DNA of 64,000 nt from Dethiosulfovibrio peptidovorans DSM 11002. GTDB taxonomy: Bacteria; Synergistota; Synergistia; Synergistales; Dethiosulfovibrionaceae. The stretch spans positions 1 through 64,000 of the forward strand of contig NZ_ABTR02000001.1 in assembly GCF_000172975.1 (NCBI RefSeq). Reading direction: 5' to 3'. This document shows, in pieces, positions 1 to 64,000 of the stretch; position 1 is the first letter of the stretch; the number at the start of each line of letters is the position of its first letter. The notes below the pieces were generated by a model. That model was not told the origin of the DNA and made no database searches. It was given only the letters and a program-made list of their open reading frames with translations. A program made the position numbers and the translations under genes.

Positions 1-327
1 CGAGTTTATCACAGGGGCCATGAAATCCGTCTGGCTTATGATCCCCAGCATCGTAGAGCTCGCTTCCAATGTCATGATATCTCCGTCTAGCTCTCCAAGG
101 TACACTCTTCGAGGTAACAGTTCGGGGGTACTTGCGAACTCGTATATAGGATCCTTCGCCTCCACGTACAACCCGTCTTTCACCTTCGCCACGATGTGGT
201 AGGGGTACTCCACCCCGTCGTGGACGTGTTTTTCCTCCTTGAGTATCTCCAACCCGCCTATGGCCGCCAATTTCTTCATTAGCACCAGGGGGTGACACCC
301 CAGAGTATCAATCCTTTTTACCGCCAT
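1..327 (-). CDS. Phage tail-module protein, 3' end outside the window
   Basis: An open frame runs leftward from ATG at 327 through the window edge (109 codons seen). The start is supported by a GGAGGT ribosome-binding site just upstream; a nearer ATG is followed at once by TAA and cannot serve. The N-terminus reads MAVKRIDTLGCHPLVLMKKL, and the rest is soluble and rich in charged residues. I do not recognise a family. It follows the 341-aa gene in the same leftward late operon, so a minor tail or tail-associated role is inferred from position only. Confidence 0.7.
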   Translation of the reverse strand, partial: MAVKRIDTLGCHPLVLMKKLAAIGGLEILKEEKHVHDGVEYPYHIVAKVKDGLYVEAKDPIYEFASTPELLPRRVYLGELDGDIMTLEASSTMLGIISQTDFMAPVINS

Positions 328-339
328 TACATTACCTCC

Positions 340-1365
340 CTATTGAGATATGACCCTGAGCCGGGCCGTCAGTACCGAGTTCGGCGCATCGTAAGGCAGA
401 GACACCCTCAAGAAACACCGTCTTCCGCTCCACTGTCGGATATTTCCTATGGCGTGCCCCCTTTCGTAGGAGTAATCCATACGGACCTCCGAATCCACGG
501 CGGGAGCGGCCCCGAAGGTAATCGTCCCCTTTACGTTGTTGAGGGCGTAGTCCGTCACCTCCTGCCCCCCTACCAGCACCTTCGAGACTTCACGTATCAA
601 AGGGGTGCCGGTGTCGAATATCTTTTTACTCCCGTCTCCAGTTCCAACCAGACGGTTCTCCACGGAGAAGGCCCCGCCCAGCTTGAAAAAAGCGGTCTCC
701 GCATCGTCGGCCATGTCGTTCTGGCTATATGGATTATCAAGACCGGAGCTCCTGGTCTCGTAATATCCTCCCTGACAGACGGGATCCACGTAGGAGAACA
801 GCACGGACTCGTTGGCCTCCGGAGGCTCCGCTATGTACAGGCTCTCGCCGTCGTCTTGGATCTCGAAGCCTGTTCCCTCCGGTATCTCCACTCCTCCCAC
901 CAACAACTTCAATGGCGTCAGACATCTGGACGGAAGGGGAAAGGATCTAGTCACTCCGTCTCCGGCCACGCCAGCGACCTGCTCCATGGTCACTATTACG
1001 GCGTTGGCGTCGGTGGACCCTACGGAGTAGGCATAATCGCAGGTGACCACCTTCCCGTCGGCAGGAGGGGACGAAAAAACTATCAGACCGTTCTCGTGGT
1101 CCACAGAGACCCCCGTCGCAGGTGAGCCGTCCACCTTGACCGCGACTGGAGCCTCCGGATGGTTCACCAGCGGCTTGAACTGGGTGGCGAAACTGACCCT
1201 CGCTCCGTCGGCGGTCCCCAGCAACTCGCCGGACACCTGAGTCGGCCTGTCGTTCCATAGGCGGAACCCTATCTGTACACTGGTCGTCCCGGTGTCTATG
1301 GCCCCGAAGTCCAACCGGCTCAGTGGATACGCATCGTCGCTCGTTCTCAACTGCATTATCGGCAT
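340..1365 (-). CDS. Phage tail-associated structural protein with internal repeats
   Basis: 341 aa. The start at 1365 (MPIMQLRTS) is preferred over an upstream in-frame start because a GGAGG site lies seven bases before it. The protein contains at least three diverged copies of a beta-rich unit of the form V-x-V/G-G-x...I-x-F-x-x-P-P/A-A-x(2-5)-V-x(3)-Y (around residues 80-115, 165-200 and 250-290). Such repeats are common in phage surface and tail-fibre-associated proteins. It overlaps none of its neighbours and starts 2 bp past the upstream gene, within the late operon. The exact role is unknown. Confidence 0.75.
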   Translation of the reverse strand: MPIMQLRTSDDAYPLSRLDFGAIDTGTTSVQIGFRLWNDRPTQVSGELLGTADGARVSFATQFKPLVNHPEAPVAVKVDGSPATGVSVDHENGLIVFSSPPADGKVVTCDYAYSVGSTDANAVIVTMEQVAGVAGDGVTRSFPLPSRCLTPLKLLVGGVEIPEGTGFEIQDDGESLYIAEPPEANESVLFSYVDPVCQGGYYETRSSGLDNPYSQNDMADDAETAFFKLGGAFSVENRLVGTGDGSKKIFDTGTPLIREVSKVLVGGQEVTDYALNNVKGTITFGAAPAVDSEVRMDYSYERGHAIGNIRQWSGRRCFLRVSLPYDAPNSVLTARLRVISQ

Positions 1366-1367
1366 AT

Positions 1368-1700
1368 CTATTCCTCCCTTTTTTCTTCCTCTTTCCATAG
1401 CCGGGCCATCCGGTCCAGTTCCTCAGGCGACTGCCGTATCACCACCGGAAAAAACCGGGCGTACCAGGTATGGAGAGCCATCCTCGTCCACCATTCGCCG
1501 AACCCGAACACCTCTAGAGCCTTGTCGTAATCCCCGATGGACAGGGAGCATCTGCCATGGCCGAACAGGGCCACGATCGCCCCATTCTCACGAGACCCCA
1601 GGCTTACCAGTTCCCAATCGGTCGCCTGCTCCAAGACATACGGAGAGGGGCTCGTCTCGCACCGGACCGACAGCCAGACCCCCGTCCAATGTCGAAGCAT
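1368..1700 (-). CDS. Small phage protein downstream of the 829-aa tail protein
   Basis: 110 aa. The start ATG at 1700 shares one base with the stop of the upstream gene (TGATG), so translation is probably coupled. The sequence is rich in Trp and aromatic residues (TGVWLSVRC, FGEWWTRMALHTWYARFF) and ends in a run of Glu/Lys/Arg. No family recognised. The tight coupling suggests it partners the upstream 829-aa protein. Confidence 0.65.
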   Translation of the reverse strand: MLRHWTGVWLSVRCETSPSPYVLEQATDWELVSLGSRENGAIVALFGHGRCSLSIGDYDKALEVFGFGEWWTRMALHTWYARFFPVVIRQSPEELDRMARLWKEEEKREE

Positions 1701-4189
1701 CACCCAAGGTGGTCCCTTCCCTCGTCGACCTCCAGCCTCGCATCGACCAGCGGGACGGTGGGGTCTATGGCCGCCGCAGAAAGTATCTGATGATCGTAGG
1801 TCTGACCCATGGTCACCGCCGGACGGTTTATGTCCTGGGCTTTCTCTCTCCACAGATCCATCCTCTCCACCATGTTCTCCGCCAGCGCCGCCTCGGGGTT
1901 CCCCGTCGGCTCCGGAAGAGGATACAGACAGGGTTTATTCCCGAGAATGGAGTCTATGTCCTCCTTTACCCCGCCGCTTCCCCCAGGCCAGGTTCCCCAC
2001 CTAGCCCAGTAGGTGGAGGGGACCAATCCGGCGGCCTTTTCTCCTACCTCTCCCGCCTCCTCCGGGTCGATCCGGCGCGCCCCGCTCCGACAGACCCCCC
2101 AGACCTCCGGCTTGGGGTCGTTGCCGGTGGCCTCTTTCAGCTTGGAAAAAACAGCCATAGGCTCGTCTCTGACCGTAGCCCATCCGGCGAAAGTCCAGAA
2201 ATAACCAGGTCCGGCGTCCACCTCTTCCCATTCTTGGAATAGAGGGTCTCCAACGTACAGCCGTTGATTCGGCAGAGTGTAAACCAGCATGGCGTCCCCG
2301 AAGGAGTCCTCCAGGTACTTGTTGAAAGCCTCCTGAACCATCAGGGCTCCGTACAGGGCGAACCCTCCTCCGAGACCGACGAGAGGCATTAGGAAAGACC
2401 AGTCGGTGGTCTCCAGTAACTTCCGATAACGTATCCTTCCTACCGGGGCGTGGAACAGACTCCAGTCCGCACCGGGGAAGTGGTGAACGTGGTAATTCCC
2501 CTGTCCATACGGGGCCACCAGTCTGTCGGAACAGGGCCATGAAACCCGGTTTTTCTCCCAGCCTCCACCGTCGTACTTCCATGCCATCACATCGAGGGCC
2601 TCGTCTTCGTAGTTGTCTCCGGATAGATAGATCAGGCCGTCGGAAGTTACCGACATTCCCTTTCGGTTGTCCCTGTGTGTTCCGTCGTGAAAGTCGTTTG
2701 AACCGTCGCTATCGCCCAAGCCTTCCAGGTTCGGAGGGCTTCCCCGAACTCCCAGATCCGGCAAATCCCACCAGCCTATTTCCAGAGGATCCCCCGCCCT
2801 GCCCAGCCAGGGGATGCAGAGGTCTTCCGGCTTCACGTCCTGGGAAAAACGCTCTCCTCCCTCGCCTACCGCCTCCACCGGGGAACTACTTTCAAGGCAG
2901 ACCTTTTCGTTAGCCGAATGGGACCGGACGAAACCATGTCCCTCAGAAACCTGGATATCTCCCACCTCCGGGACTATGTGCCGTCGCATGGTCCGCATAT
3001 CCGTGATAACCGCCCCACCGGAGGCCTCTGCAATCAGAAGAGGCCCCGCCGCATCGACCGGCTCTGCTTCTCCGGGAAAACACCATCGCTCCATGGTCCT
3101 TGCCGCCCCTCCCAGTTTCGAAGGGATATCTCCGTACGGCCACCAGAAAAAGACTTTCCCGTCCAGAGAAAGAACCCCGGGGAGGGCCAGATAACCCCAT
3201 CGGGGAGATAGAAAGCCCTCCTCGATCTCGTATAGCCTCGTCTCCTCCCCCCAAAGGTGGAGGGCATAAGGACCACGGACCGACAACAGCCGACCTCGTG
3301 GGTCCCCCTCTCCCGCCGCTACATGGACAGCTCCACCTCGTACCGGGATAACCTGTCCCGGTTCTTGCCCTTGGAGCTCTCCGCTATGGACCACCGACAA
3401 CCCTAGACAGGTACCATCGGAGTCGAAGGAAGTAGGCACCAACAGGGCCCTCCCAGCCGACTTGCTCCCGGCCCCATACAAGACGCCACCGTCCAGCCAC
3501 AGCCCGCCGAAGGAAGGCTCTGTCATCTCGGTTTCCGCGGCGGGGTCGCAGTCGTACCAGGTCATGCCGTAGACCCCGGAGGACCCTGCGATGTCTCCGA
3601 TCTCGAACCGCTCCACTTCCATCAGCCTGGCGGCAAGTGCCGCCCTTTCAAGACCCTTGGCCTTGTCTGCCGCCTCGCGAAGTTTGCGGTACTCCTCCCG
3701 CTCCCATCTGTAGGCAAAACTCAAAGGCGTATAGCACCACCGGCCGAAAAAAGCCGACTCAACAGAGGAGAGAGAAGGAACGAACGGAGCCGTGTCGCTA
3801 TCGTCGCACCGGTCCACCCACCAGCCGGAGTTACCGGCGTCGGGCATCGGGCAGGGCATCTCCACGGAGACGAAAACCCCGTCCACGACCAGGCCGCCGG
3901 AGACCAGAGCCCAGTCGTACCCCGACAGGACCGCCTCGTCGCATAAAAAAAGAGGGGACAGGCCCTCGCCTACCCCCTCTTCTCGATTCCATATATATAC
4001 ACCGCTCTCGAAAAGCCAGATCCGCCCGTCCCCCGATACCTCGATCAATTCTCCGGATTCGTCCGGCTTCCCGGCCTCCCTATCGAGGAGACGGATTTTA
4101 ACCGTCTCCGGCACGGCGAAGGGAACCCTGCCAAGCACGTGGCCGGACAACCGCCCGACCGGACCCGTGTAGACTCTCGCTTTCGTCAT
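1700..4189 (-). CDS. Large late-operon protein, probable tail-tip component
   Basis: 829 aa, one of the two largest proteins after the tape measure. Its start overlaps the stop of the hub-like gene by ATGA. The sequence is rich in Trp, Gly and acidic residues, with many short beta-strand-like stretches and WD/WW motifs (for example GNSGWWVDRCDD, VFFWWPYGDIP). A short Ala/Lys-rich helical stretch lies near residues 165-195. No transmembrane segments or enzyme motifs stand out. Position after the hub suggests a tail-tip, host-recognition or ejection-related protein; no family match is claimed. Confidence 0.7.
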   Translation of the reverse strand: MTKARVYTGPVGRLSGHVLGRVPFAVPETVKIRLLDREAGKPDESGELIEVSGDGRIWLFESGVYIWNREEGVGEGLSPLFLCDEAVLSGYDWALVSGGLVVDGVFVSVEMPCPMPDAGNSGWWVDRCDDSDTAPFVPSLSSVESAFFGRWCYTPLSFAYRWEREEYRKLREAADKAKGLERAALAARLMEVERFEIGDIAGSSGVYGMTWYDCDPAAETEMTEPSFGGLWLDGGVLYGAGSKSAGRALLVPTSFDSDGTCLGLSVVHSGELQGQEPGQVIPVRGGAVHVAAGEGDPRGRLLSVRGPYALHLWGEETRLYEIEEGFLSPRWGYLALPGVLSLDGKVFFWWPYGDIPSKLGGAARTMERWCFPGEAEPVDAAGPLLIAEASGGAVITDMRTMRRHIVPEVGDIQVSEGHGFVRSHSANEKVCLESSSPVEAVGEGGERFSQDVKPEDLCIPWLGRAGDPLEIGWWDLPDLGVRGSPPNLEGLGDSDGSNDFHDGTHRDNRKGMSVTSDGLIYLSGDNYEDEALDVMAWKYDGGGWEKNRVSWPCSDRLVAPYGQGNYHVHHFPGADWSLFHAPVGRIRYRKLLETTDWSFLMPLVGLGGGFALYGALMVQEAFNKYLEDSFGDAMLVYTLPNQRLYVGDPLFQEWEEVDAGPGYFWTFAGWATVRDEPMAVFSKLKEATGNDPKPEVWGVCRSGARRIDPEEAGEVGEKAAGLVPSTYWARWGTWPGGSGGVKEDIDSILGNKPCLYPLPEPTGNPEAALAENMVERMDLWREKAQDINRPAVTMGQTYDHQILSAAAIDPTVPLVDARLEVDEGRDHLG

Positions 4190-6645
4190 TTCATCACCGC
4201 CTGGATAACGCCGCTGGAGACGCTCCCGGGAGGAAGGAACACAAGTGCGTTGTCTCCTCTCTTGATCCGTATGGAGGAGGTACAGCTGACCGGACGACCG
4301 CCCAGTATGACCAGAGCCCTGTCCGGTCGGACGTCCACCACCCGACCGAAGGCGCTCCGGCCCTTGCCGATACTCTCCCTGGCGTAGACGTTGGCGGCGG
4401 TGGATCCGGAGTTGAGCAACATCAGATACTCCGGCGGCGTAGTGTCCGAAGGACGGAAGGATATGGAGGTCTGTAGCCTGTCGAAACTGTGTTCCACCGC
4501 CATCACCCCCCCGTCCGGATGGACCCTCATGTCCAGGGGTACCGTGACCGTCTCCACTATCCCCCTGCTTACCTTCTTGACCGACAGGATGTTGTCTGCA
4601 ATGGTCTGGGCTATCGACCTGGCTCGATCCTCCGAGAGATGCTCATCTATGTACAGCTCCTTCTCCGTCCATATACTTCCTCCTCCGGACATGCCCACCA
4701 CCGGAGACACCGGAGAGGTCCCGGAGGTAGACCCCGCCAGATGGCGGAAAGCCTTGTACCTGGAACACCTCTCGTACCCCGGAGTTTTTCCGTCCTCCAG
4801 ATAGCCGCAGGGATCACCTTCGATGTAATCCTCCGAATCCGATTCGGAGTCTTCCGTCGAATGAACCGGACCGTCTACCGTCTCGACGCCGCTTCCGTCC
4901 CATCCCGAAGGCTTCGACCTCGACGTCCCGGGAGCGGAGACCGCCGATGGAGACTCTACGACCCCGCAGGTTCCATCGCTACACAAAAACGGGCAGGTCT
5001 CTTCCGACCAGATCCCGTCTATATAGCGGTTTCCACCGTCCTCGCCCGACGTCTTCTCCCTGTATCTCCTGCCGGGCTGAGACAGCGTTCCGACCTCCTC
5101 CGAGATGGAGGATCCGCCTGGAACCTGAATTATCCTCATGGAGCCGTCTTGAAGTAGCGTTTTCATCTGAGCCAGGGCCTCCCCGGCCCTGGAGTTTGCA
5201 GGGTCGTAAAGGTCTCCGAAAAGCCCTCTCTCCAGCATATCCGCCAACCCGTTGTCGTCGGTCGTCCTCTCTATACGGGTGACGCATTTACCGTCGTCGT
5301 CGAAAACCTCGTCTATCTGTCTCTGTCGCTCCCTCTTTATCATCGTGGTGGTCTGATAGGCCGGAAGCTGTATGTACCTGGTTTGGCCGTCGCTCCCTAC
5401 CCAGGTAAGAGGGTTCCCGTCCGATCCCGTCACAAGGTCCGCCTCTCCGACGTCTCTTTCCTCATAGCTCCATTCCCTCTCGGTGAGCCCTCTGTATCCG
5501 TGATCGTCGTCCCACGTCCAGGCCCGCTCGGTCTTGTGGGTGTAGGGTACGTCGTTTCTTCTTCTGTCGGGATCATACGAATTGATCTCCACTACTTCCT
5601 TCAAGATGTGGGTTTTGTCCATGTCGTAGGATCGTCTCACCTGATACTCCATGACGTGCTCGACCGTCTCGGTGGCTAACCCGCCCGTGGCATTATCGTA
5701 ATAGACCGCATCGACGGCGGTATCCTCGACGCTTCCGGCCTCGACGAGGCAGAATCTCCACAGCCGCTGTTCCTGGTCGCCTACTCTTACCACGGAGGAC
5801 TCCACGTCATAGGAGTAATCCGACACGATACTCTTTCTGATACCGGCCCCGGGAAGAAACAAGCTCGCTCCATAGGATTCGACCACGTTTATAGGCGACA
5901 ATAGGGTATATCTCCAAGACAGGGTCCCCCCCGGCAAGGCGGTGGTCCCCCGCTTCGTGATCCGCTTCAACGATCCAGAGGGAGTCGTCCCATAATAGCC
6001 GCCTCCAGGACCGTCTTCGTCTACCGAACCGGAGGAGTCTCCCCGGCGTCCCAGGATAACCACCACGCCGGAGGCGTACCCGTCGAGATCCAGATCCCGG
6101 GCCTGTACGTCGTCCAGGTTCAACCCCTTGCAGGGATAGGTTTTACAAGGCCGGGGCGGAGCTACTTTCAGGGTTCCGTCCTGGGTCATATAGGCGATGG
6201 CTCCCCCGAGGGTGGCGAGGTCCAAAACGGCGTTCGCCGCCGTCTGGCCCGAAACCAGGTGTCGGGCGTCCACCGGGACGTCTCTGTCCAGAGTCACGTC
6301 CGCTTTCAACCCGCACCCCTCCGCCAGCTCGGACAAGACATCTCCCAGGGTGGATCCTTTTATCTGGTGAGGCAACAGAGGGCTTTTCATGAGCCGGAAC
6401 CCCGCATCGTAGCCGGAGAGGGACCACAACACCCGTCCGTCCTCGGCGTCCCCCAGTTTATCCGCCCGGGACACCAGCCCGTTTTCCATGATCCCCGGGA
6501 CCGTCCAAGATCCACCAAGCTCCGGAGGACTCCCCGCAGGCAACAGTACCTTTCCCTGCCATGTCCCTATGAGGGCCCGTAATTCTCTTCTATAGGAAAA
6601 CTCCACATATCCATCCGGCAGGGCCGGGGCCTGTATTTCCCGCAC
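4186..6645 (-). CDS. Tail hub / tail-tip protein (gpD or gp44-like hub region)
   Basis: 819 aa starting with GTG at 6645, which shares a base with the preceding TAG stop and has GGAGGTGA upstream. Residues about 75-190 resemble the hub segment of phage tail proteins: a SLSGYDAGFRL stretch, then a 'LGDVLSELAEGCGLKADVTLD' region, then 'NAVLDLATLGGAIAYMTQDG TL', which is typical of gpD/gp44-type hubs. The C-terminal part (GRVVDVRPDRALVILGGRPV) looks like a small beta-barrel. It is translationally coupled to both neighbours. The hub role is an inference from these motifs and from gene order. Confidence 0.65.
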   Translation of the reverse strand: MREIQAPALPDGYVEFSYRRELRALIGTWQGKVLLPAGSPPELGGSWTVPGIMENGLVSRADKLGDAEDGRVLWSLSGYDAGFRLMKSPLLPHQIKGSTLGDVLSELAEGCGLKADVTLDRDVPVDARHLVSGQTAANAVLDLATLGGAIAYMTQDGTLKVAPPRPCKTYPCKGLNLDDVQARDLDLDGYASGVVVILGRRGDSSGSVDEDGPGGGYYGTTPSGSLKRITKRGTTALPGGTLSWRYTLLSPINVVESYGASLFLPGAGIRKSIVSDYSYDVESSVVRVGDQEQRLWRFCLVEAGSVEDTAVDAVYYDNATGGLATETVEHVMEYQVRRSYDMDKTHILKEVVEINSYDPDRRRNDVPYTHKTERAWTWDDDHGYRGLTEREWSYEERDVGEADLVTGSDGNPLTWVGSDGQTRYIQLPAYQTTTMIKRERQRQIDEVFDDDGKCVTRIERTTDDNGLADMLERGLFGDLYDPANSRAGEALAQMKTLLQDGSMRIIQVPGGSSISEEVGTLSQPGRRYREKTSGEDGGNRYIDGIWSEETCPFLCSDGTCGVVESPSAVSAPGTSRSKPSGWDGSGVETVDGPVHSTEDSESDSEDYIEGDPCGYLEDGKTPGYERCSRYKAFRHLAGSTSGTSPVSPVVGMSGGGSIWTEKELYIDEHLSEDRARSIAQTIADNILSVKKVSRGIVETVTVPLDMRVHPDGGVMAVEHSFDRLQTSISFRPSDTTPPEYLMLLNSGSTAANVYARESIGKGRSAFGRVVDVRPDRALVILGGRPVSCTSSIRIKRGDNALVFLPPGSVSSGVIQAVMK

Positions 6646-7421
6646 TACTTCACCTCCAAAACGACTTCCGCCTCGGCGATGTCCGACCGCCTGGGCCTCG
6701 ATGTCACCGCTATCATGGGATCTCCGCCGGAGGAGCCCTCGACCGGCAGGAAAACCGACCATATCGGCAGGTATCCGACCCATCCGTAGACCACTCCGCC
6801 AGATGGATGTATCGACACCGGAATCTCTCTGGTAGTCCGGGCCACGCCGTTCACATCCGCCCAGGGCCTTATCATGTGGGCCGACGCCGGAAGCCCCGAC
6901 ACCCAGGCGGGAACGCCCGAGAGATCCACCGACGCCGCCTCGCCTCTGGAAAGGACGGCGGAGAGTTCCGAGGTCCATCTCATGGCCCCAGAGACGCAAA
7001 GGTCCTCCCAGTCGCAGAGTCGTCCGGTCTCTCCGAATACCGGACGGTCCACCACCCACCGAGGCGATACGCTGGCGTCCGCCTCCACGGGGCACAACAT
7101 CCAGCGGAACGGACGGAAAACCTGCATATCCTCCGATCGCAGACCCCTAAAGGACACGTCCAACCTGGTCAGCTTACCGGCATTCGTGAGAGGTTCGAAT
7201 CGAAACGCCGGACGACACAAACCGACCCTGCCGACCTGCAAAGTCTCCAGATACAACAAAATAGTCCGAGGCTCCACCTCCAGGGTCAAAACATCGTGAG
7301 TCTCCTGCCTCGTAACGTTGGCCACCGCCGTCTCTGGCTCTCCGTTCAGGCTGACAGCCAGGCAGAGAGGCGGTTCCCCGCCGCAAAGATGCAGACTTGC
7401 CCAGCAGGATACGCTATCCAT
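6645..7421 (-). CDS. Phage tail protein, function unknown
   Basis: 258 aa, beginning 3 bp past the upstream gene and overlapping the hub gene start. No motif is recognised beyond scattered Trp/Cys pairs (WEDLCVSGAMRW, VGYLPIWSVFLPV). Its place between a 120-aa protein and the hub corresponds to distal tail or tail-tip adaptor proteins in siphoviruses. That role is inferred from synteny alone. Confidence 0.7.
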   Translation of the reverse strand: MDSVSCWASLHLCGGEPPLCLAVSLNGEPETAVANVTRQETHDVLTLEVEPRTILLYLETLQVGRVGLCRPAFRFEPLTNAGKLTRLDVSFRGLRSEDMQVFRPFRWMLCPVEADASVSPRWVVDRPVFGETGRLCDWEDLCVSGAMRWTSELSAVLSRGEAASVDLSGVPAWVSGLPASAHMIRPWADVNGVARTTREIPVSIHPSGGVVYGWVGYLPIWSVFLPVEGSSGGDPMIAVTSRPRRSDIAEAEVVLEVK

Positions 7422-7424
7422 GGG

Positions 7425-7787
7425 CTACTCCCCCGCCATAGGTTCGTCTATATCCAGGCTTCCATCGTAGGCCCTGGTGGACAAAGCCTGTATCTCGTAG
7501 GACCGACCGTCGAAAAACTCCCCGTCGACTGCCCTTATCCGGTGAAGCCCCGACAGCTTTATCTGCTCCACCACGTACTCTATTCCCTGATGGGAGAAGA
7601 CCTCGCCGACCGTGAAAAATCCCGCAGGGTGAGAGGTGAAATGCCCCTGAAAGGTGGCCCTGAAACGGACCCTGCCGCCGGGGCGACGGACGAAAACAGT
7701 CTCCCCCGAGGCTGTGACCACCATCTCGCCGTGGGGGATCTCCTCGATATCCGTAAGTTCGTAGTTGGCCACCGGGTCGTAGCTCAT
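7425..7787 (-). CDS. Small tail-module protein after the tape measure
   Basis: 120 aa, beta-rich (VRFRATFQGHFTSHPAGFFTVGEVF, IEYVVEQIKLSGLHRIRAV). A GGAGGGTGGT site precedes the ATG. It lies 13 bp past the tape-measure gene, so it is probably a tail completion or distal tail component. The family is not recognised. Confidence 0.7.
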   Translation of the reverse strand: MSYDPVANYELTDIEEIPHGEMVVTASGETVFVRRPGGRVRFRATFQGHFTSHPAGFFTVGEVFSHQGIEYVVEQIKLSGLHRIRAVDGEFFDGRSYEIQALSTRAYDGSLDIDEPMAGE

Positions 7788-7800
7788 GGGACCACCCTCC

Positions 7801-10428
7801 TCAGTACCCCAGATCGAATGACTTGACTATCCCCCGGCCGATCTCCCGACCGGTCTTGTCCGCATCCTCCGGACGTTTTACGTTGACCGTGCCTATCTGT
7901 ATCGATATAGGGGCGGACACCTTGTTGACCGTCCCGCCGAATTCGCCCTTACCGGAGAACTTCGGCATCCTGCTTTGAACCCCCAGGTTGGAAAGCTCCA
8001 GCTTGGCGTGGTAGGCTTTCAGATCTCCCATCAAGGCGGAGCTGAATTTCATACCGGCATATTCTTTTTCTATCTGATCTCCGGTTTTTTTGACGAGCTC
8101 GTCCGTCCTCTTCTGAATGAGCTTCATGGCCTCTGTCAGAGCGGGACCTTTTATAAAGCCGTCCTGAATGGCCCCGGTCAGAATCTTTACGATGGAATCC
8201 TGCCCCTTGCCCATGGCCCCGGCTATGGAGGCCATAAGAGCGTCTCCCCCCTCCGTTCCCATCTTCTCCATGGCGGATACGAAGGCGGTGGCCATATAGG
8301 GATCCTCGTCGGCGAGAGACTTCTTTATCTCCTCTACCGCCTTCAATATGGAGTCTCTCATCACGGCATCGGCCTCTTCGGCGGAGACTCCCAATGTTTC
8401 CATCGCCTCTTTGCCGCCGGCTTTTATCTCCACTACACGCTTCTTAAGGTCCGAGATGGCTAAATCTATCTTTCTGATCGGCTTATCGCTAACCCACCTG
8501 GCTAGGAGATCGTCGGGGTTATCAAAAAGCTCTTCATCATCGAATAGACTAGCTAGAGAAAACGGGTCCTCTTCAAGCTTTTTCATATCATCCGATACGT
8601 TTTTGATCTTATCGTCCAAATCCTCGACGGCCTTGGAGGTCTCTTTTAGCGATACACTCGTCTTTTTGTTCTTCTCTATCCATTTCTGAATCGGTTCAGG
8701 CAGACTTTCGAGGGCCTCTTTATCTCCCTTCAAGGCCTCTTCGAACCCTTCCAGATCCTCCAGCCCCATATCCAGGCCTATATTCGCCCCGGCACCACCA
8801 AGAGCGAGCTTAAGCTCGTAGAACCAAGCTCCCTTGTACTTGATCAACGCCCGCATCTCGTTGCGAAAGTCCTTGGCCCAGCGAGACAGTCGTCCACTGT
8901 CTCCCAACTTATTAATCATCTCCGATAATGCCGCTCCGCTTTTTATAAGCCACTTAGCGATGGAAGTACCCTCGATAAAAGCCGCCACCTTGTTGAACTT
9001 CTCCATCATATCGGCCAAGTCGCCAAAAGATCCCGCAAGGCTTAGAACTCCTCCGGCTATGGACAAAACCTTACCGGAGGCCCACCCGTATATTATGATC
9101 TTGGTCAGGCTGTCGGCGTGTTCTATCAGGAGCTCCCAGGGGATCATGTCGGCTATGGTCTTAAGCGATCGATAGATAGCCTTCAGCATTCTGCCGAAGG
9201 TCTCGCACTGATCGGTGAAGGAGGCGACATCGACCTTCTCCAACGCCTCTTTGAACTCTTCCACTTGTATATTGCCTAACCCCAATCCTTCGAAGAAGGC
9301 ATCAACCGAGCCCTTAAGCACCTGGTTTTCGTCCGCCCATTCGACGAGAACCTCCAGCAGTTCGGCAACGTGGGCGACATATCGAGACACCTCGTCTCCC
9401 AACGGCTCAAGGAGCTTGTCTTTCGCGGTATTCCTAAGTGATTGAAGAGACTCTATCAACGTAGATGTTTCCTCGTCGGCCGTTTCGATCGCTCCCTCGG
9501 CCTTCGACAAGACCTCCACCAACGCTCCGAGCTCGAAGCGGTTCTCCCTGATAGCCGCCGCCATGTCCGGACCTGCATCGGCGCCGAAATACTTCACGGC
9601 CTTGTTTATGGCATCTCCTTCGGTGGTGGCGTTTTTTATGCTATTCGTAAGGTCCTTCCATCCCTGAACCAGGTTCCGGACACCGCTTCGGGTCATGTTG
9701 GTTATCGCCTGGCCAAGACCGGACAGGGCCTTTTCGGTGCTGACCCCTTCCTTCTCCCACTTGCCCAACAACCCGAGAGCCTCCTCCAGGGAGAAGCCCA
9801 GCTGCCTGAACTTGGTTCCATAGGTAACGGCCTTCTCCGCCAGGTTTTCTATGGAAGCCCCCGTCGATCTGGATGCAACGAACAGCGCATCCAACGCCTC
9901 GGTCTGTTTATCCGTCGAGATGGACCAGTCCCCGAAGAGCCTGGAACCCAGACGAACCGCGTTGTTGAGATCCACTCCGGTGACGTCCGACAGGGACAGA
10001 TACTGCTGGGTCAATTTCTCCAGAGCCTCACCGGCGGCCCCGGTCGCCACCCGAACAGCCGCCAGAGCCTGGGCCACCTCTCCGTATCCGGACACCGGGT
10101 TTTCCCTGAAAAGCCTTCTGACGATGTCCTCGTATTCTTTCAGGGCCTCTTCGCCTTCTCCGGTTTTCTGGGCGACGACCGCCATGGCCTCCTCGAGGTC
10201 CTGGGCCACCGAGAAAGCGGCCAATCCGGTTCCCGCGGCGGCGGTTTTGGCCGCAAGGCCTACCGCCACAAGCCCCTTCATAGCCGGGTCGAAAACCTTC
10301 CCTACCGACTGGCCGTAGGTCTCCAGGCGGTGACCGTTCAGATAGAGGGTTTTCTGCAATCTGTCGAAGGCGCTCACGGCCTGATCTACACGAGCCCCTA
10401 CGTTTATCTGTACGTCCCGCTTGGACAA
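7801..10428 (-). CDS. Tail tape measure protein
   Basis: 875 aa from a TTG start at 10428, chosen because GGAGGTGATC ends two bases before it; a longer upstream reading would cross a terminator hairpin. The N-terminal third is Ala/Leu-rich and helical, with the usual tape-measure block (LSDVTGVDLNNAVRLGSRLF, GASIENLAEKAVTYGTKF). This is followed by hydrophobic stretches near residues 440-510 and Glu/Lys-rich coiled coils near 570-800. At roughly 1.5 angstrom per residue, the family's usual rule, the tail would be about 130 nm. It is the largest late gene and follows the tail chaperone, but cargo genes separate the two. Confidence 0.9.
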   Translation of the reverse strand: MSKRDVQINVGARVDQAVSAFDRLQKTLYLNGHRLETYGQSVGKVFDPAMKGLVAVGLAAKTAAAGTGLAAFSVAQDLEEAMAVVAQKTGEGEEALKEYEDIVRRLFRENPVSGYGEVAQALAAVRVATGAAGEALEKLTQQYLSLSDVTGVDLNNAVRLGSRLFGDWSISTDKQTEALDALFVASRSTGASIENLAEKAVTYGTKFRQLGFSLEEALGLLGKWEKEGVSTEKALSGLGQAITNMTRSGVRNLVQGWKDLTNSIKNATTEGDAINKAVKYFGADAGPDMAAAIRENRFELGALVEVLSKAEGAIETADEETSTLIESLQSLRNTAKDKLLEPLGDEVSRYVAHVAELLEVLVEWADENQVLKGSVDAFFEGLGLGNIQVEEFKEALEKVDVASFTDQCETFGRMLKAIYRSLKTIADMIPWELLIEHADSLTKIIIYGWASGKVLSIAGGVLSLAGSFGDLADMMEKFNKVAAFIEGTSIAKWLIKSGAALSEMINKLGDSGRLSRWAKDFRNEMRALIKYKGAWFYELKLALGGAGANIGLDMGLEDLEGFEEALKGDKEALESLPEPIQKWIEKNKKTSVSLKETSKAVEDLDDKIKNVSDDMKKLEEDPFSLASLFDDEELFDNPDDLLARWVSDKPIRKIDLAISDLKKRVVEIKAGGKEAMETLGVSAEEADAVMRDSILKAVEEIKKSLADEDPYMATAFVSAMEKMGTEGGDALMASIAGAMGKGQDSIVKILTGAIQDGFIKGPALTEAMKLIQKRTDELVKKTGDQIEKEYAGMKFSSALMGDLKAYHAKLELSNLGVQSRMPKFSGKGEFGGTVNKVSAPISIQIGTVNVKRPEDADKTGREIGRGIVKSFDLGY

Positions 10429-10450
10429 AAGATCACCTCCGGAGAGAAAT

Positions 10451-10482
10451 AAAAAAAAGCCGCCCCTGAGGGACGACTTTTT
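10451..10482. terminator. Bidirectional terminator between tape measure and toxin genes
   Basis: An 8-bp stem (GCCGCCCC / GGGACGAC with two G-T pairs) around a TGA loop is flanked by eight A residues on the left and five T residues on the right, so it can end transcripts in both directions. Leftward reading places it 20 bp before the tape-measure start, where it would reduce read-through from the cargo region into the late genes. Confidence 0.75.
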
Positions 10483-10502
10483 GAACGAGAGAGTAAGCTT
10501 CG

Positions 10503-10534
10503 TTGCGTATAGTAGCACTTAGTGCTACTATACT
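10503..10534. promoter_or_regulatory. Palindromic operator/promoter of the HigBA-type module
   Basis: A perfect palindrome, GTATAGTAGCAC-TTA-GTGCTACTATAC (10507-10533), overlaps two -10-like hexamers (TATAGT at 10508, TATACT at 10529), immediately before the toxin ATG at 10538. Type II antitoxins usually bind such sites to repress their own operon. With the second -10 the message would be nearly leaderless. No good ribosome-binding site precedes the toxin ATG. Confidence 0.65.
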
Positions 10535-10537
10535 AGC

Positions 10538-10912
10538 ATGAACCGGATATTTATAACAAAGGCATTTTATCGTTGGATGTCCAAAAATCGCATCAACAAC
10601 GACAGCATCATAGCCGCCGTAAAAGAGATGGAATCCGGTCTAATCGATGCGAACCTTGGAGGATACATCTGCAAAAAAAGGATTCCTCTCCCGGGGCAAG
10701 GGAAAAGGGGTAGCGCAAGAACGATAGTCGCAACCAAGCAGGAGAATAGCTGGTTCTTCATTTATGGATTTAACAAGAACGAGCGTTCAAACATATCCTC
10801 GAAAGAACTCGAGTCCTTTCAGGAAATGGCAAGAGGGTTGCTGTCTCTGACAAATCAAAAACTATCTTTAGCTACTAGAAATGGCGCATTGAAGGAGGTG
10901 TCGTCAAAATGA
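10538..10912 (+). CDS. higB: Type II toxin, RelE/ParE (HigB-2-like)
   Basis: 124 aa. The central block RIPLPGQGKRGSARTIVA followed by WFFIYGFNKNER is characteristic of HigB-type RelE/ParE toxins (COG4737), ribosome-dependent mRNA interferases. The antitoxin gene follows with an ATGA overlap, the toxin-first order usual for HigBA. The pair lies on the strand opposite the late genes, with its own palindromic operator and terminators on both sides, as expected for prophage cargo. Target and activity are inferred from the family. Confidence 0.88.
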   Translation: MNRIFITKAFYRWMSKNRINNDSIIAAVKEMESGLIDANLGGYICKKRIPLPGQGKRGSARTIVATKQENSWFFIYGFNKNERSNISSKELESFQEMARGLLSLTNQKLSLATRNGALKEVSSK

Positions 10913-11211
10913 GCCGTATACTTGAAGAAATGCACGAAACAGCTCGTGACCTGTACGAAGCGGGAAGCTTTTCCAAAAACCAGATGCAAAACTTCGACGT
11001 AATGTGTCTCCCGAAGGTTCCCAACTATTCTCCGGAGAACATCAAACATATTCGTTCTTTGTACGATCTAAGTCAAAAAAACTTAGCTTTTCTCCTTAAC
11101 GTCAGTCTATCTACTCTACAAAAGTGGGAAACCGGAGCGAAAAAACCGGCAGGGGCGGCCAGAAAACTCCTGAACGTCTTGGAATCAAAAGGAATATCCG
11201 CTCTGCTTTAA
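10909..11211 (+). CDS. higA: XRE-family antitoxin (HigA-2-like)
   Basis: 100 aa, starting inside the toxin stop (ATGA), with GAAGGAGGTG upstream. The C-terminal half is a helix-turn-helix (IRSLYDLSQKNLAFLLNVS, then LQKWETGAKKPAGAARKLL), matching HigA antitoxins (COG2944). It should bind the toxin and the palindrome at 10507-10533. The N-terminal 35 residues are the probable toxin-binding part. Confidence 0.88.
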   Translation: MSRILEEMHETARDLYEAGSFSKNQMQNFDVMCLPKVPNYSPENIKHIRSLYDLSQKNLAFLLNVSLSTLQKWETGAKKPAGAARKLLNVLESKGISALL

Positions 11212-11223
11212 ACGCACATTACC

Positions 11224-11251
11224 AAGGGCCATCATCTCGACGATGGCCCTT
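11224..11251 (+). terminator. Terminator after the toxin-antitoxin operon
   Basis: A perfect 10-bp stem, AAGGGCCATC / GATGGCCCTT, with an 8-base loop lies 12 bp past the antitoxin stop. The following tract is only weakly T-rich (TGATGACTTT). Confidence 0.7.
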
Positions 11252-11279
11252 GATGACTTTAATCAGTATTGGTTAACCT

Positions 11280-12410
11280 TTACTCCACCATGGCCGTTAT
11301 ACCGAAGTGATCCAGAAACCACTCCCTGCCTCTTTCGTTGTACACGAAGGTGTTGACCTCCTTGCTGGAATAACGGGACTTGCTTCTTATCCAGTAGCCG
11401 TATTCTCCGTCCTCCCCCGCCGGGCTCTTCAGATGATGGGACTTGGCCACCTTGCCCACCACCTGGGCGGAGACTCCACACTCCTTCCCTATGTCGGTGG
11501 CAGAGTACATCGGCTCGGCGGATCTGGGAAGCAGACGAGTCAGATCGACGTCTGTAACCAGCTCGCCGTACTTGGCCATAAAGACGGTCTTGGACTCTTT
11601 GGTCATGACGTCCTTGAAGGCGTCCATGCCCTTCAGGATCATCTTGGCCATTCGACAGTTGGCGTTTCGCTCCATGATGGCGAGACGTTTTTCCGCAAGC
11701 TCTTCCTTTCTGCCGTTCTTGGATGGATCGACGCCGGGAAGAGCGTAGCTTCCGGTTTTTCGTATGGTCGGCAAAAGCTCGTGGGTAACCCAGCGTTTGA
11801 ATCGTTTGGCCCCTGGCTTGTTCGACCGCATGATCAGGATATACAAGCCGGACTCGGAAATCAGTAGAGTGTCTCTGTTTTGACCTGATACGAAAAGTTT
11901 TCGTATCAGCTTCTCATCCTCGTCCAGCTTCGAGCATGATTTACTGACATCCGATAACCCCAGCACATCACATACATCTTTTGCCACCCACCAAGGGTTG
12001 CCGTTGATGAATACCACCCTTACCACCATTCGCTCGAACTCGAACAACGTCACATCAGAATCACCAGTTACGGGATTAGCCTCCAGCACATCTATCATCT
12101 CTCCTGCCTCCCTTCGGCTCTCTGCGGCACGAAAAAAATCGAAAGCGGACCTTATCTCGCCTTTCTCGTCGTTTCTTTCCATCACGGCGACGGTTTCCGA
12201 TAAATCAACGGAACGCCCCTGTGCCTCCATCCGATTTACGTAAAGCCATGCCACATACACGACCCAGCCGTAAAAAGTTCTCCTATCGACGTTTTCAGGC
12301 AGATCACGCAACCCCGACGATCTATACGAAAAAACGTCATTTACGGCCCTTTTTATCAATTCCCGACCTTGAACATTCTTGCTTCCTGTTTTTTCCTTAA
12401 TTTCAAGCAT
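11280..12410 (-). CDS. BRO-N domain phage antirepressor
   Basis: 376 aa from ATG 12410 (MLEIKEKT), preceded by AAGGGGGC. Residues about 125-225 form a Bro-N domain (VVFINGNPWWVAKDVCDVLG ... LISESGLYILIMRSNKPGAKRFKRWVTHELLPTIR). The last 80 residues resemble a KilAC/ANT-like DNA-binding tail (YSATDIGKECGVSAQVVGKVA). Proteins of this type antagonise phage repressors. Its place inside the tail module, far from both repressor loci, is unusual. A second in-frame start at 12455 would put the beginning of the gene inside a strong hairpin. Confidence 0.85.
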   Translation of the reverse strand: MLEIKEKTGSKNVQGRELIKRAVNDVFSYRSSGLRDLPENVDRRTFYGWVVYVAWLYVNRMEAQGRSVDLSETVAVMERNDEKGEIRSAFDFFRAAESRREAGEMIDVLEANPVTGDSDVTLFEFERMVVRVVFINGNPWWVAKDVCDVLGLSDVSKSCSKLDEDEKLIRKLFVSGQNRDTLLISESGLYILIMRSNKPGAKRFKRWVTHELLPTIRKTGSYALPGVDPSKNGRKEELAEKRLAIMERNANCRMAKMILKGMDAFKDVMTKESKTVFMAKYGELVTDVDLTRLLPRSAEPMYSATDIGKECGVSAQVVGKVAKSHHLKSPAGEDGEYGYWIRSKSRYSSKEVNTFVYNERGREWFLDHFGITAMVE

Positions 12411-12433
12411 AAAAAAAGCCCCCTTACGTCCAT

Positions 12434-12487
12434 AGGGACAGGGAGCCATCGACATGGTACAATTATTCCATGTGAGGGCTTGTCCCT
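12434..12487. other. Multi-helix RNA/DNA hairpin before the BRO antirepressor
   Basis: Nested inverted repeats AGGGACA/TGTCCCT, AGCC/GGCT and ACATGG/CCATGT enclose a 10-base AT-rich centre. On the leftward transcript it is followed within 25 nt by GGGGGC and seven T residues, just before the antirepressor ATG. It could form part of an attenuator. The element could also act as an operator on DNA. Confidence 0.5.
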
Positions 12488-12543
12488 TGTTCTACCCCGT
12501 TTGATCGTCTGTCCGCCAAGAGAGATCGATCATGCGGGGTTTC

Positions 12544-12732
12544 CTATTTAGATTTCGCGTTCTTCAGTTTTTCTACCGCTTCTTCGCTAAAGAGATAGTT
12601 CCGACTTCCAGCTTCCCTCATCTCACAATCATCAAGGCCGATCTTTTTTCCCAACCTGATGACGTAGGACGGATTGAGTTCAAGCTTTTCCGCAACCTCT
12701 TTGGTAATAAAAACAGTCCTTACGTCCGACAT
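12544..12732 (-). CDS. Small MerR/excisionase-type HTH protein
   Basis: 62 aa. The sequence VFITKEVAEKLELNPSYVIRLGKKIG followed by NYLFSEEAVEKLKNAK has the winged-helix layout of small MerR-like or excisionase-like DNA-binding proteins (recognition helix, then a short wing and C-terminal helix). It lies upstream of the BRO antirepressor on the same strand and may regulate the cargo block. Its upstream region contains a TGACGTCA palindrome near 12773. Confidence 0.65.
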   Translation of the reverse strand: MSDVRTVFITKEVAEKLELNPSYVIRLGKKIGLDDCEMREAGSRNYLFSEEAVEKLKNAKSK

Positions 12733-12799
12733 CGCAACACATCCTTTTTTAGAGGATATCAGTATTGATGTCTGACGTCAAGATACGCCTAGATAGCTA

Positions 12800-13814
12800 T
12801 CAAGGGAGAAAGTCCAAGTATGAATCATCACTCATATTAACAAACTCATCGTTTAACCTTATACTTATTTCCTCCTTCCCCCCAACACAAAAATGGCGAA
12901 GAGTCACCGTGTCCTCCGCTGAAAGATCACCTTTATTCAATTTACCTAACAAGACGGTAGCCTCTTCTCCGGTCATTGTTATATCGTTCAACAGCCCTGT
13001 TTTCTTTGGAACGAGAAGCTTTTTAGGATCAATCTTAGTCGGTAGAACATCCCAAGAACTAGGATCTAGGTCAACACTAAAGACATCCCATTTTTCATTT
13101 ATCGCTTTATGGGATACATCCTCTTCGCCATCAACTAGGGCTCCTTGTGCTTTTAAAATTGGATTCCTACACCCCAGGTAGACTTCTTTTATTTCTTGTT
13201 TTTTAGCGTACATATGGAGCCCAGGTTTGATAGGATACGCCATGCTAGGACATAGCATAATATCGCTAGTAGAATCAAAACCACAATTTGGATCGGATTG
13301 AGTTTCTCGACACTCTTCAAACAAATCAGACACAATTCTTACAACCCGAACCTCGTCTTCGTATTCCCAATCAGAGCTTTTAGTTAACAAAAAATCCGAA
13401 AGCATTTTCTTAACTCTAATTGAGCTATCCTCATCTAAATAACCTGGAGCTTTAGGGGGAAGCTCCATCAGGTCCTCAATAGACTCTCCCGAAGAGATCA
13501 AATACATAGCATGGACATGCTGCCTGGTTTCGCAATTTAAGATATACTCCTCTCTATCATTACAATAACGAACGTTTCCATCATTTACGGTAATAACGTT
13601 ATACAAATCACTGCAAAAAAAAGCATCGCTAACATCATATCCAAGAACGAAGCCTTTATGATTCTGCCCATAATGAGACCACATCAAAGAATTCAATGGA
13701 TTTCTTGTAAGAGAGAGAACTAAAAACTTCTCTTGCATCGATGTGATGTACTCAAAAACCTTAGGGCTATCTCCGTCAATCGACAATGACAGCTCAAAAG
13801 GATCATTGAAATAT
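12800..13814 (-). pseudogene. DUF2971 protein, C-terminal fragment split off by an IS element
   Basis: The frame continues without interruption from the IS junction: Tyr-Phe-Asn-Asp-Pro-Phe-Glu-Leu-Ser, then about 328 residues to the stop at 12800. FNDPFELS and the later LMWSHYGQNHKGFVLGYD are the signature blocks of the DUF2971 family. The fragment has only weak internal starts (a TTG at 13786). The missing 28 N-terminal codons lie beyond the IS at 15487-15570, in frame once one copy of the 4-bp duplication is removed. The gene is AT-rich compared with the tail genes. DUF2971 proteins are of unknown function and occur often near defence genes. Confidence 0.85.
13811..13814. repeat. Target-site duplication, left copy (ATAT)
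   Basis: ATAT here and at 15487-15490 flank the insertion sequence. A 5-bp reading (GATAT) is also possible on the minus strand. Joining the flanks after removing one copy restores the DUF2971 reading frame. Confidence 0.75.
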
Positions 13815-13889
13815 CCCTACCTGCCAAAATAGGTGTCGCATGATAGACTAGTTTAGCGAGTCGAGAGAGGCTCCCTGGAGGTGCGACAC

Positions 13890-14387
13890 ATGGCGAGGTA
13901 CAGCAAAGAACAAAAAGAGGCAATCAAAAAGAGAATGATGCCGCCGGAGAACATGTCCATACCTAAATTATCGAAAGAGACTGGCATAACGGTGACAACC
14001 CTCTACAACTGGAGAAAAGAGCTCCGTGCGTCCGGCAAAGCAGCTCCCTGCGACGAAGATAGACCGGATAGCTGGAGTTCCAGAGACAAGTTCCTCATAG
14101 TCCACGAGACCTACACCATGAACGAGGAGGAGCTGGCCCGGTACTGCAGGGAAAAAGGACTGTACGTCGAACAGGTTATAAGCTGGCGAAACTCCTGCGA
14201 GGAGGCAAACGATGGCCAGAGCCTCAAGGTCAGGGAGCTTATGCATGAGGTAAGCCAGGTAAAGAAGGATCACAAGAAGCTGGCACAGGAGCTCAGACGT
14301 AAGGACAAAGCCCTGGCTGAAGCGGCTGCCCTGCTGGTATTGAGAAAAAAAGTCCAGGCGATCTGGGGGGAAAACGAGGACGACTGA
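13890..14387 (+). CDS. IS3-family transposase, OrfA part
   Basis: 165 aa from ATG 13890, with GGAGG nine bases upstream. The N-terminus is a helix-turn-helix (MSIPKLSKETGITVTTLYNWRKEL), and the C-terminus a leucine-zipper-like coiled coil (VSQVKKDHKKLAQELRRKDK). A run of seven A residues at 14345-14351, read A_AAA_AAA in this frame, is a classical -1 slippery site that would fuse it to the catalytic part. OrfA is longer than the usual 90-110 aa of IS3 elements. Confidence 0.85.
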   Translation: MARYSKEQKEAIKKRMMPPENMSIPKLSKETGITVTTLYNWRKELRASGKAAPCDEDRPDSWSSRDKFLIVHETYTMNEEELARYCREKGLYVEQVISWRNSCEEANDGQSLKVRELMHEVSQVKKDHKKLAQELRRKDKALAEAAALLVLRKKVQAIWGENEDD

Positions 14388-15439
14388 TCGGTGCCTCGGA
14401 TCGCCGTAAAGCAGTAGAACTGATCGAAGAAGCCGTATCGAGCGGAGCTACCCAGGCTAAAGCCTGTAGAGAGGTCGGCATCACTGAGAGAACCTTCCAG
14501 AGATGGTGCAAAGAGGGCCAGGTAAAAGAGGACCAAAGACCTCACGCTCCCAGAAAGACGCCTCAGAAGCTATCGCAAGAGGAAGAACGAAAGGTACTAG
14601 AGATAGCCAACAGCCCGGAATACGCCAGCGCACCGCCAGCCCAGATAGTGAACGATCTACTGGAAAAAGGCATATACATCGCCTCTGAATCGACATTCTA
14701 CAGGATACTCAGGAAACACAGACAGATCAACCATAGAGGCAGAACGGCGGCTCCGGTAAAAAAACCTATAACAACCCATAAAGCCGACGGTCCTAACCAG
14801 CTGTGGTCCTGGGATATAACTTACATCTGCGGACCGGCCAAGGGCCTGTTCTACTACCTGTACCTCATAATAGACCTCTACAGCAGAAAGATAGTCGGCT
14901 GGGAGATCTACGACGAAGAATCAGGAGAACTGGCGTCGGAGGTGGTCACCAAGGCGGTCCTGTCGGAAAAGATCCGCCTTGCCGATAAACCGCTGATCCT
15001 GCACGCCGACAACGGAAGCCCCATGAAAAGCGCCACATTGAGGGCCACCATGGAAAAACTGGGAGTACTGTTCTCCCACAGCAGACCGAGGGTAAGCAAC
15101 GATAACCCCTACAGTGAATCGATCTTCAAGACCCTGAAATACAGACCTGCCTTCCCCAGTGGAGGCTTCAAGGACATAGAGGATGCGAGAGCCTGGACCT
15201 ACCGGTTCGTGTCCTGGTACAACCATACCCACCGTCACAGCGCCTTAAACTACGTGACGCCGGAGCAGAGGCATAAAGGAAAAGCCCCGGAGATACTGGC
15301 GAAGAGGAAGAAAACCCTGGAAGAAGCCAAAAGAAAACACCCGGACAGATGGAGAAACAGACCGATAAGAAACTGCTCCATCGAGGAGACGGTCTATCTG
15401 AACCCGGAGAAAGAGCCCCGGGAAAAGCGCAGAGACTGA
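14351..15439 (+). CDS. IS3-family transposase, DDE catalytic part (reached by -1 frameshift)
   Basis: The -1 frame is open from the A7 slippery site to the stop at 15439, giving a fused transposase of about 516 aa. It starts with a second HTH-like region (AKACREVGITERTFQRWCKE). The DDE integrase core follows: Asp in LWSWDITYICG, Asp in LILHADNGSPMKSA, and Glu in SNDNPYSESIFKTLKYRP. Without frameshifting, the first ATG in this frame is at 14648, inside the catalytic region and lacking the upstream HTH region. Confidence 0.88.
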   Translation, partial: SPGDLGGKRGRLIGASDRRKAVELIEEAVSSGATQAKACREVGITERTFQRWCKEGQVKEDQRPHAPRKTPQKLSQEEERKVLEIANSPEYASAPPAQIVNDLLEKGIYIASESTFYRILRKHRQINHRGRTAAPVKKPITTHKADGPNQLWSWDITYICGPAKGLFYYLYLIIDLYSRKIVGWEIYDEESGELASEVVTKAVLSEKIRLADKPLILHADNGSPMKSATLRATMEKLGVLFSHSRPRVSNDNPYSESIFKTLKYRPAFPSGGFKDIEDARAWTYRFVSWYNHTHRHSALNYVTPEQRHKGKAPEILAKRKKTLEEAKRKHPDRWRNRPIRNCSIEETVYLNPEKEPREKRRD

Positions 15440-15486
15440 GTTAGTCCAATTCGATCTTTTTGCGACATCTCGCTTGACAGGCTCCG

Positions 15487-15570
15487 ATATCTAGGCTCCC
15501 TAAATCCAACTTGGCTGCTTCTCAATGCAGCCAAACCAGCGTCGTAACCATAATACTTGTATAGAATCAC
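15487..15570 (-). pseudogene. DUF2971 protein, N-terminal fragment beyond the IS
   Basis: Twenty-eight codons from GTG 15570 (GGTGGTAAT upstream) read MILYKYYGYDAGLAALRSSQ and on to FREPRY, ending at the ATAT duplication. The LYKYY start followed by an FREPRY-FNDPFELS junction is what an intact DUF2971 N-terminus looks like. With the fragment at 12800-13814 it reconstitutes a gene of about 364 codons. Confidence 0.8.
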
Positions 15571-15708
15571 ATTACCACCAACCCAACACTAAATTAGAAA
15601 CGCTTCTTGATTTAGTATTGTATCAGATAAGAAGAAATACTGCTTCTCGTCACTTTTCCCCCTTCTTTATGAAAAGACATCATAACCACTCTCAGATACT
15701 GACTACCC

Positions 15709-16266
15709 CTAAATCCCCACAACCCCATCCTTTACCAGGTCCTCTATCGTCCGTCGCTTTCCCTTGCCCCGCTCTTCGTCGGGGTCCAGGATTTCCTGTG
15801 CAGCCTCGATAAAGCCCACGAACTGCCAGTAGGTCCAGCGATGGAACATCGTCTCCTCGTCTATTCCGAAGTTGCGCCTCATATGAAGGCAGAACTTCGG
15901 CCATGCCAGAGGATCCCCCTCCGAGTCATCCGCTCCGTCCTCGCCGTGGGTCTTGAGATCCTCCAATATATCCGGCACCTTGTTGACCTCCCAGACTATG
16001 GCCAATAGACCGGACTTCACATCGGCATCCTCCGCCGGAATGGAATCCGCCGTGGGGAAGGCATCCATCAATATAGGGTCCAGAACCCTCCGTTCTTCAA
16101 GCAAGGCATCCATGGCCTCTCTGCCGTCTTCGGGAATCTCGCCGTCGCACAGCTCCCTTATGGACACGACGAGGGCGGAAACGTCCGCCCTCGTCAGATA
16201 CCGCAGTTTATGAGGCCGCCCGCCTATGGTAACGACCAACCGGGCAGGCTCGGGGAAATGGCGCAT
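15709..16266 (-). CDS. Tail assembly chaperone (gpG-like), probable
   Basis: 185 aa, starting within the stop of the tail tube gene (TAATG). It is acidic and helical with a conserved-looking C-terminal region (LHMRRNFGIDEETMFHRWTYWQFVGFIEAAQEI). A small helical protein directly after the major tail protein is normally the tail assembly chaperone that wraps the tape measure. I see no clear slippery sequence for a gpGT-type fusion at its end. The tape-measure gene is 5.3 kb further on, separated by inserted cargo. Confidence 0.65.
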   Translation of the reverse strand: MRHFPEPARLVVTIGGRPHKLRYLTRADVSALVVSIRELCDGEIPEDGREAMDALLEERRVLDPILMDAFPTADSIPAEDADVKSGLLAIVWEVNKVPDILEDLKTHGEDGADDSEGDPLAWPKFCLHMRRNFGIDEETMFHRWTYWQFVGFIEAAQEILDPDEERGKGKRRTIEDLVKDGVVGI

Positions 16267-17036
16267 TACCAGCCCCCTCCGGGAACCACCTCCGCCGGCA
16301 CATCCATAACCGTCATAAGCTGACGCCCCGCCGGTTTCGTGCTGTCCGCTATTGCCGTAACCTCCACGGCCAGAGGCGACTCGGAAGCCTCCTTGAACGC
16401 CATGGAGAAGTTACCCTTCACCTTGCCCTTCCATATCCGGACGTGACGATACTTTCCGTCTCTGCGCTTGTGATAGAAATCGACCCGGAAAGTCTTGTCC
16501 GTCGAGGTTCCGCCGCCGACGCCGAACCCTTTGCTTTCGTAGGTCTTATACGTGTAGCTCACCTTGACGTCGTCGCCGTCGGCTATCTTGGCGGAGTCGG
16601 GCACTCTGTAGATGGTTCCGTTCAACCGGTCCAGATAATAGTCCACTCCCTCGGTCAAAGCCGTGCCGTCCACGGTGGTTACCGTGGCGTCCCCTTCCAC
16701 CCTGCCCTTGCCGAGCATGGTATGGACGGAATCGAACAGCGTCACAAGCTCGTCTGCAACGGTGGCGGTTCCGGCGTTTTCTGTTACCGGATCGTACTCC
16801 GGCATCAGACGGCAGACCATATCCAGGTTCGTCTCCAGCAGATTGAAGCTCAGGGTCAGCTCCTCACTGACCAGAGCAGAAAGGACCACCGTCGCCGGGA
16901 ACCCGGCTTTCAGATCGTAAGTCTCCTTTCCGTGCTCGAAGGTCAGATCGTCCTTCAGCTGACCGACATCCTCGCCGTCGACGAACATGCGGCCGGATCC
17001 CAGAACTATATCGTTGGAATTCCTTACGTTCGCCAT
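16266..17036 (-). CDS. Major tail tube protein
   Basis: 256 aa, with GAGAGGGGCGATAGGA upstream. The sequence is beta-rich (LTFEHGKETYDLKAGFPATVVLSALVSEELTLSF) and carries an inserted domain near residues 95-165 (VTTVDGTALTEGVDYYLDRLNGTIYRV), similar to Ig-like or DUF insertions in phage tube proteins. Its position between the tail terminator and the chaperone, and the absence of a sheath gene, indicate a flexible siphovirus tail. Confidence 0.8.
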   Translation of the reverse strand: MANVRNSNDIVLGSGRMFVDGEDVGQLKDDLTFEHGKETYDLKAGFPATVVLSALVSEELTLSFNLLETNLDMVCRLMPEYDPVTENAGTATVADELVTLFDSVHTMLGKGRVEGDATVTTVDGTALTEGVDYYLDRLNGTIYRVPDSAKIADGDDVKVSYTYKTYESKGFGVGGGTSTDKTFRVDFYHKRRDGKYRHVRIWKGKVKGNFSMAFKEASESPLAVEVTAIADSTKPAGRQLMTVMDVPAEVVPGGGW

Positions 17037-17052
17037 TCCTATCGCCCCTCTC

Positions 17053-17490
17053 TCACCATTCCGTGACCGTCAGCTCCATCTCCCCCACGAAGGCGGGAGA
17101 CTGATCGGAGCTGAAGAGATCGTATCCGGTGTAGGTTATTCTGTACTCGCTCCCCACCACCTCCAGGGAGGACAGCACCAGCTCGCCCAGTTCGTCCACC
17201 TGCAGAAAGCCGGGAAACGTTATCTTGTTGCCGTCCCGCTCCTCTCCTCCGTCGTTCAACACCGCCCACATGAGATCTATTTTGTGCTCTCCACGACCGA
17301 CTCCATCGAAATCGCTCCTGTCGGGAGCGACCACGATCGCAGGAAGCTCGTCGTTTCCGGGAGGACGCCGGGCGTTATATCCGGCCATCACGATCGGCTC
17401 TCTGCCGAAACGGTCCAAACAGAAAGCCCGGACCTCTTCGGACCGGGCTATGGAGTCTCTTATCTCCATCATTACCTGAGTCAATCTCAC
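17053..17490 (-). CDS. Tail terminator / head-tail completion protein, probable
   Basis: 145 aa from GTG 17490 (an alternative ATG lies at 17472). The N-terminal helix (LTQVMMEIRDSIARSEEVRAF), followed by a beta-rich body with LPAIVVAPDRSDFDG, resembles gpU-like tail terminator proteins. It sits just before the tube gene, the usual place. Assigned by synteny and general layout. Confidence 0.6.
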   Translation of the reverse strand: MRLTQVMMEIRDSIARSEEVRAFCLDRFGREPIVMAGYNARRPPGNDELPAIVVAPDRSDFDGVGRGEHKIDLMWAVLNDGGEERDGNKITFPGFLQVDELGELVLSSLEVVGSEYRITYTGYDLFSSDQSPAFVGEMELTVTEW

Positions 17491-17494
17491 CTCG

Positions 17495-18133
17495 TCACCA
17501 CCAGCTTCCGTAGACTCTGTATTTTCTCTTGCTCTTTTTCGTGGACCTCTTCATATCGTCCTCCATGTATCCGTCGATCTTCTTCACGAAATATCCCGGA
17601 ATTCTGGGAACCAGAACCTCCCTCATAGGGCCTATGGTCGGCCTGGCGGGGAGGATTATCTCCCTCGTCTCTTTCCGAAGACGTACGCCTTTTTTCAGCA
17701 CCTTGGGCCATTTTTTGCCTCTGGCTCCGGACCACCAGAACCGCCGCATCTTTTCGGTAACCGGAAGACGCCGTCCCTTTTCCTGCATAGATCCCAGATA
17801 CACGGCGCTCTTCGAGAGCCACCCCACGGTCAGGGAGCCGTCGTCTTTATACTGATAGCCCACGGCCTTTCGAAGCTTGCCGAGAGGTCCGCTTCTTACC
17901 TTCTTTTTTTTCATGACCCTGAGTTTAGACTTCGCCTTGACGCCACGGGCTACGCCGGACAGAGGAGCGTAGCGTCTTCCTCCGGGAGCTCCGCTCTCTA
18001 TGCCTTTTTTTATCTCCTTCTGCATCATCCATCCGACAGACTTCAAGGCCCTCCGGCGAAATTCGGGAAATTCCCTGATAACGTCCTCCACCCATGGAGT
18101 GGCCATATCCTTCCAGGAAACTGTGACGGACAT
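17495..18133 (-). CDS. Phage virion morphogenesis protein (gpZ / HK97 gp10-like)
   Basis: 212 aa and very basic (many Lys/Arg). The N-terminal part (FPEFRRRALKSVGWMMQKEIKKGIESGAPGG...YAPLSG), with a Gly-Arg-rich middle, resembles the minor tail or neck proteins of the gpZ/HK97-gp10 group, which act in head-tail joining. It lies between the head-tail attachment gene and the tail terminator. Confidence 0.65.
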   Translation of the reverse strand: MSVTVSWKDMATPWVEDVIREFPEFRRRALKSVGWMMQKEIKKGIESGAPGGRRYAPLSGVARGVKAKSKLRVMKKKKVRSGPLGKLRKAVGYQYKDDGSLTVGWLSKSAVYLGSMQEKGRRLPVTEKMRRFWWSGARGKKWPKVLKKGVRLRKETREIILPARPTIGPMREVLVPRIPGYFVKKIDGYMEDDMKRSTKKSKRKYRVYGSWW

Positions 18134-18148
18134 AGGATCACCTCCCCA

Positions 18149-18466
18149 TTACAGAAACGACCGATCCGTCCGGATCTCCAACAGAGCCGTCGTCATGGAA
18201 CGGGAGATCTCTCTAACCACCGACCAGACCTTCCCGTCGGCCTCGACGACCTCGTCTCCTTCGCAGGGATCCACATCGGAAAGTCTTATCCTCAAAGTTC
18301 CTTCCGTGGAGGAACCGTCCGACCCGAAGCCCGTTCCATCGGTTGCGGTCCTGCCCTTGCGGATGATCGCCCGGATCTCGCTGCCGTTATAGACCACCGT
18401 GTCGGCCCAATCACCTTTGAACAGGGCTTCCACCGTAGATGTCAGGTGATCCCGGAAAGATCCCAT
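18149..18466 (-). CDS. Head-tail attachment protein, probable
   Basis: 105 aa. A small beta-rich protein (ADTVVYNGSEIRAIIRKGR ... LRIRLSDVDPCEGDEVVEADGKVWSVV) has the length and layout of gpFII-like head-tail joining proteins. It starts in the stop of the preceding decoration-protein gene (one-base overlap at 18466). Confidence 0.6.
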   Translation of the reverse strand: MGSFRDHLTSTVEALFKGDWADTVVYNGSEIRAIIRKGRTATDGTGFGSDGSSTEGTLRIRLSDVDPCEGDEVVEADGKVWSVVREISRSMTTALLEIRTDRSFL

Positions 18467-18789
18467 CAGTCGATCTTCACCTCTCCGAAGTTCGCCGAAG
18501 CCACCTTCGGAGTCCAGGCATACCCCGCCAGGGGTTTGTTCCCCGTACCGTCCCTGGTCAGGCTTCCGGCAGAGGCATCCCAGTAAAGAGCCTCTCCGGG
18601 AGCGAAGGCCGTCCCCGTCACGGCGGGCAGCCGGAACACCCCCACCACGGCCAGAACTCCCATCTTCCCAGCCGGTATATCGGTAGTGGCCACTCCGATC
18701 CTTCCCCCCAAAACGACCACATCGTCTACGGACACATCCTCGGTCGGCGTGTAATCCATCCTGCCGCCTATCTCCACGTAAGTTCTCAC
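18466..18789 (-). CDS. Capsid decoration protein, DUF2190-like
   Basis: 107 aa. The pattern VDYTPTEDVSVDDVVVLGG...GVATTDIPAGKMGVLAVVGVFRLPAV...GEALYWDASAGSLT is typical of DUF2190 proteins, small capsid-surface or fibre-like proteins found just after capsid genes in many siphoviruses. It lies 33 bp past the protease-capsid gene. Confidence 0.75.
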   Translation of the reverse strand: MRTYVEIGGRMDYTPTEDVSVDDVVVLGGRIGVATTDIPAGKMGVLAVVGVFRLPAVTGTAFAPGEALYWDASAGSLTRDGTGNKPLAGYAWTPKVASANFGEVKID

Positions 18790-18822
18790 ACGAATCGCCT
18801 CCTTATGAAAAAACCCCGAAGC

Positions 18823-20841
18823 CTACGCCCCGGGGTTCTTCTGGAAACCGCGCCAATCCATAGCCTTGGCTCCCACGTCTATTCGCACCTTGTAGCTCGT
18901 TCCGTCCACGTTCCATCCCTGCTGCTGTTCCAGATAGGGTTCCTTGATCCCGTTCAGGAAGAACAGCTTCACCGTCTTGCCCTTCTCGGCGGCCATGTAG
19001 AAAGCGGTCTCGCTCACGTCGTCCAATCTGGGATCGGACACGAGCTCGAAGGCTCCGGCGTAGGGGTTTGCTCCTCCTCCGTTGGCTTTGTTCGCCGCGG
19101 TGTCCACCGACAGAGGAGTTTCGGTCTGCTTGAGGAACCTCCTGGCCGCAAGCTCCAGAGCCACCGGCACCACCAGGAACTTGGGAATGATGTTCAGCCG
19201 CCTCTTTCCGGAAAGGTCCGTCTGCCGCTTCATGGCCTGCACCATGAGGCTTAGCGCCGTCAAAGTGGCCTCGAAATCGGTGAAGCTGAAAGCCGCCGCA
19301 GGCTGAAGGTTTCCGTGATGGGTACAGAAAAGATCCTTCTTGTCGCCCATCTTGGGGTTATCCAGAAAAGCCTGGTAGCCCACGTCGGCCACCTTGCGCC
19401 TGGCGGCCTCGCCCATCTTCCGGGGAATATCGGTCAGTACGCCCAGTGCGTCGTTTACGATCGACTGTCTGGATATGGAGAACATACGGCCGAAGGTCCC
19501 TATCTTCCAGGCCTCCGACTCCTCTCCCATGGATCCGCTCTTGTACTCTCCTGATTCCGGCAGAGGAAGCAGATCGTCCACCTCTCCGGCCCTCGCCCCG
19601 GTGTGTTCCTTGAAATCGGTCACGACGCCGGAGTCGTCCATCCACTTAAGATAGCTCTCCTCCTGAACGCCCCACCCTTCCATAAGAGAGACGTTCGCAA
19701 CGCTTCCCAGGATGACGGGAAGGTCCGAGGTGGTCAGGGCGCGGCCTATCATCTCCATAGGATTTCCCCCGACCCGCTCGCCCATCCGGGTCAGACATTC
19801 CTCGGCCATTCTCTCCAGCCTGTAGCCTCTCAGATCCATGGATCCGGCGGCAGGTTCCTCTACGGGCAGACCGCCGCGGATCAGGAGCGCATCTCTGGCG
19901 GCGGAACGGAACTTCTCCTTCTCGTCCTCCGTCACCCTGCCGGGAACGGAGATTGCCTGCCGCATCTCCTTGAGCTTTTTCATGACCTCGGATCTCACCG
20001 TGTCGAGTTCCGCACCGGAACGGATGAATTCGCCAAGATCGATATCGAAGGATCTTCCCATCTCCTGGATCTCCGCCACCCTCTCCCGCTCGGCCCTGAT
20101 AGCCCGGACTACTGTTTCCCCTGAAGAAGGGTTGCCTCTTTCGCCGTTTCGGAGGTCGTCCGCAGCGGACCGGTTCTCCTCCCTCCCATCGTTTACGGCG
20201 AGGTCGTTTCTCTTAGGCTCCGGGGCCGCACCGTTCCCGACTTCGTCGCCGGGCAAAGACAAATTTCCTTTCACTCCGTCATCTCCTCCTTTTTCATCGA
20301 CACTCCGTCCCACCCCCACCGACGGATCGGCGGGAACCGACACGATGGAAATCTCCAGTCCTTCCCATCTGGTGCCCACGTAACAGGGCCCGGCAAAACG
20401 ACCGTTGCTGGACGTACCACCGGCCGGAACCTTTTCCCAGTTCTCCACCCTGTAGCCCACCGATACGCTCTTGAGAGATCCGGCCAGAACCTTTCTGTAG
20501 ATCCTGTCGCTTTCCTCGTCGTCGTCGAACCGGACTAAAGCCCGGCCCTTTCTGGCGGACTCGTCTATCCACACCTTCTCGATCGATCCTATGGGAACGT
20601 CGGATTTGTGGTTCCAGAGCAAAACCCCCATTTCCTCCAACCGTTTGAGGTCGGCGGCCCCCTGATCGTGAGACAAATATTCCACGTCCCCCCAGCGAGA
20701 AACCGGAGACTCGGACGAAAAAGAGAGCTCCACCGTTCTGGAGCTCTCCTCGACATTATTAGCCTCGACCCCGGCTATCTCTCTGTAATAGGTTTCTCCT
20801 GCCTCAGACTGTACGGACCTGCAACCTCTGGAATAGGTCAC
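18823..20841 (-). CDS. Prohead protease-major capsid protein fusion
   Basis: 672 aa from GTG 20841 (GGAGAGTGA upstream). Residues about 35-195 are an HK97-type (U35/S78) prohead protease: His in VLLWNHKSDVPIG, Ser in AGSLKSVSVGY, acidic residue in WEGLEISIVSVPAD. Residues 195-330 are a charged, low-complexity and helical linker that may act as internal scaffold (delta-like domain). Residues about 330-672 are an HK97-fold capsid protein (SGSMGEESEAWKIGTFGRMF, RQSIVNDALGVL). In most phages these are two genes; here one polypeptide must cleave itself during maturation. Confidence 0.85.
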   Translation of the reverse strand: MTYSRGCRSVQSEAGETYYREIAGVEANNVEESSRTVELSFSSESPVSRWGDVEYLSHDQGAADLKRLEEMGVLLWNHKSDVPIGSIEKVWIDESARKGRALVRFDDDEESDRIYRKVLAGSLKSVSVGYRVENWEKVPAGGTSSNGRFAGPCYVGTRWEGLEISIVSVPADPSVGVGRSVDEKGGDDGVKGNLSLPGDEVGNGAAPEPKRNDLAVNDGREENRSAADDLRNGERGNPSSGETVVRAIRAERERVAEIQEMGRSFDIDLGEFIRSGAELDTVRSEVMKKLKEMRQAISVPGRVTEDEKEKFRSAARDALLIRGGLPVEEPAAGSMDLRGYRLERMAEECLTRMGERVGGNPMEMIGRALTTSDLPVILGSVANVSLMEGWGVQEESYLKWMDDSGVVTDFKEHTGARAGEVDDLLPLPESGEYKSGSMGEESEAWKIGTFGRMFSISRQSIVNDALGVLTDIPRKMGEAARRKVADVGYQAFLDNPKMGDKKDLFCTHHGNLQPAAAFSFTDFEATLTALSLMVQAMKRQTDLSGKRRLNIIPKFLVVPVALELAARRFLKQTETPLSVDTAANKANGGGANPYAGAFELVSDPRLDDVSETAFYMAAEKGKTVKLFFLNGIKEPYLEQQQGWNVDGTSYKVRIDVGAKAMDWRGFQKNPGA

Positions 20842-20845
20842 GCAA

Positions 20846-22396
20846 TCACTCTCCTTTCCCGTTATCCAGAGCCATCAACGAAAGAGCCTCCTGCCCTATC
20901 CCGGAAGATCCGGCAAGACCTCCGAGATTAAGGGACGTCATATACTCCCTCTCTCGCGATATCTGCTCCAACACCTCCCTCCAATCCTTGCCCTTGGAGG
21001 CACATACATCCTGAAGGGTTGTTATTCCGGCCTCCATCTCCTTCGTGATAGCCGATACCTCTTTAAGAGGATCCACCCACTGCCTTCCGGGAGGAACCCA
21101 CCGGCACCGGTTATACACCTCGGGACGCTGGAAATAATCCCGTATGTTCAGCTTTCCGGACAAAACGCAGGCACAGACGAAGGCCTCCCATAGAGGCTCG
21201 AGGACCCTCTCGACCATGAACTGCCTCAGCACCTTGTATCCTTCCTCGTCCTCGAGGGATGCGGCCCTGGCCGAGCTGTAGTTCGTTCGGCTGACGTCCC
21301 TGCTCACCACCTCGTAGCTCTGCCCCGTTCCCGCTCCTATCAGTCTCTGCTGCAAAGCCACGAAGTCCGAGGCTCCGGTGTTGGGATGGGTCGGGTTGGC
21401 GAACTCCACATCCGCCCCGTCCGGAAGGGTATTCACTATTCCCGGCTCGAGTCTGGTTACGTTCTTATCCCTGCCCAGGGCGTCCTGGACCGTGGCGTTC
21501 CTGCCTATCGACGGAGTGTTCCCGCTTCCCGTCTTTATGAAGGCGGCGAAACACGCCGCTATCCTGGCCGCCATCAGTTCGGCATCCATGTACTCTCCCG
21601 AGTCTCTGATATTGCCCATGACATGGGCGAACTGGCTTATGCCCCTCACCGCCTGAGGTCTGGTCTTTACGAACATCGGCAACACCCGCCCGGCATCCAC
21701 TCTCACCGCCTCGGTTGTTCTGCCGAAAGAGGACGTCTCCATGTCGTCCCTGTAGAACCAATAGGCCAGAGGACGCCAGTACTCGTTGACCTCCACTCCC
21801 GAAACTATCCGCTTATCCTTCGCCCGGGGCATCCAGGTCGCAAGGGCGTCGGCCTCCATCATCTGTATCTGCAACGGAATGAATCCGTCCTCCGGAGCCG
21901 TGAGAATCGGGTATATCTCTCCGTCCGTAACCATACGGCGGACCATCATCCGCTGAAGACCGTAAAACCCGTCGTGGCCGGTTATGTCGCAGTTCTTCGG
22001 CTTCGCCCACACCTCCCACAGGGCCTCTATCTCCCGGTTCAGCTTTTCGTTCTCCGTTCCGTCGGCATCGAGGATTTTAGCCTGAGGCCGTAGCCCCGTG
22101 CCTACTACGTGACGCTCCATCGCAAGCAGAACGCTCTGAGCTATTCCGTTGTTCCGTTCGAGGTCTCTCGCCCTGGCCCTTATCCTATCCCTGTAGACTC
22201 GGTCGGTTTCGTCCGGCCTTTTATTTACCGCCACCCAACCGCTTCCGTAGCGGTCTATCCTGGCGGCGTCGTAGTTGCGTTTCTCCCATCGGGCCTCCAT
22301 CTTGGCCCTGTCGTCCATACGTCTGGCACCGGCTCCGGGAGCCACCAGTCCCACGGCCCGGTCCAGCACGTAACCCGCCTTACCAAACCACGACAT
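20846..22396 (-). CDS. Portal protein, lambda gpB family
   Basis: 516 aa with GGGAGGAGGTCC upstream. It has the lambda-family portal layout: RDRIRARARDLERNNGIAQS near residue 70, VVGTGLRP near 95, a long central region and SRDVSRTNYSSARAASLEDEEGYK near 390, a signature of this family. It forms the dodecameric DNA channel at one capsid vertex. Its start overlaps the end of the gpW-like gene by 17 bp. Confidence 0.9.
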   Translation of the reverse strand: MSWFGKAGYVLDRAVGLVAPGAGARRMDDRAKMEARWEKRNYDAARIDRYGSGWVAVNKRPDETDRVYRDRIRARARDLERNNGIAQSVLLAMERHVVGTGLRPQAKILDADGTENEKLNREIEALWEVWAKPKNCDITGHDGFYGLQRMMVRRMVTDGEIYPILTAPEDGFIPLQIQMMEADALATWMPRAKDKRIVSGVEVNEYWRPLAYWFYRDDMETSSFGRTTEAVRVDAGRVLPMFVKTRPQAVRGISQFAHVMGNIRDSGEYMDAELMAARIAACFAAFIKTGSGNTPSIGRNATVQDALGRDKNVTRLEPGIVNTLPDGADVEFANPTHPNTGASDFVALQQRLIGAGTGQSYEVVSRDVSRTNYSSARAASLEDEEGYKVLRQFMVERVLEPLWEAFVCACVLSGKLNIRDYFQRPEVYNRCRWVPPGRQWVDPLKEVSAITKEMEAGITTLQDVCASKGKDWREVLEQISREREYMTSLNLGGLAGSSGIGQEALSLMALDNGKGE

Positions 22397-22571
22397 GAGG
22401 ACCTCCTCCCTCTTCCATGGCCAGCATGCCCCGAAGCTCCTTTATCCGTTTCTGTATATGGGACAGGTTGGCCCTGTCTATCTTCAATCCGTTATCCTCG
22501 AAGGCCTGTCCTCCCTCCAGTATCTCGACCTCGGCTTTTTCGTACATGGCCAGTTCTTCCGTCAGGGTCAT
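22380..22571 (-). CDS. Small head-tail connector, gpW-like
   Basis: 63 aa with GGGAGGTGATCTA before ATG. The helical sequence MTLTEELAMYEKAEVEILEG...RANLSHIQKRIKELRGML and its position between terminase large subunit and portal match lambda gpW (68 aa) or the related DUF6148 group. Family level only. Confidence 0.7.
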   Translation of the reverse strand: MTLTEELAMYEKAEVEILEGGQAFEDNGLKIDRANLSHIQKRIKELRGMLAMEEGGGPHVVVW

Positions 22572-22575
22572 TAGA

Positions 22576-24456
22576 TCACCTCCCTTTCCACCATCCCGAA
22601 CCGCCGCCCTTCAGCCATCCCGCACCTTCGGCGGAATCCACGGAAGAAGACGACGGCCTCATGGCCTCCCGCTCCTCCTCCGTTGGCATGTAGTGCAGGT
22701 TGAGCATTCTGGCCGCCAGAGTCGCATAAACCTCGCAGTCCAGAAGGTGGTTGGCGGCGTGTCCGGAGATCTTCTTCCACTCGTGATGACTGGAACCTGT
22801 CCTGGCATCCGTCACCATCACCTTGTGCTCCGACGCTATCTGCTCGGCGTATCCTCTCGGGCAGTCCCTGAAAAGCGACCACGACCCTCTAGTTCCGGGC
22901 TCCTTCGTCATACGTCCGAAAATGAAATCCTTCAACAGAGACGTATTCGCCTCCAGCATGGTGAGGCCGTCTTTCCGGCCCTTGCGGTCCACCACGTGAC
23001 GGCGGTAATAACCGTCCATCCTCCGAGAGGAACCCTTGACCGGACCCAGAACATCTCCGTACACCACGCAGGCGTCGTAGACCTCGTCGGTCCTGTAGCC
23101 GCAGTCGACAAGGCAGTAGCCGATCTGACACAGACGACCGTCGCCGAAACGATAGACAGGCTCCACTATATGGGCCCTCAGACCGTCCTGAAGGTCCGTT
23201 TCGTTCCAGGTGTCGAACCGGCCATACTCGATAAGCCAGGACGTCAACCCGGGACCCCAGGCACGCACCACGTAATAGGCCTCCGACTTCTGAACGTCCA
23301 CTCCGGCGGTAATGGCCACCGCCTCGTCCGGCACCTCTCCTCGGGAATAATTTCCGGAAGCCTCCAGAACCTTCTCCGGCTCCGCCTTGGCCACCGACTC
23401 CCTGAAGGGCTCGGCCAGCCAGGAGTTTATGAAGTTCATAAGATCCTCCGGACTGTCTTTCGACCGAAGGAACTCCGAAGCCACGGCACCGAACGAAATC
23501 TGAGGAGAATATATCGAGTTCCAGTGGAAACCTATCCGACGGATCTTCCCCGGCTCGGCTCCTTCCGAAACCCATCTGCCTTGGCCCAGCATAAAAGACT
23601 TGTCCCGATCCTCTATCCTTCCTTCACAGTGAGGACAGCGATACCACGCCCGATCCTCCACCTGGCGAATTATCTTCTGTCTGGCGGTGGGATCGTCCTC
23701 CTTCCTGAGGGCTTCCGTGAGATCCTCGGGCCACGACACATCCTTGAAGGAGAAGGAGAGGAGCTCCCCGCAACGAGGACAGGGAACCTCGTACCGATAG
23801 ACGACGTCGCACCTCTGCAAAAGCCGCCAGATGTTCCCGGTCTCCAGGGTCGGAGTGGATATGTACATCAGCTTTCGGTTGGGAAAAGTCTTGGTCCTCT
23901 CCTTCCCCAGCTTCAGCGGATTAGCCTCCCGGCCCGAATACCTCGGATACTTGTCGATCTCGTCGAAGATTATGTATCTCATAGGCATGGCGGAGAGAGC
24001 GGCGGGGCTGTTCGCTCCGGTGAGAGCTATATACATTCCCCGAAACTGAAGCTCCAGACGATCCGACTCCCTCTCCCGAAAGATCCCATTGAATACGTTG
24101 CTGGTTTTTATCATGTCCTGAAGCCGGTTTTCGCTGGCCCATTCCGCTATATCCTCGGTGGGATACACCACCAGAGCCGCCCCGGGATCCTGACAGGCCG
24201 TGTAACCCAGACAGTTGTTCGCCGCCTCCGACGCCCCCGCCTGAGCTCCCTTGCACAGAACGATCTCCTCCACTCCCGGCTCGTTCCAGGCATCCATGAT
24301 CCCCTTCAGATAGGGCATGTAGGAAGTCCTCCACGGTCCGGGCTTGGCGGCAAGCCTGGGAGTCAGGATCCGATAACGGTCCGCCCACTCGCTTACGGTC
24401 ATCCTTTCCGGAGGCTTGCAGGCCGCAAGCTCCGCGGATGTCCAAGGTACGATCAA
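22576..24456 (-). CDS. Terminase large subunit, GpA family
   Basis: 626 aa from TTG 24456, overlapping the small-subunit stop. Walker A variant KGAQAGASE near residue 70, Walker B MRYIIFDEIDKYP near 162, and two zinc-binding pairs (CPRCGELL, CPHCEG) near residues 226 and 277. The nuclease part has GVDVQKSEAYYVVRAWG near 370 and LVDCGYRTDEVYDACVVYG near 430. It packages DNA into the prohead and cuts cos ends in phages of this type. Confidence 0.93.
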   Translation of the reverse strand: MIVPWTSAELAACKPPERMTVSEWADRYRILTPRLAAKPGPWRTSYMPYLKGIMDAWNEPGVEEIVLCKGAQAGASEAANNCLGYTACQDPGAALVVYPTEDIAEWASENRLQDMIKTSNVFNGIFRERESDRLELQFRGMYIALTGANSPAALSAMPMRYIIFDEIDKYPRYSGREANPLKLGKERTKTFPNRKLMYISTPTLETGNIWRLLQRCDVVYRYEVPCPRCGELLSFSFKDVSWPEDLTEALRKEDDPTARQKIIRQVEDRAWYRCPHCEGRIEDRDKSFMLGQGRWVSEGAEPGKIRRIGFHWNSIYSPQISFGAVASEFLRSKDSPEDLMNFINSWLAEPFRESVAKAEPEKVLEASGNYSRGEVPDEAVAITAGVDVQKSEAYYVVRAWGPGLTSWLIEYGRFDTWNETDLQDGLRAHIVEPVYRFGDGRLCQIGYCLVDCGYRTDEVYDACVVYGDVLGPVKGSSRRMDGYYRRHVVDRKGRKDGLTMLEANTSLLKDFIFGRMTKEPGTRGSWSLFRDCPRGYAEQIASEHKVMVTDARTGSSHHEWKKISGHAANHLLDCEVYATLAARMLNLHYMPTEEEREAMRPSSSSVDSAEGAGWLKGGGSGWWKGR

Positions 24457-24983
24457 CGAACCACCTCCTTTTCCTTCTTGCCCGCCGGTGTGAAGGGGCC
24501 GTCTCTCGAATACCCCTCCCAGAGAATCCGGATCTCCTCTCCCAGAATCTTCTCCATCTCCGTCCGAGACATGCCCTCCAGCAGAGGAGGCAGCGTATTG
24601 ACCCAGCCGAACATGTTGGTCCGGCAGATCACCAGACGATCGGCCCAGGCATCCTCAACCTGCTCGAACGGAATGTACCGCCCCTCCAGAACCTTAAGAC
24701 GAATCTCCTCCTGAGCCGCCTTCGCCTTGCGATATTCGGCCTCGGCTTTCAGCTTTACCGCCTGCCAGTTACCGTCGTTGTCGGGGCTGTCGGTCTCCAG
24801 TCCGCACCGCCACCTATAAACCTCCTCCGGATCCCACCACCCTCTACCGGCCTGAGGACAGCCGGACCTCTTCCACTCCGACATCGTCTTGGAGGTCACC
24901 CCGAAAAAGGCGGCGCATCTTTTGGTGGAGAGCATTATCCTGTCGCCCTCGACCTTGATGTTGGGCTTCGCCAGGCGGATCAC
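24453..24983 (-). CDS. Terminase small subunit, Nu1-like
   Basis: 176 aa from GTG 24983 (a shorter start at ATG 24935 is possible). The N-terminal winged HTH (LSTKRCAAFFGVTSKTMSEWKRSGCPQAGRGWWDPEEVYRW) is the DNA-recognition domain of Nu1-type subunits; the middle is a long charged helix. It binds the packaging site, which should lie just upstream, near 25,000-25,500. Confidence 0.82.
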   Translation of the reverse strand: MIRLAKPNIKVEGDRIMLSTKRCAAFFGVTSKTMSEWKRSGCPQAGRGWWDPEEVYRWRCGLETDSPDNDGNWQAVKLKAEAEYRKAKAAQEEIRLKVLEGRYIPFEQVEDAWADRLVICRTNMFGWVNTLPPLLEGMSRTEMEKILGEEIRILWEGYSRDGPFTPAGKKEKEVVR

Positions 24984-25556
24984 CCCCTAAGTAAACTCTA
25001 GTTTCCACCCCATTTCGGCGTTTAATGTTCTATGCTTATTGATATTTGATGCTTAACCCTTAACCCCAATTTCGTATTTTAATCGAGATTTTTCCATCGG
25101 TGCAACCGACCCCTGAGGCCCCCGCCCCCCAGGAAGGACCCGTAACGTTTTCCCTTTGCGACTACCGGGCTCACGGCTTCTCGAATCGGACGAAATCGGC
25201 CTCTTCGGGATTCTCTACAGCGTAACTCAATGATAGGGAGTAACGTAGAACAACCTCTTTCGGAAACCCGCCCCACTACCGGCCTGGATAGCCTTCGAGC
25301 GGAAGATTATTAAACTCGGAAACAGGCTTTTTCTCGAAGATAGTCGAAAAATGATTAAAAACGACCGTTTCAGACCCTCTCATTATTAACCCTCCGACGC
25401 CGGGAAGCCTTGCAAACACCGGATTCTTTTCTTCGATTCGGCGCTAATGAGCCCCGAAAACCCCGATGTTTAACCCCTACGGCCCGATCGAGGACCAGAC
25501 AAGACGAGCTCGATTCCATGATTGATTTAAAATGTGGCATTATGAAGCCAAATCAA
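24984..25556. other. 573-bp non-coding stretch, candidate cos/packaging region
   Basis: No convincing gene. A 65-codon leftward frame at 25079-25276 lacks a good ribosome-binding site and looks random. The segment mixes an AT-rich part (25,000-25,080), a G/C-run part near 25,110-25,135 and short repeats of TTAACCC. At its right end a 10-bp inverted repeat (TGATTGATTT / AAATCAATCA, about 25,518-25,560) with an inner GGC/GCC lies after the recombinase stop and may end that transcript. The position before the terminase genes suits a cos site; this is inferred from synteny only. Confidence 0.4.
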
Positions 25557-26219
25557 TCACAGGTTCAAGGCCCTGTAGTGGCCGTCCGTTATCTCTTTCG
25601 TGATGCCCAGATAACGCAGAGTAACCTTCTCCGACGAGTGGCCGTACATGGTCTGGATATCCGCCAGAGGCACCGAATCACCCTCGTAATAGAGCATGTA
25701 CCCCAGGGTCTTCCTCATGGAGTGACAGCCGATGGACGTGGTTCGAAGGTTGATCCGCTCCGCCGGAGGCGATGCCTCGTTGGCTCGTACCGCCGCATCG
25801 TTCAGCATCCGGTAGACCTGCATCCTCGATATGGCCCGCGTATCCTCTCCCTTTCGGCGGACGGCGGCCCATAGGGGCTCGTCTCTAGCCAAGCCCCTGA
25901 GATCCTTCCTGTAGCGCAGATAGTCCTTTAAGGCCTCCCGGCTTTTGTCTACGAGGGGGAACGTCCGGATGTTACCGGTCTTTCCCTCCCGAAGCCGTAT
26001 TTCCTCCTCTATCCTGAGACGACAGCTTCTACCGGCCAGGACGTCGTCTACCTTGAGGTCGAGCAGATCTCCGATCCGGAGGGCCGAATTGATCCCGAAG
26101 ACGAAAAGGGCGTAATCCCTCAAAGCCGCCTCCCGGCTGGATCTCCCCGGCCTTTCAAGAATGGCCCGCTTCATCCGGTTGATCTGCCTCCTGCCTCGGA
26201 AGGGACTCGTGTATTTCAA
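25557..26219 (-). CDS. Second, short tyrosine recombinase
   Basis: 220 aa from TTG 26219 with GGAGGGA upstream. Catalytic residues of the tyrosine recombinase family are visible: Arg in NSALRIGDLLDL, Lys in REGKTGNIRTF, His-x-x-Arg in IGCHSMRKTLGY, His in MYGHSSEKVTL and Tyr in LRYLGITK. It lacks the N-terminal arm-binding domain of full integrases. It lies between small genes and the packaging genes, 13 kb from the tmRNA-proximal integrase. Similar short recombinases near terminases are known in Firmicutes phages; their role is unclear. Confidence 0.85.
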   Translation of the reverse strand: MKYTSPFRGRRQINRMKRAILERPGRSSREAALRDYALFVFGINSALRIGDLLDLKVDDVLAGRSCRLRIEEEIRLREGKTGNIRTFPLVDKSREALKDYLRYRKDLRGLARDEPLWAAVRRKGEDTRAISRMQVYRMLNDAAVRANEASPPAERINLRTTSIGCHSMRKTLGYMLYYEGDSVPLADIQTMYGHSSEKVTLRYLGITKEITDGHYRALNL

Positions 26220-26232
26220 TCCCGCTCCCTCC

Positions 26233-26433
26233 TCATCCCTCGCAAGACCTTCTCAACCGCTCGAGGCTCCATCCCTTTTTCGCCCTTCGCCTGAGCCACC
26301 GCTTCATGAGGTGCACGTCGCAGGGTTCGACGATAGTGATGGGATCGGCCATGTAGGGAATGGGATACCTGGCGTCGGAGACACCGACACGCAACCCTCC
26401 CCGTCCTTCCCTGCGACACCAGATAACGTACAT
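26233..26433 (-). CDS. Small basic phage protein
   Basis: 66 aa (MYVIWCRREGRGGLRVGVSD...), with GGAGGGG five bases before ATG. The C-terminal half is strongly basic (MKRWLRRRAKKGWSLERLRR), suggesting nucleic-acid binding. It lies 13 bp upstream of the short recombinase on the same strand and may be its accessory protein. No family recognised. Confidence 0.6.
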   Translation of the reverse strand: MYVIWCRREGRGGLRVGVSDARYPIPYMADPITIVEPCDVHLMKRWLRRRAKKGWSLERLRRSCEG

Positions 26434-26457
26434 AGCTAACCCCTCCTATTCCAAGGC

Positions 26458-26490
26458 ATAAAAAAAGCCCCGGTCCAGAAGGACCGAGGC
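26458..26490 (-). terminator. Strong terminator after the DUF2335 operon
   Basis: Stem GCCTCGGTCC / GGACCGGGGC (leftward sense) with a TTCT loop, followed by seven T residues: a textbook intrinsic terminator. It isolates the membrane-protein operon from the recombinase genes. Confidence 0.9.
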
Positions 26491-26514
26491 ATCAAGCTTT
26501 CTTTATACCGTTAT

Positions 26515-26871
26515 CTAAACCAATTTATCTTCGTCGTTTTCTTCTTTCGATTTTGACTTACGAGAATGACTATTCCATACCGAGGCTATGACGACGCCTA
26601 CAGCAGCAAAAATAGCTGCGATGCTTTTTCCACCAAGCCCTTCTCGAGCAAGTAAAATCGAGCTATAAAAGCCCGCTAAGCATATAGATCCACCAAAGAA
26701 AATTCCCAACGGAACTGCAATAGCTAAGCATTTTGCGGAAAAGCGCCTAGCTCGCCCCTCTTCTTTCATCATATCAACAATATCTTGCGCAGCTCCAGGG
26801 CACACCGCTTCATACTCTTCTAAAACGGAAGGCGGAGGCAAGGGGCCCGAAAACCGCACAGAAGACTTCAT
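26515..26871 (-). CDS. DUF2335 family membrane protein
   Basis: 118 aa. The N-terminal SGPLPPPSVLEEYEAVCPGAAQDIVDMM motif is the DUF2335 signature. Two transmembrane helices follow (CLAIAVPLGIFFGGSICLAG and IAAIFAAVGVVIASVW), then a charged tail. In the family the helix after the motif commonly ends in a Glu-x-x-His-Arg-type sequence; here it reads EEGRARR. The start shares a base with the stop of the upstream 47-aa gene (TAATG). Function of the family is unknown. Confidence 0.82.
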   Translation of the reverse strand: MKSSVRFSGPLPPPSVLEEYEAVCPGAAQDIVDMMKEEGRARRFSAKCLAIAVPLGIFFGGSICLAGFYSSILLAREGLGGKSIAAIFAAVGVVIASVWNSHSRKSKSKEENDEDKLV

Positions 26872-27014
26872 TATGATTTCGGTAGCGATATGAGCTGTAG
26901 ACCCTTTGATAGCAGACGCCTCAGTAGCAGAGAGAGAGAACCATCTGCGACGCGTTCTTCCAAAACGTCTTCCGTTATCTTTTCAATTTCCCTTAAGCTA
27001 TTTTCATCTGGCAT
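26871..27014 (-). CDS. 47-aa protein in the DUF2335 operon
   Basis: Starts ATG CCA GAT GAA at 27014 within the end of the upstream gene and stops on the DUF2335 start. The N-terminal half is acidic (PDENSLREIEKITEDVLEER) and the C-terminal half a Leu-rich basic helix (GSLSLLLRRLLSKGLQLISL), which could be amphipathic and membrane-associated. Not recognised; found by overlap with its neighbours rather than by length. Confidence 0.55.
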   Translation of the reverse strand: MPDENSLREIEKITEDVLEERVADGSLSLLLRRLLSKGLQLISLPKS

Positions 27015-27204
27015 AGCTACGTTCTTTTTTAAACCTTGCGAGAACAGATCTAGCGTCTATCGCAATATTCTCAGCATCCTTTTTCGCCCAATCGTCAGGC
27101 AAAAGATCATTAACCTTCTCTGTCATAGCAGCCCCGGAGAGATCTCCACATAAGGCGATCCCGTCAATGAGACCAGATATAAAACGATACTTACTGTTAG
27201 CCAC
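27004..27204 (-). CDS. 66-aa protein, first gene of the DUF2335 operon
   Basis: Start GTG at 27204, eight bases past GAGGAGGTGG; an earlier in-frame GTG overlaps the ribosome-binding site. The sequence MANSKYRFISGLIDGIALCG...MTEKVNDLLPDDWAKKDAENIAIDARSVLARFKKER is helical and soluble. No family recognised. It overlaps the next gene by 11 bp, giving a compact three-gene unit ending at the terminator at 26458-26490. Confidence 0.6.
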   Translation of the reverse strand: MANSKYRFISGLIDGIALCGDLSGAAMTEKVNDLLPDDWAKKDAENIAIDARSVLARFKKERSYAR

Positions 27205-27261
27205 TAGCCCCACCTCCTCAAGGACAATATCCAGACTTGTAGTTTTAAACGGACCTGTACG

Positions 27262-27284
27262 GATATCATTTTACTATGATATGC
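27262..27284. promoter_or_regulatory. Inverted repeat and -10-like sequence before the orphan antidote gene
   Basis: ATATCA ... TGATAT arms surround TTTTACTA, overlapping TATGAT, a fair -10 for the rightward gene at 27382. The arrangement suits an autoregulatory operator in the divergent region between the DUF2335 operon and the antidote gene. Confidence 0.4.
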
Positions 27285-27381
27285 ACTAACATGCACGACG
27301 ATAGGCCTGTATAAACCCATCTGGACTCAAAAAAGCCTCAAACCCGTACACACTGGAAGTTACTTTTGGAGGTGAACCAAT

Positions 27382-27663
27382 ATGACTGAAAAACTTTACG
27401 AATACGATTTCGCCGCAGAACTCGACGACATAGAGTCAATAGAGATCTTCCTCGAGGACGCTTTCGAGACGAACGACCCGGGATACATAGCCCAAGCCCT
27501 CAGCGTGGTCGCCAGATCCAAGGGCATGGGTGAAATAGCCAAAAAGACCGGACTGTCCAGAGAACAGCTCTATCGAAGCCTAAGCGATAAAGGCAACCCC
27601 ACATTGCAGACCCTTCTCGCCGTCCTAACGGCTTTGAACCTACACCTTAAAGTCACGGCATAG
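27382..27663 (+). CDS. Addiction-module antidote protein (COG3636-like), orphan
   Basis: 93 aa, with TTTTGGAGGTGA upstream. YIAQALSVVARSKGMGEIAKKTGLSREQLYRSLSDKGNPTLQTLLAVLTALNLHL is the characteristic HTH of the HigA-like antidotes normally paired with a RelE/ParE-type killer gene just upstream. The upstream 177 bp to the next gene hold no toxin-sized frame, so it is orphaned or has lost its partner. It could still neutralise a related toxin or serve as a regulator. Confidence 0.8.
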   Translation: MTEKLYEYDFAAELDDIESIEIFLEDAFETNDPGYIAQALSVVARSKGMGEIAKKTGLSREQLYRSLSDKGNPTLQTLLAVLTALNLHLKVTA

Positions 27664-27687
27664 CCCCACTATGTCAATAAGAAAGAT

Positions 27688-27711
27688 GCCCCGGCGCTAT
27701 GGCGTCGGGGC
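27688..27711 (+). terminator. Terminator after the orphan antidote gene
   Basis: Ten-bp stem GCCCCGGCGC / GCGTCGGGGC with one G-T pair and a 4-base loop, 24 bp past the stop. The T tract is weak. Confidence 0.7.
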
Positions 27712-27836
27712 TATCTTCTAACTTCCGGGCCTGCACTCCCAGGCTGCTCTCTTGTTGTGCACTCTTTCACGACAAAACCAACTGACCCTGGCCTTGAGAT
27801 ATAATTTAGGCAACCTTGCGAGAAGGAGTGACATCC

Positions 27837-28547
27837 ATGCCAGTTAGTTCGGATATTCTAACGCTAAGCTTATCTCTAGCCATAAACAATACCTCGACAG
27901 GCTTTTGGGGTAATTTGATTCAATTCATGAATGACAACCAAGGCGCAATAACAGGAGCCGTTGGGATTTTAACCTTATTTGTACTAGGTTTTCAATTCTG
28001 GGTGATGCGTCGCCAGGCTAATATATCTGAACGAGCAAACGAGATATCAAGAGAAGTAGCCTTTTTACCAACCCGAGAAAAAACATTGTTTAAATGATTT
28101 AACACGATAGAAGAGATACTACATATTATTTATGCTGTGAGATCTCTTCGTTTAAGCGAATCAAAGCTTGAAATTGACAAACACAACGAAGCAAAGAGAC
28201 TCCATGCAAACTTACGTATCGCCATAGGTAAGTTTGAAAAAGAACTAAAAATAGTCCGGGTTTTCTTTGGAGAACAAATCGATGAAATTTATGAAAATTG
28301 GAAAATTACTTATGAAGACAAGGTCCCCAAAACGGACGGGAAACTCCTTAGCGAGCTAGAACAAAATCTAGGCTTCGTAAATCTTATTTGTATATCCAAG
28401 ACGAAAGAAGATCAGAAAAAACTCATGAAAATATACCAAGAGGAACAAAGCAAAAGCGTCCCCATAATAGAAAACTACTCTAAAGAATTAGCCGAAAAGC
28501 TACCCGTCTTAATTGATAAAGTTATAGATACACTTATAAAAATATAA
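27837..28547 (+). pseudogene. Membrane-anchored coiled-coil protein interrupted by in-frame TGA
   Basis: ATG 27837 is preceded by AAGGAGTGACATCC. The first 86 codons give a short N-terminus, one transmembrane helix (GAITGAVGILTLFVLGFQFW) and a basic linker (VMRRQANISERANEIS), then a TGA at 28095-28097. The same frame continues open for 149 codons to 28547 with a helical coiled-coil body (ESKLEIDKHNEAKRLHANL). Reading across the stop gives one natural-looking protein of about 236 residues with one membrane anchor and a cytoplasmic coil. A nonsense mutation or sequencing error is likeliest; two separate genes are possible, but the second half lacks a good ribosome-binding site. AT-rich, like other cargo. 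Confidence 0.6.
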
Positions 28548-28698
28548 CAAAATAAATCCAGTATTGCTTGCCCTGTCTTTATCTCTATTGCCACGCTATC
28601 ATTCTAGCAGCCTCACAAGAATTAGCACCTACCTTATCGGGAACACAGTACCCCCCTTAGTACCACCCTTAGTGGGGACAAAATCGGCACTTTTCTCG

Positions 28699-29184
28699 TC
28701 ACCAGTGCAAGGCCTGTTGAAATCTCATCGAGGCCAGCCGGGCTATCTGCTCCGGGATCTCCTGACGGCGACGGGATACCGTCTTCGGGGACACCCTGCA
28801 TTTATCGGCAACTGCTTGCAGAGGGGACTTATCCCCAAGCCTGGAATAGTCCGTCACGAAGGACAGATGGAGAACGAACATATCCCAGTCCCTAGGAGAA
28901 AAGGCCCTCACCGCTCTGGTGGCCTCGACGACGTTATCCCAGCCGATCTCCTCCAACGTCCTGTCGATCTCGTCGGCCTGCCCCACCTGGTCCAGCAGCT
29001 GGGATACCGACGGATCCTTGCATATCCTCACTCCGAGGTCGTCGTTTCCTCGCGCCGCTTCGACGAGGGGGAGCCATTCCAGCCCCGAAGGACACGCCAC
29101 GTCACCCAGGAGGATAGGGATACCCTCCGGATGAAACTGGAGAAGCAGCTCTATGATTCCCGTCAAGGCGTCTCTTCGATTCAT
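28699..29184 (-). CDS. HTH phage regulator, late-gene activator candidate
   Basis: 161 aa with GAGGGGGCATTCC before ATG. The last 45 residues contain a helix-turn-helix (SPLQAVADKCRVSPKTVSRRRQEIPEQIARL) resembling sigma-factor region 4 or ArpU-type late regulators. The N-terminal part is acidic and helical. It is the last gene of the leftward early operon and precedes the late genes in transcription order, the usual place for a late activator. Role inferred. Confidence 0.6.
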   Translation of the reverse strand: MNRRDALTGIIELLLQFHPEGIPILLGDVACPSGLEWLPLVEAARGNDDLGVRICKDPSVSQLLDQVGQADEIDRTLEEIGWDNVVEATRAVRAFSPRDWDMFVLHLSFVTDYSRLGDKSPLQAVADKCRVSPKTVSRRRQEIPEQIARLASMRFQQALHW

Positions 29185-29202
29185 GGAATGCCCCCTCTGT
29201 TT

Positions 29203-29388
29203 TCAGATCTTCGTTCTTTTTTCTCCTTTTATCATAGCCCTGGTCACCGCATAGCGGCACTCCCGACAGCCCTCAGGCCGCCAGGAGCACCCCATACCGT
29301 ACTCGTTGTGTCTCCACGGAGCCCGACAGCCCACCACCTCGTCGGGATCCATAGAGTCATAGACTCCAGGAATCACTTTTGAACACAC
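29203..29388 (-). CDS. Small Cys-rich phage protein
   Basis: 61 aa from GTG 29388 (GAGGT upstream), with GTG 29376 as an alternative. Five cysteines (VVGCRAPWRHNEYGMGCSW, EGCRECRYAV) suggest metal binding. It overlaps the end of the upstream 45-aa gene. No family recognised. Confidence 0.5.
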   Translation of the reverse strand: MCSKVIPGVYDSMDPDEVVGCRAPWRHNEYGMGCSWRPEGCRECRYAVTRAMIKGEKRTKI

Positions 29389-29510
29389 TCTACCTCGTCT
29401 TTGAGCTGCGCTAAGAAGTCGTCCACCTCTTCGATACAGCTTTTAGGGTCCTCATCGTTCAGTATCCAGCCTTTCAAGGATCCAAGGATATCATCAAGGT
29501 CGTAGTCCAT
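29373..29510 (-). CDS. 45-aa acidic phage protein
   Basis: Starts ATG GAC TAC at 29510, one base inside the stop of the Lar-like gene (TAATGG), with GAGGAGGAAATGTA upstream. The sequence is strongly acidic (MDYDLDDILGSLKGWILNDE, then CIEEVDDFLAQLKDEVEC). A small acidic early protein could be a DNA mimic or inhibitor, but nothing shows this directly. Confidence 0.6.
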   Translation of the reverse strand: MDYDLDDILGSLKGWILNDEDPKSCIEEVDDFLAQLKDEVECVQK

Positions 29511-29701
29511 TACATTTCCTCCTCTCGATGGTTCCAAAGCTCAATAGCCTTCTTTTTGCTTGCCGCTATAGGGCCTCCCGTTTGACATTTAGGACACTCC
29601 ACGATCCACCAGCGATCTTTATCGCCTGTGTTCCAAGTCTCGTATTGGGTAGGACGAACTTTTTTCTCCCAGCAGAACGGACACGGCTTGATAACGCTCA
29701 T
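29510..29701 (-). CDS. Lar-like restriction alleviation family protein
   Basis: 63 aa. The pattern KPCPFCWEKK ... WWIVECPKCQTGGPIAASKKKAIELWNHR matches the Lar family (CPFCG...C..C...GP...AI..WN.R), small zinc-binding phage proteins. The namesake Rac-prophage Lar modulates type I restriction; most relatives are untested. In the early operon. Confidence 0.82.
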   Translation of the reverse strand: MSVIKPCPFCWEKKVRPTQYETWNTGDKDRWWIVECPKCQTGGPIAASKKKAIELWNHREEEM

Positions 29702-29724
29702 TCTTCGCTACCTCCCTTTCCCCC

Positions 29725-30159
29725 TCACCACCGGAAGCCTCCGGAGGGAGATCCCGACGGGGCGTCCTTCTTGTCCCGCTCCTTTTCCTTCTTGGCATCC
29801 AGATACGCACCGCATTTCCCGCCGTAGTATTCGGGCACGAACACGCCCGAGGCGTAGTGTTTGCCTTTCCAGTATTTCCTCATCCGGATCTCGCCCCTGT
29901 AGCCGTAGTGAGGGCACTTATCCGGGTTGCTACAGCTGTCGCAGTGCTCCCCCCAGTCGACCAGGGTTTCGTAGTCGCAGAGTTCTTCAGGAAAGAGTTC
30001 CCGGGTTATGGGGCCTATGAAGTTCAGCCGTTTACGTACGTAGGCCATGACCCGGTTCCACCGCTCTTCCTCGGGACGCTCCCTGACGGCTATGCCCCTA
30101 CGGGCCAGCATTTCCCTAAGGTCACCGACGAAATCGGGACCGCAGGCCTGACGGATCAT
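29725..30159 (-). CDS. Cys-rich protein coupled to the replication initiator
   Basis: 144 aa from ATG 30159, which overlaps the initiator stop by four bases (ATGA). The middle contains clustered Cys/His (LCDYETLVDWGEHCDSCSNP, DKCPHYGYRGEI, GGKCGAY), probably zinc-binding, and the C-terminus is a Lys/Asp/Ser-rich tail. The second gene after an O-like initiator is often a helicase loader, but this protein is too short for an AAA+ loader and lacks a Walker motif. It may be a loader-like zinc domain or a replication accessory. Confidence 0.6.
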   Translation of the reverse strand: MIRQACGPDFVGDLREMLARRGIAVRERPEEERWNRVMAYVRKRLNFIGPITRELFPEELCDYETLVDWGEHCDSCSNPDKCPHYGYRGEIRMRKYWKGKHYASGVFVPEYYGGKCGAYLDAKKEKERDKKDAPSGSPSGGFRW

Positions 30160-31022
30160 CGGCAGTCTCCTTCCTGGTGATATTTGCCCTCCCGGATCTT
30201 GATCCAGTTGGATTTCTTTATCACCCAGTCGAAGTCGCAGAATCTGCCGTCCACCAGGAACTTGCTCTGGGAGACGTACAAAAAGTACTCCCGCCAGGTT
30301 TTCAGGTCGGCCCATGGCCATGGAGGGGCTCCGGGGTCGCCTTTGGCCCTCCATCGGGATCTCAGGGTGTTCTGTCTGGTCTCCGAGAGGATCCTGACGC
30401 CTCGCTTGCCCATAGGGACCATCACCTCGTCCCAGAGATCGGCTATGGCCCTGTAGGGACAGGGAGGCGGAGTCTCCCCCGGTTGGGGTACGACTTCCTC
30501 CCCGGGCACGGGGTCGAGGGGAAGTCCCGCCGTGTTTTCGGCGGACTTGCCCACTATGTCTTTATCGTTCTTTGATTCTAGTTCTATGTCTCTAGTTCTG
30601 TGTACGTCTGACGGACACCGGGGGTCCGCCTGGCGTACACCGGGGGTACGTGAGACGGACTGCGGGAGTCTTTCTGACGGACTCTCGGTGTCCGTTTGGC
30701 GGACTGCCTGTCGAGAATCGGCGCCTCCCGTAAGGATGTATTTGTTGACCGTCTGGAATGATTTGTTGGACTGGGTCACCTTCTCCAACACCCCGAACTC
30801 CACCAGTATCCTGAGGCTCTTGAAGAGTCGGTCTCTGCTGCACTTCACCTTTTTAGCCAGGGTCTCCGCACTGGGAAAGCATTCCCTGCCCGATCCGGCG
30901 TAGGCGCACAGTACGGCATAGGTGGCTTTCGCATAGGCGTCTATTCCTTCGTCCAGCAGTACGGAGATGTCCACCCTGGCGAACCAGAACTTTCGGTTGT
31001 CTATTACTATGTTGCGTTCCAC
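30156..31022 (-). CDS. Phage replication initiator, O/DnaD-like HTH protein
   Basis: 288 aa. Residues 1-100 form a winged HTH (ATYAVLCAYAGSGRECFPSAETLAKKVKCSRDRLFKSLRILVEFGVLEKV) as in O-like replisome organisers. Residues 100-145 are a low-complexity Ser/Arg/Pro linker encoded by iteron-like repeats. Residues about 185-288 are a C-terminal helical domain (DLKTWREYFLYVSQSKFLVDG), probably the partner-binding part. Lambda O has the same arrangement, with the origin inside its own gene. Confidence 0.75.
   Translation of the reverse strand: MERNIVIDNRKFWFARVDISVLLDEGIDAYAKATYAVLCAYAGSGRECFPSAETLAKKVKCSRDRLFKSLRILVEFGVLEKVTQSNKSFQTVNKYILTGGADSRQAVRQTDTESPSERLPQSVSRTPGVRQADPRCPSDVHRTRDIELESKNDKDIVGKSAENTAGLPLDPVPGEEVVPQPGETPPPCPYRAIADLWDEVMVPMGKRGVRILSETRQNTLRSRWRAKGDPGAPPWPWADLKTWREYFLYVSQSKFLVDGRFCDFDWVIKKSNWIKIREGKYHQEGDCR
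30607..30710. repeat. Iteron-like repeats inside the initiator gene, candidate phage origin
   Basis: At least four imperfect units with a period of about 22 bp, each a small inverted repeat around a G-rich centre: GGACaccgggGGTCC at 30613, GTACaccgggGGTAC near 30635, GACTgcgggAGTC near 30658 and GGACtctcggTGTCC near 30679, most preceded by TGACG or AGACG. They encode the variable linker of the initiator. Tandem dyads within an initiator gene are the hallmark of lambda-type origins. Confidence 0.65.
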
Positions 31023-31026
31023 ATGG

Positions 31027-31317
31027 TCACCCCCTGTAGCTCTCCTCGACGGTGCAGCCTCTGATCTGGCCTCTGCGACGATGTCGACCGGACTTTACCG
31101 CCGGGTCGTGCTCCATCGCCTCGAAACAATTCTCGTGGTACTTTCGGTCTACGAACCGGCTCCCTCTGATTCCCTCTACGAAAAACTCCAGAAAGACGTA
31201 CCTCTCGTCCGGATAGATAACCCCTCCGCACCAGTCGCAACGATGCTCCTTACGAGCTACCCTGCGGACCTTCTTTTCCGGACGGATCGCCCTCGATTGA
31301 GTGGTGGTGCTTTCCAT
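31027..31317 (-). CDS. Zinc-finger early phage protein
   Basis: 96 aa from ATG 31317 (GAGAGGG ten bases upstream); a GTG start at 31326 is an alternative. KEHRCDWCGGVIYPDERYVF ... KYHENCFEAM has two Cys pairs/His as in treble-clef or LIM-like zinc sites. The tail is basic. Located just before the initiator in the early operon. Function unknown. Confidence 0.6.
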   Translation of the reverse strand: MESTTTQSRAIRPEKKVRRVARKEHRCDWCGGVIYPDERYVFLEFFVEGIRGSRFVDRKYHENCFEAMEHDPAVKSGRHRRRGQIRGCTVEESYRG

Positions 31318-31361
31318 AAAGATCACGCCCTCTCCGTATATCTGCTTGTGCTATACTTGGA

Positions 31362-31386
31362 GGCAGGGAGTTCAGACCTCCCTGCC
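31362..31386. other. Perfect 9-bp hairpin between early genes
   Basis: GGCAGGGAG / CTCCCTGCC around a 7-base loop lies in the 89-bp gap between two early genes. A TATACT hexamer lies just to its left on the plus strand. It lacks a T tract in either direction, so a processing site or mRNA structure is likelier than a terminator. Confidence 0.45.
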
Positions 31387-31406
31387 TTGTAATGTATGTA
31401 GATCAG

Positions 31407-31628
31407 CTATCTGCTTACACACGCCCGTTCGGTTGTCGCCGAGCGGGTTCCTTTTTGACCCTCCGCCACTTCCCCCAGGTAGATCTGTCCCGCCACGTCC
31501 TTGCCCACATCGAATCCATCTCTCAGCCTGTTGCCGCACACCTCGCAAATATCGGTGCATCTAGGCCCCAGGTACATGACCTTCCCGATGATCGACCCAC
31601 AGATGGAACACCGGCGTTCGATCATCAA
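31407..31628 (-). CDS. Zinc-ribbon early phage protein
   Basis: 73 aa. Two CxxC pairs (RRCSICGSIIG and DICEVCGNRL) with about 15 residues between them form a probable zinc ribbon; the C-terminus is low complexity. The start overlaps the stop of the upstream coiled-coil gene (ATGA). Confidence 0.65.
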   Translation of the reverse strand: MMIERRCSICGSIIGKVMYLGPRCTDICEVCGNRLRDGFDVGKDVAGQIYLGEVAEGQKGTRSATTERACVSR

Positions 31629-31849
31629 ACCGCCTCCTCGCCGCCGACTATCCCACCCAGGCGGGACTCGATCTCGGCCAGATCCTCTTTCAGGGACAGG
31701 TTTTCATCTATCGCCCGTTCCAGCTTCTTTTGCTGACGTTCGAAGGCTATGTCCTGAACGACGATAAGCTCTCTGGCCATCGCTACCTCTCGTTTCAAAG
31801 CGTCACGCTCTCGACGCATTTCCCGGAACGACTCTCCGAAACACCGCAT
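31625..31849 (-). CDS. Coiled-coil early phage protein
   Basis: 74 aa, nearly all predicted coiled coil (REMRRERDALKREVAMAREL and ERQQKKLERAIDENLSLKED). The downstream zinc-ribbon gene starts in its stop codon, so the pair may act together. No family recognised. Confidence 0.6.
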   Translation of the reverse strand: MRCFGESFREMRRERDALKREVAMARELIVVQDIAFERQQKKLERAIDENLSLKEDLAEIESRLGGIVGGEEAV

Positions 31850-31851
31850 GA

Positions 31852-32043
31852 TTACGACCTCCCCGCCATGGCACGTAAAACCTCGACCTGACCTAAGGTG
31901 GTACGGCTTCTAAGATCTCCCTCCGGCCCCTCGGCGGCGATCATGTCCAGGGTCCGCCTGGCGTAGTTCTGCATGTTCACCCGATACCAGCGAGTCTTTC
32001 TCCTATGTCTCTTCAACCTCTCGATTGCCTTCATCAACCTCAT
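31852..32043 (-). CDS. Small basic early phage protein
   Basis: 63 aa. The N-terminus is highly basic (KAIERLKRHRRKTRWYRVNM) and the rest helical. It begins immediately after the previous gene's stop (TGAATG). Nucleic-acid binding is possible; no family recognised. Confidence 0.55.
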   Translation of the reverse strand: MRLMKAIERLKRHRRKTRWYRVNMQNYARRTLDMIAAEGPEGDLRSRTTLGQVEVLRAMAGRS

Positions 32044-32367
32044 TCAACACACCGCCCTTTCCGCGGATCTCACTCGACGTTCCAAAGTGGCTACAAGCAA
32101 TTCGGCCTTCCTGTGTCGTCTTCTGGCCGACGAGCCCTTGTATCTCTCGACCATTTCCTTTGCACGTTCAGCCTCTGCACGATACATCTCCAGAGCGTCT
32201 TTGAGATCCAAAAGCTCCTGAGAGGCCGATAAGCGGTACACCACCGGGCAGTTTATCGCCGCCATGATGCGATTCGCCTCCGCCTCGGCGGCGGCCTTTC
32301 GGCGATCGTTCTCCATCATCATTTTCTGGCGCTTCATAACCTGACCGTTCCACCTTTTGCCTTTCAT
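32044..32367 (-). CDS. Helical early phage protein
   Basis: 107 aa, rich in Lys, Arg, Glu and Ala, predicted almost wholly helical (LLDLKDALEMYRAEAERAKEM). No recognisable domain. Between the AlpA-like regulator and the 63-aa basic protein in the same operon. Confidence 0.6.
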   Translation of the reverse strand: MKGKRWNGQVMKRQKMMMENDRRKAAAEAEANRIMAAINCPVVYRLSASQELLDLKDALEMYRAEAERAKEMVERYKGSSARRRHRKAELLVATLERRVRSAERAVC

Positions 32368-32384
32368 GTCATCACCATCCCTTT

Positions 32385-32693
32385 CTACTTAACCGGAATA
32401 TCTCTCAACCCCTGCCGTTGCTCGATGTACTCCATAACCTCCGACAACTTCCAGCGTTTCAGCGTATCCGACAGAGATATCGCCTTAGGGGCGTATCCGC
32501 CTTTGACCAGGTCGTACCAGGTTCCCCGCTTTATGCCGCACAGCGTGGACGCCTCTCTGGCGTCGATCAGACGATCGGGAATCGGCTCCTTCCGTAAGCT
32601 GAATTCCTCTCTGATCTTCCGCTCCACCTCCGCCGTGATTCTCGGGACCGCCCCCTCAACTATGCGATCGACGATAGCCTGCTCTAATGACAT
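32385..32693 (-). CDS. AlpA/excisionase-like HTH regulator
   Basis: 102 aa with GGGGAGG before ATG. Residues 40-95 (RLIDAREASTLCGIKRGTWYDLVKGGYAPKAISLSDTLKRWKLSEVMEYIEQR) are a MerR-type winged helix typical of AlpA and phage excisionases. The N-terminal 35 residues are extra. The first 11 codons are repeated at 33484-33519, where they end in a stop. Confidence 0.8.
   Translation of the reverse strand: MSLEQAIVDRIVEGAVPRITAEVERKIREEFSLRKEPIPDRLIDAREASTLCGIKRGTWYDLVKGGYAPKAISLSDTLKRWKLSEVMEYIEQRQGLRDIPVK
32661..32684. repeat. 24-bp direct repeat, left copy
   Basis: TATGCGATCGACG followed by ATAGCCTGCTC, identical to 33487-33510. It lies within codons 4-11 of the AlpA-like gene. The two copies bracket the rightward two-gene cassette at 32783-33321. 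Identity stops abruptly at codons 2-3, where the two stubs use different synonymous codons. Confidence 0.85.
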
Positions 32694-32782
32694 AAAAAAA
32701 CCTCCCCTACATCTTTACTTGTATTTTTCTCCATTGACGATACACTTAGGTCAAATAAGCCTCACTACAGGAGGAGATAAAC

Positions 32783-33121
32783 TTGGAGTACAAATGCCCG
32801 TATTGCAAAAGCAAAATTGACAGCTATTACCAGACTGGCGTTCTTTTAGCCCCACCGGAAGACCAGAAAGACTTCTTGGTCAAATCCACTATGACCCTTC
32901 GCCTAAACGCCCAATTCAAACCGATGGTCATGATGATCTGCAAAAAATGCGGGGTGGCCACTTTCGTGGATCCCTCTACTGCCGATCTTGATAACCTGAC
33001 TCCTGTTCCATACGAAGAAACCGTTAAAGGAGATCCTATATCCGAAAAAGAAAAGATTCGTAGGGCTAGAAAAACCCTTGACGATCTAGCAGGTATGGTA
33101 GACAAAGCAGAAAAGGAATAG
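32783..33121 (+). CDS. Zinc-ribbon protein of a rightward cargo pair
   Basis: 112 aa from TTG 32783, preceded by ACAGGAGGAGATAAAC. The N-terminal YKCPYCKSKID and later MICKKCGVATFVD form a two-pair zinc ribbon with a long insertion; the C-terminal half is charged and helical. It runs against the surrounding early operon, with TTGACG near 32733 as a possible -35. Not assigned to a family. Confidence 0.7.
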   Translation: MEYKCPYCKSKIDSYYQTGVLLAPPEDQKDFLVKSTMTLRLNAQFKPMVMMICKKCGVATFVDPSTADLDNLTPVPYEETVKGDPISEKEKIRRARKTLDDLAGMVDKAEKE

Positions 33122-33126
33122 CCATC

Positions 33127-33321
33127 ATGCTTGACAACGACGACATTCACGTCATGTTGGGAGAACTTAGAAAAGGTCAGCTTACTGCGGAAAAGGAAAT
33201 CGACCGCTTACGTAACGAAACATCTCATCTAAAGCACTGGATCTATGTCCTTTCCGCCATCCTGATACTTAGTATTTTCGCCAACCCTGTTCTAAGACAC
33301 CTCATCCCGGCTCTTATGTGA
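33127..33321 (+). CDS. Small coiled-coil membrane protein of the cargo pair
   Basis: 64 aa starting 6 bp after the zinc-ribbon gene. The N-terminal coil (DIHVMLGELRKGQLTAEKEIDRLRNETSHL) leads into one transmembrane helix (WIYVLSAILILSIFANPVL). Together with the zinc-ribbon protein it looks like a two-gene membrane-associated unit. Function unknown; it superficially resembles phage exclusion or holin-accessory proteins in size only. Confidence 0.65.
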   Translation: MLDNDDIHVMLGELRKGQLTAEKEIDRLRNETSHLKHWIYVLSAILILSIFANPVLRHLIPALM

Positions 33322-33468
33322 TAGATCGTGAAATTCAACTTGACCATCCGGCTGCTCTTCCATATCCATCTTTACGCCACATAAACTCATGCCTGCATGC
33401 GAGAGGGAGATAAGCTTCGAATCGTCTCCCTCTTTACCCTCGGGAAAAAGTAGAAAACACACCTTCAT
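33292..33468 (-). CDS. 58-aa early protein, uncertain
   Basis: Frame from ATG 33468 (MKVCFLLFPEGKEGDDSKLI) to TAG at 33292, with GAGGGATGACGAGAG upstream. It overlaps the end of the opposite-strand membrane gene by 30 bp. Composition is protein-like but there is no other support. Confidence 0.35.
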   Translation of the reverse strand: MKVCFLLFPEGKEGDDSKLISLSHAGMSLCGVKMDMEEQPDGQVEFHDLSHKSRDEVS

Positions 33469-33483
33469 CTCTCGTCATCCCTC

Positions 33484-33519
33484 TCATATGCGATCGACGA
33501 TAGCCTGCTCCAGACTCAT
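33484..33519 (-). pseudogene. 11-codon stub of an AlpA-like gene
   Basis: MSLEQAIVDRI then TGA. The peptide equals the first 11 residues of the AlpA-like gene at 32693, and the ATG overlaps the stop of the 85-aa gene upstream (ATGA) with GGAGGACGCATCA before it. It looks like the start of an older gene cut off by an insertion or recombination event. Confidence 0.7.
33487..33510. repeat. 24-bp direct repeat, right copy
   Basis: Exact copy of 32661-32684, 826 bp away, inside the 11-codon stub. The pair may mark a duplication made when the rightward cassette entered, or may be a recombination site in its own right. Confidence 0.85.
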
Positions 33520-33773
33520 TGATGCGTCCTCCTCTCCCGCCACCAGCGGACATCCATATCATCTAGCCCCCATTCCACAGGCTCATCCGAATGAATCCCT
33601 CGATCTCGTGTTTCGTCGTACAGATCGTAGATCGTGGCATCCTCCGGCATCCCTCTGGCGACCTCGACTACCGCTTTGGCCGTGTCGGCGTCGGACATGG
33701 CCACCCACTTGTTACGCACCCTGACGACCGAACCATTGCGATAGGATCTACTTACCGGCCTCAGCCGCTTCAT
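33516..33773 (-). CDS. Small early phage protein
   Basis: 85 aa from ATG 33773, with GGGAGGAGGAACC upstream and ATGA overlap with the preceding gene. The N-terminus is basic (MKRLRPVSRSYRNGSVVRVRNKW), then comes an acidic body (YDLYDETRDRGIHSDEPVEWGLDD). No family recognised. Confidence 0.6.
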   Translation of the reverse strand: MKRLRPVSRSYRNGSVVRVRNKWVAMSDADTAKAVVEVARGMPEDATIYDLYDETRDRGIHSDEPVEWGLDDMDVRWWRERRTHQ

Positions 33774-33910
33774 GGTTCCTCCTCCCTTAAACATTTGAAG
33801 AGCTCCACCGCCGGAGCGAAGATGGAAGTATCTACACCAATCCCACCACGCAAGGCCTCCGTCAGATATACCTCCAACTCCTTTTCCAACTCCTCACACT
33901 TCGACTTCAT
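33770..33910 (-). CDS. 46-aa early phage protein
   Basis: ATG at 33910 with GGAGGATCTCTC upstream; the stop overlaps the next start (ATGA). The sequence MKSKCEELEKELEVYLTEAL continues to an amphipathic C-terminus (FAPAVELFKCLREEE). Small and helical; supported by coupling on both sides. Confidence 0.55.
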   Translation of the reverse strand: MKSKCEELEKELEVYLTEALRGGIGVDTSIFAPAVELFKCLREEEP

Positions 33911-34030
33911 GAGAGATCCTCCTTTTCATGTTTCTCCGCCTTCAGTACCTCCTCGGTCAGGGGGACAAGAACCTCCAGGAGATCCATAACCTCCTCCGTA
34001 GAATCGCATCGCTCTCACATCTCTCCAATT
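33907..34030 (-). pseudogene. Remnant of an XRE regulator C-terminus
   Basis: Translation reads ERCDSTEEVM-DLLEVLVPLTEEVLKAEKHEKE, matching the C-terminus of the XRE protein at 35635-36126 (ERCDSPEEVM ... MDLLEALVPLAGEVLKAVKSDD) but lacking about 26 codons in between. DNA identity extends outward to about 34030, where it ends near the Rha gene. A 26-codon frame (ATG 33987) could still be translated. Confidence 0.7.
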
Positions 34031-34046
34031 CAAACGGAACATTTGA

Positions 34047-34811
34047 TTATTGAGCCACTGCATCGACCCCTAGAAACTTATTAACAAAGTAGACTTGCCC
34101 TCGCCCGGTTACTTTGGTTGTTCTGGTTATTCGGACCGTCCCGTCGGGGTTGTTGATGGTTCTTTCCTTGACCTCGAAGAGCTTCATATTCATAGCTCTC
34201 TGAGTCGGCATGTTTCTGGAACTGCCATTTTTCATGAGGAAGCCGCTTTCACGCAGCCATGAAAAAAGGCGGTTCTGTCCGATGTCGATCCCGTTCTGAC
34301 GAAGCAGTTTCGCCAGATCTCCAATGAGGATGGACGTGTGGCTCGTCTCCACCGATTCGGCAAAACGTACCTTGGGCGCATCCTGTTCGACCTTGGCCGC
34401 AAGTGCCGCCCGCTTTTCTTCGAGCTGTCCCGCCAAGATCAGAGCCTCGGACATACTCTTGGGGATCTGCTCGGCGAACTCCCCGAACATCCCACGATCC
34501 TTGAGCTCGGCCTCCATCTTGTTGAAGGCTTTGATGTACTGCTCCTTGAAAGCCATCGCCCTTGCTCCGGTGTAGCCCATCGCAAGCAAGGTGAAGCCGT
34601 CACGGGTCATGAGGTACTCGGGCATTTCTCGGTTCTGCTCGTTGAAGTAGGAGGACTGGGAAAAATTTCCCAGTGCAAAAGTCTCACTGCATCCCAACGC
34701 CCGGATTGTTTTCAGTACATCGTTATGAGGCTTCTCAAACACCCTAGCCACGTCTCGGGAACTGACGACCACCTTCTCGTCTTTAACTACGATGCCTAGC
34801 TTATTGTTCAT
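34047..34811 (-). CDS. rha: Rha/KilAC-type phage antirepressor
   Basis: 254 aa. The N-terminal pRha domain has VVVSSRDVARVFEKPHNDVLKTIR and PEYLMTRDGFTLLAMGYTGARAMAFKEQYIKAFNKME. The C-terminal KilAC domain has ILIGDLAKLLRQNGIDIGQNRLFSWLRESGFL, then RTTKVTGRGQVYFVNKFLG. Proteins of this kind counter repressors or impair lysogeny. It is coupled to the Cro-like gene by ATGA and so is the second gene of the early transcript. Confidence 0.88.
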   Translation of the reverse strand: MNNKLGIVVKDEKVVVSSRDVARVFEKPHNDVLKTIRALGCSETFALGNFSQSSYFNEQNREMPEYLMTRDGFTLLAMGYTGARAMAFKEQYIKAFNKMEAELKDRGMFGEFAEQIPKSMSEALILAGQLEEKRAALAAKVEQDAPKVRFAESVETSHTSILIGDLAKLLRQNGIDIGQNRLFSWLRESGFLMKNGSSRNMPTQRAMNMKLFEVKERTINNPDGTVRITRTTKVTGRGQVYFVNKFLGVDAVAQ

Positions 34812-35056
34812 GTGGATAACTCCTCCTCATCCGTTTGCATTCGCCCCCCTCTTGGAATATCCTTGAAACTAATAGACCTCAATTGCCGTTGAGGAATTTG
34901 GAGGAAGGTCTCAAGTTTGTCCCAAAGGTGCCCCTTTCCTTCTCTTGTTCCTGCTTCGATATGTTGGTAGTACCGTTCTGAGATTCCTATTGCCGTAGCG
35001 ATCTCTTTTTGAGTTAAGCCCGCTGTCTCTCGGGCGTGTCTTAGAGCCTGTCTCAT
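34808..35056 (-). CDS. Cro-like XRE regulator of switch 1
   Basis: 82 aa from ATG 35056 (AAGGAGAAGGTGTCT upstream); the longer upstream reading would run through the operators. HTH: ETAGLTQKEIATAIGISERYYQHIEAG. It diverges from the repressor at 35162, and both would bind the two operators between them. First gene of the leftward early operon. Confidence 0.8.
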   Translation of the reverse strand: MRQALRHARETAGLTQKEIATAIGISERYYQHIEAGTREGKGHLWDKLETFLQIPQRQLRSISFKDIPRGGRMQTDEEELST

Positions 35057-35081
35057 AGACACCTTCTCCCTTCTTGCTCTA

Positions 35082-35101
35082 ACACGCCATATTGTTCGTG
35101 T
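35082..35101. promoter_or_regulatory. Operator 1 of immunity switch 1
   Basis: ACACGCCATATTGTTCGTGT: dyad with half-site ACACG(A/C)(A/C)CATAT, shared with a second copy 32 bp to the right. Located between divergent Cro-like and repressor genes. Confidence 0.7.
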
Positions 35102-35113
35102 AGCCAATTTATA

Positions 35114-35133
35114 ACACGCCAATATGTTCGTGC
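35114..35133. promoter_or_regulatory. Operator 2 of immunity switch 1
   Basis: ACACGCCAATATGTTCGTGC, same dyad as the site at 35082. A TATAAC/TATAAA element lies between the two sites, so both divergent promoters should be covered. Confidence 0.7.
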
Positions 35134-35161
35134 CAACTCCTCTTTAAAAGGACTGGTTGAT

Positions 35162-35608
35162 ATGGGTACTAATGTTAAAAATCTCAAGAAAATCAGGAAG
35201 CGTTCTGGATTCACCCAAAAACAAGTAGCTAAGCATCTTGGTATCTCAGAAAGGGCTTATCAGCACTATGAAGCTGGCGACAGAAAGATATCCCCAGAGA
35301 AACTACTGGCGATGGCAAAACTCTTTCAGGTGTCAGCCGATTATCTTCTTGGAAACTCCCCGGGACTTCTTAAGGGGCTAGAAGATCCATGCTTGATAGA
35401 CATCCTTTCGAAGGAAATGACCGACCCTGCGGGGGAATGGCAAACCCCTACTTCCGAAGATGACGAAACAGCAGGCGATATCAACGAACACAATGCTTTG
35501 GTCTACACAGCCAACATCCGCAAATTCATGAAAAATATGGGTATCCCCCCTGAATTCGAAGACGAGTTCGAGACATACGTGGCCTTCTTACGCTCCCGAT
35601 CTAGATAA
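35162..35608 (+). CDS. XRE repressor of switch 1 (CI-like)
   Basis: 148 aa. The N-terminal HTH (KIRKRSGFTQKQVAKHLGISERAYQHYEAGDRKISPEKLLAMAKLFQVSADYLLG) is standard XRE. The C-terminus is acidic (TSEDDETAGDINEHNALVYTANIRKFMKNMG), without a LexA/CI-type Ser-Lys protease dyad, so induction would need an antirepressor or ImmA-like partner rather than self-cleavage. A terminator follows directly. Confidence 0.85.
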   Translation: MGTNVKNLKKIRKRSGFTQKQVAKHLGISERAYQHYEAGDRKISPEKLLAMAKLFQVSADYLLGNSPGLLKGLEDPCLIDILSKEMTDPAGEWQTPTSEDDETAGDINEHNALVYTANIRKFMKNMGIPPEFEDEFETYVAFLRSRSR

Positions 35609-35630
35609 CCCCGCCCCGTGCGGGGTTTTT
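35608..35630 (+). terminator. Terminator after the switch 1 repressor
   Basis: ACCCCGC / GCGGGGT with a 5-base loop, then TTTTTCTTTT; it begins in the stop codon of the repressor. Confidence 0.88.
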
Positions 35631-35634
35631 CTTT

Positions 35635-36126
35635 TCATCCAGCACATACGGCATCATCGCTTTTCACCGCCTTCAGCACCTCCCCGGCCAGGGGGACCAG
35701 GGCTTCCAGGAGGTCCATAAACGCCTCGTTCTTCGGGTGGTTGATTCGACCGTCGTCGCCTACGTCCAGCAGGAGGGTCATGACCTCTTCCGGAGAATCG
35801 CATCGCTCGTACAGCTCTCCGATGGTTCGGACAAGGTTACTCAGTCGATGCTGGATTTCCTTCAGCGAAGGACTCCTATCCGTGGCCTCAAGGATCGAAG
35901 CTTCTGGTTCCCAGCCTTCTCCATCCGCAACAAGCAAGCGATAGAGAGATCCCAAAGGAAGCTCTAATCCTCTTTCCAGAGCGGCTATTTTTTTAGCATC
36001 TGTAGGAGGATATTTTTCATTTTCCCAATCACAGATTGTCGTTCTGGTACACCCAATTTTTTCAGCAAGTTGAGCTTGAGCGATTCTCAACTTCTTTCTT
36101 GATTTTCTTATGGTGCACCCATACAT
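35635..36126 (-). CDS. XRE regulator, leftward gene of switch 2
   Basis: 163 aa from ATG 36126 (AGGTGGTGTGGCA upstream). HTH: RKKLRIAQAQLAEKIGCTRTTICDWENEKYPPTDAKKIAALERGLELPLGSLYRLL. The C-terminal helical region (EIQHRLSNLVRTIGELYERCDSPEEVMTLLL) is copied in part at 33907-34030. It diverges from the repressor at 36281 and ends head-on against the switch 1 repressor. Confidence 0.8.
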   Translation of the reverse strand: MYGCTIRKSRKKLRIAQAQLAEKIGCTRTTICDWENEKYPPTDAKKIAALERGLELPLGSLYRLLVADGEGWEPEASILEATDRSPSLKEIQHRLSNLVRTIGELYERCDSPEEVMTLLLDVGDDGRINHPKNEAFMDLLEALVPLAGEVLKAVKSDDAVCAG

Positions 36127-36280
36127 TGCCACACCACCTTTCTGGTTCACTTGGATTCTATCCCCATAAAAACATAAAGTCAAGTGCGCCCGAACTAAAA
36201 ATACGGGTTGACTTTTATTGACTAATTTAAGAAAAAAAGTAAACTGGACTTGACAGGGTGGAGATAGAGAGGGGATACCC

Positions 36281-36916
36281 ATGATTCGAGGAAATGATTT
36301 AAAAAGACTGCGCAAAGAAAAAGGCTGGACTCAGCAAGATCTCGCCAGCAGAGTTGGGGTAACAAAAACGACCATCCTTGACTGGGAAAAAGATCGCTAC
36401 TCTCCTGTAGGACAAAATCTGATTTCGTTGGCAAAGGCATTGAATGTCTCTGCCGCATTTATTATGGGTGAAACTAACGACCCCTCACCTCAAGGAACCG
36501 GCAAGAAGGCTCCCGAAGGAGTTTTACGTTACTTGAGAGATCAAACCGGCCTTTCACTGGACGAGGCCGCCGCATTGATAGATCTCCCGGCGGAGGACCT
36601 CGAGCTGATGGAACAATACGAAGATCGAGCGGACGACACACTCAAACAGAAGCTCATCAAAGCCTACGGAAGGTACCTTTCGGCCCGAGATGGAGAAACA
36701 CAGCAGGAGACGGAGAAAAAGAAGGGACAGAGCGAGGAAGACCTCGAGACTCTAATGAAGATGCTGGCGGCGGAGGATCCGGACATTGTCCTTAAGTTCC
36801 GCCACGTAGCAAAGAACGTCACCAGGCTGGCCCCGGAAGACCGGGAGTTCCTGGCGACGCTCTTCAAAGCGGCACTGGGCAAGATTACGTTAGAGGATCA
36901 TACGGACGAGTACTGA
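36281..36916 (+). CDS. ImmR-like XRE repressor of switch 2
   Basis: 211 aa. N-terminal HTH (RLRKEKGWTQQDLASRVGVTKTTILDWEKDRYSPVGQNLISLAKALNVSAAFIMGE), a helical middle and a C-terminal region (EDLETLMKMLAAEDPDIVLKFRHVAKNVTRLAPEDREFLATLFKAAL). Followed downstream by an ImmA-type protease, as in ICEBs1 ImmR-ImmA, where the protease cuts the repressor on induction. A GGTGGAGATAGAGAGGGG tract precedes the start. Confidence 0.8.
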   Translation: MIRGNDLKRLRKEKGWTQQDLASRVGVTKTTILDWEKDRYSPVGQNLISLAKALNVSAAFIMGETNDPSPQGTGKKAPEGVLRYLRDQTGLSLDEAAALIDLPAEDLELMEQYEDRADDTLKQKLIKAYGRYLSARDGETQQETEKKKGQSEEDLETLMKMLAAEDPDIVLKFRHVAKNVTRLAPEDREFLATLFKAALGKITLEDHTDEY

Positions 36917-36932
36917 TAGGGAAAATAAAATT

Positions 36933-36945
36933 TACAAGAGAGGCT
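36933..36945. repeat. 13-bp inverted repeat, left arm
   Basis: TACAAGAGAGGCT, the exact inverse of 37143-37155. The arms enclose the 53-aa zinc-ribbon gene and lie about 200 bp apart. Confidence 0.75.
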
Positions 36946-36963
36946 AATTGAGGAGGCATAAAT

Positions 36964-37125
36964 ATGTATTATAAAAAGCCATCAAGTGATACTTGGCATT
37001 GGTGCAGGAATTGTAGCAAGTTCCCTAACGGCTCTGACGTTGTAACATCACGGACAAAACCAAGCAGCGGCGAACTATGTAACGAGTGCAAAGCTAAAGA
37101 CCGAGAGGGTAATTGCCATAAGTAG
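36964..37125 (+). CDS. 53-aa zinc-ribbon protein between repressor and ImmA genes
   Basis: ATG 36964 with GAGGAGGCATAAAT upstream. Sequence includes TWHWCRNCSKFPNGS and GELCNECKAKDREGNC: two CxxC pairs 27 residues apart, plus an extra Cys/His at the end. Flanked by a perfect 13-bp inverted repeat. Function unknown; position suggests a role with the ImmR/ImmA pair or independent cargo. Confidence 0.65.
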   Translation: MYYKKPSSDTWHWCRNCSKFPNGSDVVTSRTKPSSGELCNECKAKDREGNCHK

Positions 37126-37142
37126 GAAATACTAGCAGCAAA

Positions 37143-37155
37143 AGCCTCTCTTGTA
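37143..37155. repeat. 13-bp inverted repeat, right arm
   Basis: AGCCTCTCTTGTA followed by TTTTTATT. With the left arm at 36933 it could close a long RNA loop and act as a terminator, or be the ends of a very small insertion. Confidence 0.75.
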
Positions 37156-37209
37156 TTTTTATTAGTAGCCACCAGTTGCGATCCTCTCAAAATTTATGGA
37201 GAGTGTTGA

Positions 37210-37680
37210 ATGACAAACAACGGTACCAGAATCCGGGTGATGGCCCGAACCCTGTTAGGCAAATACGGAATGGAACGGATGATCCCCATTCGGCTAAGCA
37301 AACTCTGTCGGAAGTTGGGGATCGAAATCTGCCACAGTAAAGCCAGACACATCGACGGCACTCTCTTCATTCACGGAGACCGAAAGATCATCCTTGTCTC
37401 CACCGCCCTACCCTACGAACGCCGCCGCTTCACCGTGGCTCACGAACTGGGACATTATGTCCTCGGCCACCAAGCCGCCTTTTCCCTGGACTCTCCGGAG
37501 TCATGGGTTCCTAGAGAGGAACAGGCGGCCAACGTCTTCGCGGCGGAACTCCTCATGCCCAAGACGGCTCTTCAATCAATTCACTACAAGCACGACACAA
37601 AGCAACTGGCGCAGATATTCGGAGTCAGCCCTTTAGCCATGCAAATACGGCTGGAGGAAAGAATAAGAATGAAAAAGTAA
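37210..37680 (+). CDS. immA: ImmA/IrrE-family metalloprotease (antirepressor)
   Basis: 156 aa. The zinc-protease core RRRFTVAHELGHYVLGHQ gives HExxH near residue 80, and EEQAANVFAAELLMP near residue 108 supplies the downstream Glu, both as in ImmA/COG2856 proteins. These cleave XRE repressors of mobile elements in response to damage. The likely substrate is the ImmR-like protein 290 bp upstream, possibly also the switch 1 repressor. Confidence 0.9.
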   Translation: MTNNGTRIRVMARTLLGKYGMERMIPIRLSKLCRKLGIEICHSKARHIDGTLFIHGDRKIILVSTALPYERRRFTVAHELGHYVLGHQAAFSLDSPESWVPREEQAANVFAAELLMPKTALQSIHYKHDTKQLAQIFGVSPLAMQIRLEERIRMKK

Positions 37681-37744
37681 TTGAAATTGATCGAAGTTTT
37701 TATTTTTTTTAACTCACTCAATACAACCCTAGGAGGATTGACTC

Positions 37745-39550
37745 ATGCCGCTCCCTTGTTTTGATGCCAATGGCAATCTACCAGCCGGAACGTATTCTGC
37801 TGGAATCGAAGAATTTTATATTCGTTTTGTTGCTTCATTCGCAGAAACAACAAGAGAAGGCATATTCAACGGGTATCAAAAACTCCTCAGAGAGTTTGCG
37901 CACATAGGAATTTGCACACACCAAATAATAGATGGTAGCTACACTACCAATAAAACTAACCCAGGAGACATAGATTTAGTTTCTTTTTTAGATGGACCAA
38001 AAATAAATGAAATAGCTAAAAAAGACGCTGATTTAGCAAATAAACTTATAAATAATTTTTTTTGCGGTAAAAAAACAAAAAAAATTTATCATTGCGATTC
38101 TTATGCGTGCCCAATCTATCCCCAAACCGACCCTAAATACCGCGATTCGATCGAAAGAAGTATCTATTGGTATGATTTTTTTGGGCATGATCGAATGAAG
38201 AATCCTAAGGGTATAATAGAGATAGCGGCTGAAGAGTTATCCAAAGGGGCTGATAGTGTGTTCGACAAATCTAAATACAACAAGCCCCCCACTTCAGGAA
38301 ATTCTCTCCACTTAGAAGAGACAAGACGCCCTTTACATGAAATAAAAAAAGAACTCATACAGGTAAATCAATTCGTCTACAGATCGCGTAAATATATAGC
38401 CAACGACCCTAACGATTTTGCTGAGGTAATATCGCTACAATCAATGACAGGCAGAGAATTAGAACTGATCGAAGAATTTTCTGTAGCTCTCCTGGAAAGA
38501 CTTGCTATCTGCGAAAATATAGATACCAAGGAAATTGAAGAGCTTTTGTCCTTTACACACATTCAAATAAAAAAATTAGATTTTACAAGTGATTTTTTTC
38601 TAGAAATTGACCAACATGAGACTATCATAGCCAATGTAAGAAAAAACTGTTTAAATGCTTGCAAGATTCTGTCTCGATTTTATTCAACTCAAAACGAAAA
38701 CAGAAAAAATTTACAACTTTTAATGTTGAGTATCGAGGGAATTTGTGTAAATGGACATAGGATTTCTATCCTCTCTTTCGGCAAGATACTATCCAAACTC
38801 CAAAGACTCGTAGACACTATAGGTGCAAAAATCTTAGCTTCAAAAAGAAAAAACCCCCATGAAAAAGAATGCTTGAAAGGAATACAGTCCACAGACCTAA
38901 CCCAACTAGACTTTGCGTTTAATTTTGGGGGCTCTTTTGGAATGGCTTTAGCAGAAAGGGTTACTTTTAACGAACAAGAGGGAGAAGAGAACGGTCTCTT
39001 GTTTGGAGAATCAGAACGATTGCTTCAGCTAACAATGCAAGAAATATATGAATTAATGGATTGCAGGGACAACAAGGAAAGGATAACGACTAAAGCTCAT
39101 TCTCTGGGACAAGAAGCCATGCGAGCTTACAAGGCTTTTTTGGAAGAAATTGCGATAGACAAAAATAGGCTTTTTATTCAAAATGTCAACAACAAACAAT
39201 ACCGCATGATAGATTCCAAGGTGGCTCAAAAAACCATATCAACCATTTCCGAAGAAGCAGATCCCAACGAAGAAACCATAAGCGTATTGGGAATCGTAAA
39301 AGGCATAGATCTTGTTGATAAAAAAATAACCTTAAAATTAAAAGAAAGAAAGAGATACATAAAACCATACTTTAATGATAGAGACAATGAGATCACAACC
39401 ACCATAAAGACAAGCCTAGATAAATTAGTCCAATGCACACTCCGAGTAGAGACAACGCCTATAGAAGGGTCAGATAAGACAAAAAAGGCAGAATACATCA
39501 TGGCAATTTCCATACAACAGAACACACAAATTACGGTAGAAGAAAACTAA
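37745..39550 (+). CDS. Nucleotidyltransferase-fold (DUF6932-like) protein with large unknown C-terminus
   Basis: 601 aa, CTAGGAGGATTGACTC before ATG. Residues 1-165 resemble DUF6932-type nucleotidyltransferases: GS at 64-65 within IIDGSYTTNK, then PGDIDLV with Asp75 and Asp77, and CDSYACPIYP with Asp118 as possible third acid. Residues 185-480 are mostly helical, with FAFNFGGSFGMALAERV near 391. The last 120 residues look like a beta-rich domain (ISVLGIVKGIDLVDKKITLKL). Strongly AT-rich relative to the phage, in a single-gene cargo slot between immA and the integrase with its own terminator. Nucleotidyltransferases in such slots are often toxins or defence proteins, but activity and target here are unknown. 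Confidence 0.7.
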   Translation: MPLPCFDANGNLPAGTYSAGIEEFYIRFVASFAETTREGIFNGYQKLLREFAHIGICTHQIIDGSYTTNKTNPGDIDLVSFLDGPKINEIAKKDADLANKLINNFFCGKKTKKIYHCDSYACPIYPQTDPKYRDSIERSIYWYDFFGHDRMKNPKGIIEIAAEELSKGADSVFDKSKYNKPPTSGNSLHLEETRRPLHEIKKELIQVNQFVYRSRKYIANDPNDFAEVISLQSMTGRELELIEEFSVALLERLAICENIDTKEIEELLSFTHIQIKKLDFTSDFFLEIDQHETIIANVRKNCLNACKILSRFYSTQNENRKNLQLLMLSIEGICVNGHRISILSFGKILSKLQRLVDTIGAKILASKRKNPHEKECLKGIQSTDLTQLDFAFNFGGSFGMALAERVTFNEQEGEENGLLFGESERLLQLTMQEIYELMDCRDNKERITTKAHSLGQEAMRAYKAFLEEIAIDKNRLFIQNVNNKQYRMIDSKVAQKTISTISEEADPNEETISVLGIVKGIDLVDKKITLKLKERKRYIKPYFNDRDNEITTTIKTSLDKLVQCTLRVETTPIEGSDKTKKAEYIMAISIQQNTQITVEEN

Positions 39551-39553
39551 CAA

Positions 39554-39584
39554 AACGGACCAGAGCACTCGATTCTGGTCCGTT
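39554..39584. terminator. Bidirectional terminator between cargo gene and integrase
   Basis: Perfect 11-bp stem AACGGACCAGA / TCTGGTCCGTT with a 9-base loop and T/A runs on the outer sides. Separates converging transcripts. Confidence 0.85.
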
Positions 39585-39586
39585 TA

Positions 39587-40723
39587 CTACAATCTTACTC
39601 CATCCAGCCAGTCTCCCCACCACTGCAAGAGCTCTCTCCGCTTGTCCAACAGCTCGGCGTGGTTGTACGCCGCACGGACGGAGTTCTTGTCCACGTGGGC
39701 AAGCTGTAGCTCTATGACGTTCGAGGGCCACTGACATTCGTTGGCTATCGTGGAGAACATCGCTCTGAAGCCGTGACCGGTAAGCTCGTTTTGAGCGTAG
39801 CCCATGCGCCGTAGAGCCGCATTCACAGTCATGTCGCTTATCGGACGGGTTTTGCTCCTTACGGAGGGGAATATCAGCTCCCCTCCCCCGGTGAGGGGGC
39901 GTATCTCCTCCAGCACCCCTATTGCCTGGCTCGACAAAGGCACCAGGTGAGGCCTGCGTTTCTTCATCCTCTCGGCCGGGATCTTCCAGAGATCTCCGTC
40001 GATCTCCTTCCATTCCGCCTTCCGCATCTCTCCGGGGCGTACCGCCGTGTATATCTGAAACAGCATGGCGCAACGCACGACAACCGAGCCGGAGAAGGCT
40101 TGTATCGCCCTCATGAGCCCGCCTATCTTTTTGGGATCCGTCAGCGTAGGAAAGTGCTCCGGTTTCCGCGGTATCAGCGCCCCTTTCAGATCGGCCGTTA
40201 TGTCGTGTCTGGCCTGCCCCGTGGCTATTCCATACCGCAGGACCTGCCCCACTATCTGAGACACCCTGTGAGCCGTCTCAACGTGTCCCTGGTCCTCTAT
40301 CCGCCGAAGGATGGCTAGTAGCTCCGGAGCGTCTATATCCGCCGGCGGCTTGTCTCCCAAATATGGCAGGATAAGCCTGTCGAGCCTCGATCTTATCGTT
40401 CTGGCGTGGCCATGGGTACGCACCGGGACGACCTGACGCTCGAACCATTCCTCGGCCAAGGCCTTGAAGGTTCCTTCAGGAACGCTTTTGTGGTTGACCA
40501 ATTCCAGCCGGATTTCGTCACGCTTCAATCGTGCCTCTTTCAGCGATATGTCGGGATATCTGCCCAGCGTATGTTTGATCTCCCGCCCCTGAGCTTTAAA
40601 GCGAACCTTCCAGGTCTTTTTCCCGGCGGGGGTGATTTCCAGCCAAAGGCCTTCGGAGTCTCGCATCGTATAGCGTTTTTCTCTCGGGGTCGCCCTTTTA
40701 ATCTCGACGTTCGTCAAAGCCAT
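39587..40723 (-). CDS. int: Prophage integrase, P4-type tyrosine recombinase
   Basis: 378 aa from ATG 40723 (AGGAAGAGGTGACTGAT upstream). N-terminal DUF4102 arm-binding domain (RYTMRDSEGLWLEITPAGKKTWKVRF...LGRYPDISLKEARLKRDE). Catalytic set: Arg in YTAVRPGEMRKAEW, His-x-x-Arg in LTGHGFRAMFS, His in LQLAHVDKN and Tyr in VRAAYNHAE. It faces the tmRNA 3' end 165 bp away. P4-type integrases commonly use tRNA or tmRNA 3' ends as attachment sites. Confidence 0.93.
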   Translation of the reverse strand: MALTNVEIKRATPREKRYTMRDSEGLWLEITPAGKKTWKVRFKAQGREIKHTLGRYPDISLKEARLKRDEIRLELVNHKSVPEGTFKALAEEWFERQVVPVRTHGHARTIRSRLDRLILPYLGDKPPADIDAPELLAILRRIEDQGHVETAHRVSQIVGQVLRYGIATGQARHDITADLKGALIPRKPEHFPTLTDPKKIGGLMRAIQAFSGSVVVRCAMLFQIYTAVRPGEMRKAEWKEIDGDLWKIPAERMKKRRPHLVPLSSQAIGVLEEIRPLTGGGELIFPSVRSKTRPISDMTVNAALRRMGYAQNELTGHGFRAMFSTIANECQWPSNVIELQLAHVDKNSVRAAYNHAELLDKRRELLQWWGDWLDGVRL

Positions 40724-40740
40724 ATCAGTCACCTCTTCCT

Positions 40741-40766
40741 GGTGTCTCCAAATCTTCGGAGACACC
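40741..40766. promoter_or_regulatory. Hairpin in the integrase leader
   Basis: GGTGTCTCC / GGAGACACC, 9-bp perfect stem, ends 18 bp before the integrase ATG and just before its ribosome-binding site. TTGAC...GTCAA arms lie further upstream at 40811-40828. Candidates for control of integrase expression or for arm-type binding sites. Confidence 0.45.
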
Positions 40767-40840
40767 GCCGGGGACACTTTTATACCCCGATCCAGGCAAA
40801 ATATACGACATTGACAAAAGACGGTCAACCCACAAACACA

Positions 40841-40876
40841 GTAGCCGTCGGGATCTGCGACGATCCCGACGGCTAC
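40841..40876 (-). terminator. 15-bp perfect palindrome after tmRNA, probable terminator
   Basis: GTAGCCGTCGGGATC and its exact complement flank a 6-base loop, 11 bp past the tmRNA 3' end. Leftward it is followed by TGTGTTTGTGG, a poor T tract. If the attachment core is the tmRNA end, this element belongs to the phage and would supply the tmRNA terminator after integration. Confidence 0.55.
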
Positions 40877-40887
40877 GAAATAGCTAA

Positions 40888-41204
40888 TGGTGGAGGCGCG
40901 GGGATTCGAACCCCGGTCCTAACATGTCGTGTATGAATGGACGGCTACAGGCTTAGTCGATCTCTTTAACTACGGGAGAAACGATCTGTGATCGACAGAA
41001 CACTATCGTTTCCCATCCGAGACAACACCATACGTCGCCCGCGTTGATAGCCCTTCCGAATCTGCGAGCGCTCCCTTTCGGTCGGGCGGCCGCTTAATTA
41101 AGCTGCCAGAGCGTAATTGTTGTCAGTTCATTTAGTGATGACTTACGGTCATCGCTCGGCCTGCTTCCAGACTTCCGACATACCAGTCGAAACCAGTCGC
41201 CCCC
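40888..41204 (-). ncRNA. ssrA: tmRNA (ssrA), prophage attachment site at its 3' end
   Basis: 317 nt including encoded CCA. The 5' GGGGGCG pairs with 3' CGCCTCC (one G-U), the T arm reads GGGGTTCGAATCCCC, and the 5' part has the CTGGTTTCGAC start of the tRNA-like domain. The tag-coding region ends in Asp-Asn-Asn-Tyr-Ala-Leu-Ala-Ala and TAA (about 41127-41098); an in-frame TGA directly precedes the ACT codon at its start, so the resume codon is not certain. It rescues stalled ribosomes with SmpB, whose gene is 4 bp upstream. Confidence 0.95.
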
Positions 41205-41207
41205 ATG

Positions 41208-41669
41208 TTAAACTTTCTGTCTGTTCCTGATCTCCCTTGCCATGGTACGCTTGGCGTCCTCTTCTGCAAGGGATTGTCTTTTGTCGTGAAGGGCTTTACC
41301 CTTCGCCAATCCAAGCTCTATCTTGGCCCATCGACCGTCCTTTATGTACATGGACAAAGGAACCAACGTAAAACCTCGTTCCTTTATCTTTCCTGAAAGC
41401 TTGCGTATCTCCGACCGATGCATCAAAAGCTTTCGCCTCTGGGTCGGGTCGTGTTGCCTCCAGCTGGCGTTTTCGTAAGGTGAAATGTGAACGTTCATCA
41501 ACCACAGCTCGCCTTTTTCCAGCTTGGCATAACCGTCCTTAAGGTTGACTCGTCCAGCTCTGACGGATTTTATCTCCGTTCCAGTAAGGACTAAGCCGCA
41601 CTCAAAGGTATCCAGTATAAAATAGTCGTGCCGGGCTTTCCTGTTCTGGGCTACCCTCTCCACGGCCAT
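41208..41669 (-). CDS. smpB: SsrA-binding protein SmpB
   Basis: 153 aa from ATG 41669 (GAAAGAGGTGAAGACC upstream). Classic SmpB: VAQNRKARHDYFILDTFECGLVLTGTEIKS, GELWLMNVHISPYE and the basic tail GKALHDKRQSLAEEDAKRTMARE. Binds the tRNA-like domain of tmRNA in trans-translation. Immediately precedes ssrA on the same strand; co-transcription is likely. Confidence 0.97.
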   Translation of the reverse strand: MAVERVAQNRKARHDYFILDTFECGLVLTGTEIKSVRAGRVNLKDGYAKLEKGELWLMNVHISPYENASWRQHDPTQRRKLLMHRSEIRKLSGKIKERGFTLVPLSMYIKDGRWAKIELGLAKGKALHDKRQSLAEEDAKRTMAREIRNRQKV

Positions 41670-41736
41670 GGTCTTCACCTCTTTCGGGCAGATTATATCG
41701 AAATAGTCAAAGATAGTCAACAAAGATAAAGCTGTA

Positions 41737-41769
41737 AAAAAAACGACCTCGACAAAAATCGAGATCGTT
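41737..41769 (-). terminator. Terminator after tRNA-Pro
   Basis: AACGATCTCGA / TCGAGGTCGTT with one mismatch and a 6-base loop, followed by eight T residues in the leftward direction, just past the tRNA 3' end. Confidence 0.85.
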
Positions 41770-41781
41770 TTCCTTTCGGTC

Positions 41782-41859
41782 TGGTCGGGGTGAGAGGATT
41801 TGAACCTCCGACCTCCTCGTCCCGAACGAGGCACGCTAACCAGACTGCGCTACACCCCG
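41782..41859 (-). tRNA. tRNA-Pro (anticodon CGG)
   Basis: Acceptor stem CGGGGTG / CACCCCG, discriminator A and encoded CCA. Anticodon stem-loop CCTCG-TTCGGGA-CGAGG puts CGG at positions 34-36, reading CCG. T arm GGAGG-TTCAAAT-CCTCT. All arms are well formed. Confidence 0.96.
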
Positions 41860-41899
41860 GACGAAGGAAATTATACAATCGTAGGTAGATTTCGTCAAA

Positions 41900-42481
41900 C
41901 TATTTATTGCCCTCTTTGCCCTTAGGGCCTTCGTTTCCGGTTACACCGGTAGCCCCCCGTTGCCAACCCAGAAGTTCGCCTTGGTTCTCACCGTAAAGTG
42001 GAATTTCCGTCCATCCTTCCGGGGTTATCAGCAGGAAATGGAAATCCACACCTCTGGCCCTAAGGGTCTCCAGATGACGTCGATATCTGAAGATCTCACC
42101 GGGAAGCCAGGAGTCGCTCAATATCCACACCCTTTTGCATTCTCCATCGCTGAATATCGCTACGTGGTCCACCGCCATCCTCATGGCCTCGTCCTGATCA
42201 CCGGGATCTAAAGAGACCACTATGGCCTCCGAAAAAGCTCCCTGTCCGTCTTCTCCCAAAAAAGTAACGTGATTCCTCAGCCAATCCAGCTGGTAGTAAA
42301 GTCTGTCGTAATCGGCGTGAAAGGGGTCTCCTGATTGCACCGAAGGATCGAGTCCCTCCTTCATCCAGAGCTGTATCTGTTCCACAGCTTTTACTATGTA
42401 TTCGGGATAGCCGGGCTTAGACATGGCCTCCAGCACCTCGCTTACAGTCCAACGCTCGAGATTATCGTTCTTTTCTGTCAT
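41900..42481 (-). CDS. Conserved-looking hypothetical protein
   Basis: 193 aa with AGGGGGTGGATTGA before ATG. Soluble, acidic, with EAIVVSLDPGDQDEAMRMAVDHVAIFSDGECKRVWILSD and a short Gly-rich tail (GATGVTGNEGPKGKEGNK). No family recognised. It lies upstream of tRNA-Pro on the same strand. Confidence 0.7.
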   Translation of the reverse strand: MTEKNDNLERWTVSEVLEAMSKPGYPEYIVKAVEQIQLWMKEGLDPSVQSGDPFHADYDRLYYQLDWLRNHVTFLGEDGQGAFSEAIVVSLDPGDQDEAMRMAVDHVAIFSDGECKRVWILSDSWLPGEIFRYRRHLETLRARGVDFHFLLITPEGWTEIPLYGENQGELLGWQRGATGVTGNEGPKGKEGNK

Positions 42482-42602
42482 TCAATCCACCCCCTGGATC
42501 TCGATAACGGTGGTAAGGATAGCATAAATCCTCTGTTTCCGATACCGACAAATCCTCACCTGTGGCATAATGGTCATGTATTCACGAATGGAGGTGCTTA
42601 CC

Positions 42603-43154
42603 ATGAATCCACAGATATTGCGACCTAAGAACACGGTTATGTTGATGATCGACGTTCAGGAGAAGCTCCTGCCCGCCATATACGGGAAGGAGTCGGTGGA
42701 GCTCAATGCAAAGAAGCTCATAAAGGCGTCCCAGGCGATGGAGATACCTTTGAAGGTTACGGAACAATACCCGAAGGGATTGGGGACCACTGTTCCCGGA
42801 CTGGCAGAAGAGATATCGCCTGACGATGTTTTCGAGAAAAAGGCCTTCGGATGTTTCGATGAGGAGGGCTTTGATGATTTCTTTCGCTGTACCAGAAGAA
42901 ACCAGGTGGTCCTCTTCGGAATAGAGAGCCATATATGCGTGCATACGACGGCCATGCAGCTTCTCGAGAGAGACTTCGAGGTTACGGTGGTAGCGGACGG
43001 ATGTGGCAGCAGGGAAAACGGCAACCACGAGATAGCCCTGCGAAATATGTCGGCCTGCGGCGTTCACGTTCTTCCTATTGAATCGGTGGTCTACCAGTTG
43101 ATAAAGGTATCCGGAACACCGGAGTTCAAGCAACTGCTCCCTCTGTTTAAGTAA
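42603..43154 (+). CDS. Isochorismatase-family cysteine hydrolase
   Basis: 183 aa from ATG 42603 (ATGGAGGTGCTTACC upstream). Catalytic triad candidates: Asp17 in MLMIDVQEKLLP, Lys in DDVFEKKAFGCF, Cys in GIESHICVHTTAMQLL, followed by cis-peptide-like and VVADGCGSRE motifs. Family members hydrolyse amides or vinyl ethers (nicotinamidase, isochorismatase, others); the substrate cannot be told. Probably co-transcribed with the MBL protein starting right at its stop. Confidence 0.88.
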   Translation: MNPQILRPKNTVMLMIDVQEKLLPAIYGKESVELNAKKLIKASQAMEIPLKVTEQYPKGLGTTVPGLAEEISPDDVFEKKAFGCFDEEGFDDFFRCTRRNQVVLFGIESHICVHTTAMQLLERDFEVTVVADGCGSRENGNHEIALRNMSACGVHVLPIESVVYQLIKVSGTPEFKQLLPLFK

Positions 43155-43976
43155 TTGTGTCAGATACTTCCGGTCAACGGCCTGGTCTTTTTGGGGACCG
43201 CCGGAACCAGATTCAACGTCATAAACCAGAGGAGAAGCTCCGGAGGAATGGTGGCTTCCTTGGACGGGCTCATACTGGCGATAGATCCCGGCCCAGGAGC
43301 GCTGGTCCGTATGTGCTCGCTGAGACCTACAGTGGATCCCAACAGGATCGACGGAATGCTCTTGACCCATCGTCATATAGACCACAGCGGAGATTTCAAC
43401 GTGATAGCGGAAGCGATGACCGGAGGAGGACGCCGCCCCGGAGGTCTCGTGGCCCTGCCTTCGGACGCCATATCGGAGGAACCGGTGCTTTTCGGATACC
43501 TAAAGCGAAGAATAGCGGAGATCCACCTATGGGAAGACGGCATGCCTGTCCCCTTCCCTAAAGGAGAGGTTATTCCCCTGAGATTGAGACACCACGGGGT
43601 CGAGTGTTACGGACTAAAATTCATAGGAAATTTCCCGACCTGGGGAATTATCAGCGACACAGCCTATATCGCGGAGATACCCGATTTCTTCTCCGACTGC
43701 GACGTGGTGGTGGCCAATACCACATTGCTCGAAAAGGTCGGCAGAATAGAGCATCTATCCGTCCCGGACATGGAGAAACTCCTTGAGGAGATCTCGCCGA
43801 AGCTGCTGCTTATGACCCACCTAGGGACCAGGATACTGGAATCGTCCCCCTCGAAAATAGCAGCTGGACTCTCCAACGAGCGTACCCAGGTGTTGTCGGC
43901 CGAGGACGGTATGATTATAGATTTCGACGAAATCGCAAGGCGTAAAACAGACGGGAAGACATATCGAGAGGAGTGA
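43155..43976 (+). CDS. RNase Z-like metallo-beta-lactamase fold hydrolase
   Basis: 273 aa from TTG 43155, immediately after the upstream stop. Motif II LLTHRHIDHSGDFN near residue 70, IISDTAYIAE near 167 and LLLMTHLG near 218 are the zinc ligands of the MBL fold. N-terminal FLGTAGTRFNV resembles the RNase Z entry strand. It lacks the long exosite arm of true RNase Z, so it is probably another phosphodiesterase-type MBL protein. Confidence 0.82.
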   Translation: MCQILPVNGLVFLGTAGTRFNVINQRRSSGGMVASLDGLILAIDPGPGALVRMCSLRPTVDPNRIDGMLLTHRHIDHSGDFNVIAEAMTGGGRRPGGLVALPSDAISEEPVLFGYLKRRIAEIHLWEDGMPVPFPKGEVIPLRLRHHGVECYGLKFIGNFPTWGIISDTAYIAEIPDFFSDCDVVVANTTLLEKVGRIEHLSVPDMEKLLEEISPKLLLMTHLGTRILESSPSKIAAGLSNERTQVLSAEDGMIIDFDEIARRKTDGKTYREE

Positions 43977-43981
43977 CTTCC

Positions 43982-45229
43982 ATGACCGTTGACCGAAATG
44001 AAGCGTTGGAACTTCACCGCAAGGCTAAGGGCAAGATAAAGCTATCCCCTAACGTGTCGGTAAGGAACAAGAAGGATATAAGCCTTGCCTACATACAGGG
44101 AGGAGCTGTGGCGTCCGGCGAAATTTTAAGGGATAAAGAGCTGGTTTACGACTACACGGGAAAGAGCAATCGTCTCGCCATAGTCTCGAACGGAACCTCC
44201 GTTTTGGGATTCGGAGACTACGGCCCTGAGGCGGCACTTCCCATGATAGAGGGCAAAAGCCTGCTCTATAAACATTTCGGAGACATCGACGCCATACCTC
44301 TTTGTATAAAATCCAACGATATGGATGAGATAATGAGTTTCTGTCGCCTTCTGGAACCGAGCTTCGGAGCTATAAACGTAGAGGACGTAAAGAGTCCGAT
44401 AGATTTCGACTTGGTAAAAAGGCTTCGAAAAGAGCTGGAGATCCCCATTTTCGGTGACGACATGCACTGCTCATCCGTCGTCATACTGGGATCTCTTATA
44501 AACGCTCTCAAGGTCGTGGAGAAGGATCTCTCGTTGGCAAAGATCGTCATAGTGGGAGCCGGGACCTCGGCGGTAGCTACGGCGGAACTGATGCTCTACG
44601 CCGGAGCGACAAACGTAGTTATGCTCAACAGAAGAGGCATCATCCACGAAGACATGGACGACTTGAACGGAGTTCAGAGGTTTATACTGGACAGACTCAA
44701 CCCCGAGGGGATCAGAGGGGGAATAAAAGAGGCCGCAAAGGATGCGGATATCCTGATAGGCCTTACAGGCAAGGTAGGAGCCTTCGGAAGAGACGATGTA
44801 GCCTTGATGGCTCCACGAAGCATCGTTTTTCCCCTTTCCAGACCGGAACCCGAGATGGACCCGGAAGAAGCCAAGGCGGCAGGTGCGGAGGTAGTCGGCT
44901 GCGGCCTGATCGAAGGCCCCAACACCATGCCCAACCTCAAGGTATTCCCAGGAATAACCAGAGGCCTTCTGGACGTCAGAGCCACGGGATTGAACTTCAA
45001 CGTCCAGATGGAGGCGGCAAAGGAATATGCGGCGAACGTAGATCCTCGACGGCTTAGGGCAGATCACATTACTCCCTTTATATTTTCCGATGAACTGACT
45101 CCGAGAATAGCCGAAGCGGTGGCTCAGTCATGCATAAGGGAGGGGCTGGCTCGAATCTCCCCCTCTCCTCAGGAGGTTTTCGAGAACACCTGGAAGAGGC
45201 TGTACGGAGGATACATAGCCAGATTTTAA
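43982..45229 (+). CDS. NAD-type malic enzyme
   Basis: 415 aa from ATG 43982 (GAGGAGTGACTTCC upstream). LAYIQGGAVASGEI, FGDIDAIPLCI and IPIFGDDMHCSSVVILGSLINAL (normally DDIQGTA) are malic enzyme active-site blocks; IVIVGAGTSAVATAELML is the NAD-binding motif. It decarboxylates malate to pyruvate with NAD(P) reduction. The DDMHCSS segment in place of the common DDIQGTA is a variant worth noting. Length is normal for short bacterial malic enzymes. Confidence 0.88.
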   Translation: MTVDRNEALELHRKAKGKIKLSPNVSVRNKKDISLAYIQGGAVASGEILRDKELVYDYTGKSNRLAIVSNGTSVLGFGDYGPEAALPMIEGKSLLYKHFGDIDAIPLCIKSNDMDEIMSFCRLLEPSFGAINVEDVKSPIDFDLVKRLRKELEIPIFGDDMHCSSVVILGSLINALKVVEKDLSLAKIVIVGAGTSAVATAELMLYAGATNVVMLNRRGIIHEDMDDLNGVQRFILDRLNPEGIRGGIKEAAKDADILIGLTGKVGAFGRDDVALMAPRSIVFPLSRPEPEMDPEEAKAAGAEVVGCGLIEGPNTMPNLKVFPGITRGLLDVRATGLNFNVQMEAAKEYAANVDPRRLRADHITPFIFSDELTPRIAEAVAQSCIREGLARISPSPQEVFENTWKRLYGGYIARF

Positions 45230-45233
45230 AACG

Positions 45234-45279
45234 AAAAAAGGACGCCGACTCGGGGCATTCCCGGCCAGCGTCCTTTTTT
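45234..45279. terminator. Bidirectional terminator after malic enzyme
   Basis: AAAAAAGGACGC / GCGTCCTTTTTT, 12-bp perfect stem with a GC-rich loop, between converging genes. Confidence 0.9.
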
Positions 45280-45288
45280 GATCTCAAT

Positions 45289-45888
45289 TCACCACCATAA
45301 CCTGGATAACAACAATGAGGTCCCCACCACCGTCACCAACATACTGTGTTTCTCGCTATTCCATATGACGGAATAGTCGAAAGGCCCGGAGGATACCCTG
45401 GGAGGCCAAATCTTGGGCCAAAACGTCCCCACTCTTTTACGGTAGTCGTCAAAAGCCTTGCCGAACTTCTCGGACAAAAATCGTTCTTCCCAAGGGACTA
45501 TCAGAAAGCCGTAAAGAATTACGAAGACGACGAGAAAGAGAGAAAGAGCCAAAGGCCCCGCCATTATCCCCCATCCCAGGCCTATCAGCCCATTCGCCAC
45601 GTAGAGAGGGTTTCTACATATCGAGTATGGCCCCCAGGTAACCAACCTACGAGCCTTGACCCTCTCTCCTCTATATAGAACTATACATCCTACTGCCCAA
45701 CATCTAAGAGCCTGCCCCAACAGGACCGGCAAAGCTCCAACGAGTATAGTCGTAGCAGTCGGACGGGCTACAGCCAATATGGCCAGGAAAAGGGCCGTCC
45801 ATATTCCTCCTCTGAGACGAAAGGCCTCTGCCCGTATCCAGTCGAACTCAGCTCTCCCGTCCGCTTTTGGCAAGTTCAAGATCATCAC
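45289..45888 (-). CDS. Isoprenylcysteine/phospholipid methyltransferase-type membrane protein
   Basis: 199 aa with four or five hydrophobic segments. The conserved block VTWGPYSICRNPLYVANGLIGLGW and later EERFLSEKFGKAFDDYRKRVGTFWP match the ICMT/PEMT-like methyltransferase family that uses S-adenosylmethionine at the membrane. Substrate unknown. The start overlaps the upstream flippase-like gene by 41 bp. Confidence 0.82.
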   Translation of the reverse strand: MMILNLPKADGRAEFDWIRAEAFRLRGGIWTALFLAILAVARPTATTILVGALPVLLGQALRCWAVGCIVLYRGERVKARRLVTWGPYSICRNPLYVANGLIGLGWGIMAGPLALSLFLVVFVILYGFLIVPWEERFLSEKFGKAFDDYRKRVGTFWPKIWPPRVSSGPFDYSVIWNSEKHSMLVTVVGTSLLLSRLWW

Positions 45889-46933
45889 ATTCCCTTCGCC
45901 TGTTTTTGATTATCATCTCGGCAGTACCCCAACCTATGAACCGTACCGCCACAATAGCTCCCATTATGATCGCCAGATATTCGGTAAAAAATCTCCAGGC
46001 GATGGCCGTCACTCCCGCCATACTCCAGGGGACCAGAAGCCCGAATATAGCCGCGCCCCCTCCTTCGGCGACGCCACTGGCCCCCGGGGTCGGAACGAAA
46101 TAAAGCACGAAGAGGAATATCGCCTGCGCAAGGAAACTTTCGACGTAGTTGACCTCCAACCCTATGGACCAGATCAAGCAGGGCAATACGGAAAACAGAA
46201 ACACCAGGTGAAGCAAGGACATGACGAATGCCAGGGTAAAACACCCTATACCTCTGGAAAAGAGGTATCTCAGGTTGGCCGAATATCCGTCTATCTCAAG
46301 GTTTATCCTTCTTATTGTACAGAGGATCTTATACTTACCTATCACGTTGAAACGATTGAGCCACAACACCAGCACCGACCCCGCTTTTTTCACCAGATCA
46401 GGGCGAACGACACTGATCCCGAAGGCGCCCCAAGCTAAAATCGATATGAGAAGAACATAGTAGAAAATGCCTACCAAGAAAGGACTCTCATTCATGAATC
46501 TAGGATTTAGAAGAAAAGAAAGAGGTGCCGCCACCGAAAGGATGAACGTGGTCAGGAGGGTCCTAACCAAGGTTATGGCAACTCCTTTCCCTATGGGTAC
46601 GCCCGAACGATACAGAACATATACCTGAAAAGGACCTCCCCCTACCTGCATAGGCGTTACAGCGCACCCGAAATAGTGAAGCCAGGTGAGGATAATCCCG
46701 TTCGGGATCGATATTTTTCTGTCCATCGCCCGAGCCAATGAGCAAAACCTTATGGCGTCGCACAGCCAGGCTCCCAACACCAGCAGAAAAGCCAGAGCCA
46801 TCGGACCTTTTCGGGCGGTCAACAAGGTACTCCAGGTCGATCCATCGACGCTGAAGGCGAGAACCACGGAACTAACCCCGAAAGATAGCAGAAGGAAGAT
46901 AGCCAGTCCTTTTCTCAGAGACACCTCAGACAT
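45848..46933 (-). CDS. Lysylphosphatidylglycerol synthase-type membrane protein (UPF0104)
   Basis: 361 aa, about eight transmembrane helices. VTPMQVGGGPFQVYVLYRSG near residue 92 and FVPTPGASGVAEGGGAAIFG near 285 are signatures of the UPF0104/TIGR00374 flippase-like family. No catalytic LPG synthase domain is attached. Probably acts on envelope lipids; partner substrate unknown. Overlaps genes on both sides. Confidence 0.85.
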   Translation of the reverse strand: MSEVSLRKGLAIFLLLSFGVSSVVLAFSVDGSTWSTLLTARKGPMALAFLLVLGAWLCDAIRFCSLARAMDRKISIPNGIILTWLHYFGCAVTPMQVGGGPFQVYVLYRSGVPIGKGVAITLVRTLLTTFILSVAAPLSFLLNPRFMNESPFLVGIFYYVLLISILAWGAFGISVVRPDLVKKAGSVLVLWLNRFNVIGKYKILCTIRRINLEIDGYSANLRYLFSRGIGCFTLAFVMSLLHLVFLFSVLPCLIWSIGLEVNYVESFLAQAIFLFVLYFVPTPGASGVAEGGGAAIFGLLVPWSMAGVTAIAWRFFTEYLAIIMGAIVAVRFIGWGTAEMIIKNRRRECDDLELAKSGRES

Positions 46934-47522
46934 CGTCTCCTTTCACGACTTCCTCTCCCTCGGATAGATTTCGACGGAGGGACTCCAGGTCTTCCAGTTT
47001 ATCTCTCAACAGATCCAGCTTGAAAACCATCTCTTCCAGTTCGGGAACCGTTCGCTCCGGAGATTCAACCGAGATAGTCCTCCAGCGTTCCAGCTCCAGT
47101 TTAAAAGACTCCACGTCGGAAAAAAGAGGACCCTCTTCGCCTAAGTCGTTCAGCTCGGACATGACCTCTACGATCCATTCCATGGACTCGACCCACCGTT
47201 CCATCGAGTTTTCGTCCGGGAACTCCGATCTCTGGGATATCCAACCTTCCGCGATGGAAATACAACGATCCAGCGATTCTCGAAGCTCCAGAATGATCCT
47301 ATTAATTATTCCCTCTTTCGTATCGGAAAGAAAATCGACCTCTACACCGTCGGGGATGGAGAGAAAAGACTCCTCGCTCAGGGCCTCTCCGTGGCTGACT
47401 ATCTCCTTCAGAACGAGCCCACGTCCGGCCAATTCCTCCAGAACAATGTCCAACAGCTCTTCCCTGGACAGGCTTTCAATGTGCAGTATGGAAAAAGGAA
47501 CTCCGTCTATAAACAGATCCAT
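46926..47522 (-). CDS. Acidic helical hypothetical protein next to fliD
   Basis: 198 aa, strongly acidic and helical (EGIINRIILELRESLDRCIS, RTVPELEEMVFKLDLLRDKLEDLESLRRN). Starts divergently from fliD. Its 3' end overlaps the flippase-like gene by 8 bp. Not recognised; adjacency to fliD makes a flagellar chaperone possible but unproven. Confidence 0.65.
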   Translation of the reverse strand: MDLFIDGVPFSILHIESLSREELLDIVLEELAGRGLVLKEIVSHGEALSEESFLSIPDGVEVDFLSDTKEGIINRIILELRESLDRCISIAEGWISQRSEFPDENSMERWVESMEWIVEVMSELNDLGEEGPLFSDVESFKLELERWRTISVESPERTVPELEEMVFKLDLLRDKLEDLESLRRNLSEGEEVVKGDDV

Positions 47523-47672
47523 AAAGAAACATCACTCCTCCATATCGCCCTTAGCCTCATTGTGGTATTGTAGCACGAGCGGAGCTTAAAGACCTGGGCT
47601 CAACCGAAAAGCCGATCTCTCCGATAACCAAATAGAGTTTCAATGTCAAATCTCTCTCAGGAGGTGTGGTAT

Positions 47673-49595
47673 ATGTCGATCAGTTTGCCGACGACTCAGA
47701 TGACCGGCCTGTCATCTGGTCTCGACTGGGGAGACATCATAGATGAACAGATGGCGGCTCTCAGAAAGAACGAGGACCCTTGGTACGACAAGATTCAGTT
47801 ATTAAACGACAAGATTTATCTCTACCAGGAGTTCTCTTCCTCCGTCAAGGCGGCTCAATCCTCCCTGGACCCCCTTAAGCTGGAATCTACCTTTACATCA
47901 AAGACCCCGGAGCTCGTGGTGGTGGGAAGCAACGAAAGCTCCGACGCCATTTTAAAGGTCGACCTGGAGCCTTCCGCCCAGATAGATGAGTGGAACATAA
48001 AAGTAAACAGCCTCGCCGTAGCGGAGAGACGGCTATCCGATCGTCAAGATAGCTCCTCGGCACCCTTAGGAAAGTCTGGATCCTTCTTCGTACGGATCGG
48101 CACAAATGCTGCGGAGATAACCTACGAGAGCAGCGACTCGCTCAGGACCGTAGCCGAGAAGATACGATCCGCCGACATAGGGCTTGATGCCTATTTGATA
48201 GACAACAGGCTAGTCGTAGAGAGCAAGAACACCGGACTGGGATCAAGTTCCTTCACGGAGGAGGTCACCAGGGAAAGCGGCGACTACGACCTACTGGGAG
48301 CCAACGGAATAGATCCAAGCTCCATAGGGGACATAACAGTCGGGTCCACCACTTACGAAAAAGGAACCGACTTCGAGGTAATAGCCGACTCAGCCACCGG
48401 TGGATATCAGATACACTGGATAGGGGCCAGCCGTCCCAGCGAAACCAGCACCTACGACGTGTCTTACGACTACGACGCCAACACCTTCGGGCTGTACGAG
48501 ATAAGGGAGACCCTTTCCAAAGACCTGACCAGGACAGTCGGATCCGACTACGACACCATCGACGTGGAGAAGTTGGACACAGCGACCGTAAGCATCGCAG
48601 GATACACGGAGGGAACGGATTACGAGATCGTAGAGGATCCAGGTGACGAGGAAAAATGGGCGATCCACTGGATCGGCTCCAAACCCGCAGACGGCGCAAC
48701 CTTCTCGATAGACTACTCGAACACGGATAACAGCCTTCTCGGCGAACTGGGAATATTGACGGAGGACGCCACCCATCACAGGGACGCCCAGGACGCCTCC
48801 TTGACCGTCAACGGGATAGACGTCACGAGATCCTCCAACGAGATAGACGATCTCATAGGTGGCGCAACCCTGAACCTCCAGGGAGTCGGAGAGGTGAACA
48901 TGGAGGTCACTTTGAACGCCCAGAAGGCGGTCGAGTCCATCCAAGCCTTCGTCGAAAGCTACAACGATCTCATGGAATACATAAACGTCCGATCCGAGGA
49001 GAAGACCTATAACTATTCTGATAGTCCCAACTCGGACACAAAGGCCGTTCCGGAAGATGACTTGAGCCGAAGGAAGGGACTCTTGGCGGGCGACACCGTT
49101 CTATGGCAGACCAAGTCCAACCTCAGGAAGATCATTTCCGAGTCGGTAGGCGATGACGAGGACACCTTCAACATGCTTTACCAGATAGGGATCTCCACCG
49201 AGGAGACCGACTTCGGAAAAAGCGGGAAGCTCGAGTTCGACACGGATAAGTTTATGGAGGCTATGGCTACCGATTCGGACTCGGTCCAAAAACTCGTAAA
49301 GACGATATCGGAGAGTCTAGACACCCAGTTCGACAGCGTGGTAAGCACCTCTACCGTGGCGATAGGAGACACCTCTACCAAAGAGGGCCGTATACCAAGC
49401 CAGATAAACGTCTGGGAAAACGAGGTCACACAGCTTCAACAGAGGATAAAGGACTACGAGGAAAGAATCACCACCCAGCAGCTGAACATGTATAAACAAT
49501 ACGCTGCCATGGAGGAACAGATGACCAAACTGAACTATCAGGCATCGTCTCTTTCCAGCACGTTCAGCTCCCTATCTGCTTCCGGAAGCAGTTAA
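47673..49595 (+). CDS. fliD: Flagellar hook-associated protein 2 (filament cap)
   Basis: 640 aa from ATG 47673 (AGGAGGTGTGGTAT upstream). N-terminal FliD domain (TQMTGLSSGLDWGDIIDEQM) and C-terminal coiled coil (EVTQLQQRIKDYEERITTQQLNMYKQYAAMEEQM). The middle contains two related units of about 85 residues: VGSTTYEKGTDFEVIADSATGGYQIHWIG (near 230) and VSIAGYTEGTDYEIVEDPG...WAIHWIG (near 310), surface domains that vary between FliD proteins. It caps the filament and promotes flagellin polymerisation. Confidence 0.92.
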   Translation: MSISLPTTQMTGLSSGLDWGDIIDEQMAALRKNEDPWYDKIQLLNDKIYLYQEFSSSVKAAQSSLDPLKLESTFTSKTPELVVVGSNESSDAILKVDLEPSAQIDEWNIKVNSLAVAERRLSDRQDSSSAPLGKSGSFFVRIGTNAAEITYESSDSLRTVAEKIRSADIGLDAYLIDNRLVVESKNTGLGSSSFTEEVTRESGDYDLLGANGIDPSSIGDITVGSTTYEKGTDFEVIADSATGGYQIHWIGASRPSETSTYDVSYDYDANTFGLYEIRETLSKDLTRTVGSDYDTIDVEKLDTATVSIAGYTEGTDYEIVEDPGDEEKWAIHWIGSKPADGATFSIDYSNTDNSLLGELGILTEDATHHRDAQDASLTVNGIDVTRSSNEIDDLIGGATLNLQGVGEVNMEVTLNAQKAVESIQAFVESYNDLMEYINVRSEEKTYNYSDSPNSDTKAVPEDDLSRRKGLLAGDTVLWQTKSNLRKIISESVGDDEDTFNMLYQIGISTEETDFGKSGKLEFDTDKFMEAMATDSDSVQKLVKTISESLDTQFDSVVSTSTVAIGDTSTKEGRIPSQINVWENEVTQLQQRIKDYEERITTQQLNMYKQYAAMEEQMTKLNYQASSLSSTFSSLSASGSS

Positions 49596-49603
49596 AACAA
49601 TAT

Positions 49604-49637
49604 ACGGCGGAAAGAAGGAAATCCTTCTTCCCGCCGT
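49604..49637 (+). terminator. Terminator after fliD
   Basis: ACGGCGG...AGAAGGA / TCCTTCT...CCGCCGT stem of about 15 bp with small bulges, followed by CTTCGTCTCTG. Also lies just before the stop of the converging response-regulator gene. Confidence 0.75.
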
Positions 49638-49649
49638 CTTCGTCTCTGT

Positions 49650-50303
49650 CTATTCCTCCGAGGATTCGGCTATTCCGACTCTCCATGCCAATATGGCCGC
49701 CTGGGTTCTGTCCCTGAGATCCAGCTTTTTAAGTATGTGGCTGACATGGTTTTTTACCGTTTTCTCGGAGAGGTTCATCTTCGCCGATATCTCCAGGTTA
49801 CTGAGTCCCTGGGCTAGCCAGAAAAGGACCTCTTTCTCCCTGTCGGTCAGGTCGCAAAGCATATCGGCCTCGTCCTGTTTTTTGTGAAAAGCCCCTAAGA
49901 GCAGCCCCGCCACTTTAGGATCCACGTAACACTGTCCCCTCGCGACCGAACGAATCGCCGATAGAAGCTCTGTCCTCCCCGAAGACTTCAGCACGAATCC
50001 GTGGACCCCTACGGAGGATAGCTCCGAGAGCTTCCTCTCATCGTTAAAAGCGGTTATAGCGACGAATTTGGTGTTTTGCTCCGTGCTCCTGAGCTCCCTT
50101 ATAAGTCCTATACCGTCCAGGTTGGGCATTCCTATATCCAGCAAGACAACGTCCGGCCTCGACCTTTTTATAAGGGCAAGCCCCTCGATTCCGTCCGAAG
50201 CCTCTCCCTCCAGCGAAAAATCCGGCTCCATCTCTAAGAGTTTTTTCATCCCGTCTCGAAAAAGCTTGTGATCGTCTATGAGAACCATGCGAATTTTTTC
50301 CAT
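49650..50303 (-). CDS. NarL/FixJ-family response regulator
   Basis: 217 aa from ATG 50303. Receiver domain: Asp-Asp in MVLIDDHKLFRDGM, phosphoacceptor Asp in PDVVLLDIGMPNLDG, Lys in GFVLKSSG. Output: LuxR-type HTH TDREKEVLFWLAQGLSNLEISAKMNLSEKTVKNHVSHILKKL. No kinase gene lies next to it. A 20-bp tandem duplication repeats its ribosome-binding site and ATG, which should affect expression. Confidence 0.92.
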   Translation of the reverse strand: MEKIRMVLIDDHKLFRDGMKKLLEMEPDFSLEGEASDGIEGLALIKRSRPDVVLLDIGMPNLDGIGLIRELRSTEQNTKFVAITAFNDERKLSELSSVGVHGFVLKSSGRTELLSAIRSVARGQCYVDPKVAGLLLGAFHKKQDEADMLCDLTDREKEVLFWLAQGLSNLEISAKMNLSEKTVKNHVSHILKKLDLRDRTQAAILAWRVGIAESSEE

Positions 50304-50339
50304 TACGGATACCCCTCCTCCATTACGGATACCCCTCCT
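50301..50339. repeat. 20-bp tandem duplication of a ribosome-binding site and start codon
   Basis: Two copies of GAGGAGGGGTATCCGTAATG (leftward sense). The outer copy gives ATG at 50323 with a 6-codon frame, Met-Glu-Glu-Gly-Tyr-Pro, whose TAA overlaps the true ATG at 50303 (TAATG). Confidence 0.9.
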
Positions 50340-50419
50340 TGAGAGCGCTTCATATGCTATCATAATGAGCCGGTTTAGTGGAACACTATACCTCAAACGA
50401 AATAAAAGGTGATATATAG

Positions 50420-51154
50420 ATGAAAAAACATAGTCTCGGAAACAGAATAAGGGGAAAGATCGGAAAAGCTATCTTCGACTACGACATGGTCTCCGAAGGA
50501 GACCATGTCGTAGTCGGGCTATCCGGCGGAAAGGACAGCGTCTTTCTCCTGGTGGCTCTCAGCCAGATCCGAAGATGGAGCCCGGTTAAATTCGATCTTT
50601 CCGCCTGTAGCGTCGACATTTCAGGGGGAAACTGGGACGTGTCTCCTATGGAGAAACTCTGCTACGAGCTGGAAATTCCCTATAAGGTGGTACCCCACCC
50701 TATAGAAGAGATAATACGTATCAGAGAGGAGAGATCCCCCTGTAGCTTCTGCGCCAACATGAGAAGAGGCATCCTTAACAGCTACGCTAAAGAGATGGGA
50801 GGCAACACGGTGGCCCTAGGGCACAACCTAGACGATGCCGTCGAGACAGCCTTAATGAACCTATTCCGCACCGGCAGGTTCAGATCCTTCCAGCCCAGAA
50901 TATGGCAAAGCAACAGCGATATGAACCTCATAAGACCGCTCCTTTACCTTACGGAAAAGGCTATATTGCAGGAAACCTCGAGGATGGAGCTCCCCCTTGT
51001 TCGCTACACCTGCCCCTTTTCCCTGGAGACAGAGAGGACCAGGGCCAAGGAATTGGTCTCCGACCTGACGGCAAGGTTTCCCGACGTAAAGCAGAACATA
51101 CTTCACGCTCTTAGATCGATAGACGGGAAAGACCGCTGGCAGGCCGAAGACTAG
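50420..51154 (+). CDS. ttcA: TtcA-family tRNA sulfurtransferase
   Basis: 244 aa. PP-loop VVGLSGGKDSVFLL near residue 35, a CxxC pair in RSPCSFCANMRRG near residue 110, VALGHNLDDAVETALMNLF near 134, and a further Cys in RYTCPFSLETE. This is the layout of TtcA-type enzymes that 2-thiolate tRNA cytidine 32 using a 4Fe-4S cluster. The codons for DYDMVSEGDHVVV (residues 20-32) form an 18-bp perfect hairpin. Confidence 0.88.
   Translation: MKKHSLGNRIRGKIGKAIFDYDMVSEGDHVVVGLSGGKDSVFLLVALSQIRRWSPVKFDLSACSVDISGGNWDVSPMEKLCYELEIPYKVVPHPIEEIIRIREERSPCSFCANMRRGILNSYAKEMGGNTVALGHNLDDAVETALMNLFRTGRFRSFQPRIWQSNSDMNLIRPLLYLTEKAILQETSRMELPLVRYTCPFSLETERTRAKELVSDLTARFPDVKQNILHALRSIDGKDRWQAED
50477..50515. other. 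18-bp perfect hairpin inside ttcA
   Basis: GACTACGACATGGTCTCC, loop GAA, then its exact complement. It lies 57 bp after the start codon, so in the mRNA it would form early in translation. Codons remain sensible across it. Confidence 0.9.
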
Positions 51155-52491
51155 ATCTCGACCCTGCCTGTTCTAAACCTTTCCTCTACCTCCTGAACCA
51201 AGTTCACGTAGCAGCTATCCTCTTTCTTCCCGGCCAATCCGTTTGCGTATTTTTTACCAAGCTCTACTCCAGGTTGGTCGAAAGGGGATATCTTCATCAG
51301 GCGACCGGTCAGGGCGGTCAGGTATTCCAGAAAGAATATCAGACCTCCCATTGTCCTCTCGTCCAGGCTATCCATGGTTATTGAAAACACCGGCCTGTTT
51401 TCTCCGGCCAAAACGGCCACTATTGCCCTTCTCTCATGATCGAGAATATCCTCCTGGGTCAATCCGTCTAGAAAGGAAAGCTCCTCCAAGGATGGCATTA
51501 TCGACCCTTTTATGGCGAATCGACCTCTCGGCCTTACCCCCAGAACTATGTAGGCTTTATCGTCCGGTCCCTGTGAGTAGAGCTGAAGCTGAGAATGCTG
51601 ATCGACCGCTCCCAGTGCCCTCAAAGGAGAGAACCCCGTACCGCCCTTGCCGAGGCTCTCCGCCCAGAGTTGGCAGAACCATTCAGAAAGACGTTCCATC
51701 CTGTCTCCGTAGGGCATGAAAACCGTATTCGACCTTCCAGTCTCCAGCTGATAAAGCAGATTCCAGGCCATGACCCACGCCAGATTATCCCCTGGAACCC
51801 CGTCGCCGGAAAGGGCCTCTCTGACCTCTGAGGCTCCCTCCAACAGCTTTTCGACGTCTATCCCCAAAGCGGCGGCGGAAAGGAGCCCGACGGATGAAAG
51901 AACGGAGTAACGCCCCCCTACGTCCCCTGGGAGGATCAAGCTTCGGCATCCCGATTCCTCCACGAACCGACGTAGCAGACCGTCTTCGGCGTCGGTTATG
52001 ACCACCAACCTAGAGAAAGCCTCTTTCCCCAGAGCCTCTGTCATACGCTCCCAGAACAGGAGGAAATTACCCATGGTCTCCAGGGTTCTCCCGGACTTAC
52101 TCACCACTATAAAAGCGGTATCCTTCGGGTCTATCCTGTTCCATATAGCCTGATTCTCTCCCTCGTCGAGATTATCCGCCATGTAGAATCTGGGGACGTC
52201 TCCCCTCTCAATTCTGTCCATCTCGTTGAAATAGGGGGGCAGCAGAGCCTGATGAAGCATCAGGTTGCCCAGGGAAGAGCCGCCTATGCCGATCTGAACG
52301 ATGGAGTCGAACTTCCTCAACCACTCGGAGATCTCCAAAACAGAACCGATATCCGCATCGGGTAATTTCATCCAACCAAATCCCGGCAATCCCTCCTGAA
52401 CCCCCTGGTCTATCCAGGCGGCAGCCTCTTTTAATCGATCTTCATTCAAGCTCGAAGGGGCCACTCCGTTGAAAAAAGTCGCATCTAACAT
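51151..52491 (-). CDS. pgi: Glucose-6-phosphate isomerase
   Basis: 446 aa with GAGGAGGCGATTTAG before ATG. Signature blocks: IVQIGIGGSSLGNLML, VVSKSGRTLETMGNFLLF (sugar-phosphate SIS motif), GGRYSVLSSVGLLSAAALG, and QHSQLQLYSQGPDDKAYIVLGV, with the active-site His in that last block. Interconverts glucose-6-P and fructose-6-P. Length fits the bacterial short form. Converges with ttcA, overlapping by 4 bp. Confidence 0.95.
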   Translation of the reverse strand: MLDATFFNGVAPSSLNEDRLKEAAAWIDQGVQEGLPGFGWMKLPDADIGSVLEISEWLRKFDSIVQIGIGGSSLGNLMLHQALLPPYFNEMDRIERGDVPRFYMADNLDEGENQAIWNRIDPKDTAFIVVSKSGRTLETMGNFLLFWERMTEALGKEAFSRLVVITDAEDGLLRRFVEESGCRSLILPGDVGGRYSVLSSVGLLSAAALGIDVEKLLEGASEVREALSGDGVPGDNLAWVMAWNLLYQLETGRSNTVFMPYGDRMERLSEWFCQLWAESLGKGGTGFSPLRALGAVDQHSQLQLYSQGPDDKAYIVLGVRPRGRFAIKGSIMPSLEELSFLDGLTQEDILDHERRAIVAVLAGENRPVFSITMDSLDERTMGGLIFFLEYLTALTGRLMKISPFDQPGVELGKKYANGLAGKKEDSCYVNLVQEVEERFRTGRVEI

Positions 52492-52851
52492 CTAAATCGC
52501 CTCCTCTTTCGGCAATCTCTACACTACATCTGTAGGTGATTATCATATCAAATAAAGAGGAAGTTTGCTCGATTTAGATCTTAAAAACAAACCGTAGGAA
52601 AGCTTCCCATGAGAGGTCTTAAAGAAAAAAAGCATCATTGAAATGTCTAGAGTCCATCAGCGACAAAAACAAATAACATCAATAAAAGCATCTAAAAGTA
52701 TCATCTCAAAAAATCTAAGGCATAAATGCAGGTAATTCAATGGAGAAACGATTGAACAAAAAGCTCGTATTTGCAATGGCATTTCCTCATCAATCGAGTA
52801 TAATGAATGCATTGCAATTCTCGTGATCGCATTGTGAGGAGGAGGAATTTG
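52492..52851. promoter_or_regulatory. Divergent promoter region, pgi and transhydrogenase operon
   Basis: 360 bp, AT-rich, no gene. A TATAAT lies at 52799-52804, and TTGCAAT occurs at 52771 and 52813, the first 22 bp upstream of TATAAT, which is too far for a standard -35. The repeats TTGCAAT and GCATTGTGAGG near 52809-52840 could bind a redox regulator such as Rex, but do not match its consensus well. Confidence 0.5.
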
Positions 52852-53343
52852 ATGTCATCCACAACCACCGTCAGCTCGAACGAGCTGACGCAGCGTCTGG
52901 ATCCCATCGTCCAGCGCTATCAAGGCAAGAAGGGGATAACCATCCCGCTTTTGGCGGATATCCAGAAGGAGTACGGTTACGTCGCGGAGGAGGCCGTGAC
53001 CTACGTCTCCAGAAAAATGGACATATCCGCCTCGGAGATGTTCGGAGTGGCTACCTTTTACGCCATGTTCCGGCTTCAACCCGAGGGCAAGTACGTCATA
53101 CGTATCTGCCGAGGTACCGCATGCCACGTTCAAGGGTCCGCTTCTGTGGCGGAAGAGGTGGCAAGGCACCTGGGAATAGAGGAAGGCGAGACCACCGAGG
53201 ACGGGATTTTTACCCTTCAACATGTCGCCTGTCTGGGATGCTGCAGTCTGGCTCCAGTGATGATGGTGGGAGACAACGTCCATGGACTGCTTACGCCGCC
53301 GAAGTCCATCGAGATCCTGGAAGACTACCGTAAAAAGGGTTAA
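52852..53343 (+). CDS. NuoE-like 2Fe-2S subunit (StnC/HndA-like)
   Basis: 163 aa from ATG 52852 (GAGGAGGAGGAATTTG upstream). Cluster ligands: Cys pair in RICRGTACHVQGS and Cys pair in HVACLGCCSLAPVM, the thioredoxin-fold 2Fe-2S site of the NuoE/HndA family. First gene of a three-gene operon; passes electrons between NuoF-like and partner subunits in bifurcating complexes. Confidence 0.92.
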   Translation: MSSTTTVSSNELTQRLDPIVQRYQGKKGITIPLLADIQKEYGYVAEEAVTYVSRKMDISASEMFGVATFYAMFRLQPEGKYVIRICRGTACHVQGSASVAEEVARHLGIEEGETTEDGIFTLQHVACLGCCSLAPVMMVGDNVHGLLTPPKSIEILEDYRKKG

Positions 53344-53355
53344 GGAGGACTGGAC

Positions 53356-55125
53356 ATGTCTCAGACTATAGTAAAAATAGGGATGGGAAGCTGCGGGATC
53401 GCGGCGGGAGCCCGCCCGGTAGAGGCCAAACTCAGGACACTGCTCGAAGGACACCCGGAGATAGAGATCAGGAAGGTCGGCTGCATAGGCCTATGTTTCC
53501 AGGAGCCTCTGGTCGAGGTGGAGGTGGACGGCAAATCCACCATGTACGGCCACGTCACAGAAGAGTCGGTGGAGGATATCGTCAAGAAACACGTCCTGGG
53601 AGGCAACAGGCTGGACCAGGCCCTGGTGCTCGACTCCGACGGATCCGGAATGGAAAACCCCAGGATGGACAAGCAGGTCCGCATAGTCCTTCGCAACTGC
53701 GGGATAATCGACCCTGAGAAGATAGACGAATACATAGAGAGAGAGGGTTACGACGCCCTTAAGAAGGTGGTCTCTTCCATGACCTCCGAGCAAGTATACA
53801 CCGAGGTCCTCGACAGCGGTCTCAGAGGAAGAGGCGGAGCCGGATTCCCGACGGGGCTGAAATGGAAGTTCGCCAACCTATCCAAAGGCGACGAAAAATA
53901 CGTAGTCTGCAACGCCGACGAGGGAGACCCGGGCGCCTTTATGGACAGATCGGTCCTGGAAGGAGACCCACACGCCATAATCGAGGGGATGGCCATATGC
54001 GGCTACGCCATCGGAGCCAGCCACGGCATAATATATTGCCGCGCCGAGTATCCTCTGGCGATCAAGAACCTCAACATCGCCATCGAGCAGGCCAAGGAAA
54101 GGGGCTTCCTCGGAGAGGATATCATGGGCAGCGGTTTCTCCTTCGATCTCAAGATAAAGGAGGGAGCCGGGGCTTTCGTCTGCGGAGAGGAGACGGCACT
54201 GATCGCCTCCATCGAGGGAAAGAGGGGTATGCCCCGTCCCAGACCTCCGTTCCCGGCCCAGAGCGGGGTTTTCGGCAAACCCACCAACATAAACAACGTC
54301 GAGACCTACGCAAACGTGGCCTGGATAATCAGGAACGGATCCAAGGAGTTCTCCAAATACGGCATCGGAAAGAGCCGCGGCACCAAGGTCTTCGCCCTGG
54401 CAGGGAAGATCGCCAAGGGAGGCCTGGTAGAGGTTCCCATGGGTATGCCCATCCGCGAGGTTATATACGACATAGGCGGAGGTATTCCGGACGACAAGGA
54501 GTTCAAGGCTGTCCAGATGGGAGGCCCCTCCGGTGGCTGCATACCGAAGGAGCTCCTTGACACCCCCGTTGACTACGAGTCCATCAACGCCACAGGAGCC
54601 ATAATGGGATCGGGCGGCATGGTCGTCATGGACGAGGACACCTGCATGATCGACGTCGCCCGCTTCTTCCTGTCCTTCGTACAGAACGAGTCCTGCGGAA
54701 AATGCCCCTTCTGCCGCATAGGAACCAAGAGGATGCTGGAGATCCTGGACCGTATAACCAAGGGAGAGGGCAAGGAAAGCGATATAGATCTCCTTTTGGA
54801 GCTGTGCCACCAGATAAAGGACGGCTCCCTCTGCGGACTGGGTCAGACAGCACCTAATCCGGTTCTGACGACCATAAAATACTTCAAGGACGAGTACATG
54901 GCACATATCGTGGACCACAGATGCCCCGCGACGGTCTGTCCGTCCCTGATACACTACATCATAGATCCGGAAAAGTGCATCGGCTGCACCAAGTGCGCCA
55001 AGAATTGCCCGGTGGACGCCATATCCGGAGAGATAAAGAAACCGCACGTCATCGACGATTCCATCTGCATCAGATGCGGCAAGTGCAAGGTGAGCTGCCC
55101 CGTGGGCGCCATCTCTGTGGAGTAG
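53356..55125 (+). CDS. NuoF-like flavoprotein subunit (StnB/HydB-like)
   Basis: 589 aa. Residues 1-90: thioredoxin-like 2Fe-2S domain (MGSCGIAAGA, GCIGLCFQEP). Residues 120-500: NuoF core with FMN/NADH motifs (GLRGRGGAGFPTGLKW, NADEGDPGAFMDRSVLEGDP) and a 4Fe-4S site (ESCGKCPFCRIGT ... LCGLG). C-terminus: two 4Fe-4S motifs (CIGCTKCAKNCPVDA, CIRCGKCKVSCPVGA). This is the NAD(H)-reactive, bifurcating-type subunit with the extra C-terminal ferredoxin domain found in HydB/HndC. 12 bp after the NuoE-like gene. Confidence 0.93.
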   Translation: MSQTIVKIGMGSCGIAAGARPVEAKLRTLLEGHPEIEIRKVGCIGLCFQEPLVEVEVDGKSTMYGHVTEESVEDIVKKHVLGGNRLDQALVLDSDGSGMENPRMDKQVRIVLRNCGIIDPEKIDEYIEREGYDALKKVVSSMTSEQVYTEVLDSGLRGRGGAGFPTGLKWKFANLSKGDEKYVVCNADEGDPGAFMDRSVLEGDPHAIIEGMAICGYAIGASHGIIYCRAEYPLAIKNLNIAIEQAKERGFLGEDIMGSGFSFDLKIKEGAGAFVCGEETALIASIEGKRGMPRPRPPFPAQSGVFGKPTNINNVETYANVAWIIRNGSKEFSKYGIGKSRGTKVFALAGKIAKGGLVEVPMGMPIREVIYDIGGGIPDDKEFKAVQMGGPSGGCIPKELLDTPVDYESINATGAIMGSGGMVVMDEDTCMIDVARFFLSFVQNESCGKCPFCRIGTKRMLEILDRITKGEGKESDIDLLLELCHQIKDGSLCGLGQTAPNPVLTTIKYFKDEYMAHIVDHRCPATVCPSLIHYIIDPEKCIGCTKCAKNCPVDAISGEIKKPHVIDDSICIRCGKCKVSCPVGAISVE

Positions 55126-55132
55126 GAGGCTC

Positions 55133-58100
55133 ATGGCTATGGAAAGAAACGTAAGAGTTATCCTCAACGGCAAGGAAGTCTACGGCTATCAGGGACAGAA
55201 AATACTGGACCTCTGCGCCGAGTGCGGTGTGGAGATTCCCACACTCTGTTACAACGAACACCTATCGATCCACGGAGGCTGTTCACTGTGTTTGGTCGAG
55301 GTGGAAGGCGCCAAGGCCCTCGTCAGAGCCTGTTCCTCCACTATAGCGCCCAACATGGTGTTAAGGACCGACACTAAAAGGGCCAACGACGCCAGAAGAC
55401 TGGCCCTTGAGCTTCTCCTGTCGGACCACGTAGGAGACTGCAGGCCTCCCTGTACCCTGGCCTGCCCCGCTCAGGCAAACGTACAGGGCTACATCAACAC
55501 GGCGGCCCAGGGTAAGTTTGCCGAGGCCCTGGACATCCTCCACGAAAACATCGTCCTGCCGAGCTCGATAGGACGGGTCTGCCCCGCTCCCTGCCAGGAG
55601 AAATGCCGCAGACATTTCGTCGACGAGGAACCGGTATCGATACGCAACATCAAGAGGTTCATCGGAGACAAAGCCATAGAGAACGACGACCTCGGGCACG
55701 TCCCCTCCATAGAGGAAAACGGAAAATCCGTAGCAATCGTCGGAGGTGGCCCCGGAGGGATGAGCGCCGCCTATTACCTCCGTCTCAAGGGATATTCCGT
55801 CACGGTGATAGAGAAAGAGGCCGCTCTCGGCGGCATGATGCGTTACGGCATACCGGACTACCGTCTTCCTCAGGAGGTCATACAGAAGGAATGCGATTGG
55901 CTTCTGTCCCACGGCATAGAGGTCAAGCTCAACACCTGCATGGGTAAGGACGTAACCCTCGATCAGCTCAGGGACGAATACGACGCAGTTCTCCTGGCCA
56001 TGGGGTGCTGGAAATCCTCCTCCATGAGGACAGCAGGAGAGGATCTTCCCGGAGTTCTGGGTGGAATAGACTTCCTCTACACCGTCAACCTTCACGATCC
56101 GGTCAAAATCGGTAACAGAGTGGCTGTGGTTGGAGGCGGCAACACCGCCATGGACGCCTGTCGCTGTGCAAAGAGGCTCGGAGCGGAAAAGGTCTACATC
56201 GTGTATCGCCGCACCGAGGCAGAGATGCCAGCGGAAGACATAGAGATACAGGAGGCCAAGGAGGAAGGTATCGAGTTCATCTTCCTGGCAGCTCCCAAGT
56301 CCATCGAGGGAGACGGGAAGGTCGAGAGGATGATCTGCGAAAAGATGGAGCTCGGCGAGGCCGACGCCTCCGGCAGACGTCGGCCGATACCGACCGGAGA
56401 GACATTCACCCTCGAGCTGGACAACGTCATAGCCGCCATCGGTCAGGGAATCGATTTCCAGGGACTGCCCTCCTCCATCCACGACGGACGCAGGATGACC
56501 GTCGACGGAGACTTCGAGACCCCTCTCCCAGGCGTGTTCGTATGCGGAGACCAGCAGACTGGCCCCAAGATAGCCGTCGAGGCCCTTGGAACGGGACACT
56601 GGGCTGCGGAAAGCATCCATCACTACCTGACCACAGGCAAGGCGAAGAAACCCTTCGTCTACGACGTGGTTCGAGACGACTTGGGGCCCGACGACTTCCT
56701 CGATAGGGAGAAACAGCCCAGGGAGCAGACCGCCCACGTCGATCCGGCCATAAGGCTCAGCAAGCCCTTCAAGGAATACGATGAGGGGCTTACGGAGGAG
56801 CAGGTTCTCAGAGACGCCTCCCGCTGCATGGAGTGTGGATGTCCCGACGTGTTCGAGTGTAAGCTACGCCGCTACGCCATAGACTACGAGGTAGATCCGG
56901 AAAGGGTGGCAGGCGAGCACGGAAAGGGCATAGAGGAGGCCAACGAGTTCTACGTCCGCAACATGGACAAGTGCATCCTCTGCGGACAGTGCGTCCGTAC
57001 CTGCGACGAGATAGCCGGCTTCCACGCCATAGATTTCGCAAAGAGGGGCTTCGCATCCACCATCTCGCCCGAGTACTTCAAGGGTATAGACGCATCGGAC
57101 TGCACCTTCTGCGGTCTCTGCGTCCAGAACTGCCCCGTAGGCGCCCTGGTCGAGAAGAGAGCCGAGCGCTGGCCTCATCAGGAGAAACCGTCCCTCATCA
57201 GCACCACTTGCGCCAAGTGCCCGGTGGGATGCGAGATAGACATGAACCTCGACACATCGAAGGAGAGAATCGTCAGGATCACCAGCGACTTCAACAAGAT
57301 AGACAGTCCGACCTTCGGAATGACCTGTGTCAAGGGACGCTACCAGTTCGACGACGTCGCAGAGGATCGCCTAGGTTCACCTATGGCGTCGGGGAAGGCC
57401 ATATCCTGGTCCGAGGGAGCGACTAAGTTTGCGGAGTCGGTCAAGAAGGCATCCAAGGTAGCATTCGTCCTCGGGGGCAATCTGACCAACGAGGAGATGG
57501 GAGCGGTAAAAGAGTTCGTCCAGATATCCGGAATCGATGCCGACATCGCCGTCGACGGGGTGGACTGCTTCGCCGGTCTGACCTTGGCCATGGAGAGTTC
57601 ATGGGGCCGCAAGTCCTCCGGTGCCGGATACGATAGCCTAATAGAGGCCGACTGCGTACTGCTTCTTGACGACGATCTCTCTCAGGATCAGCCGGTCATG
57701 GCCTCCTGGATTCGCCGGGCCATGAGAAAGAACGGCGCCCCCATGATTTACGCAGGAAACCACAGCGACCGTTTCGACATGGGCGGAGCAGTCGTTCTGG
57801 AAGACTCGGTGGACAAGGTAGCCAAGGCCCTGAAATCCGCCGTAGCCGACGGAAAGATCAACGGAGAGAACATAGCCAAAGCAGCGGAACTCCTCGGCAA
57901 TAGCAAGAAGGTCGCCATAATAGTCGGCAAGGGCGCGGGATACGACTCCGAATCAGGAGAGGCAGTGATCGCCCTGGCGGACGCCCTCAAGACCAAGTCA
58001 GTCTACCCTCTTTACAGAGGAGCCAACGTCCAGGGAGCCATAGACGGATCGATCGCGACCAAGTCCATCGAGGAGATCAAGAAGGGATCCTACGACCTCA

Positions 58101-58366
58101 CCGTATTGGTAGGCACGGTATCGGGATTCGAGCTGAACTCCTCCGTGGCTCTCGTATCGACCAACGGCAAGGCCGAGGCATCTAAGGCCACACTTGCCCT
58201 TCCCATGACGGCATGGGCGGAGAAACGTGGCACCATGACAAACATGACAGGCAGAACCGTGTCCTGCAACCAGGGCCCCGGAGCCTTCGAAGAGGCCAAG
58301 GACCTGGGCTGGATCCTGTCCGCCACCGCCAGAAGGATGGACCTGGAGATGGCCGCGGTAAGATAG
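55133..58366 (+). CDS. 2Fe-2S / GltD / NuoG-like fusion, probable Stn-type transhydrogenase large subunit
   Basis: 1,077 aa. Domains in order: NuoG-type 2Fe-2S (CAECGVEIPTLCYNEHLS); GltD-type module with FAD site VAIVGGGPGGMSAAYYL near 202 and NADP site VAVVGGGNTAMDACRCA near 330; Cys-rich CMECGCPDVFECKL; ferredoxin pair CILCGQCVRTC and CTFCGLCVQNCPVGAL; then a molybdopterin-oxidoreductase-like 4Fe-4S domain (CAKCPVGCEIDM) and a C-terminal third that seems degenerate. It has no [FeFe] H-cluster motifs and no FDH Cys/Sec. The fusion of GltD-like and NuoG-like parts with NuoEF subunits fits the Sporomusa-type Nfn (Stn) complex linking NADH, NADPH and ferredoxin. Family call is inference. Confidence 0.75.
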   Translation: MAMERNVRVILNGKEVYGYQGQKILDLCAECGVEIPTLCYNEHLSIHGGCSLCLVEVEGAKALVRACSSTIAPNMVLRTDTKRANDARRLALELLLSDHVGDCRPPCTLACPAQANVQGYINTAAQGKFAEALDILHENIVLPSSIGRVCPAPCQEKCRRHFVDEEPVSIRNIKRFIGDKAIENDDLGHVPSIEENGKSVAIVGGGPGGMSAAYYLRLKGYSVTVIEKEAALGGMMRYGIPDYRLPQEVIQKECDWLLSHGIEVKLNTCMGKDVTLDQLRDEYDAVLLAMGCWKSSSMRTAGEDLPGVLGGIDFLYTVNLHDPVKIGNRVAVVGGGNTAMDACRCAKRLGAEKVYIVYRRTEAEMPAEDIEIQEAKEEGIEFIFLAAPKSIEGDGKVERMICEKMELGEADASGRRRPIPTGETFTLELDNVIAAIGQGIDFQGLPSSIHDGRRMTVDGDFETPLPGVFVCGDQQTGPKIAVEALGTGHWAAESIHHYLTTGKAKKPFVYDVVRDDLGPDDFLDREKQPREQTAHVDPAIRLSKPFKEYDEGLTEEQVLRDASRCMECGCPDVFECKLRRYAIDYEVDPERVAGEHGKGIEEANEFYVRNMDKCILCGQCVRTCDEIAGFHAIDFAKRGFASTISPEYFKGIDASDCTFCGLCVQNCPVGALVEKRAERWPHQEKPSLISTTCAKCPVGCEIDMNLDTSKERIVRITSDFNKIDSPTFGMTCVKGRYQFDDVAEDRLGSPMASGKAISWSEGATKFAESVKKASKVAFVLGGNLTNEEMGAVKEFVQISGIDADIAVDGVDCFAGLTLAMESSWGRKSSGAGYDSLIEADCVLLLDDDLSQDQPVMASWIRRAMRKNGAPMIYAGNHSDRFDMGGAVVLEDSVDKVAKALKSAVADGKINGENIAKAAELLGNSKKVAIIVGKGAGYDSESGEAVIALADALKTKSVYPLYRGANVQGAIDGSIATKSIEEIKKGSYDLTVLVGTVSGFELNSSVALVSTNGKAEASKATLALPMTAWAEKRGTMTNMTGRTVSCNQGPGAFEEAKDLGWILSATARRMDLEMAAVR

Positions 58367-58386
58367 ACCGTTTCCAGGATATTTTC

Positions 58387-58412
58387 GGGGTCGGAGGAAA
58401 TCCTCCGGCCCC
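58387..58412 (+). terminator. Terminator after the transhydrogenase operon
   Basis: GGGG-T-CGGAGGA / TCCTCCG-G-CCCC, 11-12 bp stem with an AA loop, then TTCTCTATTCC. The glycerate kinase ribosome-binding site follows shortly, so some read-through is likely. Confidence 0.65.
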
Positions 58413-58446
58413 TTCTCTATTCCCGATCCGGAGGAGAAAAGACCGA

Positions 58447-59688
58447 ATGGAAAAGACTAAAAAACTCAGGGATGACTGCCTGGAGATAATCCGTTACAGC
58501 CTGGAGAAAAATCTTCCGGACCAATCGACTAGAGAAACCCTTCAATCGATGGACCTGAAGGGCCCCATCGTCTGCTTGGCAGTGGGTAAGGCGGCTTGGA
58601 CCATGGCCAATGCCGCGTCGGAGGTGCTCGGAGATAGGATCTCCAGGGGCTTGATCGTGACGAAATACGGCCACGCTGGAGGAGACGTCGCAGGAATGCA
58701 TATAATCGAGAGCGGCCATCCCGTTCCGGACGAAAAAAGCCTGGAAGCCGGTAAAGCCGCTCTCGACCTTGTCCATTCCACGACGAAAAAGGACCGTCTA
58801 TTAGTGCTCCTGTCCGGAGGCGGATCCTCTCTGATGGAGTTCCCTCTCGAAGGGGTCTCCCTGAGGGACATGGCAGAGATCACCGATTCTCTTCTGTCTT
58901 CCGGAGCTCCAATAGAGGAGATCAACAAAATAAGGAAGAGGCTTTCGAAGGTCAAGGCAGGGCGATTGGCACTGGCTGCCGCCCCCTCCGCTATAACCAA
59001 CCTGATACTGTCCGACGTGCTGGGGAATGACCTCGGCTCGGTGGCCTCCGGTCCCACAGTCCCGGACGACGGCACTGCGGAAGAGGCCATGGAGATAGCC
59101 GTAAAATACGGGATTAGGCTATCCCGGGCGGAGAAAGAAGCGCTGAAAACAGAGACGCCCAAGACCATCGAAAAGGTCGAGACCATAGTATTGGGAGACG
59201 TCTCCCGCCTCTGCTCCGCTGCGGCGGAAAAAGCGAAACATCTGGGATACGAGACTGAAATCCTGGCGGAGGACCTGAACTGCGAGGCTCGACAAGCTGG
59301 CAGCTTTCTGGCGGCCATCGCCAGGAAAAGAGGCAGAGACAACCCCAGGGCCTTGATTCTCGGAGGGGAAACGGTGGTTCATCTCAAGGGAGAGGGCAAA
59401 GGCGGCAGGAATCAGGAGCTGGCCCTGTCGGCCGCCGTAGGGATGGAAAAAGTCGATAACGCCGTGGTGGCATCGGTGGGATCCGACGGAACCGACGGTC
59501 CTACCGATGCGGCGGGAGGGATGGTTGACGGAGGATCGATCTCCAGAATGAGGGCCTCTGGAATAGATCCGATCGCCCTCCTGGAGGACAACGATAGCTA
59601 CCGGGCCCTGAAGGCATCGGAGGACCTGATAACAACCGGCCCTACCGGAACAAACGTGAACGATCTGATCCTACTCCTAAAACGATAA
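58447..59688 (+). CDS. Glycerate 2-kinase, GckA/TtuD (MOFRL) family
   Basis: 413 aa from ATG 58447 (GGAGGAGAAAAGACCGA upstream). Motifs: VCLAVGKAAWTMA near residue 43, VLLSGGGSSLMEFP near 120, SDVLGNDLGSVASGPTVPD near 196, then the C-terminal MOFRL part GKGGRNQELALSAA and VASVGSDGTDGPTDAAGG. The family phosphorylates D-glycerate to 2-phosphoglycerate in serine or sugar-acid catabolism. Length normal. Confidence 0.9.
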   Translation: MEKTKKLRDDCLEIIRYSLEKNLPDQSTRETLQSMDLKGPIVCLAVGKAAWTMANAASEVLGDRISRGLIVTKYGHAGGDVAGMHIIESGHPVPDEKSLEAGKAALDLVHSTTKKDRLLVLLSGGGSSLMEFPLEGVSLRDMAEITDSLLSSGAPIEEINKIRKRLSKVKAGRLALAAAPSAITNLILSDVLGNDLGSVASGPTVPDDGTAEEAMEIAVKYGIRLSRAEKEALKTETPKTIEKVETIVLGDVSRLCSAAAEKAKHLGYETEILAEDLNCEARQAGSFLAAIARKRGRDNPRALILGGETVVHLKGEGKGGRNQELALSAAVGMEKVDNAVVASVGSDGTDGPTDAAGGMVDGGSISRMRASGIDPIALLEDNDSYRALKASEDLITTGPTGTNVNDLILLLKR

Positions 59689-59692
59689 CGGC

Positions 59693-59722
59693 AAAGGACC
59701 CGGGGTCTCTCCCGGGCCCTTT
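59693..59722. terminator. Bidirectional terminator between glycerate kinase and EF-G paralogue
   Basis: AAAGG-A-CCCGGG / CCCGGG-CCCTTT stem with a 6-base loop between converging genes. Confidence 0.8.
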
Positions 59723-59732
59723 ATATCGGATG

Positions 59733-61811
59733 TTATTCCTCTTCCGTCTGTGACTGCCTTCTTGCTATTACCTTCTTGGAAATCTCCTCCGGGACTGGAT
59801 CGTAGTGGGAATAGGACATGGTGAAGTTCCCTCTTCCGGACGTCATTGATCGAAGCTGGATGGCGTACTGGAACATCTCCGCCAGGGGAACCTGGGCCTT
59901 CACTATCTGAAGTCGTCCCATGGAGTCGACTCCCATGATCCGCCCTCTACGGGTGTTCATGTCTCCCATGACGTCTCCAAGATAATCGTCCGCCACAGTC
60001 ACCTCGACGTTCATGACCGGCTCGAGAAGAACCGGATTTGCCTCAGATATGCCCTTCTTGAAGGCCAGGTGCGCAGCGGTCTTGAAGGCCATCTCCGAGC
60101 TGTCCACATCGTGATATGAGCCAAACACCAAAGTGGCCTTGAAATCGACGGTGCGGAATCCCGCCAGGACTCCTTTTTCGAGAGCTTCCTTGAGTCCCTT
60201 CTCCACCGCTGGGATGTACTGTTTGGGCACGGCCCCTCCGACGATCTTGTCCTCGAAGACGAATCCCTCTCCGGTCGGAAGAGGAGAGAACTCTATGTGA
60301 ACGTCCCCATACTGGCCGTGACCTCCGGTCTGTTTCTTGTGTTTTCCCTGGGCCTTGGCTGTCTTCCTGATGGTCTCTCTATAGGGAACCTCAGGAGTCC
60401 TGACCTCCAGCTCTACGCCGTAACGTTCCTTTATGCGGGAGAGAACTATGTCCAGATGAAGGTTGCCCATTCCGGACAGGACATTGTCGCCGGTCTCGGC
60501 ATTCTTCTCGAACTTTAGTATAGGATCCTCCTCCAGCATCTTGTGCATGGCGGTGGAAAGCTTGTCCTCGTCGGCCCTGCTCTTGGCGTCTACCGCTATG
60601 CTGTAGACCGGAAGGGGGAACTTTATCGGAGGGAATACGGCGGTAGCGCCCTTGACCGAAAGGGTATCGCCTACTCTGGTGCTCTGAAGCTTGGGGATGG
60701 CGACGATCATGCCGACGGTAAGTTCCTTTACGTCCTTGCCGTCCTTGCCCTGCATGATCTTGAAGCCGCTTATGCGCTCCTCTTCCTGACGGTTGACGTT
60801 GTATATCATCTGATCGGAGGTCAAGGTTCCAGAGTTCACCCTTATGAAGCTGAGCTTGCCTACGTAGGGGTCGACCATGACCTTGAAACACAGTGCGGAA
60901 AACGGGCCGGAGGGATCGGGGGTTATCTCGACCTCTTCCTCGCCGTCGACGGCTATACGGGACCGGGTCTCCAGGGGAGAGGGAAGCTCGTCGGCGATCA
61001 CCCCGAGAAGCTGCATTATACCGACGTTGGCCGTCGCGGATCCGGGCAGTATGGGGAATATTTTTCTCTCCGATATGGCCTTTCTTAGAAGTGGCCACAT
61101 CTCCTCCAGGGGAATTTCCTCTCCGTCGAGATAACGCATCATCATGTCGTCGTCTTCTTCGACGATGTTTTCCACAAGCTGCCCTCTCTGGACGTTCATG
61201 GTGTCCTTTAGATCCGCCGGGACCGGGACCTCATCGAAATCCTTACTGCCGTCTCCCTTGTAGATATAGGCCTTCTCCCGAAGGACGTCGACAAGGCCCT
61301 TGAATTCCGATTCCTGACCTATCGGCAGAAAAAAACTATGAGCTTTTTTGCTGAGCTGCTCTCGGATATCCTCGACCGTTCTCTGATAGTCGGCGTTGTC
61401 CCTGTCCATCTTGTTGACGAAGAAGGCGACGGGGGTTCCGAAGTCCTCGGCAAACTCCCAGGCCTTTCCCGTCTGGACCTCGACTCCGTCCACGGCGCTA
61501 ACGACTATCAAGGACGAATCGGCCACCCTCATGGCGGACCGCATCTCTCCCAGAAAGTCTGCGTAACCGGGAACATCCATCATGAATATGGTCTTGCCCC
61601 CGTACTCCACGTTGGCGAGGGCCGTGCTGATGGATATCTGACGCTTTTGCTCCTCGGATCCGAAGTCGGTTACGGTGTTGCCGTTCTCTACGCTACCTAG
61701 CCGATTTATCACGCCGGTGTCGAACAGCATTGCCTCGGTCAGCGAGGTCTTTCCCGCTCCGCCATGTGCGACGATTGCAATCGATCGAATATCTTCTGGC
61801 TTGTACCCCAT
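59733..61811 (-). CDS. Elongation factor G-like protein (FusA2 type)
   Basis: 692 aa, AAGGAGGTACGAAG before ATG. P-loop is AHGGAGKTS instead of the AHIDAGKTT of canonical EF-G, switch I lacks the usual RGITI (here KRQISISTA), G3 is DVPGYADF (canonical DTPGHVDF, with the catalytic His changed to Tyr), G4 is NKMDRD. Later EF-G domains are complete. These changes define the EF-G-like paralogue group whose GTPase is altered. Role may be in recycling or stress rather than normal translocation. Confidence 0.88.
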   Translation of the reverse strand: MGYKPEDIRSIAIVAHGGAGKTSLTEAMLFDTGVINRLGSVENGNTVTDFGSEEQKRQISISTALANVEYGGKTIFMMDVPGYADFLGEMRSAMRVADSSLIVVSAVDGVEVQTGKAWEFAEDFGTPVAFFVNKMDRDNADYQRTVEDIREQLSKKAHSFFLPIGQESEFKGLVDVLREKAYIYKGDGSKDFDEVPVPADLKDTMNVQRGQLVENIVEEDDDMMMRYLDGEEIPLEEMWPLLRKAISERKIFPILPGSATANVGIMQLLGVIADELPSPLETRSRIAVDGEEEVEITPDPSGPFSALCFKVMVDPYVGKLSFIRVNSGTLTSDQMIYNVNRQEEERISGFKIMQGKDGKDVKELTVGMIVAIPKLQSTRVGDTLSVKGATAVFPPIKFPLPVYSIAVDAKSRADEDKLSTAMHKMLEEDPILKFEKNAETGDNVLSGMGNLHLDIVLSRIKERYGVELEVRTPEVPYRETIRKTAKAQGKHKKQTGGHGQYGDVHIEFSPLPTGEGFVFEDKIVGGAVPKQYIPAVEKGLKEALEKGVLAGFRTVDFKATLVFGSYHDVDSSEMAFKTAAHLAFKKGISEANPVLLEPVMNVEVTVADDYLGDVMGDMNTRRGRIMGVDSMGRLQIVKAQVPLAEMFQYAIQLRSMTSGRGNFTMSYSHYDPVPEEISKKVIARRQSQTEEE

Positions 61812-61974
61812 CTTCGTACCTCCTTGAGACTCAGCGTTAGCGCTGGTGACGATTCAGATTCCGATGCTTCGACGACGGCCCAAAAACAGGGACTCCCGAT
61901 GAAGCGGGCTCCCCCTCCCCAAGCCTCGGGAGCAGGGGGAACCGCCACTATTGTACCAGATCAGTAGTATCTGA

Positions 61975-63444
61975 TCATCGGGGTAATTCGATATCCAGTA
62001 TCTTGGCAACCTCCCTGGGGTCCGCCTGCCCTCTGGCTTCCTTCATGACCTGTCCCTGAAGGAACTTGCGTTTTTTGTCCTTTTTGTCATCGCCGGAACG
62101 TATTACGTCGACGACGTCTCCGTTGGCCTCCAGGACCGATCGAATCAGAGAAGTCAGTCCATCTCCCGAGAGGTTCCCGGCGGTCACACCGCAGGCATCT
62201 ATGGCCTCTTTCAGGGAGATCTCCCTGGATATCATGGCGTCGAAGACCTCTTTTGCCGCCGTGGTCGAGAGCTTTTTGCCCTCCACCATCCGCAGCAACT
62301 CTACTAGGGCGGTCGGGGACAGGGAAAACTCGGAGATATGGCCTCCCTTTTCGTTCAGTACCCGAAGCACCTCTGTTCTTATCCAGTTGGAAGCCCTGGC
62401 GGGAGACGCCCCGGCCTCCACGCAGGCCTCGAAATACTCGGCCAGGTCCTTTTGCTCCGTAAGTACCGAGATGTCGTCCTGGGGGAGGTCGAAGTCCCTC
62501 TCATATCGAGCCTTCTTGTCCCATGGAAGCTCGGGCAGATCCCTCTCGATATCCTCTACATAGCTATCCGACAGGACCAGTGGAGGAAGATCCGGCTCGG
62601 TGAAGTAACGATAGTCGTTGGACTCCTCCTTGCTCCTGGACGAGCTGGTCTCTCCGGCGCTGTCGTCCCAGTTACGGGTTTCCTGATGGATCTCTCCTCC
62701 GTCGGAGAGGATGGCACCCTGACGTCGGATCTCGAACTCCAACGCCCTCTCCAGTGCCCTGAGGGAGTTCATGTTCTTGACCTCAACCCTGTTGCCCCAC
62801 CGCCCGTCCGACACCTTGAGGGAAATGTTGGCGTCTACCCTCATGGACCCCTTTTCCATGTCCCCGTCGGAAACGCCAAGATATCTGACCATCTGACGAA
62901 GGGTGGCGACGTATTCCTTGGCCATCCTGGGGGAAGTTATGTCCGGTTCGGAGACTATCTCCGCCAGGGGAACGCTGGAGCGGTTGTAGTCCACGAAGGA
63001 CTGGGTAGATCCGACGATACGACCGTCCGAGGCTCCGTGGACCAGCTTTCCTGCGTCCTCCTCGAGATGAAGCCTGGTTATGCCGACTTTATAGGGCCTA
63101 CCGTCGTCGTCTGTGACAGTAACCTCTCCCTTCTCCGCAAGAGGAACGTAAAATTCGGAGATCTGGTATGCCTTGGGCAGATCGGGGTAAAAATAGTTCT
63201 TCCTGTCGAAGCGGGTAACCCGGTTTATAGTACACCCCAAGGCCAGACCGGCTCTGACACCGAGCTCAACAGCTCTCTCGTTCAGAACCGGAAGGGTTCC
63301 GGGCTGACCGGTGCAGAGAGGACATATATTGGTGTTGGGCGTCGCTCCTATGTAATCGGTGGAACAGCCGCAGAAAAGCTTTGTCCTGGTGTTCAGCTGT
63401 ACGTGTATCTCCAGCCCTATGACGGTCGTAAAGGTCAGGGACAT
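61975..63444 (-). CDS. gatB: Aspartyl/glutamyl-tRNA(Asn/Gln) amidotransferase subunit B
   Basis: 489 aa from ATG 63444, sharing a base with the gatA stop (TGATG), GGAGGTGATCTGTG upstream. GatB marks: IGLEIHVQLNTRTKLFCGCS, ICPLCTGQPGTLPVLN, FDRKNYFYPDLPKAYQISEFY and EVKNMNSLRALERALEFEI. Cys pairs CGC and CPLC form the zinc site. The C-terminal YqeY-like domain is present. With GatA and GatC it converts mischarged Glu/Asp-tRNA to Gln/Asn-tRNA. Confidence 0.97.
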   Translation of the reverse strand: MSLTFTTVIGLEIHVQLNTRTKLFCGCSTDYIGATPNTNICPLCTGQPGTLPVLNERAVELGVRAGLALGCTINRVTRFDRKNYFYPDLPKAYQISEFYVPLAEKGEVTVTDDDGRPYKVGITRLHLEEDAGKLVHGASDGRIVGSTQSFVDYNRSSVPLAEIVSEPDITSPRMAKEYVATLRQMVRYLGVSDGDMEKGSMRVDANISLKVSDGRWGNRVEVKNMNSLRALERALEFEIRRQGAILSDGGEIHQETRNWDDSAGETSSSRSKEESNDYRYFTEPDLPPLVLSDSYVEDIERDLPELPWDKKARYERDFDLPQDDISVLTEQKDLAEYFEACVEAGASPARASNWIRTEVLRVLNEKGGHISEFSLSPTALVELLRMVEGKKLSTTAAKEVFDAMISREISLKEAIDACGVTAGNLSGDGLTSLIRSVLEANGDVVDVIRSGDDKKDKKRKFLQGQVMKEARGQADPREVAKILDIELPR

Positions 63445-64000
63445 CACAGATCACCTCCATCGGCTATTTTGGCCCCTCCGAAACGGTGTTCCATCACCAC
63501 AGCGGTGGAGAGAAGCTCTTTCTCGCCCCATCGGGGAGCTATGAACTGGACTCCAAGAGGAAGACCTTCCTCGGAAAAACCGACGTTGATGGATATTCCC
63601 GGAAGCCCCGCCATATTGACCGGAATGGTGAAGACGTCGGCCATGTACATGGCGATCGGATCGTCTATCAACTCACCGACCTTGAAGGCCGGGGTCGGAG
63701 AGGGAGGCAGTATTATGGAGTCGACCTTTTCGAAGGCCTTGGCAAATTCCTGCTTAATGACCTTTCGCACCTTCTGAGCCTTCAGATAATAGGCGTCGTA
63801 GAAACCGGCGCTCAGAACGTAGGTCCCTGTCAGGATACGTCTTTTGACCTCGTCCCCGAAACCGTCCTTTCTCGTCTTGAGATAAAGCTCCATCAGGCTC
63901 TCAGAATCCTTTGAGGACGATCCATAACGGACTCCGTCGAAACGGGCCAGGTTGGAGCTGGCCTCGGCAGGAGCCAGTATGTAATAGCTGGCCAATCCGT
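63444..64000 (-). CDS. gatA: Aspartyl/glutamyl-tRNA amidotransferase subunit A, C-terminal part
   Basis: Partial: enters from the right edge, so the amidase Ser-cisSer-Lys triad is outside. The visible part has ASYYILAPAEASSNLARFDG, RRILTGTYVLSAGFYDAYYLKAQKVR, VDSIILPPSPTPAFKVGE and MAGLPGISINVGFSEEGLPLGVQFIAP, all diagnostic of GatA. Upstream of and coupled to gatB. Confidence 0.96.
   Translation of the reverse strand, partial: GLASYYILAPAEASSNLARFDGVRYGSSSKDSESLMELYLKTRKDGFGDEVKRRILTGTYVLSAGFYDAYYLKAQKVRKVIKQEFAKAFEKVDSIILPPSPTPAFKVGELIDDPIAMYMADVFTIPVNMAGLPGISINVGFSEEGLPLGVQFIAPRWGEKELLSTAVVMEHRFGGAKIADGGDL

Follow-up and report, generated by a model that had tools for sequence, protein, structure and literature searches.

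Insertion sequences of the IS3 family are recognized by an OrfA with a helix-turn-helix (HTH) domain, an OrfB with a DDE transposase core and a short duplication of the target, and their ends usually, although not absolutely, read 5'-TG...CA-3'. Phage tail modules are known as a place of moron genes, and the moron slots of prophages harbor accessory or defence genes, the low-GC accessory genes replacing one another at a constant position amid conserved structural genes. The DUF2971 family (PF11185; PDC-S31; phrog_1762), whose members share the motifs YKY, FNDPFE, LMWxHYG and WxYExExR and are matched by Pfam and PADLOC profiles, is mentioned in a single paper of the literature searched under the name DUF2971, and in none under the name PDC-S31.

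The locus described here occurs in the window, i.e., the whole stretch of 64,000 nucleotides of Dethiosulfovibrio peptidovorans DSM 11002 that was analysed, which corresponds to the beginning of the large contig; the genome has 2,576,359 bases in three contigs. Within a prophage recognized by its terminase, portal, capsid, tail-tube and tape-measure genes, a DUF2971 gene running on the minus strand from 15570 to 12800 is split by a 1,672-bp IS3-family element (Table 1). Compared to the family in general, the encoded protein belongs to a longer subfamily, whose members reach about 340 residues and are extended at the C-terminus, and the present copy is interrupted.

Anatomy of the interrupted gene and of its insertion sequence

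Table 1. Features of the interrupted DUF2971 gene, its insertion sequence and the surrounding cargo slot (positions in the window).
Feature	Position	Strand	Basis or remark
Tape-measure gene	7801..10518	-	Left border of slot; phrog_991 1.6e-31, PhageMin_Tail
RelE toxin gene	10538-10912	+	Cargo slot
NadS-like HTH gene	10909-11211	+	Cargo slot; with RelE spans 10538..11211
BRO-N anti-repressor-like gene	11280..12455	-	Cargo slot; Pfam Bro-N 1.5e-23
Small HTH gene	12544..12732	-	Weak excisionase/RacA-type matches; within the stretch unique to this prophage, with DUF2971
3' part of DUF2971 gene, including one ATAT	12800..13814	-	Stop 12800-12802; Pfam DUF2971, PADLOC and phrog matches
Target-site duplication ATAT, copy 1	13811..13814
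IS3-family insertion sequence, 1,672 bp	13815..15486	+	Ends CCCTACC / GGCTCCG; identical complete copy C1:475750-477421; 96% copy in G001
OrfA (HTH_Tnp_1)	13881..14387	+	Pfam
A7G run	14345..14352	+	Lies between OrfA and OrfB; putative site of a -1 frameshift
OrfB (rve, DDE transposase)	14648..15439	+	Frame open from A7G run onward
Target-site duplication ATAT, copy 2	15487..15490
5' part of DUF2971 gene (residues 1-27/28)	15491..15570	-	Aligns to N-terminus of intact homologues
Gene in tail-chaperone position	15709..16266	-	Right border of slot; by position, putative chaperone
Tail-tube gene	16266-17036		phrog_807; adjoins 15709..16266 gene

Joined with a single copy of the flanking ATAT repeats, the two parts of the gene give 1,095 nt, corresponding to 364 codons and a stop, with a GTG start at 15570 and the reading ...GFREPRY|FNDPFELS... 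across the join. The original prediction of one IS3-family insertion with an ATAT duplication, made from the letters of the DNA, is thus exact to the base, and the junction and the length of about 364 codons that it proposed agree with the rebuilt frame. The 3' part matches the full DUF2971 profile of Pfam (PF11185, positions 1-89) at 3.6e-12 and 47.9 bits, for a cut-off of 22, as well as PADLOC PDC-S31 (1.1e-18) and phrog_1762 (5.2e-28). The uninterrupted frame with both YKY and FNDPFE that is present in the homologues is absent here, the element standing between YKY and FND.

A tblastn search with the joined protein, the check suggested along with the prediction, retrieved uninterrupted plasmid genes from Acinetobacter, Pseudomonas and Comamonas, which are 28-40% identical and match in one piece from residue 1; the join aligns without any insertion or deletion (GFREPRYFNDPFE vs GFRTPTYFNDPFE). 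Single-sequence searches of the genomes and viral contigs returned no relative, but an alignment of the plasmid homologues used as query did find them. Seven uninterrupted homologues of about 340 residues, 29-39% identical, come from Agitococcus, Halomonas, Psychromonas, two Pseudomonas and two viral contigs; the match spans residues 1-351 or more in six of them and 2-308 in the seventh, and in the alignment all seven are gapless at the insertion point and possess the C-terminal extension. The opposite case, in which the two halves would occur as independent genes, was not seen among the homologues found.

With respect to the element itself, OrfA is recognized as HTH_Tnp_1 at 2.2e-10 and OrfB, which would be entered in the -1 frame at the A7G run, by NCBIfam transpos_IS3 (178.8 bits, cut-off 160) and by Pfam rve. 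The termini are imperfect inverted repeats (CCCTACCTGCCAA / CGGAGCCTGTCAA). The second complete copy in the same genome matches the element at 100% over its full 1,672 bases. A third copy has been broken by another insertion (5-bp overlap CTTAC), and both of its pieces are 100% identical to the element. Neither of these two copies shows a target duplication at its ends, a lack of uniformity that weighs against the insertion reading. The complete copy of the sister species (G001), however, carries GAGC on both sides, and the ends of the element and its 4-bp duplication are therefore fixed. The copies outside the window correspond to L029, L030 and L042/L004. The organization of the two frames, the A7G run located between them and the short target duplication all resemble the IS3 family, whereas the ends read CCC...CCG instead of TG...CA in every copy read, sister species included, and the 4-bp duplication is seen in two copies only, the present one and that of G001. 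Since the homologues align in one piece and without gap, and the ends of the element recur in other copies, a chance arrangement is ruled out.

Another way to obtain such a locus is an assembly chimera, in which the assembler would have used the repeated element to join unrelated flanks. The element is indeed repeated identically in the genome, the closure of which was prevented by repeats (PMC3035263). A chimera would nevertheless lack identical ATAT copies at the two borders of the element, and its flanks would not fit a single gene, in frame and gapless relative to its homologues; this origin appears extremely improbable. It is very probable that an active IS3-family element of Dethiosulfovibrio recently hit the prophage-borne cargo gene once, at codon 28, and that the loss was tolerated. 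As the anatomy shows, the insertion generated the 4-bp ATAT duplication, presumably by the copy-out/paste-in route of the IS3 family. The N-terminal strand, with its near-invariant YKY, is cut off from the invariant ND and all that follows in the protein, so that neither fragment should work. Prophage cargo being presumably dispensable, the loss of function was most likely tolerated.

A variable cargo slot within the tail genes

A second prophage of the same genome (C1:330-347 kb) is 99.8% identical over 10.5 kb. The repeat of tail genes corresponds to positions 1-10480 of the window and G000:C1:330672-341149 (L067:2673-13150), with a different cargo, and the large contig starts inside this 10.5-kb prophage repeat. 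Together with this second prophage, those of G001 and G003 form the close relatives, and another one of G003 and that of G006 the more distant ones, i.e., five related prophages in all. All the compared prophages differ in the interval from the tape measure to the gene adjoining the tail tube, a variable slot located at 10519-15708 in the window (compared prophages L067, L068, L069, L070 and L071). Depending on the prophage, the slot contains a RelE/HTH pair, a BRO gene, a small HTH gene and DUF2971 (window), a PIN-domain gene, a 150-aa protein and BRO (own second prophage), a 150-aa protein and BRO (G001), or a PIN gene, an orphan 291-aa gene and BRO (G006). The BRO gene is present in four of the five sister prophages. 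One G003 prophage has kept the RelE/HTH side and possesses about 28 bp in place of 11296-15708; it is a natural site devoid of BRO, HTH and DUF2971.

No counterpart of the DNA at about 12541-13810 and 15491-15705 occurs in the five related prophages, and the GC content of the DUF2971 DNA is about 40%, compared to 55-59% in the tail genes. Because of this low GC content and its restriction to a single prophage, the DUF2971 gene is shown to be a late-acquired cargo in a variable slot extending from the tail-tube region to the tape measure. The swapping of low-GC genes at a fixed place among structural genes is that of other moron slots, and the differences lie in the location of the slot, in its occurrence in Synergistota prophages and in the function of the cargo, which is predicted here.

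Some additional features of the slot deserve mention. In the own second prophage, the 3' end of the tail-tube-adjoining gene is present again as a 200-bp duplicate beyond the PIN gene (L067:15054-15255), which may be a scar left when cargo was inserted by recombination. The orphan 291-aa cargo gene (L070:11345-12220), which has no Pfam or PADLOC match over the cut-off, displays HG and SFSCCFG motifs that by eye resemble those of CHAT-type proteases. No Rfam match was found in 9000-19000, and promoter and terminator scans performed no better than shuffles.

Predicted fold and role of the DUF2971 proteins

Sixteen columns are invariant over 89 aligned sequences, including N30, D31, W77, H79, Y80, K163, E170, E172 and R174 (numbering of L074, the homologue of Halomonas dongshanensis), and judged from the alignment this set of residues is enzyme-like. 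The AlphaFold model built for the Halomonas homologue with the 88 other aligned sequences is confident (mean pLDDT 89.9, pTM 0.85). Searched against the PDB, it gave no match better than E 0.56 and hence no functional relative that would speak for defence; the fold search against viral models yielded no significant match, and the sequence search against solved structures returned nothing.

PADLOC classifies the protein as PDC-S31, a predicted single-gene phage-defence candidate. Relatives are located beside BREX genes on Acinetobacter DNA, including plasmids, and beside a SIR2/ThsA-like gene (L075, Psychromonas). On a viral contig (L151:6918-10996), a baseplate gene is followed by DUF2971 and then by an AbiL-like/PDC-M38 A-B pair on the opposite strand. 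That the family is uncharacterised and recurs near defence genes, as had been noticed beforehand, holds for these BREX, AbiL-like/PDC-M38 and SIR2/ThsA-like neighbours; such neighbourhoods are suggestive of defence. The viral contig also provides a further example of tail-module cargo for the long subfamily, at a second site. On the Acinetobacter plasmids (L027, L028), a RelE-NadS pair precedes DUF2971 and shares its strand, and in the window a RelE and NadS-like pair lies near DUF2971 on the other strand, with two genes between.

The DUF2971 protein most likely acted on its own to protect the lysogen against phages, at a probability that we would put at about one half. It could instead fulfil another moron function, such as superinfection exclusion or that of a host-modifying enzyme. 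Its occurrence in phage tail modules agrees with such a function, the defensive role being predicted, but PADLOC lists the family as a defence candidate and relatives are also found on plasmids beside BREX, and this second option is rather unlikely. A kinship of DUF2971 with the FRG or DarT domains, as an ADP-ribosyltransferase-like effector, is unlikely. The enzyme-like invariant residues would suit an ADP-ribosyltransferase, and a single profile comparison aligned LSLTRNPLNPLMWAHY with TRLLDxTxNPLVALYFA of FRG at E 0.022; the HHalign probability is nevertheless at most 2%, DarT scores near the reversed control, and in the PDB the confident model met nothing better than the E-value given above. 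Membership in the FRG/DarT-type ADP-ribosyltransferases is thus not supported by this HHalign probability or by the fold search. Coming back to defence, a fuller proposal can be put forward tentatively, as a possibility of rather low probability: members of the long subfamily would be single-protein effectors against phages, with a fold outside the PDB, and would be carried as swappable cargo in prophage tail modules, one such slot being that of Dethiosulfovibrio between the tail-tube region and the tape-measure gene; the present copy would have been silenced by the insertion sequence.

Age of the insertion and fate of the gene

The copies of the element show zero divergence, and the gene halves, both of which are otherwise open, have not decayed any further, which suggests that the insertion is recent. 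Recency had been proposed from the intact ends, frameshift site and duplication; all of them are present, and the identical copies and open halves are in line with it. Gene conversion, rather than recency, could also have kept the copies identical. The insertion may, as was also proposed, vary within the species. DUF2971 is present in 5 of 188 Synergistota genomes. Neither the gene nor its DNA was found in the 13 other genomes of the family (the species itself corresponds to one genome), and a scan of viral contigs for the uninterrupted-junction DNA did not find it.

The original prediction had also read the disruption as possibly reflecting a cost of the gene, a claim which loses its force since a single insertion in dispensable cargo is equally expected under neutrality. 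Selection of the insertion because the gene is costly to the lysogen or prophage is improbable. In its favour, about ten of 78 homologue loci in other genomes exhibit a frameshift or a stop, a count in which sequencing errors are possible, and one Acinetobacter plasmid copy is shortened and ends next to IS1008. Possible errors in draft genomes weigh on the other side, and from a single event in a single strain, cost and neutrality cannot be told apart. The loci in question include L095, L120, L126, L128, L133, L134, L136 and L138, which may be real pseudogenes or sequencing errors, and at most the broken homologues show that the gene is dispensable.

Taken as an event, the insertion is ordinary. 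The interrupted DUF2971 gene mainly represents an annotation correction, as the genome paper on D. peptidovorans reported no pseudogenes (PMC3035263). The useful outcome consists of a cargo slot common to close prophages of one genus, and of a DUF2971 subfamily, as yet uncharacterised, whose structure is confidently predicted and has no counterpart in the PDB.
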